Part shown: positions 1-64,000 of the stretch, in pieces
Layout of the letters: each line of letters opens with the position of its first letter
Numbering within the stretch: the stretch's first letter is position 1
Assembly: GCA_963924555.1 (NCBI GenBank)
Contig: OZ004585.1
Location: 6,337,488-6,401,487, forward strand
Direction: 5' to 3'
DNA length: 64,000 nt
From: Crambe crambe
Lineage: Eukaryota; Porifera; Demospongiae; Poecilosclerida; Crambeidae
Notes under the pieces: generated by a model
Seen by the model: the letters and a program-made list of their open reading frames with translations, nothing else
Database searches by the model: none
What the model was told of the DNA's origin: nothing
Position numbers and translations under genes: made by a program

Positions 1-1365
1 TTGAGCAAGCTAAAAGTGTTTTAGCTAACTAAACAACATATACAAGGTTTACTGTCATCAAAACAACTTTTATCAGTTATTAACTTGCCTTGGAAGAACT
101 GCAGAAGATGATCAAGGCTATGTACTATAATTTGCAGTACCTGTCACAAGTTTAGTTTCCGTATATTTCCGTGGATGCCCGTGTGCACATCCGTACATTC
201 CAGTGCCGATAATTGGCAATAGGGATGCCGATAATTAGTATATGCCGATAATTGGCAGCTAACGCTATAGGGCTAGGGTTCTGTAAGGACCAACTGAAAA
301 GTCATGTGATCAGCACTAAAATTATTTAGATCACTCTTTTCTAGTTCCATGTGTTTTTATGCATGGTGCACTCGAATGATGCTATAATGCTCATGCAGGC
401 GCCAGGTCCGTAGTCAGAGATTTTCAAATGGGGTTCGAAAGTGTCTGTTAGCACAGAAAAATTTTGCCTGGCCACGCCCACTTTTACGTAGCGACACTCA
501 TTTTTGATTGCCTGGCCCACTTCAACAATGACTTATATTTTGCTGCAATTGTTGCTATGAAGTAGCTATGAAGATTATGAGTAGATGGCCACTACTTCTT
601 CACAATCCACCACAGATTTAGCTACTTGTACAATTTTCACAGCAAGACTTAAACCTCAGGTGCTAGATGCAAATCTCAGGCACTACTGCATTAGAGTCAG
701 AGTTATAGCTAGCATAAGGCTAAAACTGACCTTTTCTGGATGATAGGCTTTGACCTACTTCTCGATCGAGCGAACGATATTCACGTGCGTACACGCGCGT
801 ATCTGAATCACGCACGCTTGCGCTTAAAATATATATTTTTTCATTTTGAAAAGGGAATTCGATCGAACCCCTCTGGCTACAGGCCTGGGCGCAAAATACT
901 TAGAGCTAAATAAGAGTGAACTAAATATTACATAGTGCACTTCAAAAATGCCTTGTTGGTAGGTTTGAACATGATGTGCTATTTTGAGCTAATTAAAGGA
1001 TTGAGTAGTGTGGTATAAACATTCTAGTGCTGGTCGCATGACTTGTGACCAATCAAATCCTCTGAAAAGTGTGCTTTAAATCTCTTAAGCACACTTTTAT
1101 GTGAACTGTGTTGAAGGTACATAGGAGCCTAGTGGAAGATCCACTAGGACTACGACCTTCCAGCCTCAGTCCCAGTAAGTGAGCACCTTATAATAGTTGC
1201 ATTGGGTTTCAAACAGGAAAACCTCAGGAATTTAAAGTGTATGTCAGAGCTTGCTAGGTACTAGGGCTAGGGTTCCAACTGGAATTTGATTGTATCCAAG
1301 TCATGTGAGCACTAAATAGTTTAGATCACTCTGATCTAGCTCCGTGTGCTTTGTGCAGCACAGCA
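1..1365. other. Gene-free stretch with a solo element end
   Basis: I see no coding exon here. At about 205-258 the motif TGCCGATAAT recurs three times and the block ends in AACGCTA, which resembles the right terminal repeat of the TIR elements at 1366-2200 and 7428-8269, so it is probably a solo end of that family. The rest is AT-rich sequence without a recognisable product. Confidence 0.5.
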
Positions 1366-2200
1366 TAGCGTAGCCTACCGATTAACGACCAGAAGTTATT
1401 CCTCGCACCATAGCTCCCTCACCGATGGTCGTCAAAGTCTTAAACAACAACCATAGGAAAGATAATTTCATCCTCTATAACGTCATATGAATTATTTTTG
1501 GATAGAAATTTTGCTATGCTTAATCTACTACGTCATGTGTGAAATCGTTTATCAACCACCATTACCTATTTTCGACCACCCGTTGAAAATCATATTATCA
1601 ATCATCGTCTGTTCCATTCTTTCTTTCAGTTTTGCTCCACTACATGTTAGGGCCCTTAAAAAATACTGTTATACTATTTTATGCTACAAAATACATCATC
1701 ATAACAAATTATATAAAATTAATGGAAGCTTTTCAATCATAAACCGCTTCACAATTTAACGGTGTAATGGAACTGCTGCAGAAGCTCTCCTTTTAACTGG
1801 ATTCAGGTGATACTTTTCAGACACAGTCTTCATTGGCCTGTGTTACATATTTTACAGAATCAAGTCATAATCTATCCATACAGTCCTCACTAAACAAGCA
1901 CCAAATTCGACTCTAAGTCGATAGCTTTCGTAGCTTTTAGCGATCTTCCGGAGCCAATGGCGATGGGTAACGTGAGCTAGTAACTTACTTTCATACTGCA
2001 GTCGATAAATACTTGCTGTTGAAGTCCTGTTTTCTCTCTAGAGCTTTAAGTTTTCCCCATATATTTTTCAATGCAGCCATTTTCTTAGACTCTGTTTACG
2101 TTTGTTTACTACCGTAGACTTTCCGTATACTAAGTAGTCGATAATAGGTGCTAAAACGGCCGACAATAGATGCCGGTCGATAATCGGTAGCCTACGCTAT
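1366..2200. mobile_element. Non-autonomous TIR element, copy 1
   Basis: The ends are inverted repeats: TAGCGTAGCCTACCGATTA at 1366 and its near complement TAATCGGTAGCCTACGCTA ending at 2199. The interior is a diverged copy, in opposite orientation, of 7428-8269. A 90-codon open frame inside (1487-1759) is not matched by a same-length frame in the other copy and has no known motif, so I treat the element as non-coding. No target-site duplication is obvious. The superfamily is not known to me. Confidence 0.75.
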
Positions 2201-2859
2201 TCAAAAACAATGCTATATGCACGGTACTGCTCCCTTTGATCCACCCATGCAAAATACAATAAAAAGTATCTCTAACTCTGCTAGATACATAGCTACACCA
2301 AGGAAAATTCTAAATAGAACAGAGAAGTAGGGATGGCTGTGTAATAAAGCCTACTCCAATAACTACACCCATTATATCCCTACTTCATTCCCCATGAGAT
2401 CACTCATGGAGAGTGAAGTAGAGAAGAGTAGTTGGGGTTATATGGGTGTGGTTATTGAAATTAGAAGGGGTCATCAATTTTTTTTCCAAGTGGAACCACA
2501 TAACAAGTAGAATCATGCCACAGTTTCCAACTGGAGAAAAGTGCTAACAAAAAGCCTAGGGAAGAGCAACAAGGTACCAACACCGTAGGTAGCATAGATA
2601 ACTTGGTTTAGCTATATTTGCAAGCGTATAAGCTGGGAACCCTACCTTAGTTTTTGGTGATTTACCACACGACTCTCTGCTGTTCGATTCTCCGTTCATG
2701 AAGCTTTTCAGGGGTAACTAGCTAGCTTTAATAGCCTTACTACTTTAGCTAAGCTCTAAACTATCTCTGCACTAATTAGACCCAATTCTTTCCAGGGGGG
2801 CGCAGGGGAAGCTTCCCCTCCAAACAGCTCAACTTCCCCCCCAAACTGACCCAGCTTCC
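2201..2859. repeat. Dispersed repeat and partial foldback
   Basis: 2325-2465 is an imperfect palindrome opening with AGAAGTAGGGATGGCTGTG, the end motif of the foldback at 14893-15212. 2480-2745 is a diverged direct copy of about 9460-9680 (shared string AGGGAAGAGCAACAA and a shared GAAGCTTTCA-like tail). No gene seen. Confidence 0.5.
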
Positions 2860-3049
2860 CAGGGGCGGATACAGAAAAAATCTAGGGGGTGGGCTATAAG
2901 ATTGAGAGAAGAAACACTGCTGAACTAGGGGGGCTGGCGACCCCATTGAAATCTACAATCTCTGACTCATTCATTACTAAGTACAATCATGGGTATTATT
3001 TATTAAAAATTAATAATAATATTATCAGAATCATAAGAGAATCTATACA

Positions 3050-6000
3050 CTATTCAATATGCATACGCCTTGGATTCATCTGAGCAAACTGTTTAACTAC
3101 TTCATCAGCATCACAGGGGATATCTCGGTGTGTGTAGAGGAGAGCAAGACCATTTAGACGGGCTTCTGTCATGGTGCTTCGTAGGTACGTCTTAAGGCAT
3201 CGCAAACGGCTAACGGATCTCTCACACTCGGCACTAGTAACAGCCAGTGTACACACTATCTTGAAGAGGACTTGAAGGTTGGGGAAGAAATCATGATCAA
3301 TACTCTTTAGGACTTTAGCAGGAGTGTCCAAAGTTGTAGCATGTTCAGGCCTTCCATGCCACATTGAACCCCAGCAATGTAGCTCTGTATCCAGTGACTC
3401 GAGTGAAGGTAAATCTTCGCCATAGTGCGAAATCAAATCAGCAATGTCTACTGATGTGGGAATCTCCTCTGTTTCTGCCAAAGTCGATGGCAAAAGAAGT
3501 ATAGTCTGACAAACTATGGATGAAGTGTCATGGTTGAACCTAGTATCTATCTCAGAAATTAGATGGTCCATAGCAGGAATAGTTACAACTCTCTTATAAT
3601 ATTCAGACGCTGTTAAAGCCGGTGTGTTGCTGCGGTGTTACTGCCTATTGGTTGTTCTTGGAACAGATTCTTGAACATTAACTTTTGAAGCAATTCTTAA
3701 TGCTCTGTCATACATGCGTGCATGCACATTGTCAATATCTTCTCTTGCACTCTTAAGGGTGCCAATACATAGTAACTGAGGCATGTGCTACTATAAGCAC
3801 TAATTAACCACAAACACTACCGCGCTAAAATAACAGATAGTAAACCACAATAGTAGCAGCTGCTCTGGCACATCTAAAATCCATGCTAGCATGATTAAAA
3901 GACAAATCACGGCAACTCAGGAACCAAGCATGGGAATGAGCCAATATTTTGCGTACAATAACTACAAGGTAAGGTCTAAAAAGTTACGATTTGTTTTAGT
4001 TCATATCTATTCTAGAATTTCCAGAATGCATGGTCTTGTGTGGATATATAGAAAAGTAAAATACAAATCAACAAAAACTCATTGTAATTTTGATAGAAAT
4101 ATGTATAGGAAGCTTCATAACAAAAATTAGCCATAGAATCCAAGCGGTCTTTGAGATGCAACGCAGTTTACCTTGAGAATGAAATCGGTTGTAACATCTG
4201 TGAAAATCATCAGGCACTCTTCATTTTTGGTGTGTGTAGTACTATTTTAGTATGTAATAACTTGGTCCAAGTTAGATGTCTCTAAGGCAAATAGTTTTAA
4301 AGCTATTCTTCCATAGCAACCATGCGTGGGCGGGATGTATCGGCACCCTTAAGTGCTGTTAAGACAAAGCTAATGTGGTTATAGGCACTAACAACATCTA
4401 CATATCGGCCTTGAAGCTTAACACTAAGAGCTTTAGTGTAAGCCAGCAAATCTTTGGTTATGACCAATGTAATAATGAATGAAAACCTGCTCAATGAAAG
4501 ATAAAGGGATTGTGCATCGGCTTTTGTCTCTCTATTCCACTCAGCACCAGATTCCTTTATGTCTTCAAAGCAACAAATCAAAGGCTCAAAAATATCAATA
4601 AACACCTCAAATGCCTCATGCCGCTGAACCCATCGAGTCTTACTGATCGATTTTAGCTTTGTACGTCGCTCTCCATCTAAATTTTCATCGATACATTTCT
4701 CAAGAGCTAATTGCCTTTTAGGAGAGTTGGAAAAGAAACGGCAAATGCTCTCAGCTGTGTTCATCATATTCCTGATCTCAGCCACTGAACAGCACTTGAC
4801 CACACATAGGTTCAGAGCATGTGCAGCACAGTGTGTGTATATCGCTTTTGGAAAGGCTTCCAGGATACGTGCTGCTGCTCCCTTTCTCTTCCCAGCCATA
4901 GCACCTGCACCATCATATGTCTGCCCACGAATGTTACATGGTAAAAGCTGCCAGTCATCAAGTAGAGAGAGGATATGATCAGCAATTGCACTGCCAGACA
5001 CACCACTCAAACATTCACTGAAAGCTAAAAATCTTTCTTCAATGCTGCTATTAGGCTTAACATAACGTATACTGGCAGCTAGTACTTCATCATTAGCAGC
5101 ATCAGTGGCCTCATCCACCATGATAAAAAAAAAGCGAGCTTCACGGATCTCTGCTAAAATAGAGCCACGAATAATACTGCCACAAATATCAATTATCTCA
5201 TTCTGGGAGGTCTTGCTGGTATAGAGAGCATTACGATGGGTAGAAGCAGTCTGTAGATGCTCAGCTAGAACTTTATCACCACTAAGAGCTCTAAATTGAA
5301 GCAAAGCAATGAAGTTGCCAGGATTTGAAGTTGGTGAATCACATAGATGTTTCCAGTCATCACGATGCCCTCGAAGTGCTAGTCCCTGTCTTCCACAGAA
5401 AATGACTGTCTCAGCTATGCTTCTAATCTTTTTTCTATTTTCTGCAACAATCTGTGCTCGAATACTAGAGAGCTGCTGATCAACAGGGAGTATTTTGTTT
5501 TCCATCATTGCCTTAAAACTCTGAGCTGTCTTTACTGCCTCAAGGTGATACTTGCGTGCTGATGTACTATTTGTACCACAAAAGTGCTCACGCAACTTAT
5601 CACTCGCTCTTTTGAAATTGGTAAAGGGGCTAGTGACCAGGCTGCCACTAAAGTTGGACACAGAATATGGAGCCCGGCTAAAAAGAACACAAAACTTACA
5701 GAATCCTCCATTCTCCTTTATTGAGTATACCAAGCCATTATAAAGCTTAAGCCAGCTATATTGGAAGCTCCTATTCTGTTTTCCAAACTCAACGGGTGGA
5801 AAACGATAAGATGTAGGGGGAGCAAAGTGTTTTGTTAAAACATGATATTGTTCACGCTTGGTAAGAGGTCGTTCTCTCTTTAGCTCCACAACACAGCCAA
5901 GATCTCCAGAAAGTACTGCTGGATGCAGAGAACTTTCTTGTTCAGGTATATCAGAAACATTTGAAGACCTAGGTAATGAATAGAAACCAAGTCAGGAGGA

Positions 6001-6241
6001 GGCATGATTTTCACATGATTATCACATACATGTCTAATTCAGGCGAATCCTCAAAATCTATATCTGAATCATGATCCATCTCAGACCCTATCAAGCACCT
6101 ACAGATAAATAACATCCAGTGGTCGTCATAGTACCCCTTTCACACTGACACAACAATCTAGCGTATGCTTTTATGAGCTGCTTACCTCCCTGAAGAAAGA
6201 CTTTCAGCACTGCCACAGTGCTTCTTTACGGGCTCACTCAT
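3050..6241 (-). CDS. hAT transposase A, TTF/DUF4371/dimerisation type
   Basis: A three-exon transposase of the ZMYM1-like/DUF4371 hAT type. Exon 1 is 6241-6186 (MSEPVKKHCGS, donor GTAAGC), exon 2 is 6098-6030 (acidic, donor GTATGT) and exon 3 runs from 5968 to a TAG at 3050-3052; phases agree at both introns. Exon 3 encodes a TTF-type zinc finger (GGFCKFCVLF), the block CGRQGLALRGHRDD, an acidic DDE motif MVDEATDAANDE, the CAAHALNL motif and, near the C-terminus, the hAT dimerisation block SAECERSVSRLRCLK. Exon 3 is interrupted by a 592-bp MITE at a TTAA site and by one TAA codon at 3638-3640 within RTTNRQ*HRSN, where relatives usually have Gln. It is therefore recently dead. It could be a domesticated gene, but the TIRs and target duplication argue for a plain transposon. 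Confidence 0.85.
3757..4348. mobile_element. TTAA-flanked MITE inside hAT transposase A
   Basis: The element starts GGGTGCCAATACAT and ends ATGTATCGGCACCC, a 13 of 14 match as inverted repeats, and is flanked by TTAA on both sides (3753-3756 and 4349-4352). TTAA duplications are typical of piggyBac and Kolobok elements; which of these is unknown. It cuts the transposase reading frame between LTALK and SAREDIDN. The 79-codon plus-strand frame at 3891-4130 has no known motif. Confidence 0.85.
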
Positions 6242-6430
6242 GTTCGCGCGCAAATTGACCTTTATACTTTGCCCCACCTTAATAACAAGTGTGTATCATT
6301 TGGGGCAGGCAGGCAGATTCCGAGGCGCTAGGCTGAGTGAGGCCGGCTCTAGTAAGTTGTCTGATTCGAGGTGGGGGGGGGGGGGGGGGGGGCTACAGCC
6401 CCTGTAGCCCACCCCCTGTATCCGCCCCTG

Positions 6431-7427
6431 CTTCCCCCCCCCCCCAAGATATTGCCAAAAGAAAGAGTTTTATATAGGACAAAAAATATATACTTCTAAG
6501 TAGTATATTTTTTGGATCCAAGCATTTAAAAAATACTTCTAAGTATTATTTTAGAATTTAAGCATTTTGGCTTCACGTTCTGCGTGGGAGGGGGCACATC
6601 CCCCTCCCACACCCTCCCCCCCCACCGTGGCCTTATGGCCACACATTCCATAAGCTTCCCCTCCAAGGTGAAATTCCTAGATGAACTTTTTTGTAATTAT
6701 CGGGTGGGAGAAAGAAAGGGTGGTCAACTGACAGGTGCACCGGTGCACGCTAATTGACCACAGTGGTAAGACGTGGTTACTATGAATTATATTAAAGTCT
6801 GAGCCCTATTTTTAAAAATGGCAGAAACTTCATGGAATAACAGGAAACAGATAGGAAATTATGTCGCAGTGAGCTAGCTAACAGCGATTGTAGCCTTTAT
6901 TAGGCTGAGCTGAAACTGGGCTCAGACTTTAATGAGATTCATAGTAACCACGGTGGTTATCACCGCAGTGGTCAATTAGCAGCACACTGGAATTTGGGTG
7001 CACTCAGAACAAAACACTCTATGTCAGACCCCCACTTTATATAAACAGAAAGAATTGGGCCTGGCTATGCAAGACAACTTTGCACAGCTTTGGCTGATCA
7101 TGCGTACATTGGATAAGGTTTGCCGATATCAATATATGTAGAATGTGACATCTAATTATTTAGAACACTTTTGTAGACCTCATTATTTTCTTTAGTAACC
7201 TACCAGGGTTTACTATGGCACTTAATAAACCTACTACTGTAGCTAAAGGCACTTAGACTATAGCTATAGTCACATGCCAGTTACCTGATTGGTCAGTTAG
7301 AGGGACTCTAAATCCCGTAGAGTCCCTCCCGAGCGGGTTCTCTAAGTGCTGCTGGCACTTAGAAAACCCGGTAAAGATGGTCATTCTAATTGGTCCAATT
7401 CTAGCAATGCATCGCGGTGGCCACGGT
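6431..7427. other. Gene-free stretch with an inverted repeat
   Basis: No exon found. About 6725-7010 is an imperfect palindrome: the block around CCACAGTGGTAAGACGTGGTTACTATGAAT-like sequence near 6757 reappears inverted near 6945-6985, with GTGCAC motifs at both edges, so it is probably a small foldback MITE. Runs of C at 6431-6446 and 6600-6625 are low complexity. Confidence 0.45.
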
Positions 7428-8269
7428 TAGCGTAAGCCGCCAATTATCGACCAGCACCTATTATCGACCGTGGCAGCACCAATTATCGACTACATAGTAT
7501 ATGGAAAGTCTACGGTAGTAAACAAACGTAAACGGAGTTTAAGAAAATGGCTGCATCGAAGAATATATGGGAAAAACTTACAAGCTCTAGAGAGAAAGAA
7601 AACAGGACTTCAACAGCACGTATTATCAACTGCAGTATGAAAATAAGTTACTAGCTCACGTTACCTATCGCCATGGCTCCGGAAGATCGCTTAAAAGGTA
7701 TGAAAGCTATCGACTTAAAGTCGAATTTGGTGCTTGTTTAGTGAGGATGTATGGATAGATTATGACTGGATTCTGTAGGAATATGAAACACAGACCAATG
7801 AAGACTGTCTCCGAAAAGTATCACCAGAATCTAACAAAAAGGAGAGCTTCTGCAGCAGTTCCATTCCACCGTTAATTGTGAAGCAGTTTATGGTAGAAAT
7901 GCTTCGTTCATTTTTTATAAAATTTGTTATGATGATGTATTTTATAGCATAAAATAGTATCTTTTTTAAGGGCCCTAACATGTAGTGGAGCAAAACTGAA
8001 AGAAAGAATGGAACAGACGATGATTGATATTATAATTTTCAACGGGTAATCAAAAATTGGTGTCGGTGGTCGATAAATGATTTCACACTTGACGTAGTAG
8101 ATTCAGCATTGCAAAATTTCTATCCAATTGTGAGAAATATAATTTATATGACGTTATAGAGGATGAAATTATCTTTCCTATGGTTGTTGTTTGAGACTTC
8201 GACGACCATCGATGAGGGAGATATGGTGCGAGGTACAAAGTATGGTCGATAATTGGCGGCTTACGCTAT
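7428..8269. mobile_element. Non-autonomous TIR element, copy 2
   Basis: The ends are TAGCGTAAGCCGCCAATTAT at 7428 and the exact complement closing at 8269. The interior matches 1366-2200 in reverse orientation with scattered substitutions and indels. No conserved open frame. Together with copy 1 it brackets hAT transposon A in inverted orientation. Confidence 0.8.
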
Positions 8270-8333
8270 TGTTTCTAGGTGCGCTCTGATTCATGTTCGT
8301 TGCATTTAAAAACCATGGTTATTGTTTCCCTAC

Positions 8334-8372
8334 TTAGAGAGTGCTAGTGCACTCCCTGATAGCTATTAGTAT
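8334..8372 (+). repeat. Hairpin end of the CCCTACTTAGAGAGT family
   Basis: A stem AGAGAGTGC with a 4-nt loop TAGT and an imperfect partner GCACTCCCT follows CCTACTT. The same hairpin stands at about 9690-9735 (inverted), 16945-16975 and 22727-22752, where it is followed by CTAG in two cases. A hairpin just before CTAG is the usual 3' end of Helitron-type elements. Confidence 0.45.
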
Positions 8373-8460
8373 AGGGTTCCAGGACTCTCCTGTGTCAAAT
8401 TTCAATAAGACATGACATGACATGACAATGAGTCTTATAATTTACTTCTCATTCCTGTAG

Positions 8461-9211
8461 GAATGGAAACAAATGCCCATGCAGAATAGAAAATCCAGTC
8501 CAGTTGGGAGGTCAGATCATGCTGCTGTTTGTCTTGGTTTTAATGGGCATCATCCCAATCTCTTAATTAGTGGAGGTTTGAATAACAGTAAGGAGGTGTT
8601 GAATGATACTTGGACCTTAGATGTGAAATCTGGGAAATGGAAGAAGGTAGGGAGAATTCTTAGCACTGTTGGGTGAACTTTACATGTGTATGTGCATGTA
8701 GTTATAACTTAAGGTAGCTAGACATTTTGCACAGCATATGAAAAAAGCAGCCTTTTTTCCTGAGTTAGTCAAGATAGTAGCTAGTACATAATGGATGATA
8801 TAATTATATAAGTAAGGTACGTATTATCTGTTCGTCTCTTTATTCTAACCCTTTGTAAGCAAGTTCATTAAAATTTTAGAATAATGATGATGTAACAAAG
8901 AACAAATGACATAACAAAAATTGATGATAAAATGACATAATAATAACAAAACAATAATGCCAAGTAACTAACAAAAGCACCTTCATCCCCTTTGTCTACA
9001 GTATTTTAGGCATCCAATGACAATAATAATCACATTATGTAGGTCAAAATTCCAAAATTTCAGCCAAGGTGTATGCATAGTGCTGCCGCCTTTGATATCA
9101 ACCCAGAAATTACTGATGTCACAATATTTGGTGGATGTCCTAGGTGGCCAAAGGATACCAAGAAGCGTAATGAGTTTCCTAAATTAGCGGAGACCACTAT
9201 GCTACGATTTG
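8461..9211 (+). CDS. Kelch-repeat protein, two internal exons
   Basis: Exon 8461-8646 follows a TTCCTGTAG acceptor and ends at AAG before GTAGGG; it encodes EWKQMPMQNRKSSPVGR, then SDHAAVCLGFNGHHPNLLISGG and NDTWTLDVKSGKWKK, which is a Kelch blade (GG pair, conserved W in DTWxxD and W in KW). Exon 9064-9211 follows TTTCAG and ends before GTAAGT; it starts PRCMHSAAAFD and contains VTIFGGCPR, the start of the next blade. Phases 0 then 1 are compatible. Kelch propellers usually need five to seven blades, so upstream and downstream exons are missing; none was found before 8461, where transposon DNA begins, nor after 9211. This is probably a gene fragment. The specific Kelch protein cannot be named. 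Confidence 0.65.
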
Positions 9212-10250
9212 GTAAGTCTAGCTATGTACATTGTATAATGTTACCCTCTCTGGGAATACCTGGGAGTCAGCCAAAAAATAAATTGCTACGTCTATGGTCC
9301 TATACCATGCAAATTTCAAAGCTCTAGCTTCTTTATAACCTGAAGAACAGCTCCTACAATACTCAATGCAGGTAATTCCATTAGCATTTTATTTTTTTAG
9401 AAAAGCTGAATACGTAGCATAAACTTTATTCGTTCACACCCATGTACTACATGGGCAGAGTTTCAAAGTAGAATCAGAGAGAAGGTAGTTTCTCACCTCC
9501 TGGTGCTACAGAGTGCCAACTAAAGCCCAGGGAAGAGCAACAAATAGCGTAGATAGCTTAGTTCGTTCATAATTATTTCAAAACGTATAGCTAAGCTGGA
9601 AAGCATACCGTCTTGGTATAACTCAGCTTTTGGATTCTCCATGCATGAAGCTTTCATGGCTAACTAGCTAGCTATAGCACTTTATTTGAAGCCTAGTAAT
9701 CAGAGAGTGCGGTAGCACTCTCTATGTAGGGTTAGCGGCGGCTGGTGCCGATCGTTGACGCTGTTTTGGAGGAGTTTGAGCGGTCATATCATCATCTTCT
9801 GCATTGTTTTCCAGATGTAAGAAGTTTAGTTGAGCCTGTACCAAGAATAGAAGAGATACAGAGAGTCTATAGTTTGTATTGTTCGAATGAGAGAAGCCAC
9901 ACCCATTCCGTGCCTAAATCTAAAATTTTTATGATTCATTCATCATCATTATCTTCTTTGACGGCTGTAACTCCATGATCCTTTCACATACGACAATGAA
10001 ATTCATATCAACTTGTGCAGTTATAACCACACAATGTGCTTTCACCATCGTTATATCCTTCAAAATGATCACTCATATCAAACGATTTTTCATTATAACT
10101 ATGTCAGCCATTTTAAAATGAATCATTTATCATGCACATGCGTCTGTCACTATCACGTGCACGTACACGCGTGCCAACCAGCTATTAATTAATTTACTTG
10201 GAAACAATATTCAACCTTTAGGTTGTACAAAAAATAAACAAACAAGTGAA
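9212..10250. repeat. Gene-free stretch with dispersed repeat
   Basis: 9460-9680 is a diverged copy of 2480-2745. 9687-9735 holds the inverted form of the CTAG-hairpin (CCTAGTAATC, stem AGAGAGTGC, loop GGTA, GCACTCTCT, then a CCCTACAT complement). The 77-codon open frame at 9745-9978 lacks any recognisable motif and is not called. Confidence 0.5.
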
Positions 10251-10253
10251 AGG

Positions 10254-10545
10254 AAAAAAAATTTATGCTAAATAAAAAAGGCCATGTAGGGTTAGCCTGT
10301 ACTTTAACAGTTTCTATCAACAAAAATCAAAATAATGCTGCCTTCAATAATAATCCCTACATCACTGCCTAAACCAAGCAGAACACTTTTATACTGACAT
10401 GAACAATTAAAGCAGCTTGGTGGGAGGCAGTGATGTAGGGATTATTAGCGTTATTTTGATTTTTGTTGACAGAAACTGTTGAAGTAGCTACAGGCTAACC
10501 CTACATGGCCTTTTTTAATTTTTGGCATAAATTTTTCTTTCATAC
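10254..10545. repeat. Palindromic foldback MITE, copy 1
   Basis: Left arm (AAATTTATGCTAAATAAAAA, then GGCCATGTAGGGTTAG) is repeated inverted at 10484-10545, and internal blocks such as AATAATCCCTACATCACTGCC also pair with a complement near 10430. The whole unit can fold into one long imperfect hairpin of roughly 290 nt. Confidence 0.7.
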
Positions 10546-10671
10546 CAGTAATGCTGGTAATGTATAGGTAATCAAGGTAATACTGATAATTAAAGTAATT
10601 CTGGTAATTTAGGTATTATTGATAATACTAGTAATCTTGGTAATACCTAGGTAACTAATATTGATAATTTA
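10546..10671. repeat. GTAAT-rich degenerate satellite
   Basis: About 120 bp of degenerate GGTAAT/TGATAAT repeats (10550-10670) separates the two palindromic MITE copies. Confidence 0.6.
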
Positions 10672-10905
10672 TGTGCTAAATAAAAAAAGCCATGTAAAAT
10701 TTTTTTATCACAGTTTCTGTGAACAACATCAAAATTATGCTGCCTTCAATAATAATCCCTACATCACTGGCAGAACACTTTCTGACATGAACAATTAAAG
10801 CAGCTTAATTGGTGGGAGGGGGATTATTATTTAAGGCAGCATAATTTTGATATTTGTTCACAGAAACTGCTATAGGTAAAATTACAGACTAACCCTTACA
10901 TTCAT
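10672..10905. repeat. Palindromic foldback MITE, copy 2
   Basis: A diverged second copy of 10254-10545 in the same orientation: TGCTAAATAAAAAAAGCCATG, CAGTTTCTGTGAACAA and its complement TTGTTCACAGAAACTG at 10852, enclosing the same AATAATCCCTACATCACTGG core. It folds back on itself. Confidence 0.7.
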
Positions 10906-12479
10906 TATCAATTTGTTGTTAAAGACCTGTTCATTATCATTTGTTGTTAAAGACCTTTCTGTTATGACTTCAATAACTTTTATTACTCAACAACAGAATA
11001 GAGAACTCAACAATCTTAAATATAAATGACGTCATAGATAATATTCAATGATGTAATAACAGGATATGAGAATCTAATTAACCTCAAGTAATAATAAGTT
11101 TACATAAATCAAATACGAACAATCCATTACACTCTCCCACACCAGATTATTAGCAGGGGGTGCAGATAACAGTACTTATTAACTGAAGGATGCATCAAAT
11201 GGTATCCTTGGTGTTCAAATCCGAGTGGAACGTCGAACTGGTATGGGGTCTACCACTATTGGAGTTCCAGTGGATTCCCCAGTGTTCACTGCTGCTTTAG
11301 CAGTCTGCTCCATTGGTATGGTCGCTGTTTGACTGGGTGCAGTTGCGGTATACGCCCAGTTTGGGTCTGGTTGAGAAGTGTCAACTCCAACATTCTCATC
11401 ATCAGCAGGAGAATTACTCACAACTCGGGTTCTGATGTGATCAACATGACGGCAAACACTTGTTCCATTGGTAAGTTTGACTTCATATGAAAGTGGACCA
11501 CGGACATCCTGTATCACTCCAGGACTACATTTATCACTAGAGGCAGTAAAGTCAGTGGCATAGAGAGTATCTCCCTTGATAAATTTCCTACCAGGTTTGG
11601 AATTATCATGGTGTTCCTTCTGTTTGTACCACTCTCTCAGCCAATTCAGGGTAGAGTAAGTCCAGCCTTGATCTCAATTTACGTCCCATCAGTAACTCTG
11701 AGGGCGCAATTCCAGCTATACATTAGCAGAAATCTTGCTTCTACTGAACCATCTCCCTTCATTTGTCAAAGACCTTGTTTTATCGTCTGAACTCCCCTCT
11801 CAGTCAATCCATTCAAGGAGGGGTGATATGGAGCTTAAAAGATGTATCTTATTCCATCCTCACTGGTGAAAGACGGTCCGTTGTCCGTTACGATGGCAGT
11901 CCATGTGTGACAAAAACTCGTCGGAGTTATTCAATGGTTTTTCCAGCTGTAATGGACTTCATCATGATTGCATCCAACCACTTTGAGTGAGCGTCAACCA
12001 GGATTAAATACATGTGCCCGATAAATGGTCCCGCGTAGTCAAGGTGCAACCTATACTCCAAGGTTGAGATGGCCACTCCCACGAGTGCAGTGGTGCTCCT
12101 GGAGGTGCGGGTTGGAACCTCTGACAACTATCACATGTTTTTGCCAACTGTTCAATCTCCTCAGTGGCGGATTTAGAGGGGTTTCTAGGTTTCCACGGAA
12201 ACCCCCTTTCAACAGACACTTCAATTATAGAGTTACAGCAGGCCAGACAGAGCCCAAGATGCTAAGAAGAGCTAGCACTTTAAATAACGAAGCTGCTACG
12301 TGCGTTGCATGTGGGGTCAAAGTACGGTGCATAGGCATGCGCACTATAGCTATCAATCATGAAGCGACAGACAGCAGTAACTGCATTCTTCCAGAAGAAA
12401 ACCAAACAGATGAATAGTGGTATATATGACATTTGGCTAGCTATACTAGGTAAATAGCTACGTATGGATAAAATAAATA

Positions 12480-14760
12480 TTTTACACTAGGTGCTAGTGT
12501 CCCTCAGTCTATTTGTGTGGAAGTAGCTGGACATACTGAATTTGATGATTCAGATGTTCAGGCTTTTGATACAACTCATGATGGTAAGATTAGCTAATTT
12601 TTTGGAGTTTGATATACAAGAATCATAATCAGATTCTTCAAGTTCTCGTGATGATGGTGATTATGATGGTGATGACCTATTTGGTATTCATGACATTGGA
12701 AGACTTCTTCATAATAATTTTAATCTACATAGTACTAGTCGAGATCATAAGTGCTTGATCCTGATATCTGAAACTGACCCTAACCCAATGGTCTATCCAC
12801 GTAGCAAACAACCTGGCTCCAAGACTTTTCGCCAGTTCCAACCAGAATGGTTGAGACAATATCCATGGCTCCACTACAGTAAGTTTGCAGATGGTGTGTT
12901 TTGTCGTGCATGTGCTCTGTTTGCTCCACCAATGGTTGGTGGTCAAAATCCAGGTCAGTTTGTAAAAAAGCCTTTCAAGTCCTGGGAAAATCATTCACAG
13001 AAAATGCACACACATGCTAAGCTTGAATACCATGTAACAGCAATGGTTCAGATGAGTGAATTCTTGGCCCGTTACCGCAATCCTTCTGAAGCAGTACACA
13101 CAAAGCTGAATGTGGAAGCAAGAAAGATTTTAGAGACTAATCAGAAGGTCATTGAATCATTGCTGAAGATAGTCATGCTCTGTGGAAGGCAAGGACTTGC
13201 TCTCCGTGGTCATCGGGATGATGCCATTATTTGGGAAGATGAGTCTGAGAGTCACGGTAACCAAGGTAACTTTGCAGAACTTGTTCGCTTTCGTGCAGAA
13301 ACTGATGAAATTTTGAGAAATCACCTACAAAATGCACCAAAAAAATGCAAAATACACTTCCAAAACAATCCAGAATGAGCTGATCACAGTTCATGGTGAC
13401 CAAATCCACTCAGACATCATGGAAGAAGCATATAAAGCTAAATTTTTTTCCATCATAGCTGATGAAGTTACAGACACTAGTAATAAAGAACAACTATCCC
13501 TCGATCTCTATACGTTTTGTATCAGATGATATAAAGGAAGTATTCATAGATTTCCTTGCAGTAGAGAGAATTACAGGTGAGGTATTAGCAGAACAAATCT
13601 TGAAGTATATTGATACTTCTCGTTTGTCTCTCTCTGACTTGCGTGGTCAGTGTTATGATGGTGGTTCCGGGGCAAGGAAAGGCTGTAGGGCCATAATTCA
13701 AGAGCAGGCTCCTATGGCAACCTTTGTTCACTGTGCGGCTCACCGCTTGAATTTGGCTGTAGTGTCTACTTGTAAGATTCAAGTATTCAAGAATGTCTAG
13801 TCCTATGTAGGTGAAATAGCACAATTTTTCAAGTATTCACCAAAAAGGCAGGCTCTGTTAGATAAAATCATTGATACTTTAGATCTATCAACTTCTGCCA
13901 ATAAAAAACTCAAAGATGCTTGCCGGACACGATGGGTAGAGCGGAATGACTCATATGTTGTCTTTCTTGAATTGCTTCCAGCTGCTCAAAGAACTCTTTT
14001 GGCCATTACAAATCACATTAAAAATTCAGAGACAGATTGGAATTGGGACGCAGAAACGTGTACAAAGGCAAATGGCTTTCTTCACCAAATTGAGTCTTCT
14101 TCTTTCTTAATTGCTTTGAAAATATTATTGGAAGTTCTTTCCTATATCAGAGGCTTGACTATTATGCAAGCTGCTGATATAATTCAGGCTTATAAGGAGG
14201 TTCAAGGTGTCATTACTCTTCTTAAGAACATGAGAGCTTAGTATGCCTTGGATCAACAGGAGACAGACACACAGAAGCAATGTCGAAGCATCGACAGCTG
14301 AACAGTACTATCGTATAACTTTAATGAATTTCTTTCGCATCTCATATCTGAGCTGGAAGACAGGTTTACTAGCAGTACTTCTCATGGCATCAGTCTGTTA
14401 CATCTTTTACCCAACAAGAGTGCAAAGGATGAAATACCAGAAGCATTATCTCAAGCTGTAGCTTTCTACAAAAGTGATCTTCCACATGAAGTTATGTTCC
14501 CTACAGAATACAGAATGTGGGTTAGGCACTGGAAGCAGACTGAGTCTGAATTACCCAGTAAACTGATTGATTCACTTAGAGCTTGTGATAACTCCACATT
14601 TCCTAACATCAGGGTTCTTCTTAGGCTGGCACTCACTCTTCCAATAACATCCTGTGAAAGTAAGAGAAGCTTCAGCCAATTAAAGGTAATAAAAACTTCA
14701 CACCGATCCACAATATCTGGTGATCGTTTGAGTGGGTTAGCCATGATGAAGATTAACTGA
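12480..14760 (+). pseudogene. hAT transposase B, degenerate
   Basis: Related to transposase A but not a close copy. Recognisable blocks: zinc-finger region with GVFCRACALF (about 12890), CGRQGLALRGHRDD (about 13180), IIADEVTDTSNKEQ (13455-13498, first acidic DDE motif), QCYDGGSGARKGC, CAAHRLNLAV (about 13730-13765), and the C-terminal dimerisation block SCESKRSFSQLKVIKTSHRS near 14650-14710. The frame shifts at least three times (near 13370, 13500 and 14240) and stops occur, so it is dead. The C-terminus ends in MMKIN at 14757. Confidence 0.8.
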
Positions 14761-14892
14761 GACCTTTGTAGCAGCTTAGAGCAGAATCCATCGAAAATGA
14801 ATGGACTTGTCAAATCCTTCAGTCAACTTCATCCTAGAAGAATGAAACTCCCTTCTCCAAGACTAATAACATCATCATCCTTATTTCTATAA

Positions 14893-15212
14893 AGGAAAAA
14901 ATATTTATTCTAAATAAAAAAGAGAAGTAGGGATGGCTGTGTGCAGTTCAAAAAAGTTCAGCAACAAGAGAGTGAACTTCAGTCAAGTAACCCCTTACCC
15001 ATCACCAACTACGAGCCAACTATTCCTACTTCACTCCCATGATGAGATATAAAGGGAGTGAAGTAGGAATAGTTACCTCGTAGTTAGTGATGGGTAAGGG
15101 GTTACTTGACTGAAGTTCACTCTCTTGTTGCTGAACTTTTTTGAACTGCACACAGCCATCCCTACTTCTCTTTTTTATTTAGAATAAAATTTAATATTTT
15201 TTCCTTTACTTG
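14893..15212. repeat. Near-perfect 320-bp foldback
   Basis: The left arm (AAGGAAAAAATATTTATTCT, AGTAGGGATGGCTGTGTGC, GTTCAGCAACAAGAGAGTG and GTAACCCCTTACCCATCAC) is repeated inverted from 15061 to 15212, around a short centre with CCCATGATGAGA near 15042. It lies inside hAT B. Its left-arm start recurs at 22252-22310. Confidence 0.85.
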
Positions 15213-15361
15213 TTCATCATCTTTTTTGATGTAATGTTCTATTATTTTATTATAGGCAACTGGATGCTATAAAGTTCATGTATTGTAGCTATGTAGTTCA
15301 TTGCAGATTTCATCACAATATTGTATGAGCAGACTGATCTGGAAGATCTATAGAGTTTATA

Positions 15362-16362
15362 GCCATGCAAACTAAATTCATTGTTTCTCAGGCCCTCCCG
15401 CATGGCTAATTTACTTCCCGCTTGGCAACAATTATTACTTCCTCCTATTGATCACGTGGTCAGCACATGACTGTACAAACCAGCTTGACACCCCAGTTCT
15501 AACCAGTTAGTGCCAAACAAGCTTGCTGTTCATAACAACTAACTGCATGCTGTCGCCTGGAGCTGCTAACTAGGGAGAGCTGAGCGATCGAGTATGTTAG
15601 TTTCTACGAAAATAATGGTGCAGTATGCTTCTAGGAAGGTTGTGGAGAGAGACTGGAGGATAGTTGTCATCCCGGATGAAGATGCTGCAGGCGCTACAGT
15701 CTTGTCACTATTTCAAGGGATCAACGGACCATAGCTTTGATTCCATGGAGCCCTTCTCTCTATCACCTGAGAAGCAGAGCAGTGCTATTCAAGCTCAGGT
15801 TGGAAAAGCTCAGGACAGCCAAAATTTCCAGGATGTTCCACTGATCGCTCACTTATCTGAAGTGGTAGCAGCCTTCGGTATGTACTTCAAGTACGTGGTG
15901 CTGAGTGACTTTGAACAACCTGCTACATCCTCTGTTGTTGCTGTTCCTAGGCCAGCCAGGAATGCATTGAGATCTGTAGCCATGACCATCCATCAGTGAA
16001 AGACCTCTTCAGTCGAGTGCATGCACGAGAGAATCTCACGTGTGAAGCACCAGTCGAGATCCCATACTATTCTTCGCAGATGTTCACGTCTGTGTGCACA
16101 CACTGCGGCTGTCCCTGGTCTGACACAGAAGAAGGTAAGTACCCTCTCTGCGACTATTGCAAGCAACAAGGACAGTCTCCTGTGCTGAAAAGGAAGACAT
16201 CATCATCAGATGCCAATTAGTTGTTGTTGTTTTTAACTGGATTCTTGTGGTTTTTTTAAATTAATAGTGGGTGGGGCTTGCAAAATAAAAAAAATGCGCA
16301 TTCCGCATGGATTTTCTCTTATTAAGTGCCTGAGAAACAATGAATTTAGTTTGCATGGCCAT
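15362..16362 (+). mobile_element. 1-kb TIR-bounded insert with orphan zinc-ribbon-like frames
   Basis: GCCATGCAAACTAAATTCAT at 15363 is repeated inverted at 16342-16361, and the pairing extends through TGTTTCTCAGGC and CCGCATGG. Between the arms are coding-like frames: MVQYASRKVVERDWRIVVIP from an ATG at about 15612, a 111-codon frame at 15664-15999 and a 74-codon frame at 15996-16220 ending KRKTSSSDAN with two Cys pairs (CTHCGCPW and CDYCKQQ), which may bind one zinc ion. Successive frames differ, so if this was one gene it is frameshifted. I do not recognise the family. Confidence 0.45.
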
Positions 16363-16399
16363 AAGATTGTCATTGACATAATTTTGTATATAATTTATA

Positions 16400-16978
16400 T
16401 AATTTTTAAGGCCTTTACTGATATGTACCTGATATACTGTTGCATCAAGAGTTGATTCATAACCAGACTAGTGCCTAGGGTTTATGCTCTGAGCATCGAG
16501 AGACCGAGAAAGCTAACAAGTCAGTTGCGAGGTCGAAGTCCAAGAATCACGTGTTACGGGGCGGGGCATAAAAATGTCTGCCTCTTTGTAGATTGAAAGC
16601 TAGCAAGTTGGAAAATGACGTGCTATTTTTGAATATGTTGATTTAAAAGTAAAGAATTATAGTGCAGTCATTTCTGAGTAGATTGGTATAAGAATTATAG
16701 CATTTGAATGAACTATTTCTGAAATACGCTGTTTGATGATGATGATGAACGACCAGATGAAAACGGCGATTTTTGAAGTTGCTGTAAAATGATACTGCTT
16801 TATTCTCTGCTCTTCATACTTGAGTCCTAGCATGTTGAAGGTGTTCTGTCTTCAAGTTAGGAGTTGCTGACTGCAGGAGGTAAGTATTCTGGAGTTATGA
16901 AAGAAAATGTCAAGTACTACTCCAATGGAGCATCCGTGCCATCCCTACTTAGAGAGTACTATCGTACTCTCTGATTAA
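16400..16978. repeat. Repeat shared with 22320-22752
   Basis: Blocks such as TTGCATCAAGAGTTGATT with CATAACCAGACTAG, and CTTGAGTCCTAGCA with GTGTTCTGTCTTCAAG, recur in order at 22366-22752. Both copies end in GCCATCCCTACT followed by the AGAGAGTAC hairpin. This is one dispersed element, possibly rolling-circle because of the hairpin end. Confidence 0.6.
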
Positions 16979-19900
16979 TAAAATATATTATATAGGTGTG
17001 GTTAGGGCGTGGTTTTAAAAAGTGGGCGTGGTCAATGAATTTCCCCCCCACCCCCCCCCCCCCCCCCCCCCCCGCGTGTAAATGCGCGGATCTTAGAAAC
17101 CCCCTCTATAAAATTCTACATTCGCCACTGTTCCTCGTCCATCTTTGGCCACCAGATATACAATCTGGCCAGGGCTTTCATCTTGTTGGCTCCCAGATGT
17201 GTATCATGTAGTTCTTGGAGAACCAACTTCCTTCCTTGTGGTGGCACGATCACCCGAACTCCCCACAATACGTATCCATCAAGTGTACTCAATTCTCTTT
17301 TCCTCTTCCGATATGGTTTGAAGTTGTCTCCCAGACTACTCTCCGGCCATCCTGTTGACAAGTATCGTTGTACTTGAGATAGAGTAGGATCCTCTCTCAT
17401 CCAACTCCGGATGTTGGCTGAACTTATGGTTGTCGATGAAAGATGATTGAGTAGATGAACAAAGTCACTTGGAACTCGGTCAGTTTTTGTGGTGACCGGT
17501 CTTGGGAGCTACTCCTTGCCCGTTTTGTATCGAATAGAATACTGGTATGCTCCCAGAGTAAGGGCCCACCTCTGTATTCTAGAGGAAGCCATTGGAGGTA
17601 CTACTCTTGATTCACTAAAGAGATAGGATAGTGGCTGATGATCAGACTCAATGATAAACTTTCTTCCATAGAGGTAATTATGAAAGTTCTTTACCCCAAA
17701 GATTATAGCCAATCCTTCCCATTCTAATTGGGAATATTTCTTCTCAGCTGGTGTCAAAGTCCTGGACGCATGTCGCTCTTGACCATCTTCCATACTAAAA
17801 ATGAATCGGCCTGTAAAGCATTTTTGGCCACTTCAAAGGCTTTGTCCTGTTTTGTACCCCAGGAGCAAACTTAGAGGTCATAAAGGGGAGATAATTGTGT
17901 TGATAAATTGGCCATGAATGGACCATAATAATTTATGATTCCCAGGAAAGATCTTAATTTTGATACATTTTTGGGTTTTGGAGCCTCTTTTATGGCTTTA
18001 ACCTTATCCTTGGTTGGATGATATTCGACACTTGGTAACATAAATTCACACTTGGACCTTTTAAATCTCAACCTGGTAGAGGCCAGCTTTTCTAACACAG
18101 CATCTAAATTCTGTAGATGTTCCTCAGGAGTGTTCCCCATTACCAGGATATCATCTAAATATACACTGACACCATTACAACATTGTAAGAGACTTTCCAT
18201 GCACCTTTGGAATATCGAGGGTGCTGCAGACACCCCAAAGGGTAGTCTATTAAACTGAAATAACCCCTTATGGGTACTGATTGTTACAAACTCCCTTAAG
18301 TGTTCCTCTAATGTTAACTGCAAGTATGCTTGTGACATATCCAGTTTTGAGAATTGTTTACCTCCTGCCAACTTGGCAAATAATTCTTCAACCCGGGGCA
18401 ATGGGTAAGGATCAACAACTTTCATTGCTTGATTAATGGTCACCTCACAAATTCTAATAGACCCATCTGACTTCATAACCGGGCCGCCCACTTGGAATAT
18501 CGGACTGGTGAGATTACTCCCTTATTTTCAAGTTCTCCCAAGGCCTCTTGACCTTTTCTTTCAAGGCATAGGGGACAGTATGTGCCTTCACAAATTTAGG
18601 GGCCACCTGTGGGTCCACTGGTAAGTTCACTTTTAACTCCCTTCATGGTCCCTAGCTGGTCATCAAAAACACCAGAATGCTTGTCTAGCATTTGGTCCGG
18701 ACCACAAATTTGTGAATTTTCCCACAGTTGATGTTGAAAGTTGAAATCTAATCCCTTCCCAACAGATTTGGCCCATCCCCATCTCTTTCTCACCATACTT
18801 GATATGAGCCTTGGTGGATCCTAAGATGGGGACAGCTTCACAGGTGTACGTCTTGAGTCAGATGGTGGACTTCTGCACGGTTTTTCTCATGCAATTCGAT
18901 TGTATGTTGTTTTGTTCAGTAAGGAGGAATCGTGTATTCTAAACTTGTACCATCATAGGCTCATGGGTACTATTTTTCACAGTAAAAAGTGTGTAAGTGT
19001 CCTCCTCATCTTCCTTGATCGATTCTTTGCCAGTTTCGGAGTCCCCAACAAAGTGGGCTTGACCTTTTTAAGATTTTCCCTTGTCTTGGTTCGTCCTGCA
19101 AGCAGAGGCAATATGGCCTATCTTCTTGCACTTGTAACATTCAGTTTCTCTGAACTTGCATGCCATTGCCAAATTATCTCCCAAACATCGGTAACACTTT
19201 TTCTCAGAACCTCCCTTCTTAGACAATTTCTTATGACTACCAGTATATTTTTTTCTGAAAGAGTTCACGGTACCTTCCATCTCTTGGACTTGAGGTTCTT
19301 GTTTTCTGGTGAGGTCTTTGTTGTTATTTTTCTCTGCCGATTCCAAGGCTAGGGCTATATCCAAGGCTTCTGGATATTTCAGGTGAGAAGACGGTGTTGA
19401 ATAGTGTCGTCTATCACTCCGCACACCAATCTGTCTTGCAGCACATCATCCAGCGATGTTCCATAGTCACAGTATTTGGCTAAATGTCTCAATGCCGCAA
19501 TGAAATTAGCATTGCTCTCATCTTTTCTTTGGATGTGAGTGTTGAATTTGTAGCGTTGAACAATCGGTGATGGCTTGGATTCTGCATGATCTTTAACTGT
19601 TGTCACTAGGGCTTTGTACTCAATCATGGCCAATGTCTCTTCTGGTATTAGGCTTTCGATTAGCTATGATGTTGCCGATTCAGCTTGCGATGATAAAATC
19701 GAACGCTTGATAGCTTCATCTGTGACTCCGTTAGCTACGAAATAGTACTTGAGCCTCCGAGTATAGGAAGCCCAATCTTCCCTCTTGGGATCGAATTGTT
19801 CAGTGTTCCATGCCGTGCAGCCATTATCCTCGTCACTAAAATGTCATGACTTCAATAACTTTTATTACTCAACAACAGAATAAACAACAGACCAGAACTC

Positions 19901-20021
19901 AACATAATAGAACAGTCTTAAATATAAATGACGTCATATTCAATGATGTAATGACAGGATATGAGAATCTAATTAACCTCAAGTAATAATAAGTTTACAT
20001 AAATCAAATATGAACACTTTC

Positions 20022-20759
20022 CATTCTTGGCCGGTAGAATGTTTAGTACACTTTAATCATTAAAGTAGTGTAAACATTCACATTTTGATAATAATTAGAG
20101 AGAGTAAAATAAAAATTTGCTCTGTGCAAATCTACTCCAATCTGAGATGGAATTCTACAAGTATTGTCTAGACATCGTAAAGGCTGAAATTGAAGCGTTC
20201 TGATCGTGTGGTAGATGTAACAACCCTCGCACATGTGCCTAGGGGTTAATAACCACTCTCAGTGCAATTAAGGCAAGCCAGAAATAATATGTGCTATGCC
20301 GCGTACATACTGCTATGAATATCATAACTTATAGAATCACACCACGAATCTCTAACGGCTTAAAATCAGGGAGCAGTGCTATGATGGTACGAGACCATGA
20401 CCCGCATCGTTCATGACGTAAAAATGTCTCAAAATGGGCAAAGTATAAGGGCTATGATGCCGTCCATGGTTTTTCCTGCTAATGCGTGGACCTCCATCAA
20501 GGATAAGAAGTATGCCAAAAACAATTCTGTCAGAAGGATTCTTGAAGGAAAAAATGAGCCATACTGACATTATTCTCCAAGTTGTGTGCCCTAGTTTGAG
20601 GTTTTCTGTGTAGATATTCACTATCCCTCTGATACTAGGGCATAGCCAGGATTTAAGAAAAGGTGCTCTATCCGGGTGCAAAGTGCCTGGAAAAAATTAT
20701 TGGTGCCACGCCCCATAATTAAGGTCACCTAAGTATGACGTGAGCATAGAAAACCAGCG
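20022..20759. other. Gene-free stretch
   Basis: No exon, TIR pair or conserved motif recognised. A short inverted repeat near 20045-20075 (AGTACACTTTAATCATTAAAG, then TAGTGTAAACATTC) is the only structure noted. Confidence 0.4.
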
Positions 20760-21514
20760 TAGCCTCGATCATCCCCAGGCCCTCCTTTTTAATTATGATT
20801 GTGGAGGGCCTGGTACACGAAATATCACAAAAACCAAACCCATAGTGTGGGTGTGTACAAGGAAATGCATTCCTATCGCTGACGAATCGGTGCTACGACT
20901 ATGCACGAGCACATAGCCATGCCTGAGAAAAAAGAAGGGGTGTTGAGCTGCCACTGAATTTGAGTGTTGATATGCATACAACAGATAGTATTGGAGCTGC
21001 TTATCATTAGCTATCAAGTAGTCTAGATTTGTAAACTTAGCTGGATCACATACCCTCCAAGTTTGCAAAACCGAAATCAGGGACAAATCACACCCACTAA
21101 TTAAGCACCAACATTCTTAACTAGATCTTGGTTTAATAGCTACGTAGTTTTGCATGAAGTGGGCCAAAAAGGGTGTGGTTATGGGAAAGTAGGCATGGCT
21201 AGGCAAAAAATTTCCGTGCACCAGCACGCAGAGCACCCCTATGATAAAATCCTGATTATGCACCTGAAATTCTTGGTTGTATGGTCGTAGTGAAACAGCA
21301 GAAGACTGAAGTTCTTCTGGTCCCTTGAGTCAATCCAGTATAGACTCCAGTTCGTGTAACCCAAATGCATGGGCAGGGTCATAATGCTCTCGTGCACTTC
21401 CCACGCCCAATTAAGTCTGTTCTATCCCAGTTCTATCCCCACGTGACTTTGTGTACCACTCACAGGCCCTCCACAATCATGATTAGAATTAAGGTGGGCC
21501 TGGGGACAAGGCTA
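20760..21514. mobile_element. Hairpin-TIR MITE of the TAGYCTCG family
   Basis: Left end TAGCCTCGATC followed by CCCCAGGCCCTCC, an AT loop, and GGAGGGCCTGGTACA; right end is the inverted counterpart, closing with GGGGACAAGGCTA. Each terminal repeat therefore contains its own stem-loop, exactly as at 27688-32644. Interior open frames have no known motif. A clear target duplication was not found. Confidence 0.7.
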
Positions 21515-22250
21515 AAAAACCGTATGCGTACAGCTATGTGGCCATGCCCACTAACATTACTATTATTGAATATTGCATGTGAAGTTAGTGATCAATTTAC
21601 AGTAGCTTAGTCTTGCAGGCCCCACTAGATAGTGACTGACAGATAGTGAAGGTTCAGCAGTTCAGCTAACCAAGGGACACCCAGAGCACCCTGCCTGGCT
21701 ACGACACTGGGTACAAATTTAGAGTGTCAAGCCAGGATTCTGCCCTCCAACATATAGAGCTAGTACAATAATGTTAGAATTTTGTTTAAGGTGTGGTTTT
21801 TTTTATTAATTAACCCTCTACAATGTTTGCATTCCTGTGGTTAGCTATGAAAGTGAATGTACATACATAAAATATAATTATTATGAGAACAGCGGACCTG
21901 CAAACAGAGTTGGTGCCTGGCCTTAATTGCACTGAGCTATACCTGCTTCACTCGTGGGGAAGTGATGCAGCATATCTATACTGGTTGTGCAACCGCGCCC
22001 ATTAATTATGACGATCATGTAGCGGAAATATCCGACCTGATTCCCAGATTTCTGGGAAAAACTGGTGCCGACCTGATTCCCAGATTTCTGGGAAAAACTG
22101 GCACATGCACAGACAGTGTCTCTTTTCCCCCACCCCCCAAAAAAGGAAAAGAGAGGCTGTGTTTGAGGCTAGCCATTCTGCATGCTCAGCGCTACTATTA
22201 CACTATACTATTACACAACACATACCTACTTACACAGGGAATTTTGGTAG
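21515..22250. other. Gene-free stretch with a tandem 36-bp pair
   Basis: 22035-22104 contains two tandem copies of GACCTGATTCCCAGATTTCT followed by GGGAAAAACTGG; each copy includes the palindrome TTCCCAGATTTCTGGGAA. No gene recognised. Confidence 0.5.
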
Positions 22251-22755
22251 AAGGAAAAAATATTTATTCTAACTAAAAAGGAGAAGTAGGGATGGCTGTA
22301 TGCAGTTCAAAAAAGTTCAAAAGAGTGCCTTTTACTGGTATTGTACCTTATATACTTGATCAGAGTTGCATCAAGGCTTGATTTATAACCAGACTTAGTA
22401 TTTCATTTGTATAGTAAACTACATAGACAGATTAATGAAATTTATAGCTAATCTGTAATAGTGGGCTACATTTTGTAATAGTGGGCAAAGTGCTTGAAAT
22501 AGTGCTCCATGTTAATGCACATGTGTGTAATTGGCTAATTACCTTCGTTACATGCAGAAATGACCACTAACTACTAGCTACGAAAACAACAATAAGTACT
22601 AGCTACTTGAGTCCTAGCACATTGAAGGTATTCTGTCTTCAAGACAGGAGTTGTTGATAGTAGAAGAGAAGCATTCCTGCAAATGAAAAAATGCTTCGTA
22701 TTGGTGCAATAGAGCAATCCATGCCATCCCTACTAGAGAGTACTATTGTACTCTC
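22250..22755. repeat. Truncated copy of the AAGTAGGGATGGC repeat
   Basis: Starts with the left arm seen at 14893 (AAAAAATATTTATTCTAA, AGTAGGGATGGCTGTATGC), then continues with the sequence shared with 16400-16978 and ends with GCCATCCCTACT, stem AGAGAGTAC, loop TATT, GTACTCTCT, GATA and CTAG at 22752. The two outer motifs (AAGTAGGGATGGC and GCCATCCCTACT) are inverted repeats. Confidence 0.6.
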
Positions 22756-23177
22756 TGATACTAGGTGGATTGTAGGCGCTTGGCCTTCTAAGTACTTGTG
22801 GTTAGCATTATACAGCCTCCTGTGTATGCAGCTGCACCATCACTTCATCCTGAAAGCAATATCTTAGCCTAAGAAAATGACTTTCACCAACTGCTTTGCT
22901 CCCAATTGAATATGTTACCCTAGTGCCTCTATGACAAAATGCTGTAGAAAGTAATATAAGCTTGTTTGTTGCTAAGTGTTATGGGCATGTTTTACTTGTG
23001 AGGTCAAAGGTGAAATGAACATATGCGCATGCATATCAAATGTAACTATGTATCAATATCTCAATTTGCATGAATAGGGGGGGGTGGGGTTGCTTCACTC
23101 GACAAATATTAATATTTATAATTTTTAATGAGTCATGATCTGAGAGTCAGCTCTGAATTATTCTGAATTGACTGTAG
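22756..23177. repeat. Truncated type B Helentron-like copy, then non-coding
   Basis: 22757-22935 matches the 3' half of the type B units at 41705-42107: GTGGATTGTAGGCGC, CAGCCTCCTGTGTATGCAGC, CACCAACTGCTTTGCTC, ending AATATGTTACCCTAGT. It is 5'-truncated and its terminal hairpin has decayed. No exon was recognised between it and 23178. Confidence 0.6.
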
Positions 23178-26100
23178 AGTATGCTCATGATGAGTGGATT
23201 CTGACAGATGACTACAAGTTTGCTGATTTCGCTAAGCCTGAACAACTGAGGAGGAAAGAGAGACCATCAGGTTATTAACATTAGCATTTTGTCTAGCTCA
23301 TGGATGTATGAATATTGTCAGGCACATAATTATCATAATGCAGTTAGATAATGTTATGTGTAAGGTGCAATAGAAACTTAGGGAAGCCTTAATACAAACT
23401 CTATTGATCTAATTTCCAAATTCATGTAAAAAATTTTATTGAGATTTCTATTTCATGGTATGATCTTTATTTCCTTTTTCTGTCATATCATTCAGATGCT
23501 CAATACCTTGCTGCTTACCATAAGATCCTTAAAAGAAAAGATTATCTAGATATGCTATTCCTTAGGATGGTCTTCGTAGGCCCACCTGGCTTAGGAAAAA
23601 CTACAGCACGTCGTCGCATGACAGGAGAGATTACTAATATCAGTTCAGCCAATGAACAAAAACAGCCCAGCACAGGTGCAGTCGAGTCAGGAACCAATGT
23701 TGCTATTAGAAACTTAACAAGTACTATTGCCATGGTGACTAAATCAGAATGGTCTGTCACTAAAGACCTCAAAGATGAAGCTCGCATGCTTTTTGATCTA
23801 TTCCTCAGTCACTTAAGTACAGAAAGTACATCAGATAATGATCAAGATGAAGGAAGTACTTCATTGGCAAGTTCAGAAAATGAAGCCAGTCTAAATAAAA
23901 CAGCAGAGTCTGTCATGGAGAATCTGCATCAAGATACGAAATCATACTCACCAGTCTTGAGTACTGATGATTCTGCTTATGTGCCCTCAGAGCAAGATAC
24001 TGCTGCAGATACACCCCAAATCAGTCCAGAAATAATCGAGTTATTTCGCAAAGGTGTCACAGCTTCTAAGCATTGGAAAGATATCAAGCACTTCTTTGAG
24101 TACTCAGCTCTTGTAAGAATGGAAGACACTGGTGGCCAGCCTGAGTTCATGGACATGCTCCCTGCACTTACCATCGGTCCTGCCCTCTACCTGCTATTCT
24201 GTAAGCTTATTGATGAGCTTAAAAGTAGATACATTGTATCTTATAGTCCATTGGATGGCGAGTCGTCCACACCAGCACAATCCACTTATAGTGTTGAAGA
24301 GGTCTTACTTTCAGCTCTATCCAGTATAGCTTGCTTCAATTCTTTGCCATCCAAAGAAACTATAGATGGTGAGGTTAATGTTACTGAGCATGTCTCTTCT
24401 TCAAAGTCTGTAGCATATATTATTGGTACTCATAAGGATCTAGTGTCTGATGAGGAGCAGATAAAAAAATTTGACCAAAAACTCCAAGAGGTAATTCGCT
24501 CCACTGATTTCTTTCGAAAAGATCTTGTCCAATTTTCATCAAAAGATCAAATGATACTTCCCATTGATAACATGAAAGGAGGAGAAGATGAAATCAAAGC
24601 AATGCAGGAATTATTCGAGAAATGTATGCAGCAGCACTTTAAGAAAGTCAAGATCCCCTTTTCCTGGCTGATATTGAGTCTCTTTCTTCGTATGAGGACA
24701 GAGAGAATGATCGATCTTGAAAGCTGCATTACACTGGCACAAGAACTCAATATGCCCCCTGATGAAACAAAGTTGGCCCTGTGGTTCCTCCACCACCAAG
24801 CAGGAGTCCTTATGTACTTCCCTGATCTGCCCGAATTTCAGAATACTGTCATCTGTGACATACAGATCGTGTATGACAGTGTTACTAATCTAATCGTCAA
24901 AACATTTGAATTCGGTTCTGTAAGCAAGGCAGCCTCTGAAAGATTCCGGGAAACTGGGCAGTTCTCTTTAGATGATATCAAGGGAGCCACAGATAAGGTC
25001 TCATGTGATTTTATACCACTGTGCCAACTAGTGAAGTTGCTGGAATATCTAAACATCATAGTTCCCATCACCCAAACTTCAACTTCGAACAATCTAAAGG
25101 ATATTTTCCTGATGCCATGTGTCCTTCAAAATGCAAAGGAAGAGGAACTTGATGGACATCGACAAGCAAGAGCTTCTTACTCACTCTCTCCAGCTTCAAT
25201 AATGATCCGATATGAGTGTGGCTTTGTGCCAATTGGAGTATTTCCTGCCACTATCGCTAACCTTGTTGGGAAGGGTTCCTTCAAATTGATTGTTGAAGGA
25301 ATTAAGAAAAATTTTGTCCAGTTCTACTTTGGAGCTGATCGCGATACTATAACACTTATCTCTCAACCAAAGTACTATGAGATTCATATCAAACGACTTC
25401 CAAGTGCCAAGATCCCACCTCATGAGGCTTGTCGAGAAGTCAGGGAGATTGTCGAGTCTGCACTTAAAGCTGTCACTTCCCGTATGAATTATGCCATCTC
25501 TGAAAGCTACCAACTATCTTTTGAATGTCCTAATCACCCTGGAAGAGACCACCTCTGTGTAGTGGACAGTAACGAGACCTCCCCTCACATGATGGATTGT
25601 CTCAGTAATCTTAAAAACCTTGAACATGTGGAAATGAAAAGTCAGCATCTTGTATGGTTTGGCCAGGTAAAACCTATATATTATGTACACAACTATATCA
25701 TTTTAAAAGAAAGTGTCATAATAATTATGTGAAATCATGTTGAAATCACGAGAATTTAGCATTCTCCAATTTATATTAGCTAAACTTTAAAATTTTAATA
25801 GTTCAACATGTTTCTGTGGTGTAGCCATGGAATTTTTATTATATTTTTCGTACTGTTTCAGCCTATGACCAAAAGTGATGGAGCTAATTCTTGTCCAGCA
25901 TCTCAATCTAGTAAGTATACTGTATTGTGACTGTATTATACCTACTAGTAACTATAATCGGGTGTTATAAATCCCAGCATTTAAACCATTACTCTACTGT
26001 ACAGATTTCAAATAGCTATCGTGGTTGTATTTTTATAGTCTTTAGTAGTTTTATATTTTGTATCATAAGCCCGGCTCCTTTTCTCAAGTATTGCTAACAT

Positions 26101-26394
26101 TAAAATCATTTATTTTTAATTACAGCTACTCTAACTTTAGGCGATCATTTTGAAGTGACTCAATTGCTCAATGATTTAAACAAGCAAGAGGTGATTAAAG
26201 TAGGATTAGCTCTTGGATTGTGTTATAGCAAGATGAGAAGAATGGACAGTATTGAAGATATAATTGCAGCATGGCTGAGAAAAGATGACAATGTTTGCAA
26301 AGCAAGTGGCAATCCAAGCTGGGTTTCACTTACTAAAGCACTCGATGCAAATGGTCACACAGGTATTGCTGACACAATCAGGGAAAAAAGGTAG
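23178..26394 (+). CDS. ROC-COR GTPase with C-terminal Death domain (5' incomplete)
   Basis: Four exons with agreeing phases: 23178-23270, 23496-25666, 25862-25910 and 26126-26394 (TAG stop). Exon 2 encodes the Ras-of-complex domain: P-loop GPPGLGKTT near 23580, G3 motif DTGGQPEF near 24125, G4 motif THKD near 24430. It is followed by a long COR-like region to about 25660. Exon 4 encodes DHFEVTQLLNDLNKQEVIKV through WVSLTKALDANGHTGIADTI, a Death-fold domain. ROCO proteins are GTPases working in cytoplasmic signalling; the DAPK1 order ROC-COR-Death is known and such proteins are expanded in sponges and cnidarians. Exon 1 begins in phase and has no ATG, so further 5' exons (perhaps ankyrin or LRR) should exist but none was seen upstream. 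Intron 1 uses a weak donor, GTTATT. No breaks. Confidence 0.85.
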
Positions 26395-26902
26395 TTATCA
26401 ATACAGAATATTAAAGATTTAAAGTATCGCTTCTATCCTGTAGCTAGCAATGTTGGATGCTGATCTGTATAACCTTCTTGAAGTCCTCACTAACTAATTA
26501 ATAATTAGCTGTAGTCATGTGAATATTATGATTATTTTTGCATAATAATTTTCTTGTAGTTATCATGATTTAATTTAATTTATTGTATCATAAGTGTGAA
26601 TGTGTGTACACATACATGCAAGGGCACATCGATCCACGAAGCGGCGAGAGGGCATGCAACTGCCAATGTTATATATAATTATTTTAGACGGCATAGTATA
26701 AAATGTTAGCTTAGTACATGGTAAGCTCTGTCCGTTTACTGCAGTAAACTGTAGCTAAATACATTTCGTTGTCTACGCCCTCTCGTGAGGAACTTGTAAC
26801 AATGCTGACTTAACTTGTATTAACACAATCATTATTATTGTATCATTGGACTTTGACCTTATCTTGGTTATGTAATCATCACGTGATTCAGTCTGATATC
26901 AT
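26395..26902. other. Gene-free stretch downstream of the ROCO gene
   Basis: AT-rich, probably 3' UTR followed by intergenic DNA. Only a short inverted pair is visible (GCGAGAGGGC near 26644 and GCCCTCTCGTG near 26780). Confidence 0.4.
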
Positions 26903-26911
26903 CTAAAGTAG

Positions 26912-27524
26912 TAGTCTCGCGGGCCAGACCCTTTACCAACCGCGAGGGAAGGAAAGAGTCTGGTCAAATCCAATACATGATCTTGTTTCAATTGCCCAAA
27001 GATTTGGTGGGGGGCATGCGCAAAACGTCACGATACGTCACGGCTCTCAAACAGATTTTTTCGCGCGTGCACTTACAGAGTAGTCCTAGAGTTTAGTCAT
27101 GTCATAGATATATCTATGGTCATGTTAATGAGCTGCTTGCTTGTATGCAGAGGTCTCATTGGTGATCATAGGAAAAAGAAAAGGCTGCATGGTCCAGGGT
27201 GTGCATCAGCCAAAGAACTGCTCCAGGTACTTGCAGGAGTTGCACTGGAAAAATTTCCGACACTTTCTGACCAGAAAGCTGTTTCCAAGCCTCCTCCCAC
27301 TCTCTTGAATAGCCGCCTCCAGTCTGTAATCATATTCCTGCTCAGCCATGTAGCGCTAAGAAATCCAGAGCGCAGATTTTTCCTAAATTCGTGATGTATA
27401 ATAACGTCATAGTCGTGCCCCTCCTTCCGAAGATTGCTGACTGTGCACAACAAGATCGTGTATTGGATTTGACCAGACTCTTTCCTTCCCTCGCGGTTGG
27501 TAAAGGGTCGGGCCCGCGAGACTA
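26912..27524. mobile_element. Hairpin-TIR MITE with 9-bp target duplication
   Basis: TIRs of about 75 bp begin TAGTCTCGCGGGCCAGACCC and are inverted at 27450-27524; inside each TIR CCAGACCCTTTACC pairs with GGAAAGAGTCTGG. The flanks carry an exact 9-bp duplication CTAAAGTAG (26903-26911 and 27525-27533). On the minus strand an ATG near 27345 opens MAEQEYDYRLEAAIQESGRR, which resembles the start of the helicase gene of the related element at 27688; on the plus strand RLHGPGCASAKELLQ is coding-like. It is best read as an internal deletion derivative of a helicase-bearing element. Confidence 0.85.
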
Positions 27525-27875
27525 CTAAAGTAGTGAGTGGGCCCCAGTTACATACAGTGGAGGTCCTGCCGAGACTTATTGTGGATTTAGCTAGCAGATA
27601 TAGCTAGTGTTCGTTGGATAGTGCATGCTGTCTATGTTAGTAGCTTTTCTCTGAGCCGAAGAAAGGAGAAAGAAGTCGTGTCAGACCTAGTCTCGTCCCC
27701 AGGCCCCTCCCAGAAGAAGGGAGAGGGCCTGGTACAGACTGTTTGCGCATGCTCTATTTTCTCAGAAAATCTGGGAATCCGTAAAGCACTCAGCATATCT
27801 AACCCGTAAACTTCTTATGTCGCGAACGTCAAACGGATCAGCGTAACCTTTGACCTTTCTTTTGTGATCGTTGTA

Positions 27876-29355
27876 ATGGAATCTGTGTTTGATGAAGCTG
27901 TGAAGTATGCACTGGACAAGGTTGGAAGAAGTGGAATATGCCTAAGAGATGAGTAAGTTCGAGCTATGAAGCATGTTTATGATGGTTTTGATACGTTTGT
28001 TTGGCTACCAACAGGATTTGGCAAGTCCTTGTGTTATGAGTGTCTCCCATTTCTTTATGATTTTAAGTTTGGACGTACAGGCAGTAACAGTTTGGTAATA
28101 GTTATTTCTCCTTTGAGGTCCCTGATGGTAGATCAGGTTAGCTCTCTTAGAAAGCATGGTGTCTCTTTAGCTATTTTAAGTGGGCATGAGGGAATTGACC
28201 CATCATTATTGGCCTCAGAGAATGATTTCTCTAAGCATGGTAAATACAGCTTAGTTTTTGCTGCTCCAGAAGCAATCATTGGCTCTGAAAAATGGCGAAA
28301 GATAATGCTTACGGCTCCTTTGATGCAAAATGTAGTGGCCGTGGCTGAAGTGCACTGTGTTTCCAAGTGGTAAGTAAGAATATCAATTATTCTGCTTGAG
28401 GTTCAAAGGTTGATTTGTACGTGAGCACATGCACATTCTAAAGCATTATTTCCCCTGAGTGCTCAGAATTTCTGTGTATTCACTAGTTATTATCATAATT
28501 ATTATTATTATTTGCAGGAGTCAATCATTCAGACCAATTTATGCAAGGGTTGGTGAGATCAGAGCATTCGCACCTCAAAGCACACCTCTTATAGCTCTTA
28601 CAGCAACCGTAACCAAAACTATGCGTTTAGATATTTACCATAAGTTAGAGATGAGTTCCTGTAAGTTTGTATATGCATCTCCGGAAAGACCTAACATTTA
28701 CTATGAAGTTTTACCTCGCACAGAAATAAGTAAAGATATTCAGCCCCTTGTTGACAACCTTCGTCTTTGTAAGCAGATGATGCCTAGTGTAATAGTTTAC
28801 TGTCGTTCACTTAATTTATGTTCTGACTTGTATGCTTTCTTCCTAACTTCTCTTCGTGAGCATAGTTACTACCCACTAGGACCACAGCAAGTCAGTGACA
28901 ATAGATTATTTGTGATGTTTCATGCCCATACACCAGCCCATAACAAGCAAGTTATTTTAGAGAGCATGAAGAAACCTAATGGGGTTGTGAGAGTTGTATT
29001 TGCTACGACAGCATTAGGTATGGGAGTGGATTTTGTGGGATTAAATAGAATCATCCACTATGGTGCACCGTCATCAATGGATGATTACTATCAAGAGAGT
29101 GGAAGGGCTGGGAGAATGGGTGACAATGCCACCTCCACAATTTATTGGAAACCTTCAGATGCCCCACTAAAGAAAGAATTAAGTGATCCTAAGAACCGAG
29201 ATATTGTTTCAGTACGTAAATACTTAGAGAATAGTCAAGATTGTCGTAGGATACAGCTCTTGAGCTACTTTGATGACAAATTATGTGAATCTATTGTATG
29301 TACAGATAAACTCCTTTGTTGTGATGTGTGTGCTAAGAAAGAATGTAACCTTTAA
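27876..29355 (+). pseudogene. RecQ-like SF2 helicase of the transposon
   Basis: Two exons, 27876-28369 (donor GTAAGT) and 28518-29355. Helicase motifs in order: I LPTGFGKSLCYE, Ia SPLRSLMVDQV, II, CVSKW just after it, III ALTATVT, V ATTALGMGVDF, VI YYQESGRAGRMG, then a C-terminal cysteine group CCDVCAKKEC. RecQ-family proteins unwind DNA 3' to 5'; here the role would be in transposition or host-fork capture, which is inference. Two defects: codon 27 is TAA (27954-27956) just after GICLRDE, and motif II reads AEVH where the family has DEAH, so the Walker B aspartate is lost. The domain is short: no HRDC domain follows. Probably inactive, though the rest of the frame is clean. Confidence 0.9.
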
Positions 29356-32300
29356 GTCATATATAAATTGTCATCTGACTCCTCATCGGAACAATCCGTA
29401 GCATCAGTATCAGATAAAATTTCTTCTCCTGCATTTTCTCCCACAATATCTAGCATGTCTTTCTTTTTCTTTGTAATCCATGTTTGGATTTGTTTCCAAT
29501 TTAGTGAATTGAGAGAGTTACTGCTAAATTTATGATAATTATTGTAAGAGTTTTCTACCAGGAGTATGTAGCAGTATTTTTTTGGTTGCAAAACAGATGC
29601 TACTCTATGAACATCTTCTTCATCTGCTCTTGTGGAATGTGCTGTTGTGATCATAGGAACATTAGTTTCAATGTCAAACTTCTCTTGCACATGTTGTAAC
29701 GTAGTTACAGATCTAACTGCTCTTTTGATAGATGTTTCAGTTAGGTTGGATCCCATGCTATGTATTATTTCCTTAAAAAGCTTAAGGTGTTCGTTAAATA
29801 GATCGCAAGGAATGTTTGTTCCTAAACCACCATGTGTGTTGACAAATCTTTCCCACTTTAATTGTAGAGCAAGTGATGGGGGTAATGAAACTAATTGAAA
29901 TTGCAAACGTAGTGCCTGCCAAGCATACTTGATTCTGCCAGAGCAACGAAAATGAAGCATGAAAATCTTCCAACACCTGATAACTCTATTTCCATCTCCC
30001 TCTGCCCATGCATCCTTAAATTCCAAAGCTAGAGCGGCATAATGACAAAAAACTTTGGCATAGCTGTACACATCATCATGTAGTTCAGATACATTCTCGT
30101 TTAGTAGGGCATTGCTGTTGAGAGTTAGCTCATTTACAATTTCCCGTGATAGGTATGCAATTAACTTTTGCTTATCCTCCTTGCTGTTAAGTGGTGGTAG
30201 GGTTTTGGGTGTATCATTGGGGTCACTTATTCCAAGTAACTTGCAAGTGTATGCAACAAAATGCCCTTTCAAAACGGTGAAGAGAGCATCTGTGCATGCA
30301 TTCATGTCCTTCTTTGGAACTTTTGCTGCTGGGATCCGTCCCAGTAATGTGCACAAATAACCAAATGTACCGTGATCACTCGAGGAAGCCTTGAAAAGTT
30401 TCTTCCAGATTACCTACATTTGAATAGCTAGTAATTTATGCATGTGTTTCTCTTACAATTTCGAACAATTTTACCTGTAAAAAACACATTAATGTGTGCC
30501 AATCTTCAATGACTGGTACTACCAGTTCCAACCTCTCACGAGCTGTATCAGCATCCATCAAGTGTCTCTGAGCACAATACTGCCTTTCACATGTGAGCTG
30601 GTCACCTCCCGATAATACTTGCTTTTCTTCAGGATAGTCTTTTCCCAAGTAGCCTTGCATTACAGACATGATATCAAGCATATCAGAGTGGCATGCTTCA
30701 TTCTTCAGGAGAACATCGAGGAAGCATGCTTCAGATTTTCTAGCCATTTCATTGCTATATTTATGTGGTATGTGTTGAGGCAGTACAGAAGAGAGAGGCA
30801 TTAGACATTTTATATATTTACATACTATTCTTCTGACAAGAACTGTTAAGTTCATCTTGACAGCTGATATATCATCCTTTGAAGGAAGAAATGCTTCATT
30901 CTCAATCAGCATCAGACTACAACCACGTTGACCAGTGCATGATTGGAGAGATGGGTCATGTACTCTGCAACGTATCACTCCCAGGGAATACATATGCATC
31001 AGTGTTTTGTAGTGATTCAACCTGATGTCACGTGCTGTCTTGTGCTCCTGGATATTGTCACCAAAGAATTTGATGGGAACACCAGAATCAATCCATTGTT
31101 TAATCGGATTATTGTGACTGCTACTGATCGTTGAAACTACTTCCAACGTGGCTGTGTAACTAAGAGCTACTCCAACGTGGTTCAGCCGTGCATACACCTA
31201 ATAAATATAAACGTCTGGATGTTGGTACATGCTTACTAAATAAGAAGTATACTCTTACCTGTCTTGGGACTCTTGATACGAAGAGAAGGAGTGATATATA
31301 AGTTTGAATACCCACCATTTGTCTATTTCTCTCTTTCAGGAGAATACCTACTACCATACAGATACCTGGATTGTGATACGACCCAAGTTTTGTAGTGTTT
31401 CTGGAATCACTATGGCTTACAAGCATCTGAAGCAAGCTTAGCAATGTTGGAGATTTGTCTCTTAATTGAGAAATGTATGAGGACCACTGGAAATCCTCAA
31501 GCTTCCCTGGAAGCGCCTTTCGAAATAGAGTGGGATGGTTATAGCTACAAAGTGCAGAGCATTCATCATTGATGGTACTGAACAGCTGTTTAATAACTAT
31601 CTTGTTTAGCTCTGGATGGTTCAATACAGCTTTAGCAATTGTGTCAAGATGCTCACCAGCTATTGCTCTACCTAACTTTATAAGAGAAGAATTTAGAGAC
31701 GAAGTGTACGGAGCTACTCGACTTGGGGTTGATACAGAAACCTGAATGTGAACATTTTATTTATAGTTATGTTCGTATATATTTTTTATTTTAAAGCTAT
31801 TTTCTTACCTGTACACTGTGAGAATTGTTAACAGGATACTCGAATGTTGATTCTGTAGATTATTTTAATATTTGATTATAATAATAGCTGTAATGATGTA
31901 CTATTATAGCTACCTGATGTGCATTCAACAGTCTCAATTGATCTGCTAGCGACTTCTTCTGTGTAAATAATTTTATTTGCCATTTGTACAGTTTGCTGAG
32001 ATTGAAGGTCTTACCATTGTACGTAGGAAACAATTGTCTACTAGTACCAAAGCGCCTCTTGCCACGGGGTTGTGATTGTGTAGTAGCAGGTGAAACACCT
32101 GCCCCACCACTGGTATCTTTTGGCCTTTTAACTGCTACTCTTCCTGATGAAAATTAGTATTATAAATGTTGTTATACTACTTTTATATAGAGCTACCTTC
32201 CGAAGACACATTTTCATAGCTTTTTTTTTGCAGTAGCTCTTAGTCTTTGAAGTTTATAATGGATAGATTGTGCAGAGGACACACAAGTCCTACAAGCATG

Positions 32301-32459
32301 TGGTGAGAGATTGTCATCAATGGTGACAGCTATATCAAATATTTCGCTCATAAGTCCTGGAAGTCCTTTATCGACAGAGATGGGAGTGAACAAAGCAGTC
32401 ATATGCTTGCTTTCCAGTTGTTTTAAGCAAAACCGACATCCGCCACTTGTCTTTGACAT
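29352..32459 (-). CDS. DUF6589-like transposase with ZAD-like zinc finger
   Basis: Seven exons on the minus strand, all with GT-AG borders: 32459-32197, 32143-32015, 31958-31914, 31852-31809, 31741-31259, 31197-30475 and 30413-29352. Exon 1 encodes a ZAD-like pattern, CRFC near the start and CRTC about 45 residues later. Exon 5 encodes LLKERNRQMVGIQTYISLLL and exon 6 VPIKFFGDNIQEHKTARDIR, HMYSLGVIRCRVHD and later an acidic helical region, which are hallmark blocks of DUF6589 proteins, thought to be DDE-type transposases. Exons 2 to 7 keep phase throughout. In exon 1 a run of nine A near 32219 puts the frame one base out and gives a stop after ATAKKKL; with the run one base shorter the total would be about 915 residues. 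This may be a real slip or a sequencing error. Confidence 0.8.
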
Positions 32460-32644
32460 GGTTTCCCAGCTACCACGCGGCAAGCCGTACTTGTAGTCCG
32501 TAATATTTCTCCGTTTTTGAATCCACGTAGATAAACAATGTGCGGAGAAATTTACTGAAAAATATACGGAAAAGTTAGCGCATGCGCAAACAGTCTGTAC
32601 CAGGCCCTCTCCCTTCTTCTGGGAGGGGCCTGGGGACGAGGCTA

Positions 32645-33357
32645 GTTCATAGCTAGCTAGCTAGCTACCTTGCTACCTGGGAACAATTCCTGTTTGAACA
32701 CTTCAAAATATTTTAGTCCGGTGAGATATATAGCTACTCTGTCTGTTCTTCAAAGCACAAAAAAAAATCACTTCAATGATTTTGATCGACCCCGGAAGTC
32801 GAAAACCGGGCGGATGCATTAAATCATCTACATGATATATGTACACGTTCGTTTACGTCACGTCCTGCGTGTCACGTTTTTAGGTCATGCACGTAATCCT
32901 GCGTCATTGCATGAGCATTGGCTAGAATTAATCATGACGTCTTTGACCATAGCAAATAATTATAGTATCATATTTTTTTGTCCATTAGTTTATAGCAACT
33001 ACTATGCTTATTTTTCTCAGCTAACATGAATTCAAGTGGAGTTCTAGCTACCAAAATCTGCTTCCTCTTTAAATGAACGAAACAATAGCTCAACACTGTA
33101 GATTGGTTTGACTTTTTAAACACAAGGTGACATCATGCTTCATGCCCAGTTTGGCATTCTTTGAGGTGGGTAAAAATTACAGAGAGTCAAAAATAGGACT
33201 TGGCTTTAGTATAAGGCTTACTGTTTACATTCCTGAGTTGTCGGGTGGATTGACAGTCTACAACAAGCAAGAAAATACTAGCTATTTATTGTATGTAGTG
33301 ACAAGTAATAAATCATTTATGAATAGAAGAAAGATTGCAATACAAAATTAATCAGCA
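32645..33357. other. Upstream region of the GalNAc-transferase gene
   Basis: No exon recognised. 32645-32665 is a short AGCT tandem. The remainder is AT-rich and would contain the promoter and 5' UTR of the gene at 33358; no clear TATA box can be assigned. Confidence 0.4.
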
Positions 33358-35034
33358 ATGACTGTCAGAGTGAAGTGGAAACCAGTAGGCATACTAATAG
33401 TCTGCCTTGTGTTTGCCTCCTGTGTGGCCACTTTTTATCGTAAATCTCTCTTTTCTCCTTCACTGATCACTTCATCTCCCACTAGAAAATTGATGAACGA
33501 AAACTCATGTAAAGGACTGGAAGAGCAGATTGAAAGGATGCTGCACACCAAGGAAAAGGCGAGTTTAAAAATGGTTGACAGACTAAGAGTTGAAAATTCA
33601 GAAACAAGAAGGAAATTAGAGACCCAATATGAAATGACTCATGATTTGGAAAGAAGAAATAGGCAACTTATTGAGAAGTTATCAAATTTAGAAGTTGGGA
33701 CAAGAAGACGTGAGGATGATTATCGCTTGGCTCTTCAGATTAAGCCAAATACTATTCGGACACTCAATATTCATCAGAAGTCTGAGTTTATGGTGATACC
33801 ATTCACAGCATTCACTAAAGACAGACTCTATACACTTGAATCTGGAATGATAAATAAACCCGAAGTGGCTCCAATTGGCAATAAGAAGGAAGAACTTTCT
33901 CAAGTACTGGAAAAATCGTTGGAAATATTGAATGAACCAAGAGAAGGTGAAAAAATAGCTTACATGAGACAAGATTTGGCACAGGGATATTATCGAATAG
34001 ACTGTATGATGGGGACACAGTACGAGCTTTTTTACAAGTCTAAGGATGCAATGAATGTATTTGAACATGTTCAGTTATTTCGTCCATTCGCTCCGATGCA
34101 AGAGGTCCAGGTCCAATCATATGATAAAACCAACGAGTGGATTAACTTGATTGTCCCTCTTTCTGGTAGAGTAGAAAGTTTCGAGCATTTTATGGAAATG
34201 TTTGTTGAGGAGTGTATCGAGAAGGACAAGCGAGTGTTTCTAACTGTTGTCTACTTTGGAGATGAGGGAAAAGATAGAGTCAAATAGATACTGACTGAAG
34301 TTGCCAAGGAACATGATTACGAGAGCTACAAGATTATTGAGAGAAAAGGGAAGTTTTCAAGAGGGATTGGTTTGCTAGTAGGTGCTGAAGCTTGGAAGGA
34401 TGGTAATGTCCTTTTATTCTTTTGTGATGTCGACATTGTTTTCAAACCGGGTTTCTTGGATCGATGCCGCTTGAATGCAGCTCCAGGGAACCGAGTGTAC
34501 TATCCGATAGTCTTTAGTTTATACAATCCATCTATAGTATACAGTGGTAGAGACTCGATACCATCATGGAAAGATCAGCTAATTGTAAAGAGAAACTCTG
34601 GATTCTGGCGGAATTTCGGCTTCGGCATGACTTGTATGTATCGCTCAGATTTCCTCTTCATGCGAGGATTCGACACCAAAATCCAAGGCTGGGGGATGGA
34701 AGATGTTAAACTCTATCGGAAAATTGTCCAGAGTAGCAACCTTAATGTTGTCCGAGCACCTGATCCTGGTATATTCCACATGTGGCATGAGAAAACATGT
34801 GATCCTCATCTGCCATTAGTTCAGTACAATATGTGCCTTGGAAGTAAGGCTCTTGGGGAGGCATCCCATACTCAACTGGGCATGCTTGCCTTTAGAGAAC
34901 TTAAAAAGGAAAATGAGCTTCTTCATGAGGAGAAGGAAAAGATTGCCGCTGATGACCTTCATGAAGGAGCCATGGAGAATGATGACAATGACTTGAAAGA
35001 GAGTGATCTTGATAATAATTATTTAAAAAAATAG
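33358..35034 (+). pseudogene. Chondroitin GalNAc-transferase-like gene with one in-frame stop
   Basis: A single uninterrupted exon of 559 codons apart from one TAG at 34285-34287 (codon 310), between KDRVK and [11 protein letters not shown]; reading continues in the same frame. N-terminus: short basic tail then a TM anchor (PVGILIVCLVFASCVATFY), as in Golgi type II enzymes; a coiled-coil-like stem (residues about 50-120); catalytic domain with the DxD metal site [13 protein letters not shown], then [37 protein letters not shown] and [10 protein letters not shown]. These blocks match CSGALNACT, which transfers GalNAc in chondroitin synthesis. The C-terminus has an acidic tail. Lack of introns suggests a retrocopy. 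An AATAAA lies near 35080. The stop removes the catalytic domain unless read through or polymorphic. Confidence 0.85.
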
Positions 35035-35470
35035 TTACCAACATGCACATAATTAAATTTTATAGTGAAACAGTTATTTGCTTAATAAATTATAAACATG
35101 ATGACGTTGGTACTAGTCAGTGATAACCTTGACAATGTACTGTACAAAGCAACCGTTAGATTTCACTCAAGTGATCTGATGGAATCAACTTTATGTACAT
35201 TCGTGTGTATTAATGTTTTTTAAGAGATGAGCAATCACCTACAGTATATAATGCACATTCTGGAAAACTTAATGTAAAAATGAGTTAATAATAGCTGTAC
35301 CCTGGTAATCTGCAGCTAGGACTGCTAGTAATGAATCTGTTTATCTAGCTAATTAGCCATTATTCAAAAAAATATTTGCAATTTGGGCAATGAATGTTAG
35401 CTAGTATGCAGATGTTTGATGTTATTCATTGTAGCTAGCCAATAATAATGGGAGGAGTTTCGTGGTTCCA
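35035..35470. other. Downstream region of the GalNAc-transferase gene
   Basis: AT-rich 3' flank containing the likely polyadenylation signal (TTAATAAATT near 35080). Nothing else recognised. Confidence 0.4.
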
Positions 35471-35472
35471 TA

Positions 35473-35970
35473 TAGACCATTTTTTGTCGGGGGTGTGACT
35501 CATCAGCTCACATGATAGACCCACCCACGCGATTAGCTAGGGCGCGCGCTAGTCGCATGCTGCGTAGGGCAAGAAACAATGGCAGCTAACTAATAGTAAT
35601 ATTGTTTTTCAGAGAGCAAGCTATAGATGCCTTATCAGAGCATTTTACGCGATCCTATTGTACTTCTCTAGAAGGAAGGTATGCTGAAAAGCTCAAGATT
35701 GACAAAGAAGACTTGCCTGATCCATATGGTACCTGAGCTAAGATGTTTAAGTGGCCAAGCATCCAGTTTGGAGATTTTAATTGATAGGAACCTGTCCTTA
35801 TTCTTTGCTGTACCGCTTAGTGCAGCCTATTCCACAGAAACTAGAAGGCATTCTTTAATACAGCTAGCCAGCTTCGAAGCTTCCGCCCTACGCAAGAACG
35901 ATTTTTAGGTAAGGGTCATCATACCTTCTACGGTATCATGTGACTACACACCCCGACAAAAAATGGTCTA
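35473..35970. mobile_element. Mariner-like MITE with TA duplication
   Basis: TIRs TAGACCATTTTTTGTCGG and its complement CCGACAAAAAATGGTCTA, flanked by TA on both sides (35471-35472, 35971-35972), fit a Tc1/mariner-type MITE of 498 bp. Inside, after a TTTTTCAG acceptor-like site near 35610, an open frame of about 40 codons (EQAIDALSEHFTRSYCTSL to DKEDLPDPYGT) reads like captured coding sequence; its family is unknown. Confidence 0.7.
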
Positions 35971-36028
35971 TAGCTAGAGAACATAATTCACTGACTTGTG
36001 CGAGTCACAGCTCGATCCAATCACCGCC

Positions 36029-39000
36029 ATGGCGTCAGTAAAGCCATTATTTATCAGAATTCACTTTCCAGAGGAGGTTGGACCCGTAAGAAAACAGGAT
36101 CTCCATGACTTACAATGCAACTTACAAAAGGTACGTTTAATGAGCTACCTGCTAGCCAACGGGCAAGCTTTACTCGGACCTAATGTCTGTGACTAATGGT
36201 TAGTATACATATTATAGCTTGGTATCTAGACAGTATCTCATATTTCCATACTGTAAACAGTCATAATTGGCCCAAGTATGTAGAATGAGGTGTGTCCCCT
36301 CCTCCCTCCAACTTCCTCTAAAGGCAATGACTAATTTTTTTTTGAACCTTACACACAGTCATCCCTACTTATCTGTTTCCGTATTCTCTATAACTGTCAC
36401 TTGAACAGCAAGTGTGATGTAAGAAGACAGGAGGAGTAAGAGAGTGTAAAATGATGCTTTGAGAGAGAAATACGTAACACAAAAATCATCATTTAGAATG
36501 GAGCACTATAATTAAAAGGGATTAAAAATAATTCTCCCTAGTTAGTAGCCATCTTGTATAGATCCCAGTCAGACTGTAGGTGCACATCTATAACTATGAT
36601 TGATATTATTGTAGTTATAGTTTGTTACGTATGTGTGCAGTGAGTGGTTGCACTCTGGGCTGGTGACCATGCAGTGACATTTGGCAGCATCCAGGTGCAT
36701 GTGACCATAGCAGCTGCGATTTACATATCTTGCTATTATATGTCTGCATGTGTCCCTACGTAGCTACATTATAACATGTGCATTAGTGTGTGGTTGCATG
36801 TGTGATCACATAGTGACACATCTTATACTGTACACTTATAACTCTTATTCATGCAGGATCCTGATTTGGTTAAATTTAGCATCACTCTCGCTGGTCCCTT
36901 CACTCCAGAAAATGCTGATAATGGCAGTTATTTCTGTACCTCAACGTTTTCTCCTACTTCAAGTAATTGTGATTGCATTGTAGCTTGTCCACTTTAGCTT
37001 TTAAATATTACCATGCAAAAAACTGAAGTGCTCTTTTTTTGGAATCTAGGTCTTCAAAAATTAAAAAAATGATTATCAACTCTCTATATTTTCTTATTTT
37101 TATATTTATTTATTTATTTATTTATTATTTTTTTTTAGAAAATGGTCAGAAGTGCAACCCGACCATTCTGGTTGAAACAATATTTAATGTCGAAGAAAGT
37201 GATCTATCAGTATATTATAAGAGCATTCGAAATAATATACGTAGTGCTAATTTTTTTACTAAAGCCTCTACACAAGCCGGTGGTAATGAAATCACGTAAG
37301 TCTTTAGAATTTGTAAAGAAACATAGCTAGTATAGTAAGGACCCTTTACCTAGTAATATATTTAACTGTGAAAATTTGTACATCCACTATGTGCTTAGCT
37401 ATTATTGTAGCTAGCTCTGACCAAGAAACACCCTTTACCATCAAGCTACTGCATGTGATATATTGGGGTAATAGCTATTCACATTAATTTGTGCTTCCAC
37501 TGTATGTGCCTGGCTATAGGAGAGGTGGCTCCATCGGCATTCCTGTAGTGATGTCTTCGAGTGCCAAGTTATAGGTGCAATCTTTTGCTTTGACCTTGCC
37601 AGGGTTCTCTGCATTGACAAAAATTTTTTGAAAAGCCTCTAATAACATAATGCCCACCAAGCTCATCATCATGTGATATATTGGGGATAGCTATTCATAT
37701 TAATTTGTGCTTCCACTGTATGTGCCTGGCTACACTGTAAAAACAAGCGTGTTATTTTGACACACGGTAGCGTGTCATTTGATTGTCCCCTAAAATAGCA
37801 CACAATACACATGTGTCTAATGCAAAGCCATGTCAATCCTACATATGTGTCAAATGCAAGTTGTGTCAATCCAACATATGTGCTGTTCAGCTTCTGTGTT
37901 AAATTAGCATTCTTTTAATAGGTTTTGTAAAATATTAATACAAGTGAAATAAAATTAGCCACACAACAGACAAGATATGATGTTAACTAAGTCAATTATG
38001 GCAGCATCTATTTGGTTGTTCGTCAGCTGGCCAATGGTTGTGTTACTGCTCAATTCTAGTCCTCTGGTAGCACCAGCAACAAACACTTGTATCTTCATCC
38101 AGGATGGGATATGACATTGTCTCTCAGCCTACATAAGTGAAAGGAGATGCATAACTGATTTTGTTATCATAGTTATGGCTAATAGTTATTGTTATGTGGA
38201 ACCTCCTCTCTTAAATTGGGACAGAATATGCCGGGGGACCCTCGGAACCAAACCATAGCTACTACTGTTGCAAATTGATCTGAAAAGTGAAACTCTCTCT
38301 ATCTTAACACCTGGTCCCAAAGTGTCTTTAATCCACTGTATAATGTCACAACACATCACAGCTTTGATTCAAATTGAGCAAAGTCACATCTTACGCATGC
38401 CATTCCAACTATTAGCCTAGCTGTATACATGTGGCAGTCACAGGTAGAAAACGAACATTATTCCAATCCACTATGCTGGATTCAGCTCTCTATATCTGAA
38501 AAATTGTTACTGTTCTAGACCTTGAAATTCATTTTATAAAGAGTTAGATGCTGTGTATAAATTTGGAGGTTAAGTGTCATTATCTGATATAGCTACCACA
38601 TTGAATTAGGCAACTAAATAGGCACAGACTGCCACGTTTTCTGTAATCATTAATCTATAGCTTCTACAAACATAGATTTCAGTCCTTGTGCTATCGGAGG
38701 TCATATATAGAATGAGCTGCTTGCCAATAAAGCTCGATAAAGACACTGTCTGAAGTTTCTGGACACCCCTTCTGAATCAGCAAGTGTTGAGAAACCTGTG
38801 CTAACACTGGGGCTCAAAGTTTGAGGAATTATAGAACTATGATCCAGGGTTTCATACAGCAGAGTGGGAAAGGGGGGGGGGGGGGGGGGGGGGGGGGGAG
38901 ATCCCCTATACCAATAACTGAATGTGTCTTTATAATCTCTGCTATATAGCACATTTTTTCCTCACACATGCATAGTCCCCCCTCTATCCAAAATTCCTAT

Positions 39001-40351
39001 ATGAAACCCAGTCAATATCTAACACACAGGTTAGAATTCAGCTTGTCTCAAAGCTCATTGATTTAGAAGGGTGTCTAGAAATTGAAAAGGAATGCTGAAA
39101 TCTTAAACAGTGTCTTTATTGAGCTATTGCATCATGATTGTTATTAAAGCAAGCAGTTGATTCCATGGCCTTTGATAGCACAGGACTAGCTGAAGTCTGT
39201 TTGTTGAAAAGGCTTGTCCCGAGCATCTTCTGCTGTCAAGTTATATATAGGCATCAGAAAATAGTATAGATGGTCATTTTACTCTAACTGGTATAAAATC
39301 TTGTGTCAACTATACTAGGCCACAACATCATTAAAATACAGAACCACCCTGACAAGGCTCTATCTTAGCCACTCAGTAAGTGTACACAGTGAATATAATC
39401 AAATTCTATAGTCGATAAACAATGGAAAACTAAACCCCACTAAAGCGAGTCAACATTTCACATCTACGAACACAAACTCAGCAATCTCAACACTTGAACT
39501 CACCCAGTCAATGTCCACTAAGGCCTGACCACATAGTAGAAACCTGCATGTGGAAATAGTTTACAGGCAATGAGTGCTTGCTAGTGCAAGCCTTACTGAT
39601 TAAAGGTTTATTAAGTAGCAAACTACTTAACTTGGTGTTCTATAATATATATATGTAGCTAGTGTCTACAACATACTTGGGCTATGGTGTTTGATCTTTT
39701 GGACCAATTTATAGTGAACACTCATGTTACCGACACAAACTTCACAGAACAATGCTTTATGGCCACCAAACTTTGCTAGGATGGCCAACCAAACCTTGCA
39801 GTGGTTGGCCATAATGACCAGCTGCCTGAAGAAATAAAGTTCTAAACAGGAAGCTTTAATTCACATAGCTAGACACCAGCATGCAGCTAAAATATGCCCA
39901 TAGCTTACCTCTCTGACTTCTTTTCCACCTTAGAAGACATAATAAAACAGATGAGGTTGGTTAACAGAGTCCTTCATTAAATCCCAATGCAGCTGCAAAG
40001 TCTCAAATACTGAGCATGCTCAGTATGGGTACCATAGTAACGCATGTATAACATACATTAGGTGTGCTGATTTAGCAACATTAACACGTTACCTAAGAGT
40101 TAAATTGATCTAGGTGTGTCATATTTACACATGTATAGGACATAACGTGCTGATTTGACACATGTTGCAGCATTTGACACGTGTGACACATTAGCTACAT
40201 AGGTGTCATGATAACACACTTGTTTTTACAGTGTATAGCTAGTAAACTAGCTCATGATCATGCTTCTAGAGTATTCATTGTTATTTTGTTTCTTTTTAGG
40301 GTTGCTGTGATCAATTACTCTCGTGAAGGAAGCAGCTGTGTGACTGATTAA
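36029..40351 (+). CDS. Four-exon gene for a 126-aa protein of unknown function
   Basis: Exons 36029-36130, 36857-36926, 37139-37295 and 40300-40351; junction phases 0, 1 and 2 all agree and the sum is 381 nt (126 aa plus TAA). The protein starts MASVKPLFIRIHFPEEVGP, continues with DPDLVKFSITLAGPFTPENA, then CNPTILVETIFNVEESDLS and ASTQAGGNEIT, and ends VAVINYSREGSSCVTD. No signal peptide, TM segment or known motif; it looks like a small soluble alpha/beta protein. The ATG sits in a CCGCCATGG context. Donor 2 (GTTATT) is weak. Intron 3 is 3 kb because of the CACTG element. Function not recognised; gene structure is the main evidence. Confidence 0.6.
37456..37733. repeat. Local direct duplication in intron 3
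   Basis: ATGTGATATATTGGGG with GCTTCCACTGTATGTGCCTGG at 37456-37517 is repeated at 37671-37730; the second copy ends exactly where the CACTG element begins. Confidence 0.6.
37733..40233. mobile_element. 2.5-kb CACTG-ended non-autonomous element
   Basis: Ends CACTGTAAAAACAAGCGTGT and the inverted ACACACTTGTTTTTACAGTG, flanked by TA on each side. Subterminal zones carry repeated ATGTGTCAAATGC-like words at both ends in inverted sense. Inside, 38690-39150 forms an inverted repeat (AATAAAGCTCGATAAAGAC with a complement near 39113) around a G homopolymer at 38873-38898. No coding frame recognised. CACTG ends recall EnSpm/CACTA elements, but the 2-bp duplication does not fit, so the superfamily is open. 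Confidence 0.7.
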
Positions 40352-41108
40352 TCAATATTAGTAATTACTACATTACATATACAATTAATGTACAGACAGC
40401 TTTTTAATTCTTTATAATTATTGTGAGTGTCTGTTTTTTCTAACAAAAAACAATAATTGCAGCGAGCGAGCGAAGCGAGTGAGCTGACTCTCAGGTCATG
40501 ACTCATTGAAATTTTAAATATATATATATAGATTATTACATTGATACCGTGAAATATCACGAGTCTGTTGGCTAGTATTCACACGAGTGCCGCAGGCAGA
40601 GTGAGAATACCAGCCAATCAGACGAGTGATATTTCACGGTATCTACGTAATAATCAATTTATTATGTAACTACTGAGCATGCGTAGTGCCTTCAGGCCGT
40701 TGGATTCGTTTTATTTATTCGGTGAGTAAGCTTGACTTGTTAATTGTAATTGATTTCTACAGCGTTTCTGATTGTAGACACTAGACTTATAAGTGTCTAT
40801 TGTAAGCGCTAAGTGCTTTGTGGCTAGCATTACAGCTTCCTCTGTGTATGCAGCTAGTCTCGTGGGCCAAACCCCTTACCAACCGCGCTGCCAGGCTGAA
40901 CTGCCACTTACTACAGCAGCTAGCTAAGGAGTTCAGGCACATCTAAAAGGTATAGCTGTACTTGCTTCACTTGCTGTCAAATGTTTTTACTTGCTTTAGC
41001 TACTTGTTGTCAAAATGTTGCACATTAATTATTTCCTAGGAGTTCAGCAGAATTTTTAGCTATTTTTTAAACTCTTGAAAAGGAAGTATAGCTATAAAAC
41101 TACATAAT
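40352..41108. repeat. Repeat fragments and a 124-bp palindrome
   Basis: 40458-40532 is a 5' fragment of a type A Helentron-like unit. 40533-40656 is a palindrome opening GATTATTACATTGATACCGT, with GAAATATCAC facing GTGATATTTC. 40857-40900 begins TAGTCTCGTGGGCCAAACCC, a solo end of the hairpin-TIR family. No gene seen. Confidence 0.6.
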
Positions 41109-43742
41109 TGCAGCGAGCGAGCGAAGCGAGTGAGCTGACTCTCAGGTCATGACTCATTGAAATTTTAAATATATATATATATATATATATCTAGGTCTAC
41201 ACTCCAAAATGCCCCAGGCGTACGTACGTACGTGCGTACGTACGTGTCGTGCAATAGTAGCGCCCCTGCGCGTGCATTTATGCGCATGCTCCAGTTGCAA
41301 TTGCTTGATTGATTTCTACATCGCTTTGTATATAGCATGGTGGATAGTAGGGCTAGGCTTATCTAAGTGGATTGTAGGCACTAGACATATCCAAGTGCTT
41401 TGTGGTAAGTACTTAGCTTTCTATGCATGCAGCCGCCTGCCACTTAGCTACATAACACAACAGCAAAGCAAGCTCAACATTTCTACAGCCTTTTGGGCAG
41501 CAGGCACAAGAGGCTTATCTAAGCGGCTTGTAGGCACTAGGCTTATCTAAGTGCTTTGAGGTAAGCATGTATGCAGCTGCCTGCCACCACTTACATCACT
41601 GTCAAATGCTGCACATTGCTATAGATACTCAACAGCAAATGAAAATCGTTGAAGAATACTTGCTTGCTCGCTCGCTGTCAACTGAATGTTGAACATTGCC
41701 CTAGTTGGCGAGCGAAGCGAGCCACTCTCTGGTCATGTCAACGGGAGCTCGAGATATATATATACGTACGTCATAGCTAGCGGGCATAGCTTATAATACG
41801 CATGCGCACGTTCGTTTAACCTTTGACCCCACAAATGAAACGTGCTCATAGCACTTAGAACAAATAGCTAGCTAGAGCTTATTGCTTTCTACAGCATTTT
41901 GTCGTAGAGGCGCTAAGTGGATTGTAGGCGCATGGCTTTCTAAGTGCTTGTGGTAAGCATTATACAGCCTCCTGTCAGTGTGTATGCAGCTGCCACACTG
42001 CCACAACCACTGCAATATCTTAGGCTTAGTCCAATAAGTCAAAGTACAAATGACTTTCACCAACTGTTTCGCTCGCCGATTGAATATGTTACACGAACAT
42101 ACCCTAGTTGCAGCGAGCGAGCGAAGCGAGTGAGCTGACTCTCAGGTCATGACTCATTGAAATTTTAAATATATATATATATATCTAGGTCTACACTCCA
42201 AAATGCCCCAGGCGTACGTACGTACGTACGTGTCGTGCAATAGTAGCGCCCTTGCGCGTGCATTTATGCGCATGCTCCAGTTGCAATTGCTTGATTGATT
42301 TCTACATCGCTTTGTATATAGCATGGTGGATAGTATGGCTAGGCTTATCTAAGTGGATTGTAGGCACTAGACATATCCAAGTGCTTTGTGGTAAGTACTT
42401 AGCTTTCTATGCATGCAGCTGCCTGCCACTTAGCTACATAACACAACAGCAAAGCAAGCTCAACATTTCTACAGCCTTTTGGGCAGCAGGCACAAGAGGC
42501 TTATCTAAGCGGCTTGTAGGCACTAGGCTTATCTAAGTGCTTTGAGGTAAGCATGTATGCAGCTGCCTGCCACCACTTACATGATTCTTAGCAATATCAA
42601 GCACTGAAGCCTATCAGCTACTTTAATTGCTCACTGTCAAATGCTGCACATTGCTATAGATACTCAACAGCAAATGAAAATCGTTGAAGAATACTTGCTT
42701 GCTCGCTCGCTGTCAACTGAATGTTGAACATTGCCCTAGTAGCTATTTGCAGCGAGCGAGCGAAGCGAGTGAGCTGACTCTCAGGTCATGACTCATTGAA
42801 ATTTTAAATATATATATCTATGTCTACACTCCAAAATGCCCCAGGCGTACGTACGTACGTACGTACGTGTCGTGCAATAGTAGCGCCCCTGCGCGTGCAT
42901 TTATGCGCATGCTCCAGTTGTAATTGCTTGATTGATTTCTACATCGCTTTGTTTATAGCATGGTGGATAGTAGGGCTAGGCTTATCTAAGTGGATTGTAG
43001 GCACTAGACATATCTAAGTGCTTTGTGGTAAGTACTTAGCTTTCTATGCATGCAACTGCCTGCCACTTAGCTACATAACACAACAGCAAAGCACAAATGA
43101 ACTATCAGCTCAACATTTCTACAGCCTTTTGGGCAGCAGGCACAAGAGGCTTATCTAAGCGGCTTGTAGGCACTAGGCTTATCTAAGTGCTTTGAGGTAA
43201 GCATGTATGCAGCTGCCTGCCACCACTTAGCAATATCAAGCACTGAAGCCTATCAGCTACTTTAATTGCTCACTATCAAATGCTGCACATTGCTACAGAT
43301 ACTCAACAGCAATCGTTGAAGAATGTACTTGCTTGCTCGTTCGCTGTCAACTGAATGTTGAACATTGCCCTAGTTGGCGAGCGAAGCGAGCCACTCTCTG
43401 GTCATGTCAACGGGAGCTCGAGATATATATATACGTACGTCAATAGCTAGCGGGCATAATTAGTAATACGCATGCGCACGTTCGTTTGACCTTCGACCCC
43501 ACAAATGAAACGTGCCCATAGCACTTAGAACAAATAGCTAGAGCTTATTGCTTTTTACAGCATTTTGTCATAGAGGCGCTAAGTGGATTGTAGGCGCTTG
43601 GCTTTCTAAGTGCTTGTGGTAAGCATTATACAGCCTCATGTGTATTCAGCTGCCACAACCACTGCAGCCCAATAAGACGTACAAATTACTTTCACCAACT
43701 GCTTCGCTCGCCGATTGAATATGTTACACGAACATACCCTAG
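41109..43742 (+). repeat. Head-to-tail array of Helentron-like elements (A1 B1 A2 A3 B2)
   Basis: Units: A1 41109-41704, B1 41705-42107, A2 42108-42739, A3 42748-43373, B2 43374-43742. Each unit starts T(T)G-rich with GCGAGCGAGCGAAGCGAG or GGCGAGCGAAGCGAG, has the complement (GCTTGCTCGCTCGC or TTCGCTCGCC) near its 3' side, then a hairpin (TCAAC-TGAAT-GTTGA in A; TATGTT-ACACG-AACATA in B) and ends CCCTAG before T. Internal ACGT and AT microsatellites vary in length between units. This asymmetrical-TIR plan with insertion at T is that of Helentron-associated (HINE) non-autonomous elements. Open frames in them are by-products. Confidence 0.8.
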
Positions 43743-43875
43743 TTGCAGCGAGCGTATGGCAAGCCATCAGTATCAAAAATAAATTCAGATGTACTTCCCA
43801 CACCTACGTCTTAAACGTACGTCCGAAACTGGGACCTACGTCCGAAATTGAGACCTACGTCCGAAATTGTAGAAA

Positions 43876-45496
43876 ATGGCGGAAGTGGGGGTTATTAGTG
43901 GTTGGAGTGATTTTTTCCATGAAATAGTTACTTTAGCTGATAGTTCTGAAAGGCAGTTAGGAATTGCTAACCTAAATTATTCGGACTATGTTCTAGAAAG
44001 GCTGGAAATGTGTATTGGCACTTGCTCTAACATGCTTGAAATCATCAATACTTCTACTGAGTTGCAAGACTATAGCAGCTCTTTGATTGAGCTTATTCAG
44101 TGTCTACAGAGATCATATCGTAGATGGAATGAATATAAGGCTTTCCTTGAAGGTCCATCTCAGCATTATCTTCCTGTCCTATCAACACAGCCAGTTGGAG
44201 GACGAGGAAGGCCACGTTTTGAAGTCAACAGATCTCAGTTAGAGTATTTGGCATCTTTGTCCTTCAAATGGACTGAAATAGCATCGATTCTTGGTATAAG
44301 CAGGATGACACTTTACAGGTGAGCATGCACATTAAATAGAACCACAAGGCCACTTCATGCACTGTGTCCTATTAAGCTTACACTGGCTTTATTATTATTT
44401 TTAAGGCGTCGGCTACAATATGGTCTTGTGCATGATCCTGATGAAGTTATGAGCAATGAAGATTTGAAGGATACTATTAAACAGTTTCGAGAACTTCAAC
44501 CCTACAGTGGTGTGTCTATGGTGTGGGGTAACCTCAGAGCAAGAGGAGTGAAAGTTACCAGGGAGAGGGTCCGATGCATGCTTCGAACTATTGATCCTCT
44601 AGGAAGAGTTTTGCGTTGCTTTCCTGCCTCTGTAAGAAGGCACCCCTACTCTGTCCCAGGACCGAATTCACTGTGGCATATAGGTAAGTGTGTTATGTCA
44701 TCATGTAGTTGTGTTTATGTAATTTATTATAGATTCACACCACAAGTTAGTTCGATGGCGAATGATAACTCACGGTGCAATAGATGGTTACAGTAGACTT
44801 GTGTTGTATCTGAAGTGCACTCCCAATAATCAGTCCACAACTGTCTATGAGCTTTTCTTAAAAGCTGTTCAAGATTTCAACCTACCGTCAAGGGTTCGTT
44901 CAGATCAGGGACTAGAAAATGTGGCAGTAGCACGACACATGATTGAAAAAAGAGGAAGTGATCGGCGAAGCATGCTCACAGGATCTAGTACACATAATCA
45001 AAGGATTGAGCGGTTGTGGCGGGACATGCATGGCAGTGTGACCTTGCTATTTTATAGACTATTTTACTTCTTAGAACAACAGGATTTACTTGACCCCTTG
45101 AATAACCTGGATCTATGGGCATTACATTATGTGTACCTGCCAAGGATAAACCGCAGCTTAACTGAATTCATTCATAGCTGGAACCACCATCCAATTCGAT
45201 CTGCTGGCCACAAATCTCCCCAACAACTGTTTACTGCTGGTTCTTTATTACTACAGTCTTCAAATATGGAAGCATTGGACTTTATTGAACCTGTAGACGA
45301 TAACTACGGTATTGATCCAGACATTACTTCAGTACCTGATGAAGTAGTTTTTGTTCCAGAGAACCCTGTGAGGTTTTCAGACGCTGATATGCATGCATTA
45401 AGATTAGCCATAGATCCCTTGGGTGTTAGTGATAATCATGGTATTGATATCTATGAACAAACTCGACAAATAATTTCCACTTTTGTTCACCTCTGA
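43876..45496 (+). CDS. IS3EU-like DDE integrase/transposase
   Basis: Exons 43876-44318, 44406-44683 and 44733-45496, phases 2 and 1, giving 494 aa without a break. Residues about 110-147 form a helix-turn-helix (LEYLASLSFKWTEIASILGI) before MTLYRRRLQYG. The integrase core follows: first Asp at the exon 2/3 junction (LWHID-SHHKLVRW) with GAIDGYSRLVLYL, second Asp in VRSDQGLENV, and the Glu in HNQRIERLWRD; then LPRINRSLTEFIHSWNHHPI, typical of this rve-type family found in fish, cnidarians and sponges. It would cut and join the transposon ends in the nucleus. The ATG lies 2 bp inside the end of the TIR repeat words, so the promoter must be in the TIR. No defects seen. Confidence 0.9.
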
Positions 45497-45814
45497 ATAT
45501 TATTTTTGTTATTTGATAGTAATCATGCATTAGGATCAACCTGTATTAAAGTGTTGTCTAGGTAACCGCTGACATCAATTGGTCTATATATATTACGGCT
45601 GAGATGATGTCGGAAGTGCTAACATCATGGAGTCTCTGCATACCTACTTTCTCTCTCAGCGAAGCAGTCAGTACTGTTCACCCTATGTGGTTTCAATAGA
45701 ATTGCAATGTAGCGCAGCAGTATCACAAGTTTAATCTATAAAAATGATTGGTATTAATTTGATCATGAAATAATTGTGGTTGACGAGTATGGAGTTCTCA
45801 CAAAACAAGTCTGT
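45497..45814. other. Spacer between the two convergent transposon genes
   Basis: About 320 bp of non-coding DNA holding both 3' ends. No clear polyadenylation signal or conserved structure identified. Confidence 0.4.
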
Positions 45815-48800
45815 TTATAATGCATCCATCCGGAATGAAAATTCTTCATTGACTTTGTCAAAAATCACCTTAAAGTCTTCATAAAATTCATCAAAATTAA
45901 TATATGTAGATGACAGTTCAAGAGTGGAGTCACACGTGTGTGCTATAGGCCTCCTTGATAATCCACTCAGTATGTTGAAAGTAACCAAAATATCATTGGA
46001 ACTGCACACAGTACTCCCAGTAACAAAACGCAGAAATGAACGGAGTTCATTTGTGTTCATGTTTCCTATCATGGTTGTCAAATAACCATACACTCTTTCC
46101 TCATTTGGAGATTGAGCCTGAGGCAATACAAGCATACCTCTGACCTTTTCAGCAGTTACAGTAAGCTTTTGGTAAATCATTGACATGCTCTGTACACTTT
46201 GCTGCATCCAAAAACCTTGGTGAGTAAGTGGAATACCAGAATACACAGCAAATACAGCAGCAGCTGGTCTAGTAATAAATTCATACTGAGCAATGTGCTC
46301 AATGCAGGATTTCAAGTTATATGGTGAAGGAAGTTGCCGGCATCCAAATCTGGACAAGACACTCAGGAGAGTTTCTTGAATTGTACTGGAAAATTTGCCA
46401 TCGATATCATATGTAAGAGCCTCCTTGAATACAGCTCTTTCATGAGCACTAATGTAATCAAGAAAAGTCTCCAGCAAAATTTGACAAGAAACAGTTTTTG
46501 GCCCCAAAAGCATGTTAATCAGCGTGGGCAAAGCTATCCTAACAGGTAAATGACCAGCTACAAGATAACCATGAGATATGATGCGGCCAAGGATAGGATA
46601 AATACTCATCTTCATATGTGGGTTAACCATAGGTATCAAGAGTGTAGCACCTTCAAAAAACTCAGAATAAGCCTGCTCCCAAAATGCGGAAAACATATCT
46701 CTCTGCACACCACCATAGTCAAGTCCTTCTTCACTAGAAAATTTGATATGTATGGGGCATTCACCAACAATGTCACCACACCGGTACATATCAATAACAT
46801 CTTCATACACATTATTCCGATCAACAATACGAGTACCACCCTTCACAGCATTTACTGACTTCATATACATCAACCTTTTTCTTTCCCCTATTAAAAAAAA
46901 AAAAAAAAAAAGAAGTGTAGTCATAGGCCACGACATTCTTTGTCTTTGAAGATAAAAGATCTTTTCTTTTTTTTCAGGGATACTTATGTATCTTGTATAC
47001 ACCATTCAGGAGCATGCATATCCCTCCCCTGTATATCACTGCCACCTAATTAATGTGCACCCTTATATATAAGTGGTGAGCACTATTTGGAAAACATACC
47101 TTCATTACTGTAACGGCATGCATTATCATCATCACTACTGATAGCATCACTGTGGTGACCCTCTGAGTCCTGTTCAATATCTGCAAGCAGTTGCAAGGCA
47201 TCGTCAAAATCACCTTCACCACCAATCACATGAAGGAGATGATTCTTAAATATGCTTGCAGGTTTGCACATTTCATCTTCTGACAGAGGTAATGGGGTTT
47301 GTGTGTGAGTGGTCAACAGAAATGGTGGAGAAATATCCTTTGCCACAAACTGGTACAAGTCCTGTCAAGAAAAATAATCAGATGAATGGTTGGTTATACA
47401 AGTAGAAGCAATAATGTAGATACCTTTATTGTAGCAGTTTCATCAAAAGTGAAATTGATAGCTGTACCAGACGGCAGCTTAAAAGAAACGCAAAATCCAT
47501 GTCCTGTATAACCATCAAACTTCTTCTTTAGTTTGGTTTGTATTTTCTGTATTGAATGTACAAGGGAGTATCAAGCATGATTCAACATACACCATGCACT
47601 TGAGGGTCATCATGTTAATTATACTAAATAGTAGTGCAGAGTTTATTATTGCACACACCTCCAATACTTCCTGCTCCTTTTTTTCAGCCTCCTATGCAGA
47701 GTAGAGCACCATTACAACAGACCAGAGGAAATCTCCCCCATATTTTAATAGTTACACTACACCACCTACCTTAGCTCTATCTACTCTTAGAGATTCCAAA
47801 TAGGCCAGATCCTGCTCCTCACGTAGCTCTCTGTAATTCTTGGTTAAAAGCTCCACAATCCTGTAAATATATGATGATTTCATAATAATTGAAGTGATAA
47901 CGATGCTAAAAATATACCTTGATTTCTATAACCTCTTCAACATCTGAATCAAAGACACAATCTTCTATTGAATATCCCTCTGGCAGTAAAGGTGGGTTCT
48001 ACAATCAATAATAATGCCAAAAAGTTAAAAAAACAAAAACAAAAAATAAAAACAACAACAACCAAAAAAGAATGAAAAAACAACTCACTCTTAGTTTAGC
48101 AAGCACCTCATTAGCTTTAGAAATCAAATCTTCAGTGTTCTCTGGGCCTGGGGGATCTAGAAAAGAATGATCCACTACAGAAGTAGAAGTCGTAACAGTA
48201 GGTGCCACAGTAACAGGAGTGTTGGTAGCGTTGGTAGCACAAGGTAGAACAGTAGCTTGCACCACAGCTGAAGCAGACCCCATGGTAGTACGAGGCACCA
48301 CAATGGCATGCACCACGGAAGGAGGTACCACGCTAGTAGAAGGAACTACAGTAGTACAAGGCCCCACAGTAGGAGGTACCGGACATTCAGCAAGCAGATA
48401 CAGGCACCCATGGCCTGCTAAGTCAATCACTTCAGAACCATCAAGTTCCTGCTTTTCAGCTACAGCAAGAGAATTGTTTTTTTTGCTCTTCAAAAAAATA
48501 AACTCGGATCCCAGTGATGAAAAGGCTTCATTGATTACAGCTTTTGTTTCCTTTATATTCATGTATCTGAAAAAAGGGATATCTTTAATTTTTCCATTAT
48601 TAGAAAGCTTTTCTCTTGATGCCCCTCGCGGAATCATGCCTGAATTCTCTTCAAGTACAACTACTCTGATTGATTTCGGCCTTCCTTTAAATGCTTTTTT
48701 TTTTCCGCTGATGTTCAGCATTAACTGATGCACCTAAAGGATCAAACTTTTGCTTCTTGGTGGCAGGAAAAAGACTTGCTAGAGCTCGTGCATTTGCTTC

Positions 48801-49173
48801 AGTTGGTTTGGATAGAGTTTGGCAAAGTGATTTTATTTTGCTGGCACTCTAAAATGAATAAGAAATAATCACAAGTATCCATAGCAGATGCTAGCTGCAT
48901 TACCTCTTGACTATTACACTCAACAACTTTAAACCTGTCTCCTTCAGCTACTTCTCCATCAGAGTCTGTGTAACACTCCCATTTTGGAGACCACTTCTGA
49001 AGAATAAAAGTGCCTTTTGTTCTGGGCATATCACGATCAAAAGGAATCAAATAGGGACCAGCGTCACAGGATCTTCCAGGAAGTTTGCCCTTAATACTAA
49101 CTTCGAGAGAGTCTTTTGTAACCTTGATGACTTCTTTAGACGCCCCTATTTCGAGCAAAACCTCAACCATCAT
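45815..49173 (-). CDS. HECT-type ubiquitin-ligase-like protein carried by the transposon
   Basis: Probable exons on minus: 49173-48904, 48848-48089, 47998-47918, 47860-47770, 47691-47659, about 47550-47424, about 47360-47102 and 46887-45815. Exon 1 opens MMVEVLLEIGASKEV; exon 2 has FKGRPKSIRVVVLEE and a Thr/Ser/Val-rich linker; exon 4 has REEQDLAYLESLRVDRAK, and exons 6-7 a UBX-like region. The last exon is a HECT-like domain: EEGLDYGGVQRDMFSAFWE near its start and RPIAHTCDSTLELSSTYINF near its end, with the Cys of HTC in the position of the HECT catalytic cysteine. HECT ligases pass ubiquitin from E2 to substrate. Odd points: a run of ten A near 48700 puts exon 2 one base out of frame, and the exon 3/4 junction phase does not agree as drawn. 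Similar proteins are often annotated as G2E3-like. Confidence 0.75.
46898..46918. repeat. A homopolymer before the HECT exon acceptor
   Basis: Nineteen or so A on plus (T on minus) form the polypyrimidine tract directly before the AATAG acceptor of the HECT exon. Length is likely unstable. Confidence 0.7.
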
Positions 49174-49180
49174 AGAACTG

Positions 49181-49849
49181 TAGTCTCGTGAACCAGACCT
49201 TTCACCTTTGACCCCCAAGGGGGAGGGAAAGGGTCTGGTCAACACTCCACATAAGTTTTGTGCCCGTGGAATGAAAATTGATGGGTGGGTCCAATTCGCG
49301 CGTTAACAATAATGTTGATAAAATAGTGATGTAATTAATGCGAGCGAATGTCACAATGGAAGTCTTCTGCTATGTCTGCTCTGTAAACTTAGCCCAACAA
49401 GAACCGAAGGAAGCTCAGCAGCTCTTCTTCCAGTGATATACTCATCATTTTGAGAGAGCTGATACGTGATGTGATCATGGAAGACCAGGAAGTAAGCCAT
49501 AGCACAAGGACTTACCATAACCAGTAGGCAATGCAACGAATACATCAGACCCACCAACGAAAGCCTGGATTGCTTGTAGCTGTTCTTTCTTCAGGGCAAC
49601 GATGCCTGCTTCGCTAGCAGCTTGCTGAATAGCTTTATCCTTCTTCATTTTTCCTTCGTATCAATTCCTACTGCGCATTAATTGAAGTCGGCAAATTTTT
49701 TCTCAAAGATTGATGACGTATTCTGACGTTACGCGATCTGATTGGAGCGCCAAGATCTTGGCGCTAACACAAAACTTATGTGGAGTGTTGACCAGACCCT
49801 TTCCCTCCCCCTTGGGGGTCAAAGGTGAAAGGTCTGGTTCACGAGACTA
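49181..49849 (-). mobile_element. Hairpin-TIR MITE carrying a RecQ-like N-terminus
   Basis: TIRs start TAGTCTCGTGAACCAGACC and contain a stem CCAGACC...GGGTCTGG with a CCCCCAAGGGGG apex. An exact 10-bp duplication CATAGAACTG flanks it (49171-49180, 49850-49859). On the minus strand an ATG near 49650 opens [20 protein letters not shown] and then [20 protein letters not shown] and [17 protein letters not shown], the start and Walker A motif of a RecQ-type helicase, after which the frame runs into other sequence. This is an internal deletion product of a helicase-bearing transposon like 27688-32644. Confidence 0.9.
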
Positions 49850-50669
49850 CATAGAACTGTACTTCCACGGCCACGTGTGTGAACTGGTCTCGTGCACGTC
49901 GACATGAGTCACATGATATAACATTTCGCACGTGCGTCCTGTCACGAGACTAGTGACAATTTCGGACGTAGGTCTCAATTTCGGACGTAGGTCCCAGTTT
50001 CGGACGTACGTTTAAGACGTAGGTGTGGGAAGTACATCTGAATTTATTTTTGATACTGATGGCTTGCCATACGAGCGAGCGAAGCGAGTGAGCTGACTCT
50101 CAGGTCATGACTCATTGAAATTTTAAATATATATATATATATATCTAGGTCTACACTCCAAAATGCCCCAGGCGTACGTACGTACGTACGTACGTGTCGT
50201 GCAATAGTAGCGCCCCTGCGCGTGCATTTATGCGCATGCTCCAGTTGCAATTGCTAGATTGATTTCTACATCGCTTTGTATTATAGCATGGTGGATAGTA
50301 GGGCTAGGCTTATCTAAGTGGATTGTAGGCACTAGACATATCCAAGTGCTTTGTGGTAAGTACTTAGCTTTCTATGCATGCTGCCTGCCACTTAGCTACA
50401 TAACACAACAGCAAAGCACAAATGAACTATCAGCTCAACATTTCTACAGCCTTTTGGGCAGCAGGCACAAGACTGACAAGAGGCTTATCTAAGCGGCTTG
50501 TAGGCACTAGGCTTATCTAAGTGCTTTGAGGTAAGCATGTATGCAGCTGCCTGCCACCACTTACATGACTCTTAACAATATCAAGCACTGAAGCCTATCA
50601 GCTACTTTAATTGCTCACTATCAAATGCTCGCTCGCTCGCTGTCAACTGAATGTTGAACATTGCCCTAG

Positions 50670-52634
50670 TTGCAGCGAGCGAGCGAAGCGAGTGAGCTGA
50701 CTCTCAGGTCATGACTCATTGAAATTTTAAATATATATATATATATATCTAGGTCTACACTCCAAAATGCCCCAGGCATACGTACGTACGTACGTACGTA
50801 CGTGTCGTGCAATAGTAGCGCCCCTGCGCGTGCATTTATGCGCATGCTCCAGTTGCAATTGCTTGATTGATTTCTACATCGCTTTGTATATAGCATGGTG
50901 GATAGTAGGGCTAGGCTTATCTAAGTGGATTGTAGGCACTAGACATATCCAAGTGCTTTGTGGTAAGTACTTAGCTTTCTATGCATGCAGCTGCCTGCCA
51001 CTTAGCTACATAACACAACAGCAAAGCACAAATGAACTATCAGCTCAACATTTCTACAGCCTTTTGGGCAGCAGACACAAGAGGCTTATTTTGTAGGCAC
51101 TAGGCTTATCTAAGTGCTTTGAGGTAAGCATGTATGCAGCTGCCTGCCACCACTTACATGACTCTTAACAATATCAAGCACTGAAGCCTATCAGCTACTT
51201 TAATTGCTCACTATCAAATGCTGCACATTGCTACAAATACTCAACAGCAAATGAAAATCGTTGAAGAATACTTGCTTGCTCGCTCGCTGTCAACTGAATG
51301 TTGAACATTGCCCTAGTTGGCGAGCGAGCGAAGCGAGCGAAGCCCCACACTAATTGGTCAAAATGGAAAATTGCGATATTTATATGTTACACGTACGTCA
51401 CTCAAAATGCGCATGCGCTTACGCGTGCGCACGAAATAGCTACTAAGCAACGTCATAATAAGCAATCGTTTTCGTTAAGCTTGAAGTTGAAGCACTATTG
51501 TAGCGAGTATTATGGAACCCAGAGAACCAGAAAATAAGCGAAGGAGGGCCCCAGAACACCCTCTAGAAACTGACCAGCAAAGAAGAGCGAGACCGAGCTA
51601 GAAGGAGAACACAGTCAAAGGAACAGAGAAAAAAAAGACTAGCAAAGAAATGCAACAGATAGAGCCAGGAGGAGGGAATGTACAGAGTCAGCAGAAGATA
51701 ATGCTGCAAGAGCAGAGCAAATGAGAGCCAGAAGGAGAGCAGAGTCAGCAGAACACAGAGCTGCCAGATTAGAGCATATGAGGGCTCATTATTTGAGAGA
51801 CTAGCTACTGAGTCTGTGGGTTCAGAGAAGACACTCTAATACTAACTGGGAATGCACCAAGTCAGTTAACAACCTGAATAGCTAGATATCGAAAGTCACT
51901 GTTGGGGCTATATAATCATAAGTGAGGGAGGAGCACATTGAAATGACCACTGGCTGCTTGCTCGCCCAACTAATGCTATACGAGCATCTCTAGTTACAGC
52001 GAGCGAGCGAAGCGAGTGAGCTGACTCTCAGGTCATGACTCATTGAAATTTTAAATATATATATATATCTAGGTCTACACTCCAAAATGCCCCAGGCGTA
52101 CGTACGTACGTACGTGTCGTGCAATAGTAGCGCCCCTGCGCGTGCATTTATGCGCATGCTCCAGTTGCAATTGCTTGATTGATTTCTACATCGCTTTGTA
52201 TATAGCATGGTGGATAGTAGGGCTAGGCTTATCTAAGTGGATTGTAGGCACTAGACATATCCAAGTGCTTTGTGGTAAGTACTTAGCTTTCTATGCATGC
52301 AGCTGCCTGCCACTTAGCTACATAACACAACAGCAAAGCACAAATGAACTATCAGCTCAACATTTCTACAGCCTTTTGGGCAGCAGACAAGAGGCTTATC
52401 TAAGGGGCTTGCAGGCACTAGGCTTATCTAAGTGCTTTGAGGTAAGCATGTATGCAGCTGCCTGCCACCACTTACATGACTCTTAACAATATCAAGCACT
52501 GAAGCCTATCAGCTACTTTAATTGCTCACTATCAAATGCTGCACATTGCTACAGATACTCAACAGCAAATGAAAATCGTTGAAGAATACTTGCTTGCTCG
52601 CTCGCTGTCAACTGAATGTTGAACATTGCCCTAG
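50670..52634 (+). repeat. Helentron-like array continued (A5, C1, A6)
   Basis: A5 50670-51316, C1 51317-51993, A6 51994-52634. C1 starts TGGCGAGCGAGCGAAGCGAG, ends with hairpin ATGCT-ATACG-AGCAT, then CTCTAG before T, and has TTGCTCGCCC upstream of the hairpin. It differs inside from A and B: from about 51511 it encodes a decayed Arg/Ala/Glu-rich repeat (MEPREPENKRRRAPEHPL and several RARRRAESAE units), as at the N-terminus of some Helitron-type proteins, so C1 may be a deletion derivative of a coding element. Confidence 0.75.
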
Positions 52635-52712
52635 TAAATATATATATCTAGGTCTACACTCCAAAATGCCCCAGGCGTACGTACGTACGTACGTACGTGT
52701 CGTGCAATAGTA

Positions 52713-55700
52713 ACATTACGGCTGCTGCTTCGAGGAGCTGAAAGATTTTTGAGTTGAGACTGTTGAGTTTATATTGAGACTGTTGAGAAGCTACTGCGGT
52801 GGTTACAGTCTAGCTTTTGCACCACTGTGCAAGAGCCTGAGGCTTGAAAACCCCCCACCTTAGTGGCTCCTAATCTCCTGCTCGGCTGGTGGCTTTCGGG
52901 AGTGTGCTTTATTTGGATTCTGCTCCTGGTCTAGGTGACTGCACTCACTGTTTGGATGACCTGCTGCAGATGCAACCGCACAGGCCGATGCCTGAACTGC
53001 CACTGTGTCAAGCAGGGGATACCCTGCTCCACCTGCCTCCCCCTGCGTTTAGGCAATTGTGCCAATATTGCTCCACCAAGCCAAAACCAGTCCAACCCTG
53101 CTGCTGATCCTGCTACCAGTGCTATCAAGACTCAGAATGCCGCCTGTCCCACTGTCAATGCTCACCCACAGCCCACACCTACTACTCCAAGCACAATAGG
53201 CTCCTCCCAGGCCTGCTCCACCTCCCTTCCAATTTTCCAAACAATTGCTGCACCTGTGTTTACATGGAGTGAGCTAGAAGCCAGCAGTTTCAGTTCACAG
53301 CTGGATAAGTGCTACAAGACCGTGGTGTACTGGACACGGAACGTGTTCACTGTACCCTCAGGGAACCAAGGTAAAGGTTTTATCAATGAGCTGTCACGGC
53401 TATTTCGTGCTTATGGAGAGGGTTCGGCTCTAGAGAGTGTAGCCTTGAAAGCAGTCATGACAATGTGTGCACTGCTTCTTCAGAAACCACATCGCACATC
53501 CAAGACAAGAGATCACATAGCGTGCCTAGAGCGAAGATTGACTCTGTGGAAAGCTGGAAACCTGGAAGAATTATTACTGGAGGGCAAAACAATACAGAAG
53601 CGAATTCCCAACAGGAGACGGAAAGATGATACGAACTCTATCAAAAGAAACTTTACACAAGAAATGCTAAAAGGCAACACTAAAGCAGCTCTCCGTCTAA
53701 TCAACGAGGAGAAACGAGGCTCCACCCTCCAACTATCTGACAATGTTACATGTACCGATGGAGGCTCAATGTCGGTGCTAGATGCCCTCAAATTAAAGCA
53801 TCCCATTGGAGCTGACCCGCAAGATGATGCCTTAGTGGATGAGGCTGCATCTCCACCAGATACACACCCAGTAGTATTTGATTCCATTCAAGGAAAGACC
53901 ATCCGTGCAGCAGCTTTGCGGACTGAAGGTGCCGCTGGTCCATCTGGAATTGATGCTCATGATGGAGGAGATTATGCACCTCATTTGGCTCAGCCTCCAC
54001 AGATCTCTGCAACTCCCTGGCACTACTCACTCGGCGTATCTGCACTGTGTTGGTTGACCCAGAGGGCCTAGCCCCTCTGATGGCCTGCCGATTAATTGCC
54101 CTCAACAAGAACCCAGGTGTGCGTCCTATTGGGGTTTGTGAGACTATTCGGAGAATTATAGCAAAGGCTGTCCTTTCAGTCACTGGTGCTGACATTCAAG
54201 ATGCTGCAGGCACAGTCCAACTTTGTGCAGGTCAAAAGAGCGGCACTGAGGCAGCAGTACACGCCATGAACCTCGCTTTCAAAGAGGAGAACAGCGAGGC
54301 TGTTCTATTGGTAGATGCAAGTAATGCTTTCAACTCCCTGAATCGTCAAATTGCCCTAAGAAACATCAGAACTTTATGCCCTTCCATCTCCACCATGTTG
54401 ATCAACTCTTACCGGAAAGACCCAGAACTATTCGTTGGAGGCACAACCATACACTCCAAAGAAGGGACTACGCAAGGGGATCCGCTAGCTATGCCAATGT
54501 ATGCCATAGCCCTACTACCATTGATCAAGAAAGTAAACCCTCACTGTTCTGTCACTCAAGCCTGGTATGCAGACGATGCCTCAGCCACTGGTCACCTATC
54601 AGATCTCCGCTCATGGTGGGATGCCCTCGTCTTTCACGGCCCTGCCTATGGATATCATGTCAATGCTTCCAAAACATACCTGATAACAAAGGAATCCTCT
54701 TTCGCAAATGCCACTACCATCTTTGGTGATACACAGATCAAGATTACTTCAGATGGCCACTCTTACCTAGGATCCCCCCTGGGCACCTCCTCCTTCCGAG
54801 AAAGCTATGTGCAGGAGAAAGTGGCCCGATGGTGTCATGAATTGAAGTTGTTGTGTTCAATCGCTGAGACCAGCCCTCAAGCTGCATATGCAGCCTTCAC
54901 ACATGGACTCGTCAACAAATGGTCATACTTATCAAGAACTACCGAGAACATTGGTCCTCTCCTACAACCCCTTGAGGACATTATCCGGACAGAATTAATT
55001 CCAACGTTATCGAGTCGCCCTGCCCCAAATGATAAGGAGAGGGACTTACTAGCTCTCCCATGCCGACTGGGTGGGTTAGGACTCACCAATCCCTCCACCA
55101 CAGCCAGCGAGGAATTCTCAGCTTCAAAGAACGTAACCAAGCCACTAGTTGACCTCATCCTAGCACAGGAGAGCTCCTATCCCTACGAAGCCCATGCAGA
55201 GCAGCTTTCTGCCGTCTCTGGTGTGAAGAAAAGAAAGCGCACCATTCAGAACACTCAGGCCAGTTCAGTTAGAGCTAATCTACCTATCGAGCTGCAAAGA
55301 GCTATGGATCTTTCTCAAGAAAAAGGAGCCTCAAATTGGCTTACCGTACTGCCCGTGGAAGAGTTTAGATTCTCACTCCACAAGAGTGCTTTCAGGGACG
55401 CTTTGGCCCTGAGGTATGGTTGGCAGCTGACCAATACTCCATCCTCTTGCTCATGTGGCCACAACTTCTCAGTGGAACATGCCTTCTCCTGCCCCACTGG
55501 AGGTTATCCATCCATCAGACATAATGAGATTCGGGACTTCACTGCACATCTCCTTTCAGAAGTTTGCCACAATGTGGCAATAGAGCCACATCTCCAGCCA
55601 CTACAAGGTGAAGCCCTCCACAATCAATCATCAAATCGTCAGAATGGAGCCCGCTTAGACATTGCTGCTGATGGCTTCTGGGGAAGTAGGCACGAGAGAG

Positions 55701-56213
55701 CTTTCTTCGATGTAAGGGTTTTCAACCCATATGCTCCCTCAAACTGAAACTCCCAACTAACAACTTGCTACAGATCTCATGAAAATGCAAAGAAAAGGTC
55801 CTATGATCAACGAATCAGAGAAGTTGAACATGGCTCTTTCACTCCCCTCGTTCTGTCTTGCACTGGTGGCATGGGACGTGCTGCTATAAACACATACAAG
55901 AGACTGGCCACTCTTATCTCAACAAAAAGAGATGATATCTACAGCAACACCATGGGCTGGATCCGATGTCGTCTCTCATTCTCTCTGCTACGTGCAGCTA
56001 TCATGAGCATCAGGGGCGCCCGCTCCACCATTGGCCATGCAACCAGGGAACCGGAGGCCCCAACAGATCTTATCACCCGGGTCTGCCACATCCCAGCATT
56101 GGACTAATCACACGTCACCCTAACCTTTTGTCTCACTTTTCTTATTATTTACTTCTCCTCTCTACATCCTTATATTTCAGTTGCTGAGCAACGTTAAATA
56201 ATAATAAAAAAAA

Positions 56214-56254
<41 letters not shown>
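52713..56254 (+). mobile_element. Non-LTR-type retroposon with poly(A) tail
   Basis: A 3.5-kb insertion ending in AATAATAAA and about 40 A, with an exact 9-bp duplication GCAATAGTA (52704-52712, 56255-56263). It has no LTRs. Content: zinc-binding N-terminal region, reverse transcriptase and a C-terminal restriction-like endonuclease-like part. This matches target-primed retroposition of a LINE. The clade is not certain; the C-terminal part points to RLE-bearing rather than APE-bearing LINEs. Confidence 0.85.
52935..56107 (+). pseudogene. LINE polyprotein: Cys-rich, RT, RLE-like
   Basis: First frame 52935-54071: a Cys cluster CCRCNRTGRCLNCHCVKQG then CSTCLPLR, followed by a Pro/Ser linker and a basic region. 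Second frame to 55747: RT with NKNPGVRPIGV, LLVDASNAFNSLNR, GTTQGDPLAMPMYA and the active-site box YADD near 54570; then the Cys/His motif CSCGHNFSVEHAFSC (about 55445) and ARLDIAADGFWG with AFFDVRVFNP, a PD-(D/E)XK-like nuclease. A third piece 55748-56107 contains REVEHGSFTPLVLSCTGGMG in the same frame as the RT. Two defects: a one-base loss near 53965, where DAHD should pass into WRRLCTSFG, and a TGA at 55745-55747. So it is a young but inactive copy. Confidence 0.85.
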
Positions 56255-56255
<1 letters not shown>

Positions 56256-56770
56256 CAATAGTAGCGCCCCTGCGCGTGCATTTATGCGCATGCTCCAGTT
56301 ACAATTGCTTGATTGATTTCTACATCGCTTTGTATATAGCATGGTGGATAGTAGGGCTAGGCTTATCTAAGTGGATTGTAGGCACTAGACATATCCAAGT
56401 GCTTTGTGGTAAGTACTTAGCTTTCTATGCATGCAGCTGCCTGCCACTTAGCTACATAACACAACAGCAAAGCACAAATGAACTATCAGCTCAACATTTC
56501 TACAGCCTTTTGGGCAGCAGGCACAAGACTGACAAGAGGCTTATCTAAGCGGCTTGTAGGCACTAGGCTTATCTAAGTGCTTTGAGGTAAGCATGTATGC
56601 AGCTGCCTGCCACCACTCTTAACAATATCAAGCACTGAAGCCTATCAGCTACTTTAATTGCTCACTGTCAAATGCTGCACATTGCTACAGATACTCAACA
56701 GCAAATGAAAATCGTTGAAGAATACTTGCTTGCTCGCTCGCTGTCAACTGAATGTTGAACATTGCCCTAG

Positions 56771-58075
56771 TATTATAATGAATACTACTACTAATAGGAC
56801 AGCAAATACTCCCAGTGTCAATGATGTGGTCAAAAACCCTATGCTGTAATTTTTCCAGCTATGATAAACATTGGCAATTATGATTAATTTTTGTAGCTGT
56901 AGATCTTGGAAATAGTTCCGAAGTTCTTATGAATACACATCTTCCATTATAACTGCTCAAATCGATGGTGCAATTCTGAGTCAAGTTGCTTGAAGAAATT
57001 ATACAAACTTTATCCAACTCTGGAGACGTGGCGTTGTAAAAGGTATAAGATACATTGGAGCTCCATTGAGGAGTTACCATCCCTGGACTGATACTCTAAT
57101 TCGTAATAGTAATTGGTGGTAAAACTCTTCTTTCCCGAACTTCCTTCCTATTATGGTAGCTAATATTATATTGTGTTCCATTGGATGTGTATCTTCTATA
57201 ATAGTTGCACTGTTCCATTGAGCTGGTATCATTGTAGCAATTCGTATTTTCGTATGTCATTTAATAAGTAGACTTTGATGCACAAGTAATTGCATTGACT
57301 GCTCATCGTATCGATGATGACAGAAATATTTGCATCGCTTTGAAGCAAGAGATTATCGAATATTGGTATGAAGCTAGCACCCAGAGAAAATGTTTGTATC
57401 AGTGGAAAATGATTCATGATTGATATTGTTAGCTGTACATGGACCTTCAAATACTTGATAAGGAAGTCTGTTCAAATCTTGATGAAAGCTGATCGATTTC
57501 AAAATAGCTTGTCATCTATATTAATGTAAGAGGTGTAATTTCTCCTTGCAGGTTGTAGCTATGTGGTAGTGGGAATATCTTTCAGTTTCGGACAGTAGTA
57601 GTTTATAAACAGTCCTAAAAATGTAAACGACATTGTTCCTATGGGGAAATGTATAACAGAGTATGAGACTCATATTATTTGTACATGGTTGCACATGCAG
57701 GCTAAAATTAGCCAAATGTATATGGGCATAGAATCAAATGTACCTGTTCAATCCTTTGGTCATGAATTGATAATTGATATAAAGCCAAATTCGTAACATA
57801 ATTATAGTATGCTTTATAAAGTCTTAGAAATAATGTGTGTACTAGCTAGTCATGAATATTATTTATAAAACGTGGGCACGGGAGCTGATCATGCAGGATT
57901 ACACACAGATAGTAGTTAATTCTGGGCAGGCCATGAAGATTTGTTTGTGACTGCATTAATTTTGATTATTATCATTGTACACAGCAATATACTGCATGTT
58001 AAATGAGATTATTATTCTGTTACTGACTAACTTACTAGTGGCAGTGATATCATTTATTATTGAGGTACATACGTA
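56771..58075 (-). pseudogene. Decayed copy of the two-TM glycoprotein gene
   Basis: Matches 61033-62365 in the same orientation, including flanking non-coding sequence (GGCAGTGATATCATTTATTA at 58040 and 62341). Recognisable pieces are SLGASFIPIFDNL and DANISVIIDTMSSQCN near 57300-57380, and WSSNVSYTFYNATSPELDKV with SYNGRCVFI near 56930-57070. Several frameshifts and small insertions break the frame, and the C-terminal TM segment is degraded. A dead duplicate from a segmental duplication about 4.3 kb apart. Confidence 0.8.
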
Positions 58076-58385
58076 GCTAATGTGGCTAACTCAAAAAAAA
58101 AAGGCTGCTTTGGTCATAGCTATACTCAGGGATGGATACAGGGAGAGTGTGAGGGGGAGGGGTGTGCACCCCCTCATTTCAATAAATAGCTAGCAGAATA
58201 GCTAATAAACTTGTTCTGTTTTTGCCTCTCAAATTGTACCAGATACAATTGAAGAAATTTTCCTGGGGGAGCATATACCCCCAGACCCCACTAGTTGGTG
58301 CACTTTGTGTGCATGCAGTGATGAAAGTGATGAGTGATGAAAATGACACTTCTTTTCCTTAAATTGCTTATCATTGATGAAGTGT
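58076..58385. other. Gene-free stretch
   Basis: No exon recognised. A phrase like GGGATGGATACAGGGAGAGTG near 58130 and CCCCCTCATTTC resembles hAT A termini loosely but no partner end was found. Confidence 0.35.
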
Positions 58386-58388
58386 TGA

Positions 58389-58690
58389 GTGCATGACTAT
58401 AAAAAGTATGGAAACAACGGGTGCTCTGCTACATCGCTGCATGTGTTCTGCTAACTGTCATAAAATTGACATAAACCCTACATCTCTGCAAGGTGTAGCC
58501 AAAAAAATATGGCAGCAGTGATGTAGGGTTTATGTCAATTTTATGACAGTTAGCAGAGCACAGTGACAAATGCAGTCCATGCATGCAGCGATGTAGGGTT
58601 TGTCAATTCTGGGTTTGTCAATTCTGCAGAGCAAATGCAGTACATAGCCAGCACCTTGTTTCCATACTTTTTATAGTCATGCACTCAAGC
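58389..58690. repeat. 300-bp foldback MITE
   Basis: GAGTGCATGACTATAAAAAG with TATGGAAACAA at 58388-58417 is inverted at 58648-58686, and the inner block TGCTAACTGTCATAAAATTG with CATAAACCCTACATC pairs with 58525-58556. The right arm contains a small internal duplication around GGTTTGTCAATTCTG. Confidence 0.8.
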
Positions 58691-58839
58691 CTATATATAT
58701 CACTCTTTTATTTAGAAGAAATGTTTTTACTCTCACTTGTTTGCACACTTTTTAAGGGGCGTGGCTAAGGATGCAAGAAAGACTCTTTACCAAATCTCAC
58801 CACGCAACTTAGTAAGACAGTTTTTTCTCAGTGTATAAA

Positions 58840-59230
58840 CTAACTGTGTCTACGAAGCGTTCTAATGTTGTCTACAAAGCGTCTACGAAGTGTATAAACT
58901 AACTGTGCTGCCTACGAAGCGTTCGAGAATTTGAGTCGTCCACGAAGGCACTCAAACGGCAATTGACAGTTAGGACTTGAATTTGAACAATACAATTCCT
59001 TACCTGAGGTGTAGAGCTTTAAGACGGTACCAAGATCGTAGATATAGGATGAAGCAGTCGGGAGTTATGGCTGTCAAGCGTCCACGAAGGCACTCGGACG
59101 GCAATTGACAGTTAGGACTTGAGCTTTACTGCAAGTTGAACTATACCATTCCTTAGATCAGGTGTAGAGCTTCAATATGGTACCAAGATCGTAGATATAG
59201 GATGAAGCAGTCAGGAGTTATGGCTGTCAA
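58840..59230. repeat. Tandem duplications
   Basis: GTCTACGAAGCGTTC-like words repeat four times at 58848-58930. Then a unit of about 145 bp (GTCCACGAAGGCACTC, GGCAATTGACAGTTAGGACT, AGACGGTACCAAGATCGTAG, GTTATGGCTGTCAAG) occurs twice in tandem at 58938-59081 and 59082-59230. Confidence 0.7.
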
Positions 59231-59339
59231 GAAGAAGAAGATTATTATTATTAATGAGCGTGGGCGTTTTGCACTGTTATGTACTCCAAATGATACACAC
59301 CCTGTCTCACTTCTGCTACATAATTTTTGCTTACCTGAT

Positions 59340-60180
59340 GGATTGTGCATCAAATGCAGTCAGGTACGGTCCATTTAGAGACTGCACTCTTGAGAGTGCC
59401 ACATAGGCCATCCCATCTGCAAATACCTTGTCTGACAGATCTACGATAACACAGTCTAAGGCATTTACGGCATAGGCCAAGATTAAAGGAAATTGGGTAG
59501 CTACGGGACACATAATAACTCTTAAGTACCATGAACTTTCCCTTTACTTTTTCAATATCACAGGTGGTCAAATTTGATTGAAACTCCTGAGAACACGCCA
59601 AGGACGATGCCGATGGCACCGTTCACTAAGCCTGCTTTAACTTCAATGTTTCGCCTGAGCATTACACGGGCACCCATGGCCAACTTCAGGACAGCTTCCA
59701 ACCCTGCAGTGTTGTTGCAGTCCTGAATTGTTCAGTGTTGCCAGGTTCATGGATTTATCCACAATCTGTGGATTTTTGGATAAGAAAATTGTCTATGAAT
59801 ATCTATGGATGTCTATGGTATCCTTTTCTGTCTGTGGATTTTTTAAGAGAGTAACCTGGCAACACTGATTGTTTGGCTGCCTTTTGGTGCCATTTTGCAG
59901 TGCTTCGCGTCTCATCTACCTCATTGGTGGTGCACGGTATGACATGCACCTCTGACTCTAAGTTGCGCAGCATTTCCTCATTTGCACAGCACATCAAACT
60001 TTTTTCTGTTTGGAACAGGCACATGGGATTTTTTCCCAACTCCTGCAGTTGTACCAGCTTTTCAACTACTGGAATATCAATAACATGCTCTTTCAGAATT
60101 GTAAGCATCTCTTTTGCGAGACTATAATAATAGCTACCACATCTCACTCTATCTAGAATAATTATCGGAGAACTGCATGA
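59340..60180 (-). pseudogene. Pif1-like helicase fragment
   Basis: Minus-strand pieces of a Pif1-type helicase C-terminal half: AVLKLAMGARVMLRRNI and GLVNGAIGIVLGVF (about 59620-59700), FPLILAYAVNALDC and SDKVFADGMAYVALSRVQSL (59380-59490), and an upstream piece LVQLQELGKNPMCLFQTEKS (59990-60050). VALSRV is the conserved motif VI region of Pif1. Frames change several times, a short stretch is missing after ILAYAV (the usual HKSQG-like part), and a 135-bp MITE interrupts it. Such helicases are carried by Helitrons and also exist as host genes; nothing here decides which. Confidence 0.75.
59733..59867. mobile_element. 135-bp hAT-like MITE
   Basis: Perfect inverted ends CAGTGTTGCCAGGTT at 59733 and AACCTGGCAACACTG at 59867, with ATTGTT duplicated on both sides (59727-59732, 59868-59873). 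CAGTGTTGCC is a common hAT end; the 6-bp duplication is shorter than the usual 8. It sits inside the Pif1 fragment. Confidence 0.85.
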
Positions 60181-60512
60181 CCGTCTTTTTTTCTGTCTTT
60201 CATTAATTGTGAGCTCATCATAATGGACACAGTCCTTTCAGATGTTTATTGCATCCTAACTTGTGCCAGCCCTACTCATTTTTTTCAAACACAGGGTTAC
60301 CATTGACTGGTTGTATAGTTGGAGTAAGTCCCCAGCAAAAAGGATATTTTTTCCTCCAGATTTAGACTTGACATCATAAGCCTACATCATTAGAAGCACT
60401 TGTTCATGTATAGTGTACTACAGGTATTATGGTTGTACGTATACCGAAATAATTTCTATTTAAGCTAGCATGTTGTGCTCACTGTATCATTTAGTCTACA
60501 TGTGAGCTCAAG
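60181..60512. other. Gene-free stretch
   Basis: Nothing recognised beyond possible remains of the Pif1 fragment at its left edge. Confidence 0.35.
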
Positions 60513-61041
60513 ATGGCTGAAGGAGGAGGTTAGTAGTTATCTTCTAATTACATTTGAAATTGCTCTTGCTTTCTTTTTGAAGCCAAAAAAAAAAGGAGTA
60601 TGAAGTAGAATTGTACTAACGAGATCATTAATTACAAACACAACAGCTGGTGATGACAATAATGATGAGGGTGATGAAGGTGATAAAAAAGTAAGGCCAA
60701 AAAAAAAAAAGCAAAAGAGTAAGTAATAATCACCTTCCATAATAGCTGCTTCATACAATTGGAATTCAGCAGAATGCAGATTCCGGTTGAGACCAAAAAG
60801 CTGCAAATTTGGTGAGAAATGCTTATACCAACGTAAGTTTTAGGCTACATGTACAAACTTTTCCTATTTCTTTTCTTTTACTACAGATTCTGCAAGGCGC
60901 CCAAGGCCACAACCCACTACAAAAGAAGTTTATATATTTAATAAAATTTTAATAGATAAACTAATTATTATTGAAAAAATATTAAACATTAGTACTGTAC
61001 AGTTCAAAATACTACAATGTAGCTACAGCTTTTTACTTTAG
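60513..61041 (+). CDS. Possible small three-exon gene, Asp/Lys-rich
   Basis: Exon 60513-60528 (MAEGG, donor GTTAGT), 60647-60718 (GDDNNDEGDEGDKKVRPKKKK, donor GTAAGT) and from 60887 (NSARRPRPQPTTKE...). Phases agree, and an acidic run followed by a basic run reads like a nuclear protein N-terminus. After TTKE the frame enters very AT-rich sequence and stops at 61041 within the 3' end of the opposite-strand glycoprotein gene. It may be the first exons of a truncated gene or chance. No known family. Confidence 0.3.
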
Positions 61042-61980
61042 TTCTTTATATTGTGAGTATCTATTTTTTCTAACAAGAAAAAATATAATGAATAAGACTA
61101 CTAATAGGACAGTGAATACTCCCAGTATCAAAGATGTGATTAAGAATCCTATGCTGTAATCATTCCAGCTATGATAAATATTGGCAATTATGATTTTGTA
61201 GCTGTAGATCTTGGAAATAGTTCCAAAGTTCTTATGAGTAGTGATGAATACACATCTTCCATTATAACTGCTTAAATCGATGCTGCAATTCTGAGTCAAG
61301 TTGCTTGAAGAAATTGTACAAACTTTATCCAACTCTGGAGACGTGGCATTGTAAAAGGTATAAGATACATTGAAGCTCCATTGAGCAGTTACCATCCCTG
61401 AAGTGATACTCGAATTCAAAATTAGGTAGTAGTAATTTGGTGGTAACTCTTCTTTCCCGAACTTCCTTCCTATGGTTATATTATATTGTGTTCCATTGGA
61501 TGTGTATCTTCTATAATAGTTGCATTGTTCCATTGAGCTGGCGTCATTGTAACATTTCATATTTTCATATGTCATTAAGTAGACTTTGATGCATGAGTGA
61601 TTGCATTGACTGCTCATTGTATCGATGACGACAGAAATATTTGCATCATTTTGAAGCCAGAGATTATCGAATATTGGTATGAAGCTAGCACCCAGAGAAA
61701 TGTTTGTATCAGTGGAAAATGATTTATGATCAATATCATTAGTAGTACATGGACCTTCAAATACTTGATAAGGATGTCTATTTGAATCTTGATGAAAGCT
61801 GATTGATTTCATTTCTTTACTATCAATTCTAAATAGTTTATCATCTAATGTAAGAGGTGTAATTTCTCCTTGCTGGTTGTGTGCAGTAGTGGGAGTCTCC
61901 TTCAGTTTCAGATGGTAATAGTTTACAAAGAGTCCTAAACATGCCAGCGACACTATTCCTATAGGAAGTGTAGTAGATAC
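61033..61980 (-). CDS. Membrane glycoprotein with two TM segments, unknown function
   Basis: An open exon of at least 306 codons ending YSQYKELK with a stop at 61033. The N-terminal part TTLPIGIVSLACLGLFVNYY is hydrophobic, and YSIGFLITSLILGVFTVLLV with VLFIIFFLV is a second, long TM segment before a short basic tail (RKNRYSQYKELK). The middle 230 residues have about ten N-glycosylation sequons (NIS, NHS, NGT, NIT, NSS, NVS, NAT, NLT) and eight or more Cys, so it should lie outside the cell. There is no ATG in frame before the first TM segment; the frame stays open from a TGA near 61998, so a short upstream exon joined at an AG near 61985 is likely but was not found. A tandem pseudogene copy lies at 56771-58075. 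Family not recognised. Confidence 0.65.
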   Translation of the reverse strand, partial: VSTTLPIGIVSLACLGLFVNYYHLKLKETPTTAHNQQGEITPLTLDDKLFRIDSKEMKSISFHQDSNRHPYQVFEGPCTTNDIDHKSFSTDTNISLGASFIPIFDNLWLQNDANISVVIDTMSSQCNHSCIKVYLMTYENMKCYNDASSMEQCNYYRRYTSNGTQYNITIGRKFGKEELPPNYYYLILNSSITSGMVTAQWSFNVSYTFYNATSPELDKVCTISSSNLTQNCSIDLSSYNGRCVFITTHKNFGTISKIYSYKIIIANIYHSWNDYSIGFLITSLILGVFTVLLVVLFIIFFLVRKNRYSQYKELK

Positions 61981-64000
61981 ATCTTTGCTATTTCACAGAC
62001 AATGTGACTCATACACATTTGTACATACACACAAAGCATTACTTATTGGCTGTAATACGTATAGATTCATCATGCACAGCCCAGTGTATTCTGAAATGAG
62101 AATTGTGGGCAAGAAGATTTCCCCCATGGCTATAGCTACAATGAATTATCAAAGCCATATACACTATACTATGGCAATTATTGATTAGCATGCCTTATGT
62201 GCACTATAGTCATGAATATTATTAAAACATGGATCACACACAGAGTGTAGCTATTTCTGGGCAGGCCATGAAGATTTGTCTAATTCATTACACAGCAATG
62301 TATGATCTATGAATAAAAGTACTGACTAACTTAATAGAGGCAGTGATATCATTTATTATGAGGTGAAAAGGCAACTGTTTTGGTTATACAATCATGCAGT
62401 CTAATGGTACATAATGGTAGTGAGGAAATTCCTATGATGGAAATTGAAATTCATTCCCGTATAACAATCACACTATTATTATTAACAGTTAGCTAGCTAC
62501 TAACCTGTTATGAATATTGGTATCATGAAAATAATGGATAGATTGGTACTCCTAGAGCAACTCATCTTTCCTGTCAGTTTCTGATTTTCATTAGTTTTGA
62601 GTCCTATTACAATGATTATTTATACAATAACTATAATCATCTGGTCTGGGCTGACAGCTACGTACTATTGTTAATGCAGTTGAGGAATCAAGGGAGGGTT
62701 CCCCATAGTCTGGCATAGCCACACTATGGCGGAAACATTCAATAGACCGAGTTGTCAGAAGTAGCAGAAAATCTGCTACTGTATGAAATCATTACCTAAC
62801 CACACTGACGTCACTGCATGTGAACCACAGTGTACACCACAGACATGCAGAACCAACACTACTGCTGCTATGGAGAAACTTTGCCCTGTGTCAATAGCTT
62901 GTCTCTATTTTCTCCTTAAAGAGAAGCACCCTCTAGCTACACATAAACCCTTCAGGGACCACACTCATCCAAATCACAGACTAAAGATCTCAACAGTAGG
63001 AACACATGCATGCTTGGATTTTGGAGCCTTCTGACAGTCCTGTCATACTTCTTTTCCACAACTATAACAGATATTGTTGATTATGATTATTACACATAAC
63101 TATGTGTTGTTTTATTACTTACTGCCATGACCACAAGCTGACCATAATGGAAATTCCAATCTGATGACTCAAAGTATTGTATGTTACCCTTGCGCTTCGC
63201 GCTCGGGGTGTGGCTGCATGCAATTTTGTCCATGCTACATCATCAATAATCTCACCATGTAGCTATCTCAAGAGATATTATAGCTAAAAGGCGGGAGGGT
63301 GGGGCAATTACGAGGGTGGGACAATTCGATAATCTTTGTTCACCTTACTGAGTCAGTGGCCACCACACTGAGCTACCATTTCATTCTGATTTTGATCATG
63401 CTAGCTATATCATCATGCACATGATGCATCGTATATACCTACAATTAAGTAAACTATTTGCTATACCTTTATCCATACTGGACATCATCTTCATCTTCTT
63501 GCTTGCTATACAAACTATAGCTAGCTATAACCCTTTTAGAATTTTATCTACATAGCTATGGTCTCGTGGGTACCGGGTCTGTGGCTCACCTTATATAGCA
63601 TTTACAGAGGATTTCACGATCTTTGCAACGGGAAAGCCAAAAGCGGAAGTAATTCAAACCTACTGATTGGTCAGATTCCTCATGTTGATCACACAAATGA
63701 TGTCAGTCGCGTAGCCATCCGACCGGAAGTGATAATACATTTCCTTTTAAAGTAATTTCTTCCGCTCGATCGAATTTATGACCTATGCATTCCCAAAGTC
63801 AAAGGTTAATGAATGAGATAGTAATCTAGAACTATACAGAAAAGAAGGGATTTTCAAAAAGAGTAAAATTTCAATACTAGCTAACATATTTTCTTAGAAA
63901 AACTACTAGAATTACTGAAGAAATACAGTAAGTAATTATGGCAACAATATATCCAATCAATTTAGGTATATTATTACTATTCAACCAGTAATATCCAAGA
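61981..64000. other. Gene-poor right end
   Basis: 61981-62365 is the duplicated upstream flank of the glycoprotein gene. Beyond it no exon could be supported: an 83-codon frame at 62783-63034 and a 65-codon frame at 63558-63755 lack known motifs or splice context. A short block at 63562 (GGTCTCGTGGGTACCGGGTC) loosely resembles the hairpin-TIR ends. Confidence 0.4.

Follow-up and report, generated by a model that had tools for sequence, protein, structure and literature searches.

Transposons of the IS3EU (GingerRoot) superfamily are characterized, in the available text of PMC10045372, by TA..TA termini, a 6-bp target-site duplication, a DDE transposase of the IS3/IS481 kind, and the lack of the HHCC motif. 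The fungal IS3EU elements have TAYGG..CCRTA ends and a 6-bp duplication and, according to the accessible part of PMC12730594, carry extra genes for a TET/JBP dioxygenase and an alpha-kinase, the alpha-kinase gene lying opposite to the transposase gene. Enzymes of the ubiquitin and SUMO systems are known from another group of transposons, Ginger1, whose transposases contain an OTU or Ulp1 domain; it was suggested by the authors that transposition involves the ubiquitin pathway (PMC2836005, available text). Here, we describe an element from a 64-kb stretch of DNA, which was analyzed as a whole and is termed the window below. We consider it fairly probable that this element is a comparatively young insertion of the IS3EU superfamily with two convergent genes, one for a DDE transposase and the other of the HECT type.

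Borders and Insertion Site of the Element

The IS3EU-type element spans positions 43755-50071 (~6.3 kb) and constitutes a precise DNA-transposon insertion. It is bounded by two terminal inverted repeats (TIRs) of 116 bp each, the left one on the plus strand (43755-43870), which begins with TATGGCAAGCC, and the right one on the minus strand (49956-50071), with the end GGCTTGCCATA. Counted from the element tips, TATGG..CCATA, the two repeats are identical over all 116 bp. The earlier note had described nearly identical repeats of 118 bp; their identity holds, but the 118-nt pair takes in two flanking bases per side. The left TIR contains three words TACGTCCGAAA with a spacing of 19 bp (43818-43866, plus strand). 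As previously claimed, there are three exact words in each TIR, spaced by 19 bp in the right one as well, and these six are the only occurrences in the whole window, where 0.01 would be expected. The words are possible transposase-binding sites.

The target-site duplication CGAGCG flanks the element on both sides (43749-43754 and 50072-50077, both unstranded), as established by comparison of the flanks and of uninterrupted sites. The element inserted into a local array whose repeat units are related and several hundred bases long; the array occupies positions 40454-43400 and 50078-56788 of the window. A 400-nt query, in which the element flanks were joined with a single CGAGCG, aligned across the join with six other units of the array (41890-42313, 50656-50885, 41105-41327, 51973-52197, 42743-42950, and 40454-40530), and the junction sequence is GCGAGCGAGCGAAGCG in all six. 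Among them, only 41890-42313 is long on both sides (~200 nt each), the others covering 15 to 34 nt to the left of the join. Since the target is a short repeat itself (GAGC), the length of the duplication depends on these empty sites, all six of which agree with the 6 bp reported before. Moreover, because the six units read through an uninterrupted site, we infer that the 6.3 kb, including the HECT-type gene, were inserted as one unit. Animals are known to have many HECT genes (PMC2837046, available text), and an ordinary host gene could in principle have come to lie next to a transposon that landed beside it; however, the TIR pair and the duplication enclose the gene and the six array units contain nothing of the 6.3 kb, so that this explanation is extremely improbable and could be revived only by a misassembly.

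Transposase Gene and Superfamily Assignment

The transposase gene on the plus strand (43876-45496) is composed of three exons with GT-AG borders, 43876-44318, 44406-44683, and 44733-45496, the last including the stop codon. The reading frame is open across all three exons and encodes 494 aa, or 496 aa when an alternative donor is used. The DDE residues are D241, D298, and E333, the second and third of which are separated by 34 residues; the intact 494-aa integrase described earlier is thus confirmed. The protein matches the Pfam family rva_4 (3.6e-81), and the NCBIfam models for the prokaryotic families IS481 (2.1e-16) and IS3 (2.8e-13) are matched under their equivalog cut-offs. Helix-turn-helix matches at approximately residues 130-153 are below the Pfam cut-off. 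The transposase was also matched by 80 of 72,556 plasmid records, none of which covers over 80% of the query; among the ten of these 80 matches listed, nine are annotated as IS3 family, with ~24% identity, and one is without annotation. No HHCC motif was found in the transposase by pattern search, and no Pfam match to OTU or Ulp1 was obtained for it.

The element agrees with the published traits of IS3EU in each respect examined. Its TATGG..CCATA ends correspond to the TA..TA termini and to their fungal form, the duplication is of 6 bp, the rva_4, IS481, and IS3 matches place the enzyme with the IS3/IS481-related DDE transposases, and no HHCC motif precedes the core. The traits of Ginger1, i.e., an HHCC/H2C2 finger, a 4-bp duplication, and OTU or Ulp1 in the transposase, are not found. 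Judged from its sequence, the anatomy of the element and its filing as IS3EU, which had been suggested before, are very probably correct.

Structure and Coding Potential of the HECT-Type Gene

The HECT-type gene is located on the minus strand (45815-49173) and consists of eight exons with GT-AG borders: 49173-48904, 48848-48089, 47998-47918, 47860-47770, 47691-47659, 47546-47424, 47361-47100, and 46887-45815. Its frame is not continuous. The eight-exon gene proposed in the earlier note is therefore borne out in its minus-strand exons and their borders, but is qualified by two frame breaks and by a nested insertion at the start codon.

The last exon (exon 8, 45815-46887, minus strand) encodes a HECT domain with an AHTC motif, as had been claimed, and is recognized by Pfam, PDB matches, and the motif itself. 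The Pfam cut-off is passed narrowly (24.8 bits vs. 23.9; 26.2 bits with the last exon alone), and the Pfam HECT stretch covers only residues 177-349 of the exon-8 peptide, in which the catalytic-type cysteine of AHTC is Cys318. Residues 3-77 of the same peptide match PDB structures of RSP5 (E 1.7e-4 to 2.4e-4), which corresponds to the N-lobe, and its C-terminal part matches a structure of AREL1 (E ~1e-4). Both the domain with the C-lobe cysteine and the N-lobe of HECT E3 ligases are recognizable in the peptide, and the product is a predicted ligase. With this AHTC-containing HECT domain at the end of the minus-strand gene, the mobile unit holds a HECT gene.

The preceding parts of the protein are less well defined. 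A UBX-like stretch was noted earlier in exons 6 and 7 (47100-47546, minus strand); the match exists, but it is weak and below the Pfam cut-off (E 0.01; 16.4 bits vs. 21), and none of the three PDB matches of this part is a UBX protein. For the two N-terminal pieces, no Pfam match was obtained, and a scan by eye showed too few Cys and His residues for a PHD or RING domain. Structures predicted from the single sequence are of low confidence, with a mean pLDDT of 44.9 for the N-terminal piece and of 34.4 for the HECT exon.

A period-3 signal (shuffle P <= 0.05) was detected in six of the eight pieces tested, namely in exons 1, 3, 7, and 8 and in both parts of exon 2; exons 4 and 6 gave no significant signal, exon 5 being left out. 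For comparison, exons 2 and 3 of the transposase gene were positive, and its exon 1, the nested element, and intron 7 were negative. The last exon of the HECT-type gene is open along its full length, and none of 5000 Markov-simulated sequences of the HECT region contained an open stretch of 357 codons or more.

Damage to the HECT-Type Gene and the Nested Element

The first change of frame in the HECT-type gene coincides with a run of ten A (48695-48704, minus strand), and the second falls into the region of the exon 3/exon 4 junction (47860-47918, minus strand). When introns were chosen freely, with GT or GC as the donor and AG as the acceptor, an open path to exon 4 was obtained; it was rejected as implausible, since most of exon 3 is lost on this path and introns are entered. 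In addition, a nested 669-bp element with 82-bp TIRs, a 10-bp duplication CATAGAACTG, and a helicase fragment occupies positions 49181-49849 (no strand assigned). This later insertion, which is separate from the IS3EU element, sits at the HECT start codon. When its two sides are joined, an in-frame ATG is found farther upstream, at 49924, and the insertion may thus interrupt the coding sequence.

Both frame breaks might be errors of assembly or sequencing, in which case the gene would be whole save for the nested insertion. This is a serious but doubtful possibility: one break lies within a ten-base homopolymer and the transposase gene of the same element is open, but the second break is outside any homopolymer, and the nested element at the start codon, with its potential interruption of coding from the ATG at 49924, would remain. 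We favor the reading that this copy probably has a defective HECT gene.

The 82-bp TIRs of the nested element are identical to each other and begin with TAGTCTCGTG. Its helicase fragment is of the DEAD/RecQ type (Pfam DEAD, 4e-6) and is 44% identical to the stretch 27891-28055 of the window. AcademH transposons are described, in the available text of PMC10045372, as having a 9-10-bp duplication and a helicase; the 10-bp duplication and the helicase fragment of the nested element would fit this description.

The presence of a nested element in this copy brings up another origin of the HECT gene, i.e., its delivery by a second transposon nested in the IS3EU element. However, the element at 49181-49849 excludes the HECT exons, and of the nine inverted pairs found, none beyond the TIRs and the TIR-internal repeats encloses the whole gene, an argument that applies to inverted-repeat elements only. 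Such delivery is therefore very unlikely.

Gene Layout and Proposed Mechanism

The two genes of the element are convergent and tightly packed. The transposase ATG is located 5 bp inward of the left TIR, and the HECT ATG 782 bp inward of the right TIR, a distance that shrinks to 103 bp once the nested insertion is removed. The stops of the two genes are 318 bp apart, and the HECT gene fills the space from the transposase stop to the right TIR. On the basis of this one copy, the compact convergent order therefore favors a built-in second gene over a random fragment.

Alternatively, the HECT gene could be a host gene captured once, in this copy or its sub-family, as transduplicated cargo useless to the transposon. 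Its introns and two frame breaks are as in decaying cargo, and a single copy is seen, as blastn detected no further copy of either the element or its TIR within the window. The layout just described speaks against such cargo, as do the fully open last exon and the coding signal in most of the tested pieces, and we regard the capture as rather unlikely. In our tentative view, to which we give slightly less than even weight, the HECT gene would be a selected accessory gene of the element.

Relatives of the element were also sought by pattern scans in collections of viral and genome contigs, where animal elements are hardly expected. The viral scans matched 5, 0, 0, 44, 23, and 29 stretches, the third of them using a DNA pattern, and the genome scans 18 and 14 stretches; no relative was confirmed by tblastn among them.

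In the proposed mechanism, the transposase would bind the repeated TACGTCCGAAA words in the TIRs, excise the unit, and reinsert it at cuts with a 6-bp offset. The anatomy of the element lends good support to cut-and-paste movement in which the DDE transposase acts at the TIRs and cuts with this offset. The TIRs would drive both genes. A scan with bacterial models, which are unsuited to a eukaryote, gave 10 promoter-like sites vs. 16.2 in shuffled sequences and one terminator-like site vs. 4.1. The HECT protein, a predicted ligase, would serve as an element-encoded accessory E3 and act on host factors of repair or silencing or on the transposase. Because the HECT gene is probably defective here, this particular copy would either use a HECT protein supplied from elsewhere or move without one. 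More generally, there might be an animal IS3EU lineage that has a HECT ligase as its stable second gene, by which host repair or silencing proteins or the transposase would be ubiquitylated, and that acts as a source of repeated HECT genes in the genomes of animals; we consider this possible, though somewhat short of an even chance.

Other Features in the Window

Several further genes and repeats were observed in the window. RecQ-type helicase ORFs on the plus strand (Helicase_C, RecQ_Zn_bind) oppose DUF6589 ORFs on the minus strand at 27891-31756, which is perhaps another two-gene DNA transposon. A chondroitin N-acetylgalactosaminyltransferase-like gene is located at 33352-35031 (Pfam CHGN 2e-64 on 34288-35031), where an in-frame TAG at 34285-34287 separates two open segments that share a frame; a pseudogene, an intron, and a sequence error are alternative explanations of this stop. 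Long imperfect inverted repeats (87-92%) at 1365-8269 flank a DUF4371 ORF on the minus strand (4306-5991), which is perhaps an older hAT-like element. Finally, the region 52935-56104 contains a reverse-transcriptase ORF (RVT_1 3.4e-11 on 53963-55744) with adjoining ORFs in shifted frames.

Comparison with Known Systems

The earlier note saw in the element a possible explanation for the numerous G2E3-like genes of animal genomes; none of the tests made here ties the gene to G2E3, which has PHD/RING-like domains at its N-terminus. The gene described here is similar to G2E3 in its C-terminal HECT domain, but differs in that no PHD/RING-like domain is found in its N-terminal pieces and in that the structures matched are those of other HECT ligases. 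Because these pieces have no Pfam match and few Cys and His residues, the PHD/RING part of G2E3 is absent from view. The origin of G2E3 was placed after the chordate/echinoderm split in a 2010 survey (PMC2837046, available text). According to the accessible parts of the respective reports, G2E3 matches occur among unclassified repeat candidates in Cottus, and g2e3 has gained copies on the B chromosomes of Astyanax. Both observations would fit a mobile HECT gene, which these accessible parts do not connect with IS3EU; if the proposed lineage exists, it might explain some multicopy HECT genes.

The word "hect" does not occur in the main text of PMC10045372 (0 times) or in the available texts of PMC12730594, PMC5638112, PMC12062965, and PMC2836005. 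A search of titles and abstract beginnings, with partial coverage of journals and with Repbase outside its range, found no HECT-bearing DNA transposon. Transposon genes acting on ubiquitin or SUMO and extra genes of IS3EU elements are known already, and the putative HECT-type extra gene appears to be without precedent in the literature found.

The element shares with IS3EU/GingerRoot the ends, the 6-bp duplication, the kind of transposase, and the missing HHCC motif; the HECT gene is its difference. The fungal IS3EU elements, as far as they are described in the accessible part of PMC12730594, are alike in the TAYGG..CCRTA ends, in the 6-bp duplication, and in an extra gene opposite to the transposase gene, but their extra genes encode a dioxygenase and a kinase in fungal hosts, whereas the extra gene reported here is that of a predicted HECT-type ubiquitin ligase. 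With Ginger1, the element has in common the combination of an integrase-like transposase and an enzyme of the ubiquitin/SUMO system. In Ginger1, however, the proteases are fused to a transposase with an H2C2 zinc finger (PMC2836005), and the duplication is of 4 bp (PMC10045372), according to the available texts of both. The transposon genes of the ubiquitin and SUMO systems in the literature found, so far as its texts are available, encode proteases that remove the tag, and a ligase carried on a transposon would add an enzyme that conjugates it. If true, this would offer a concrete test of the Ginger proposal on the ubiquitin pathway in transposition.
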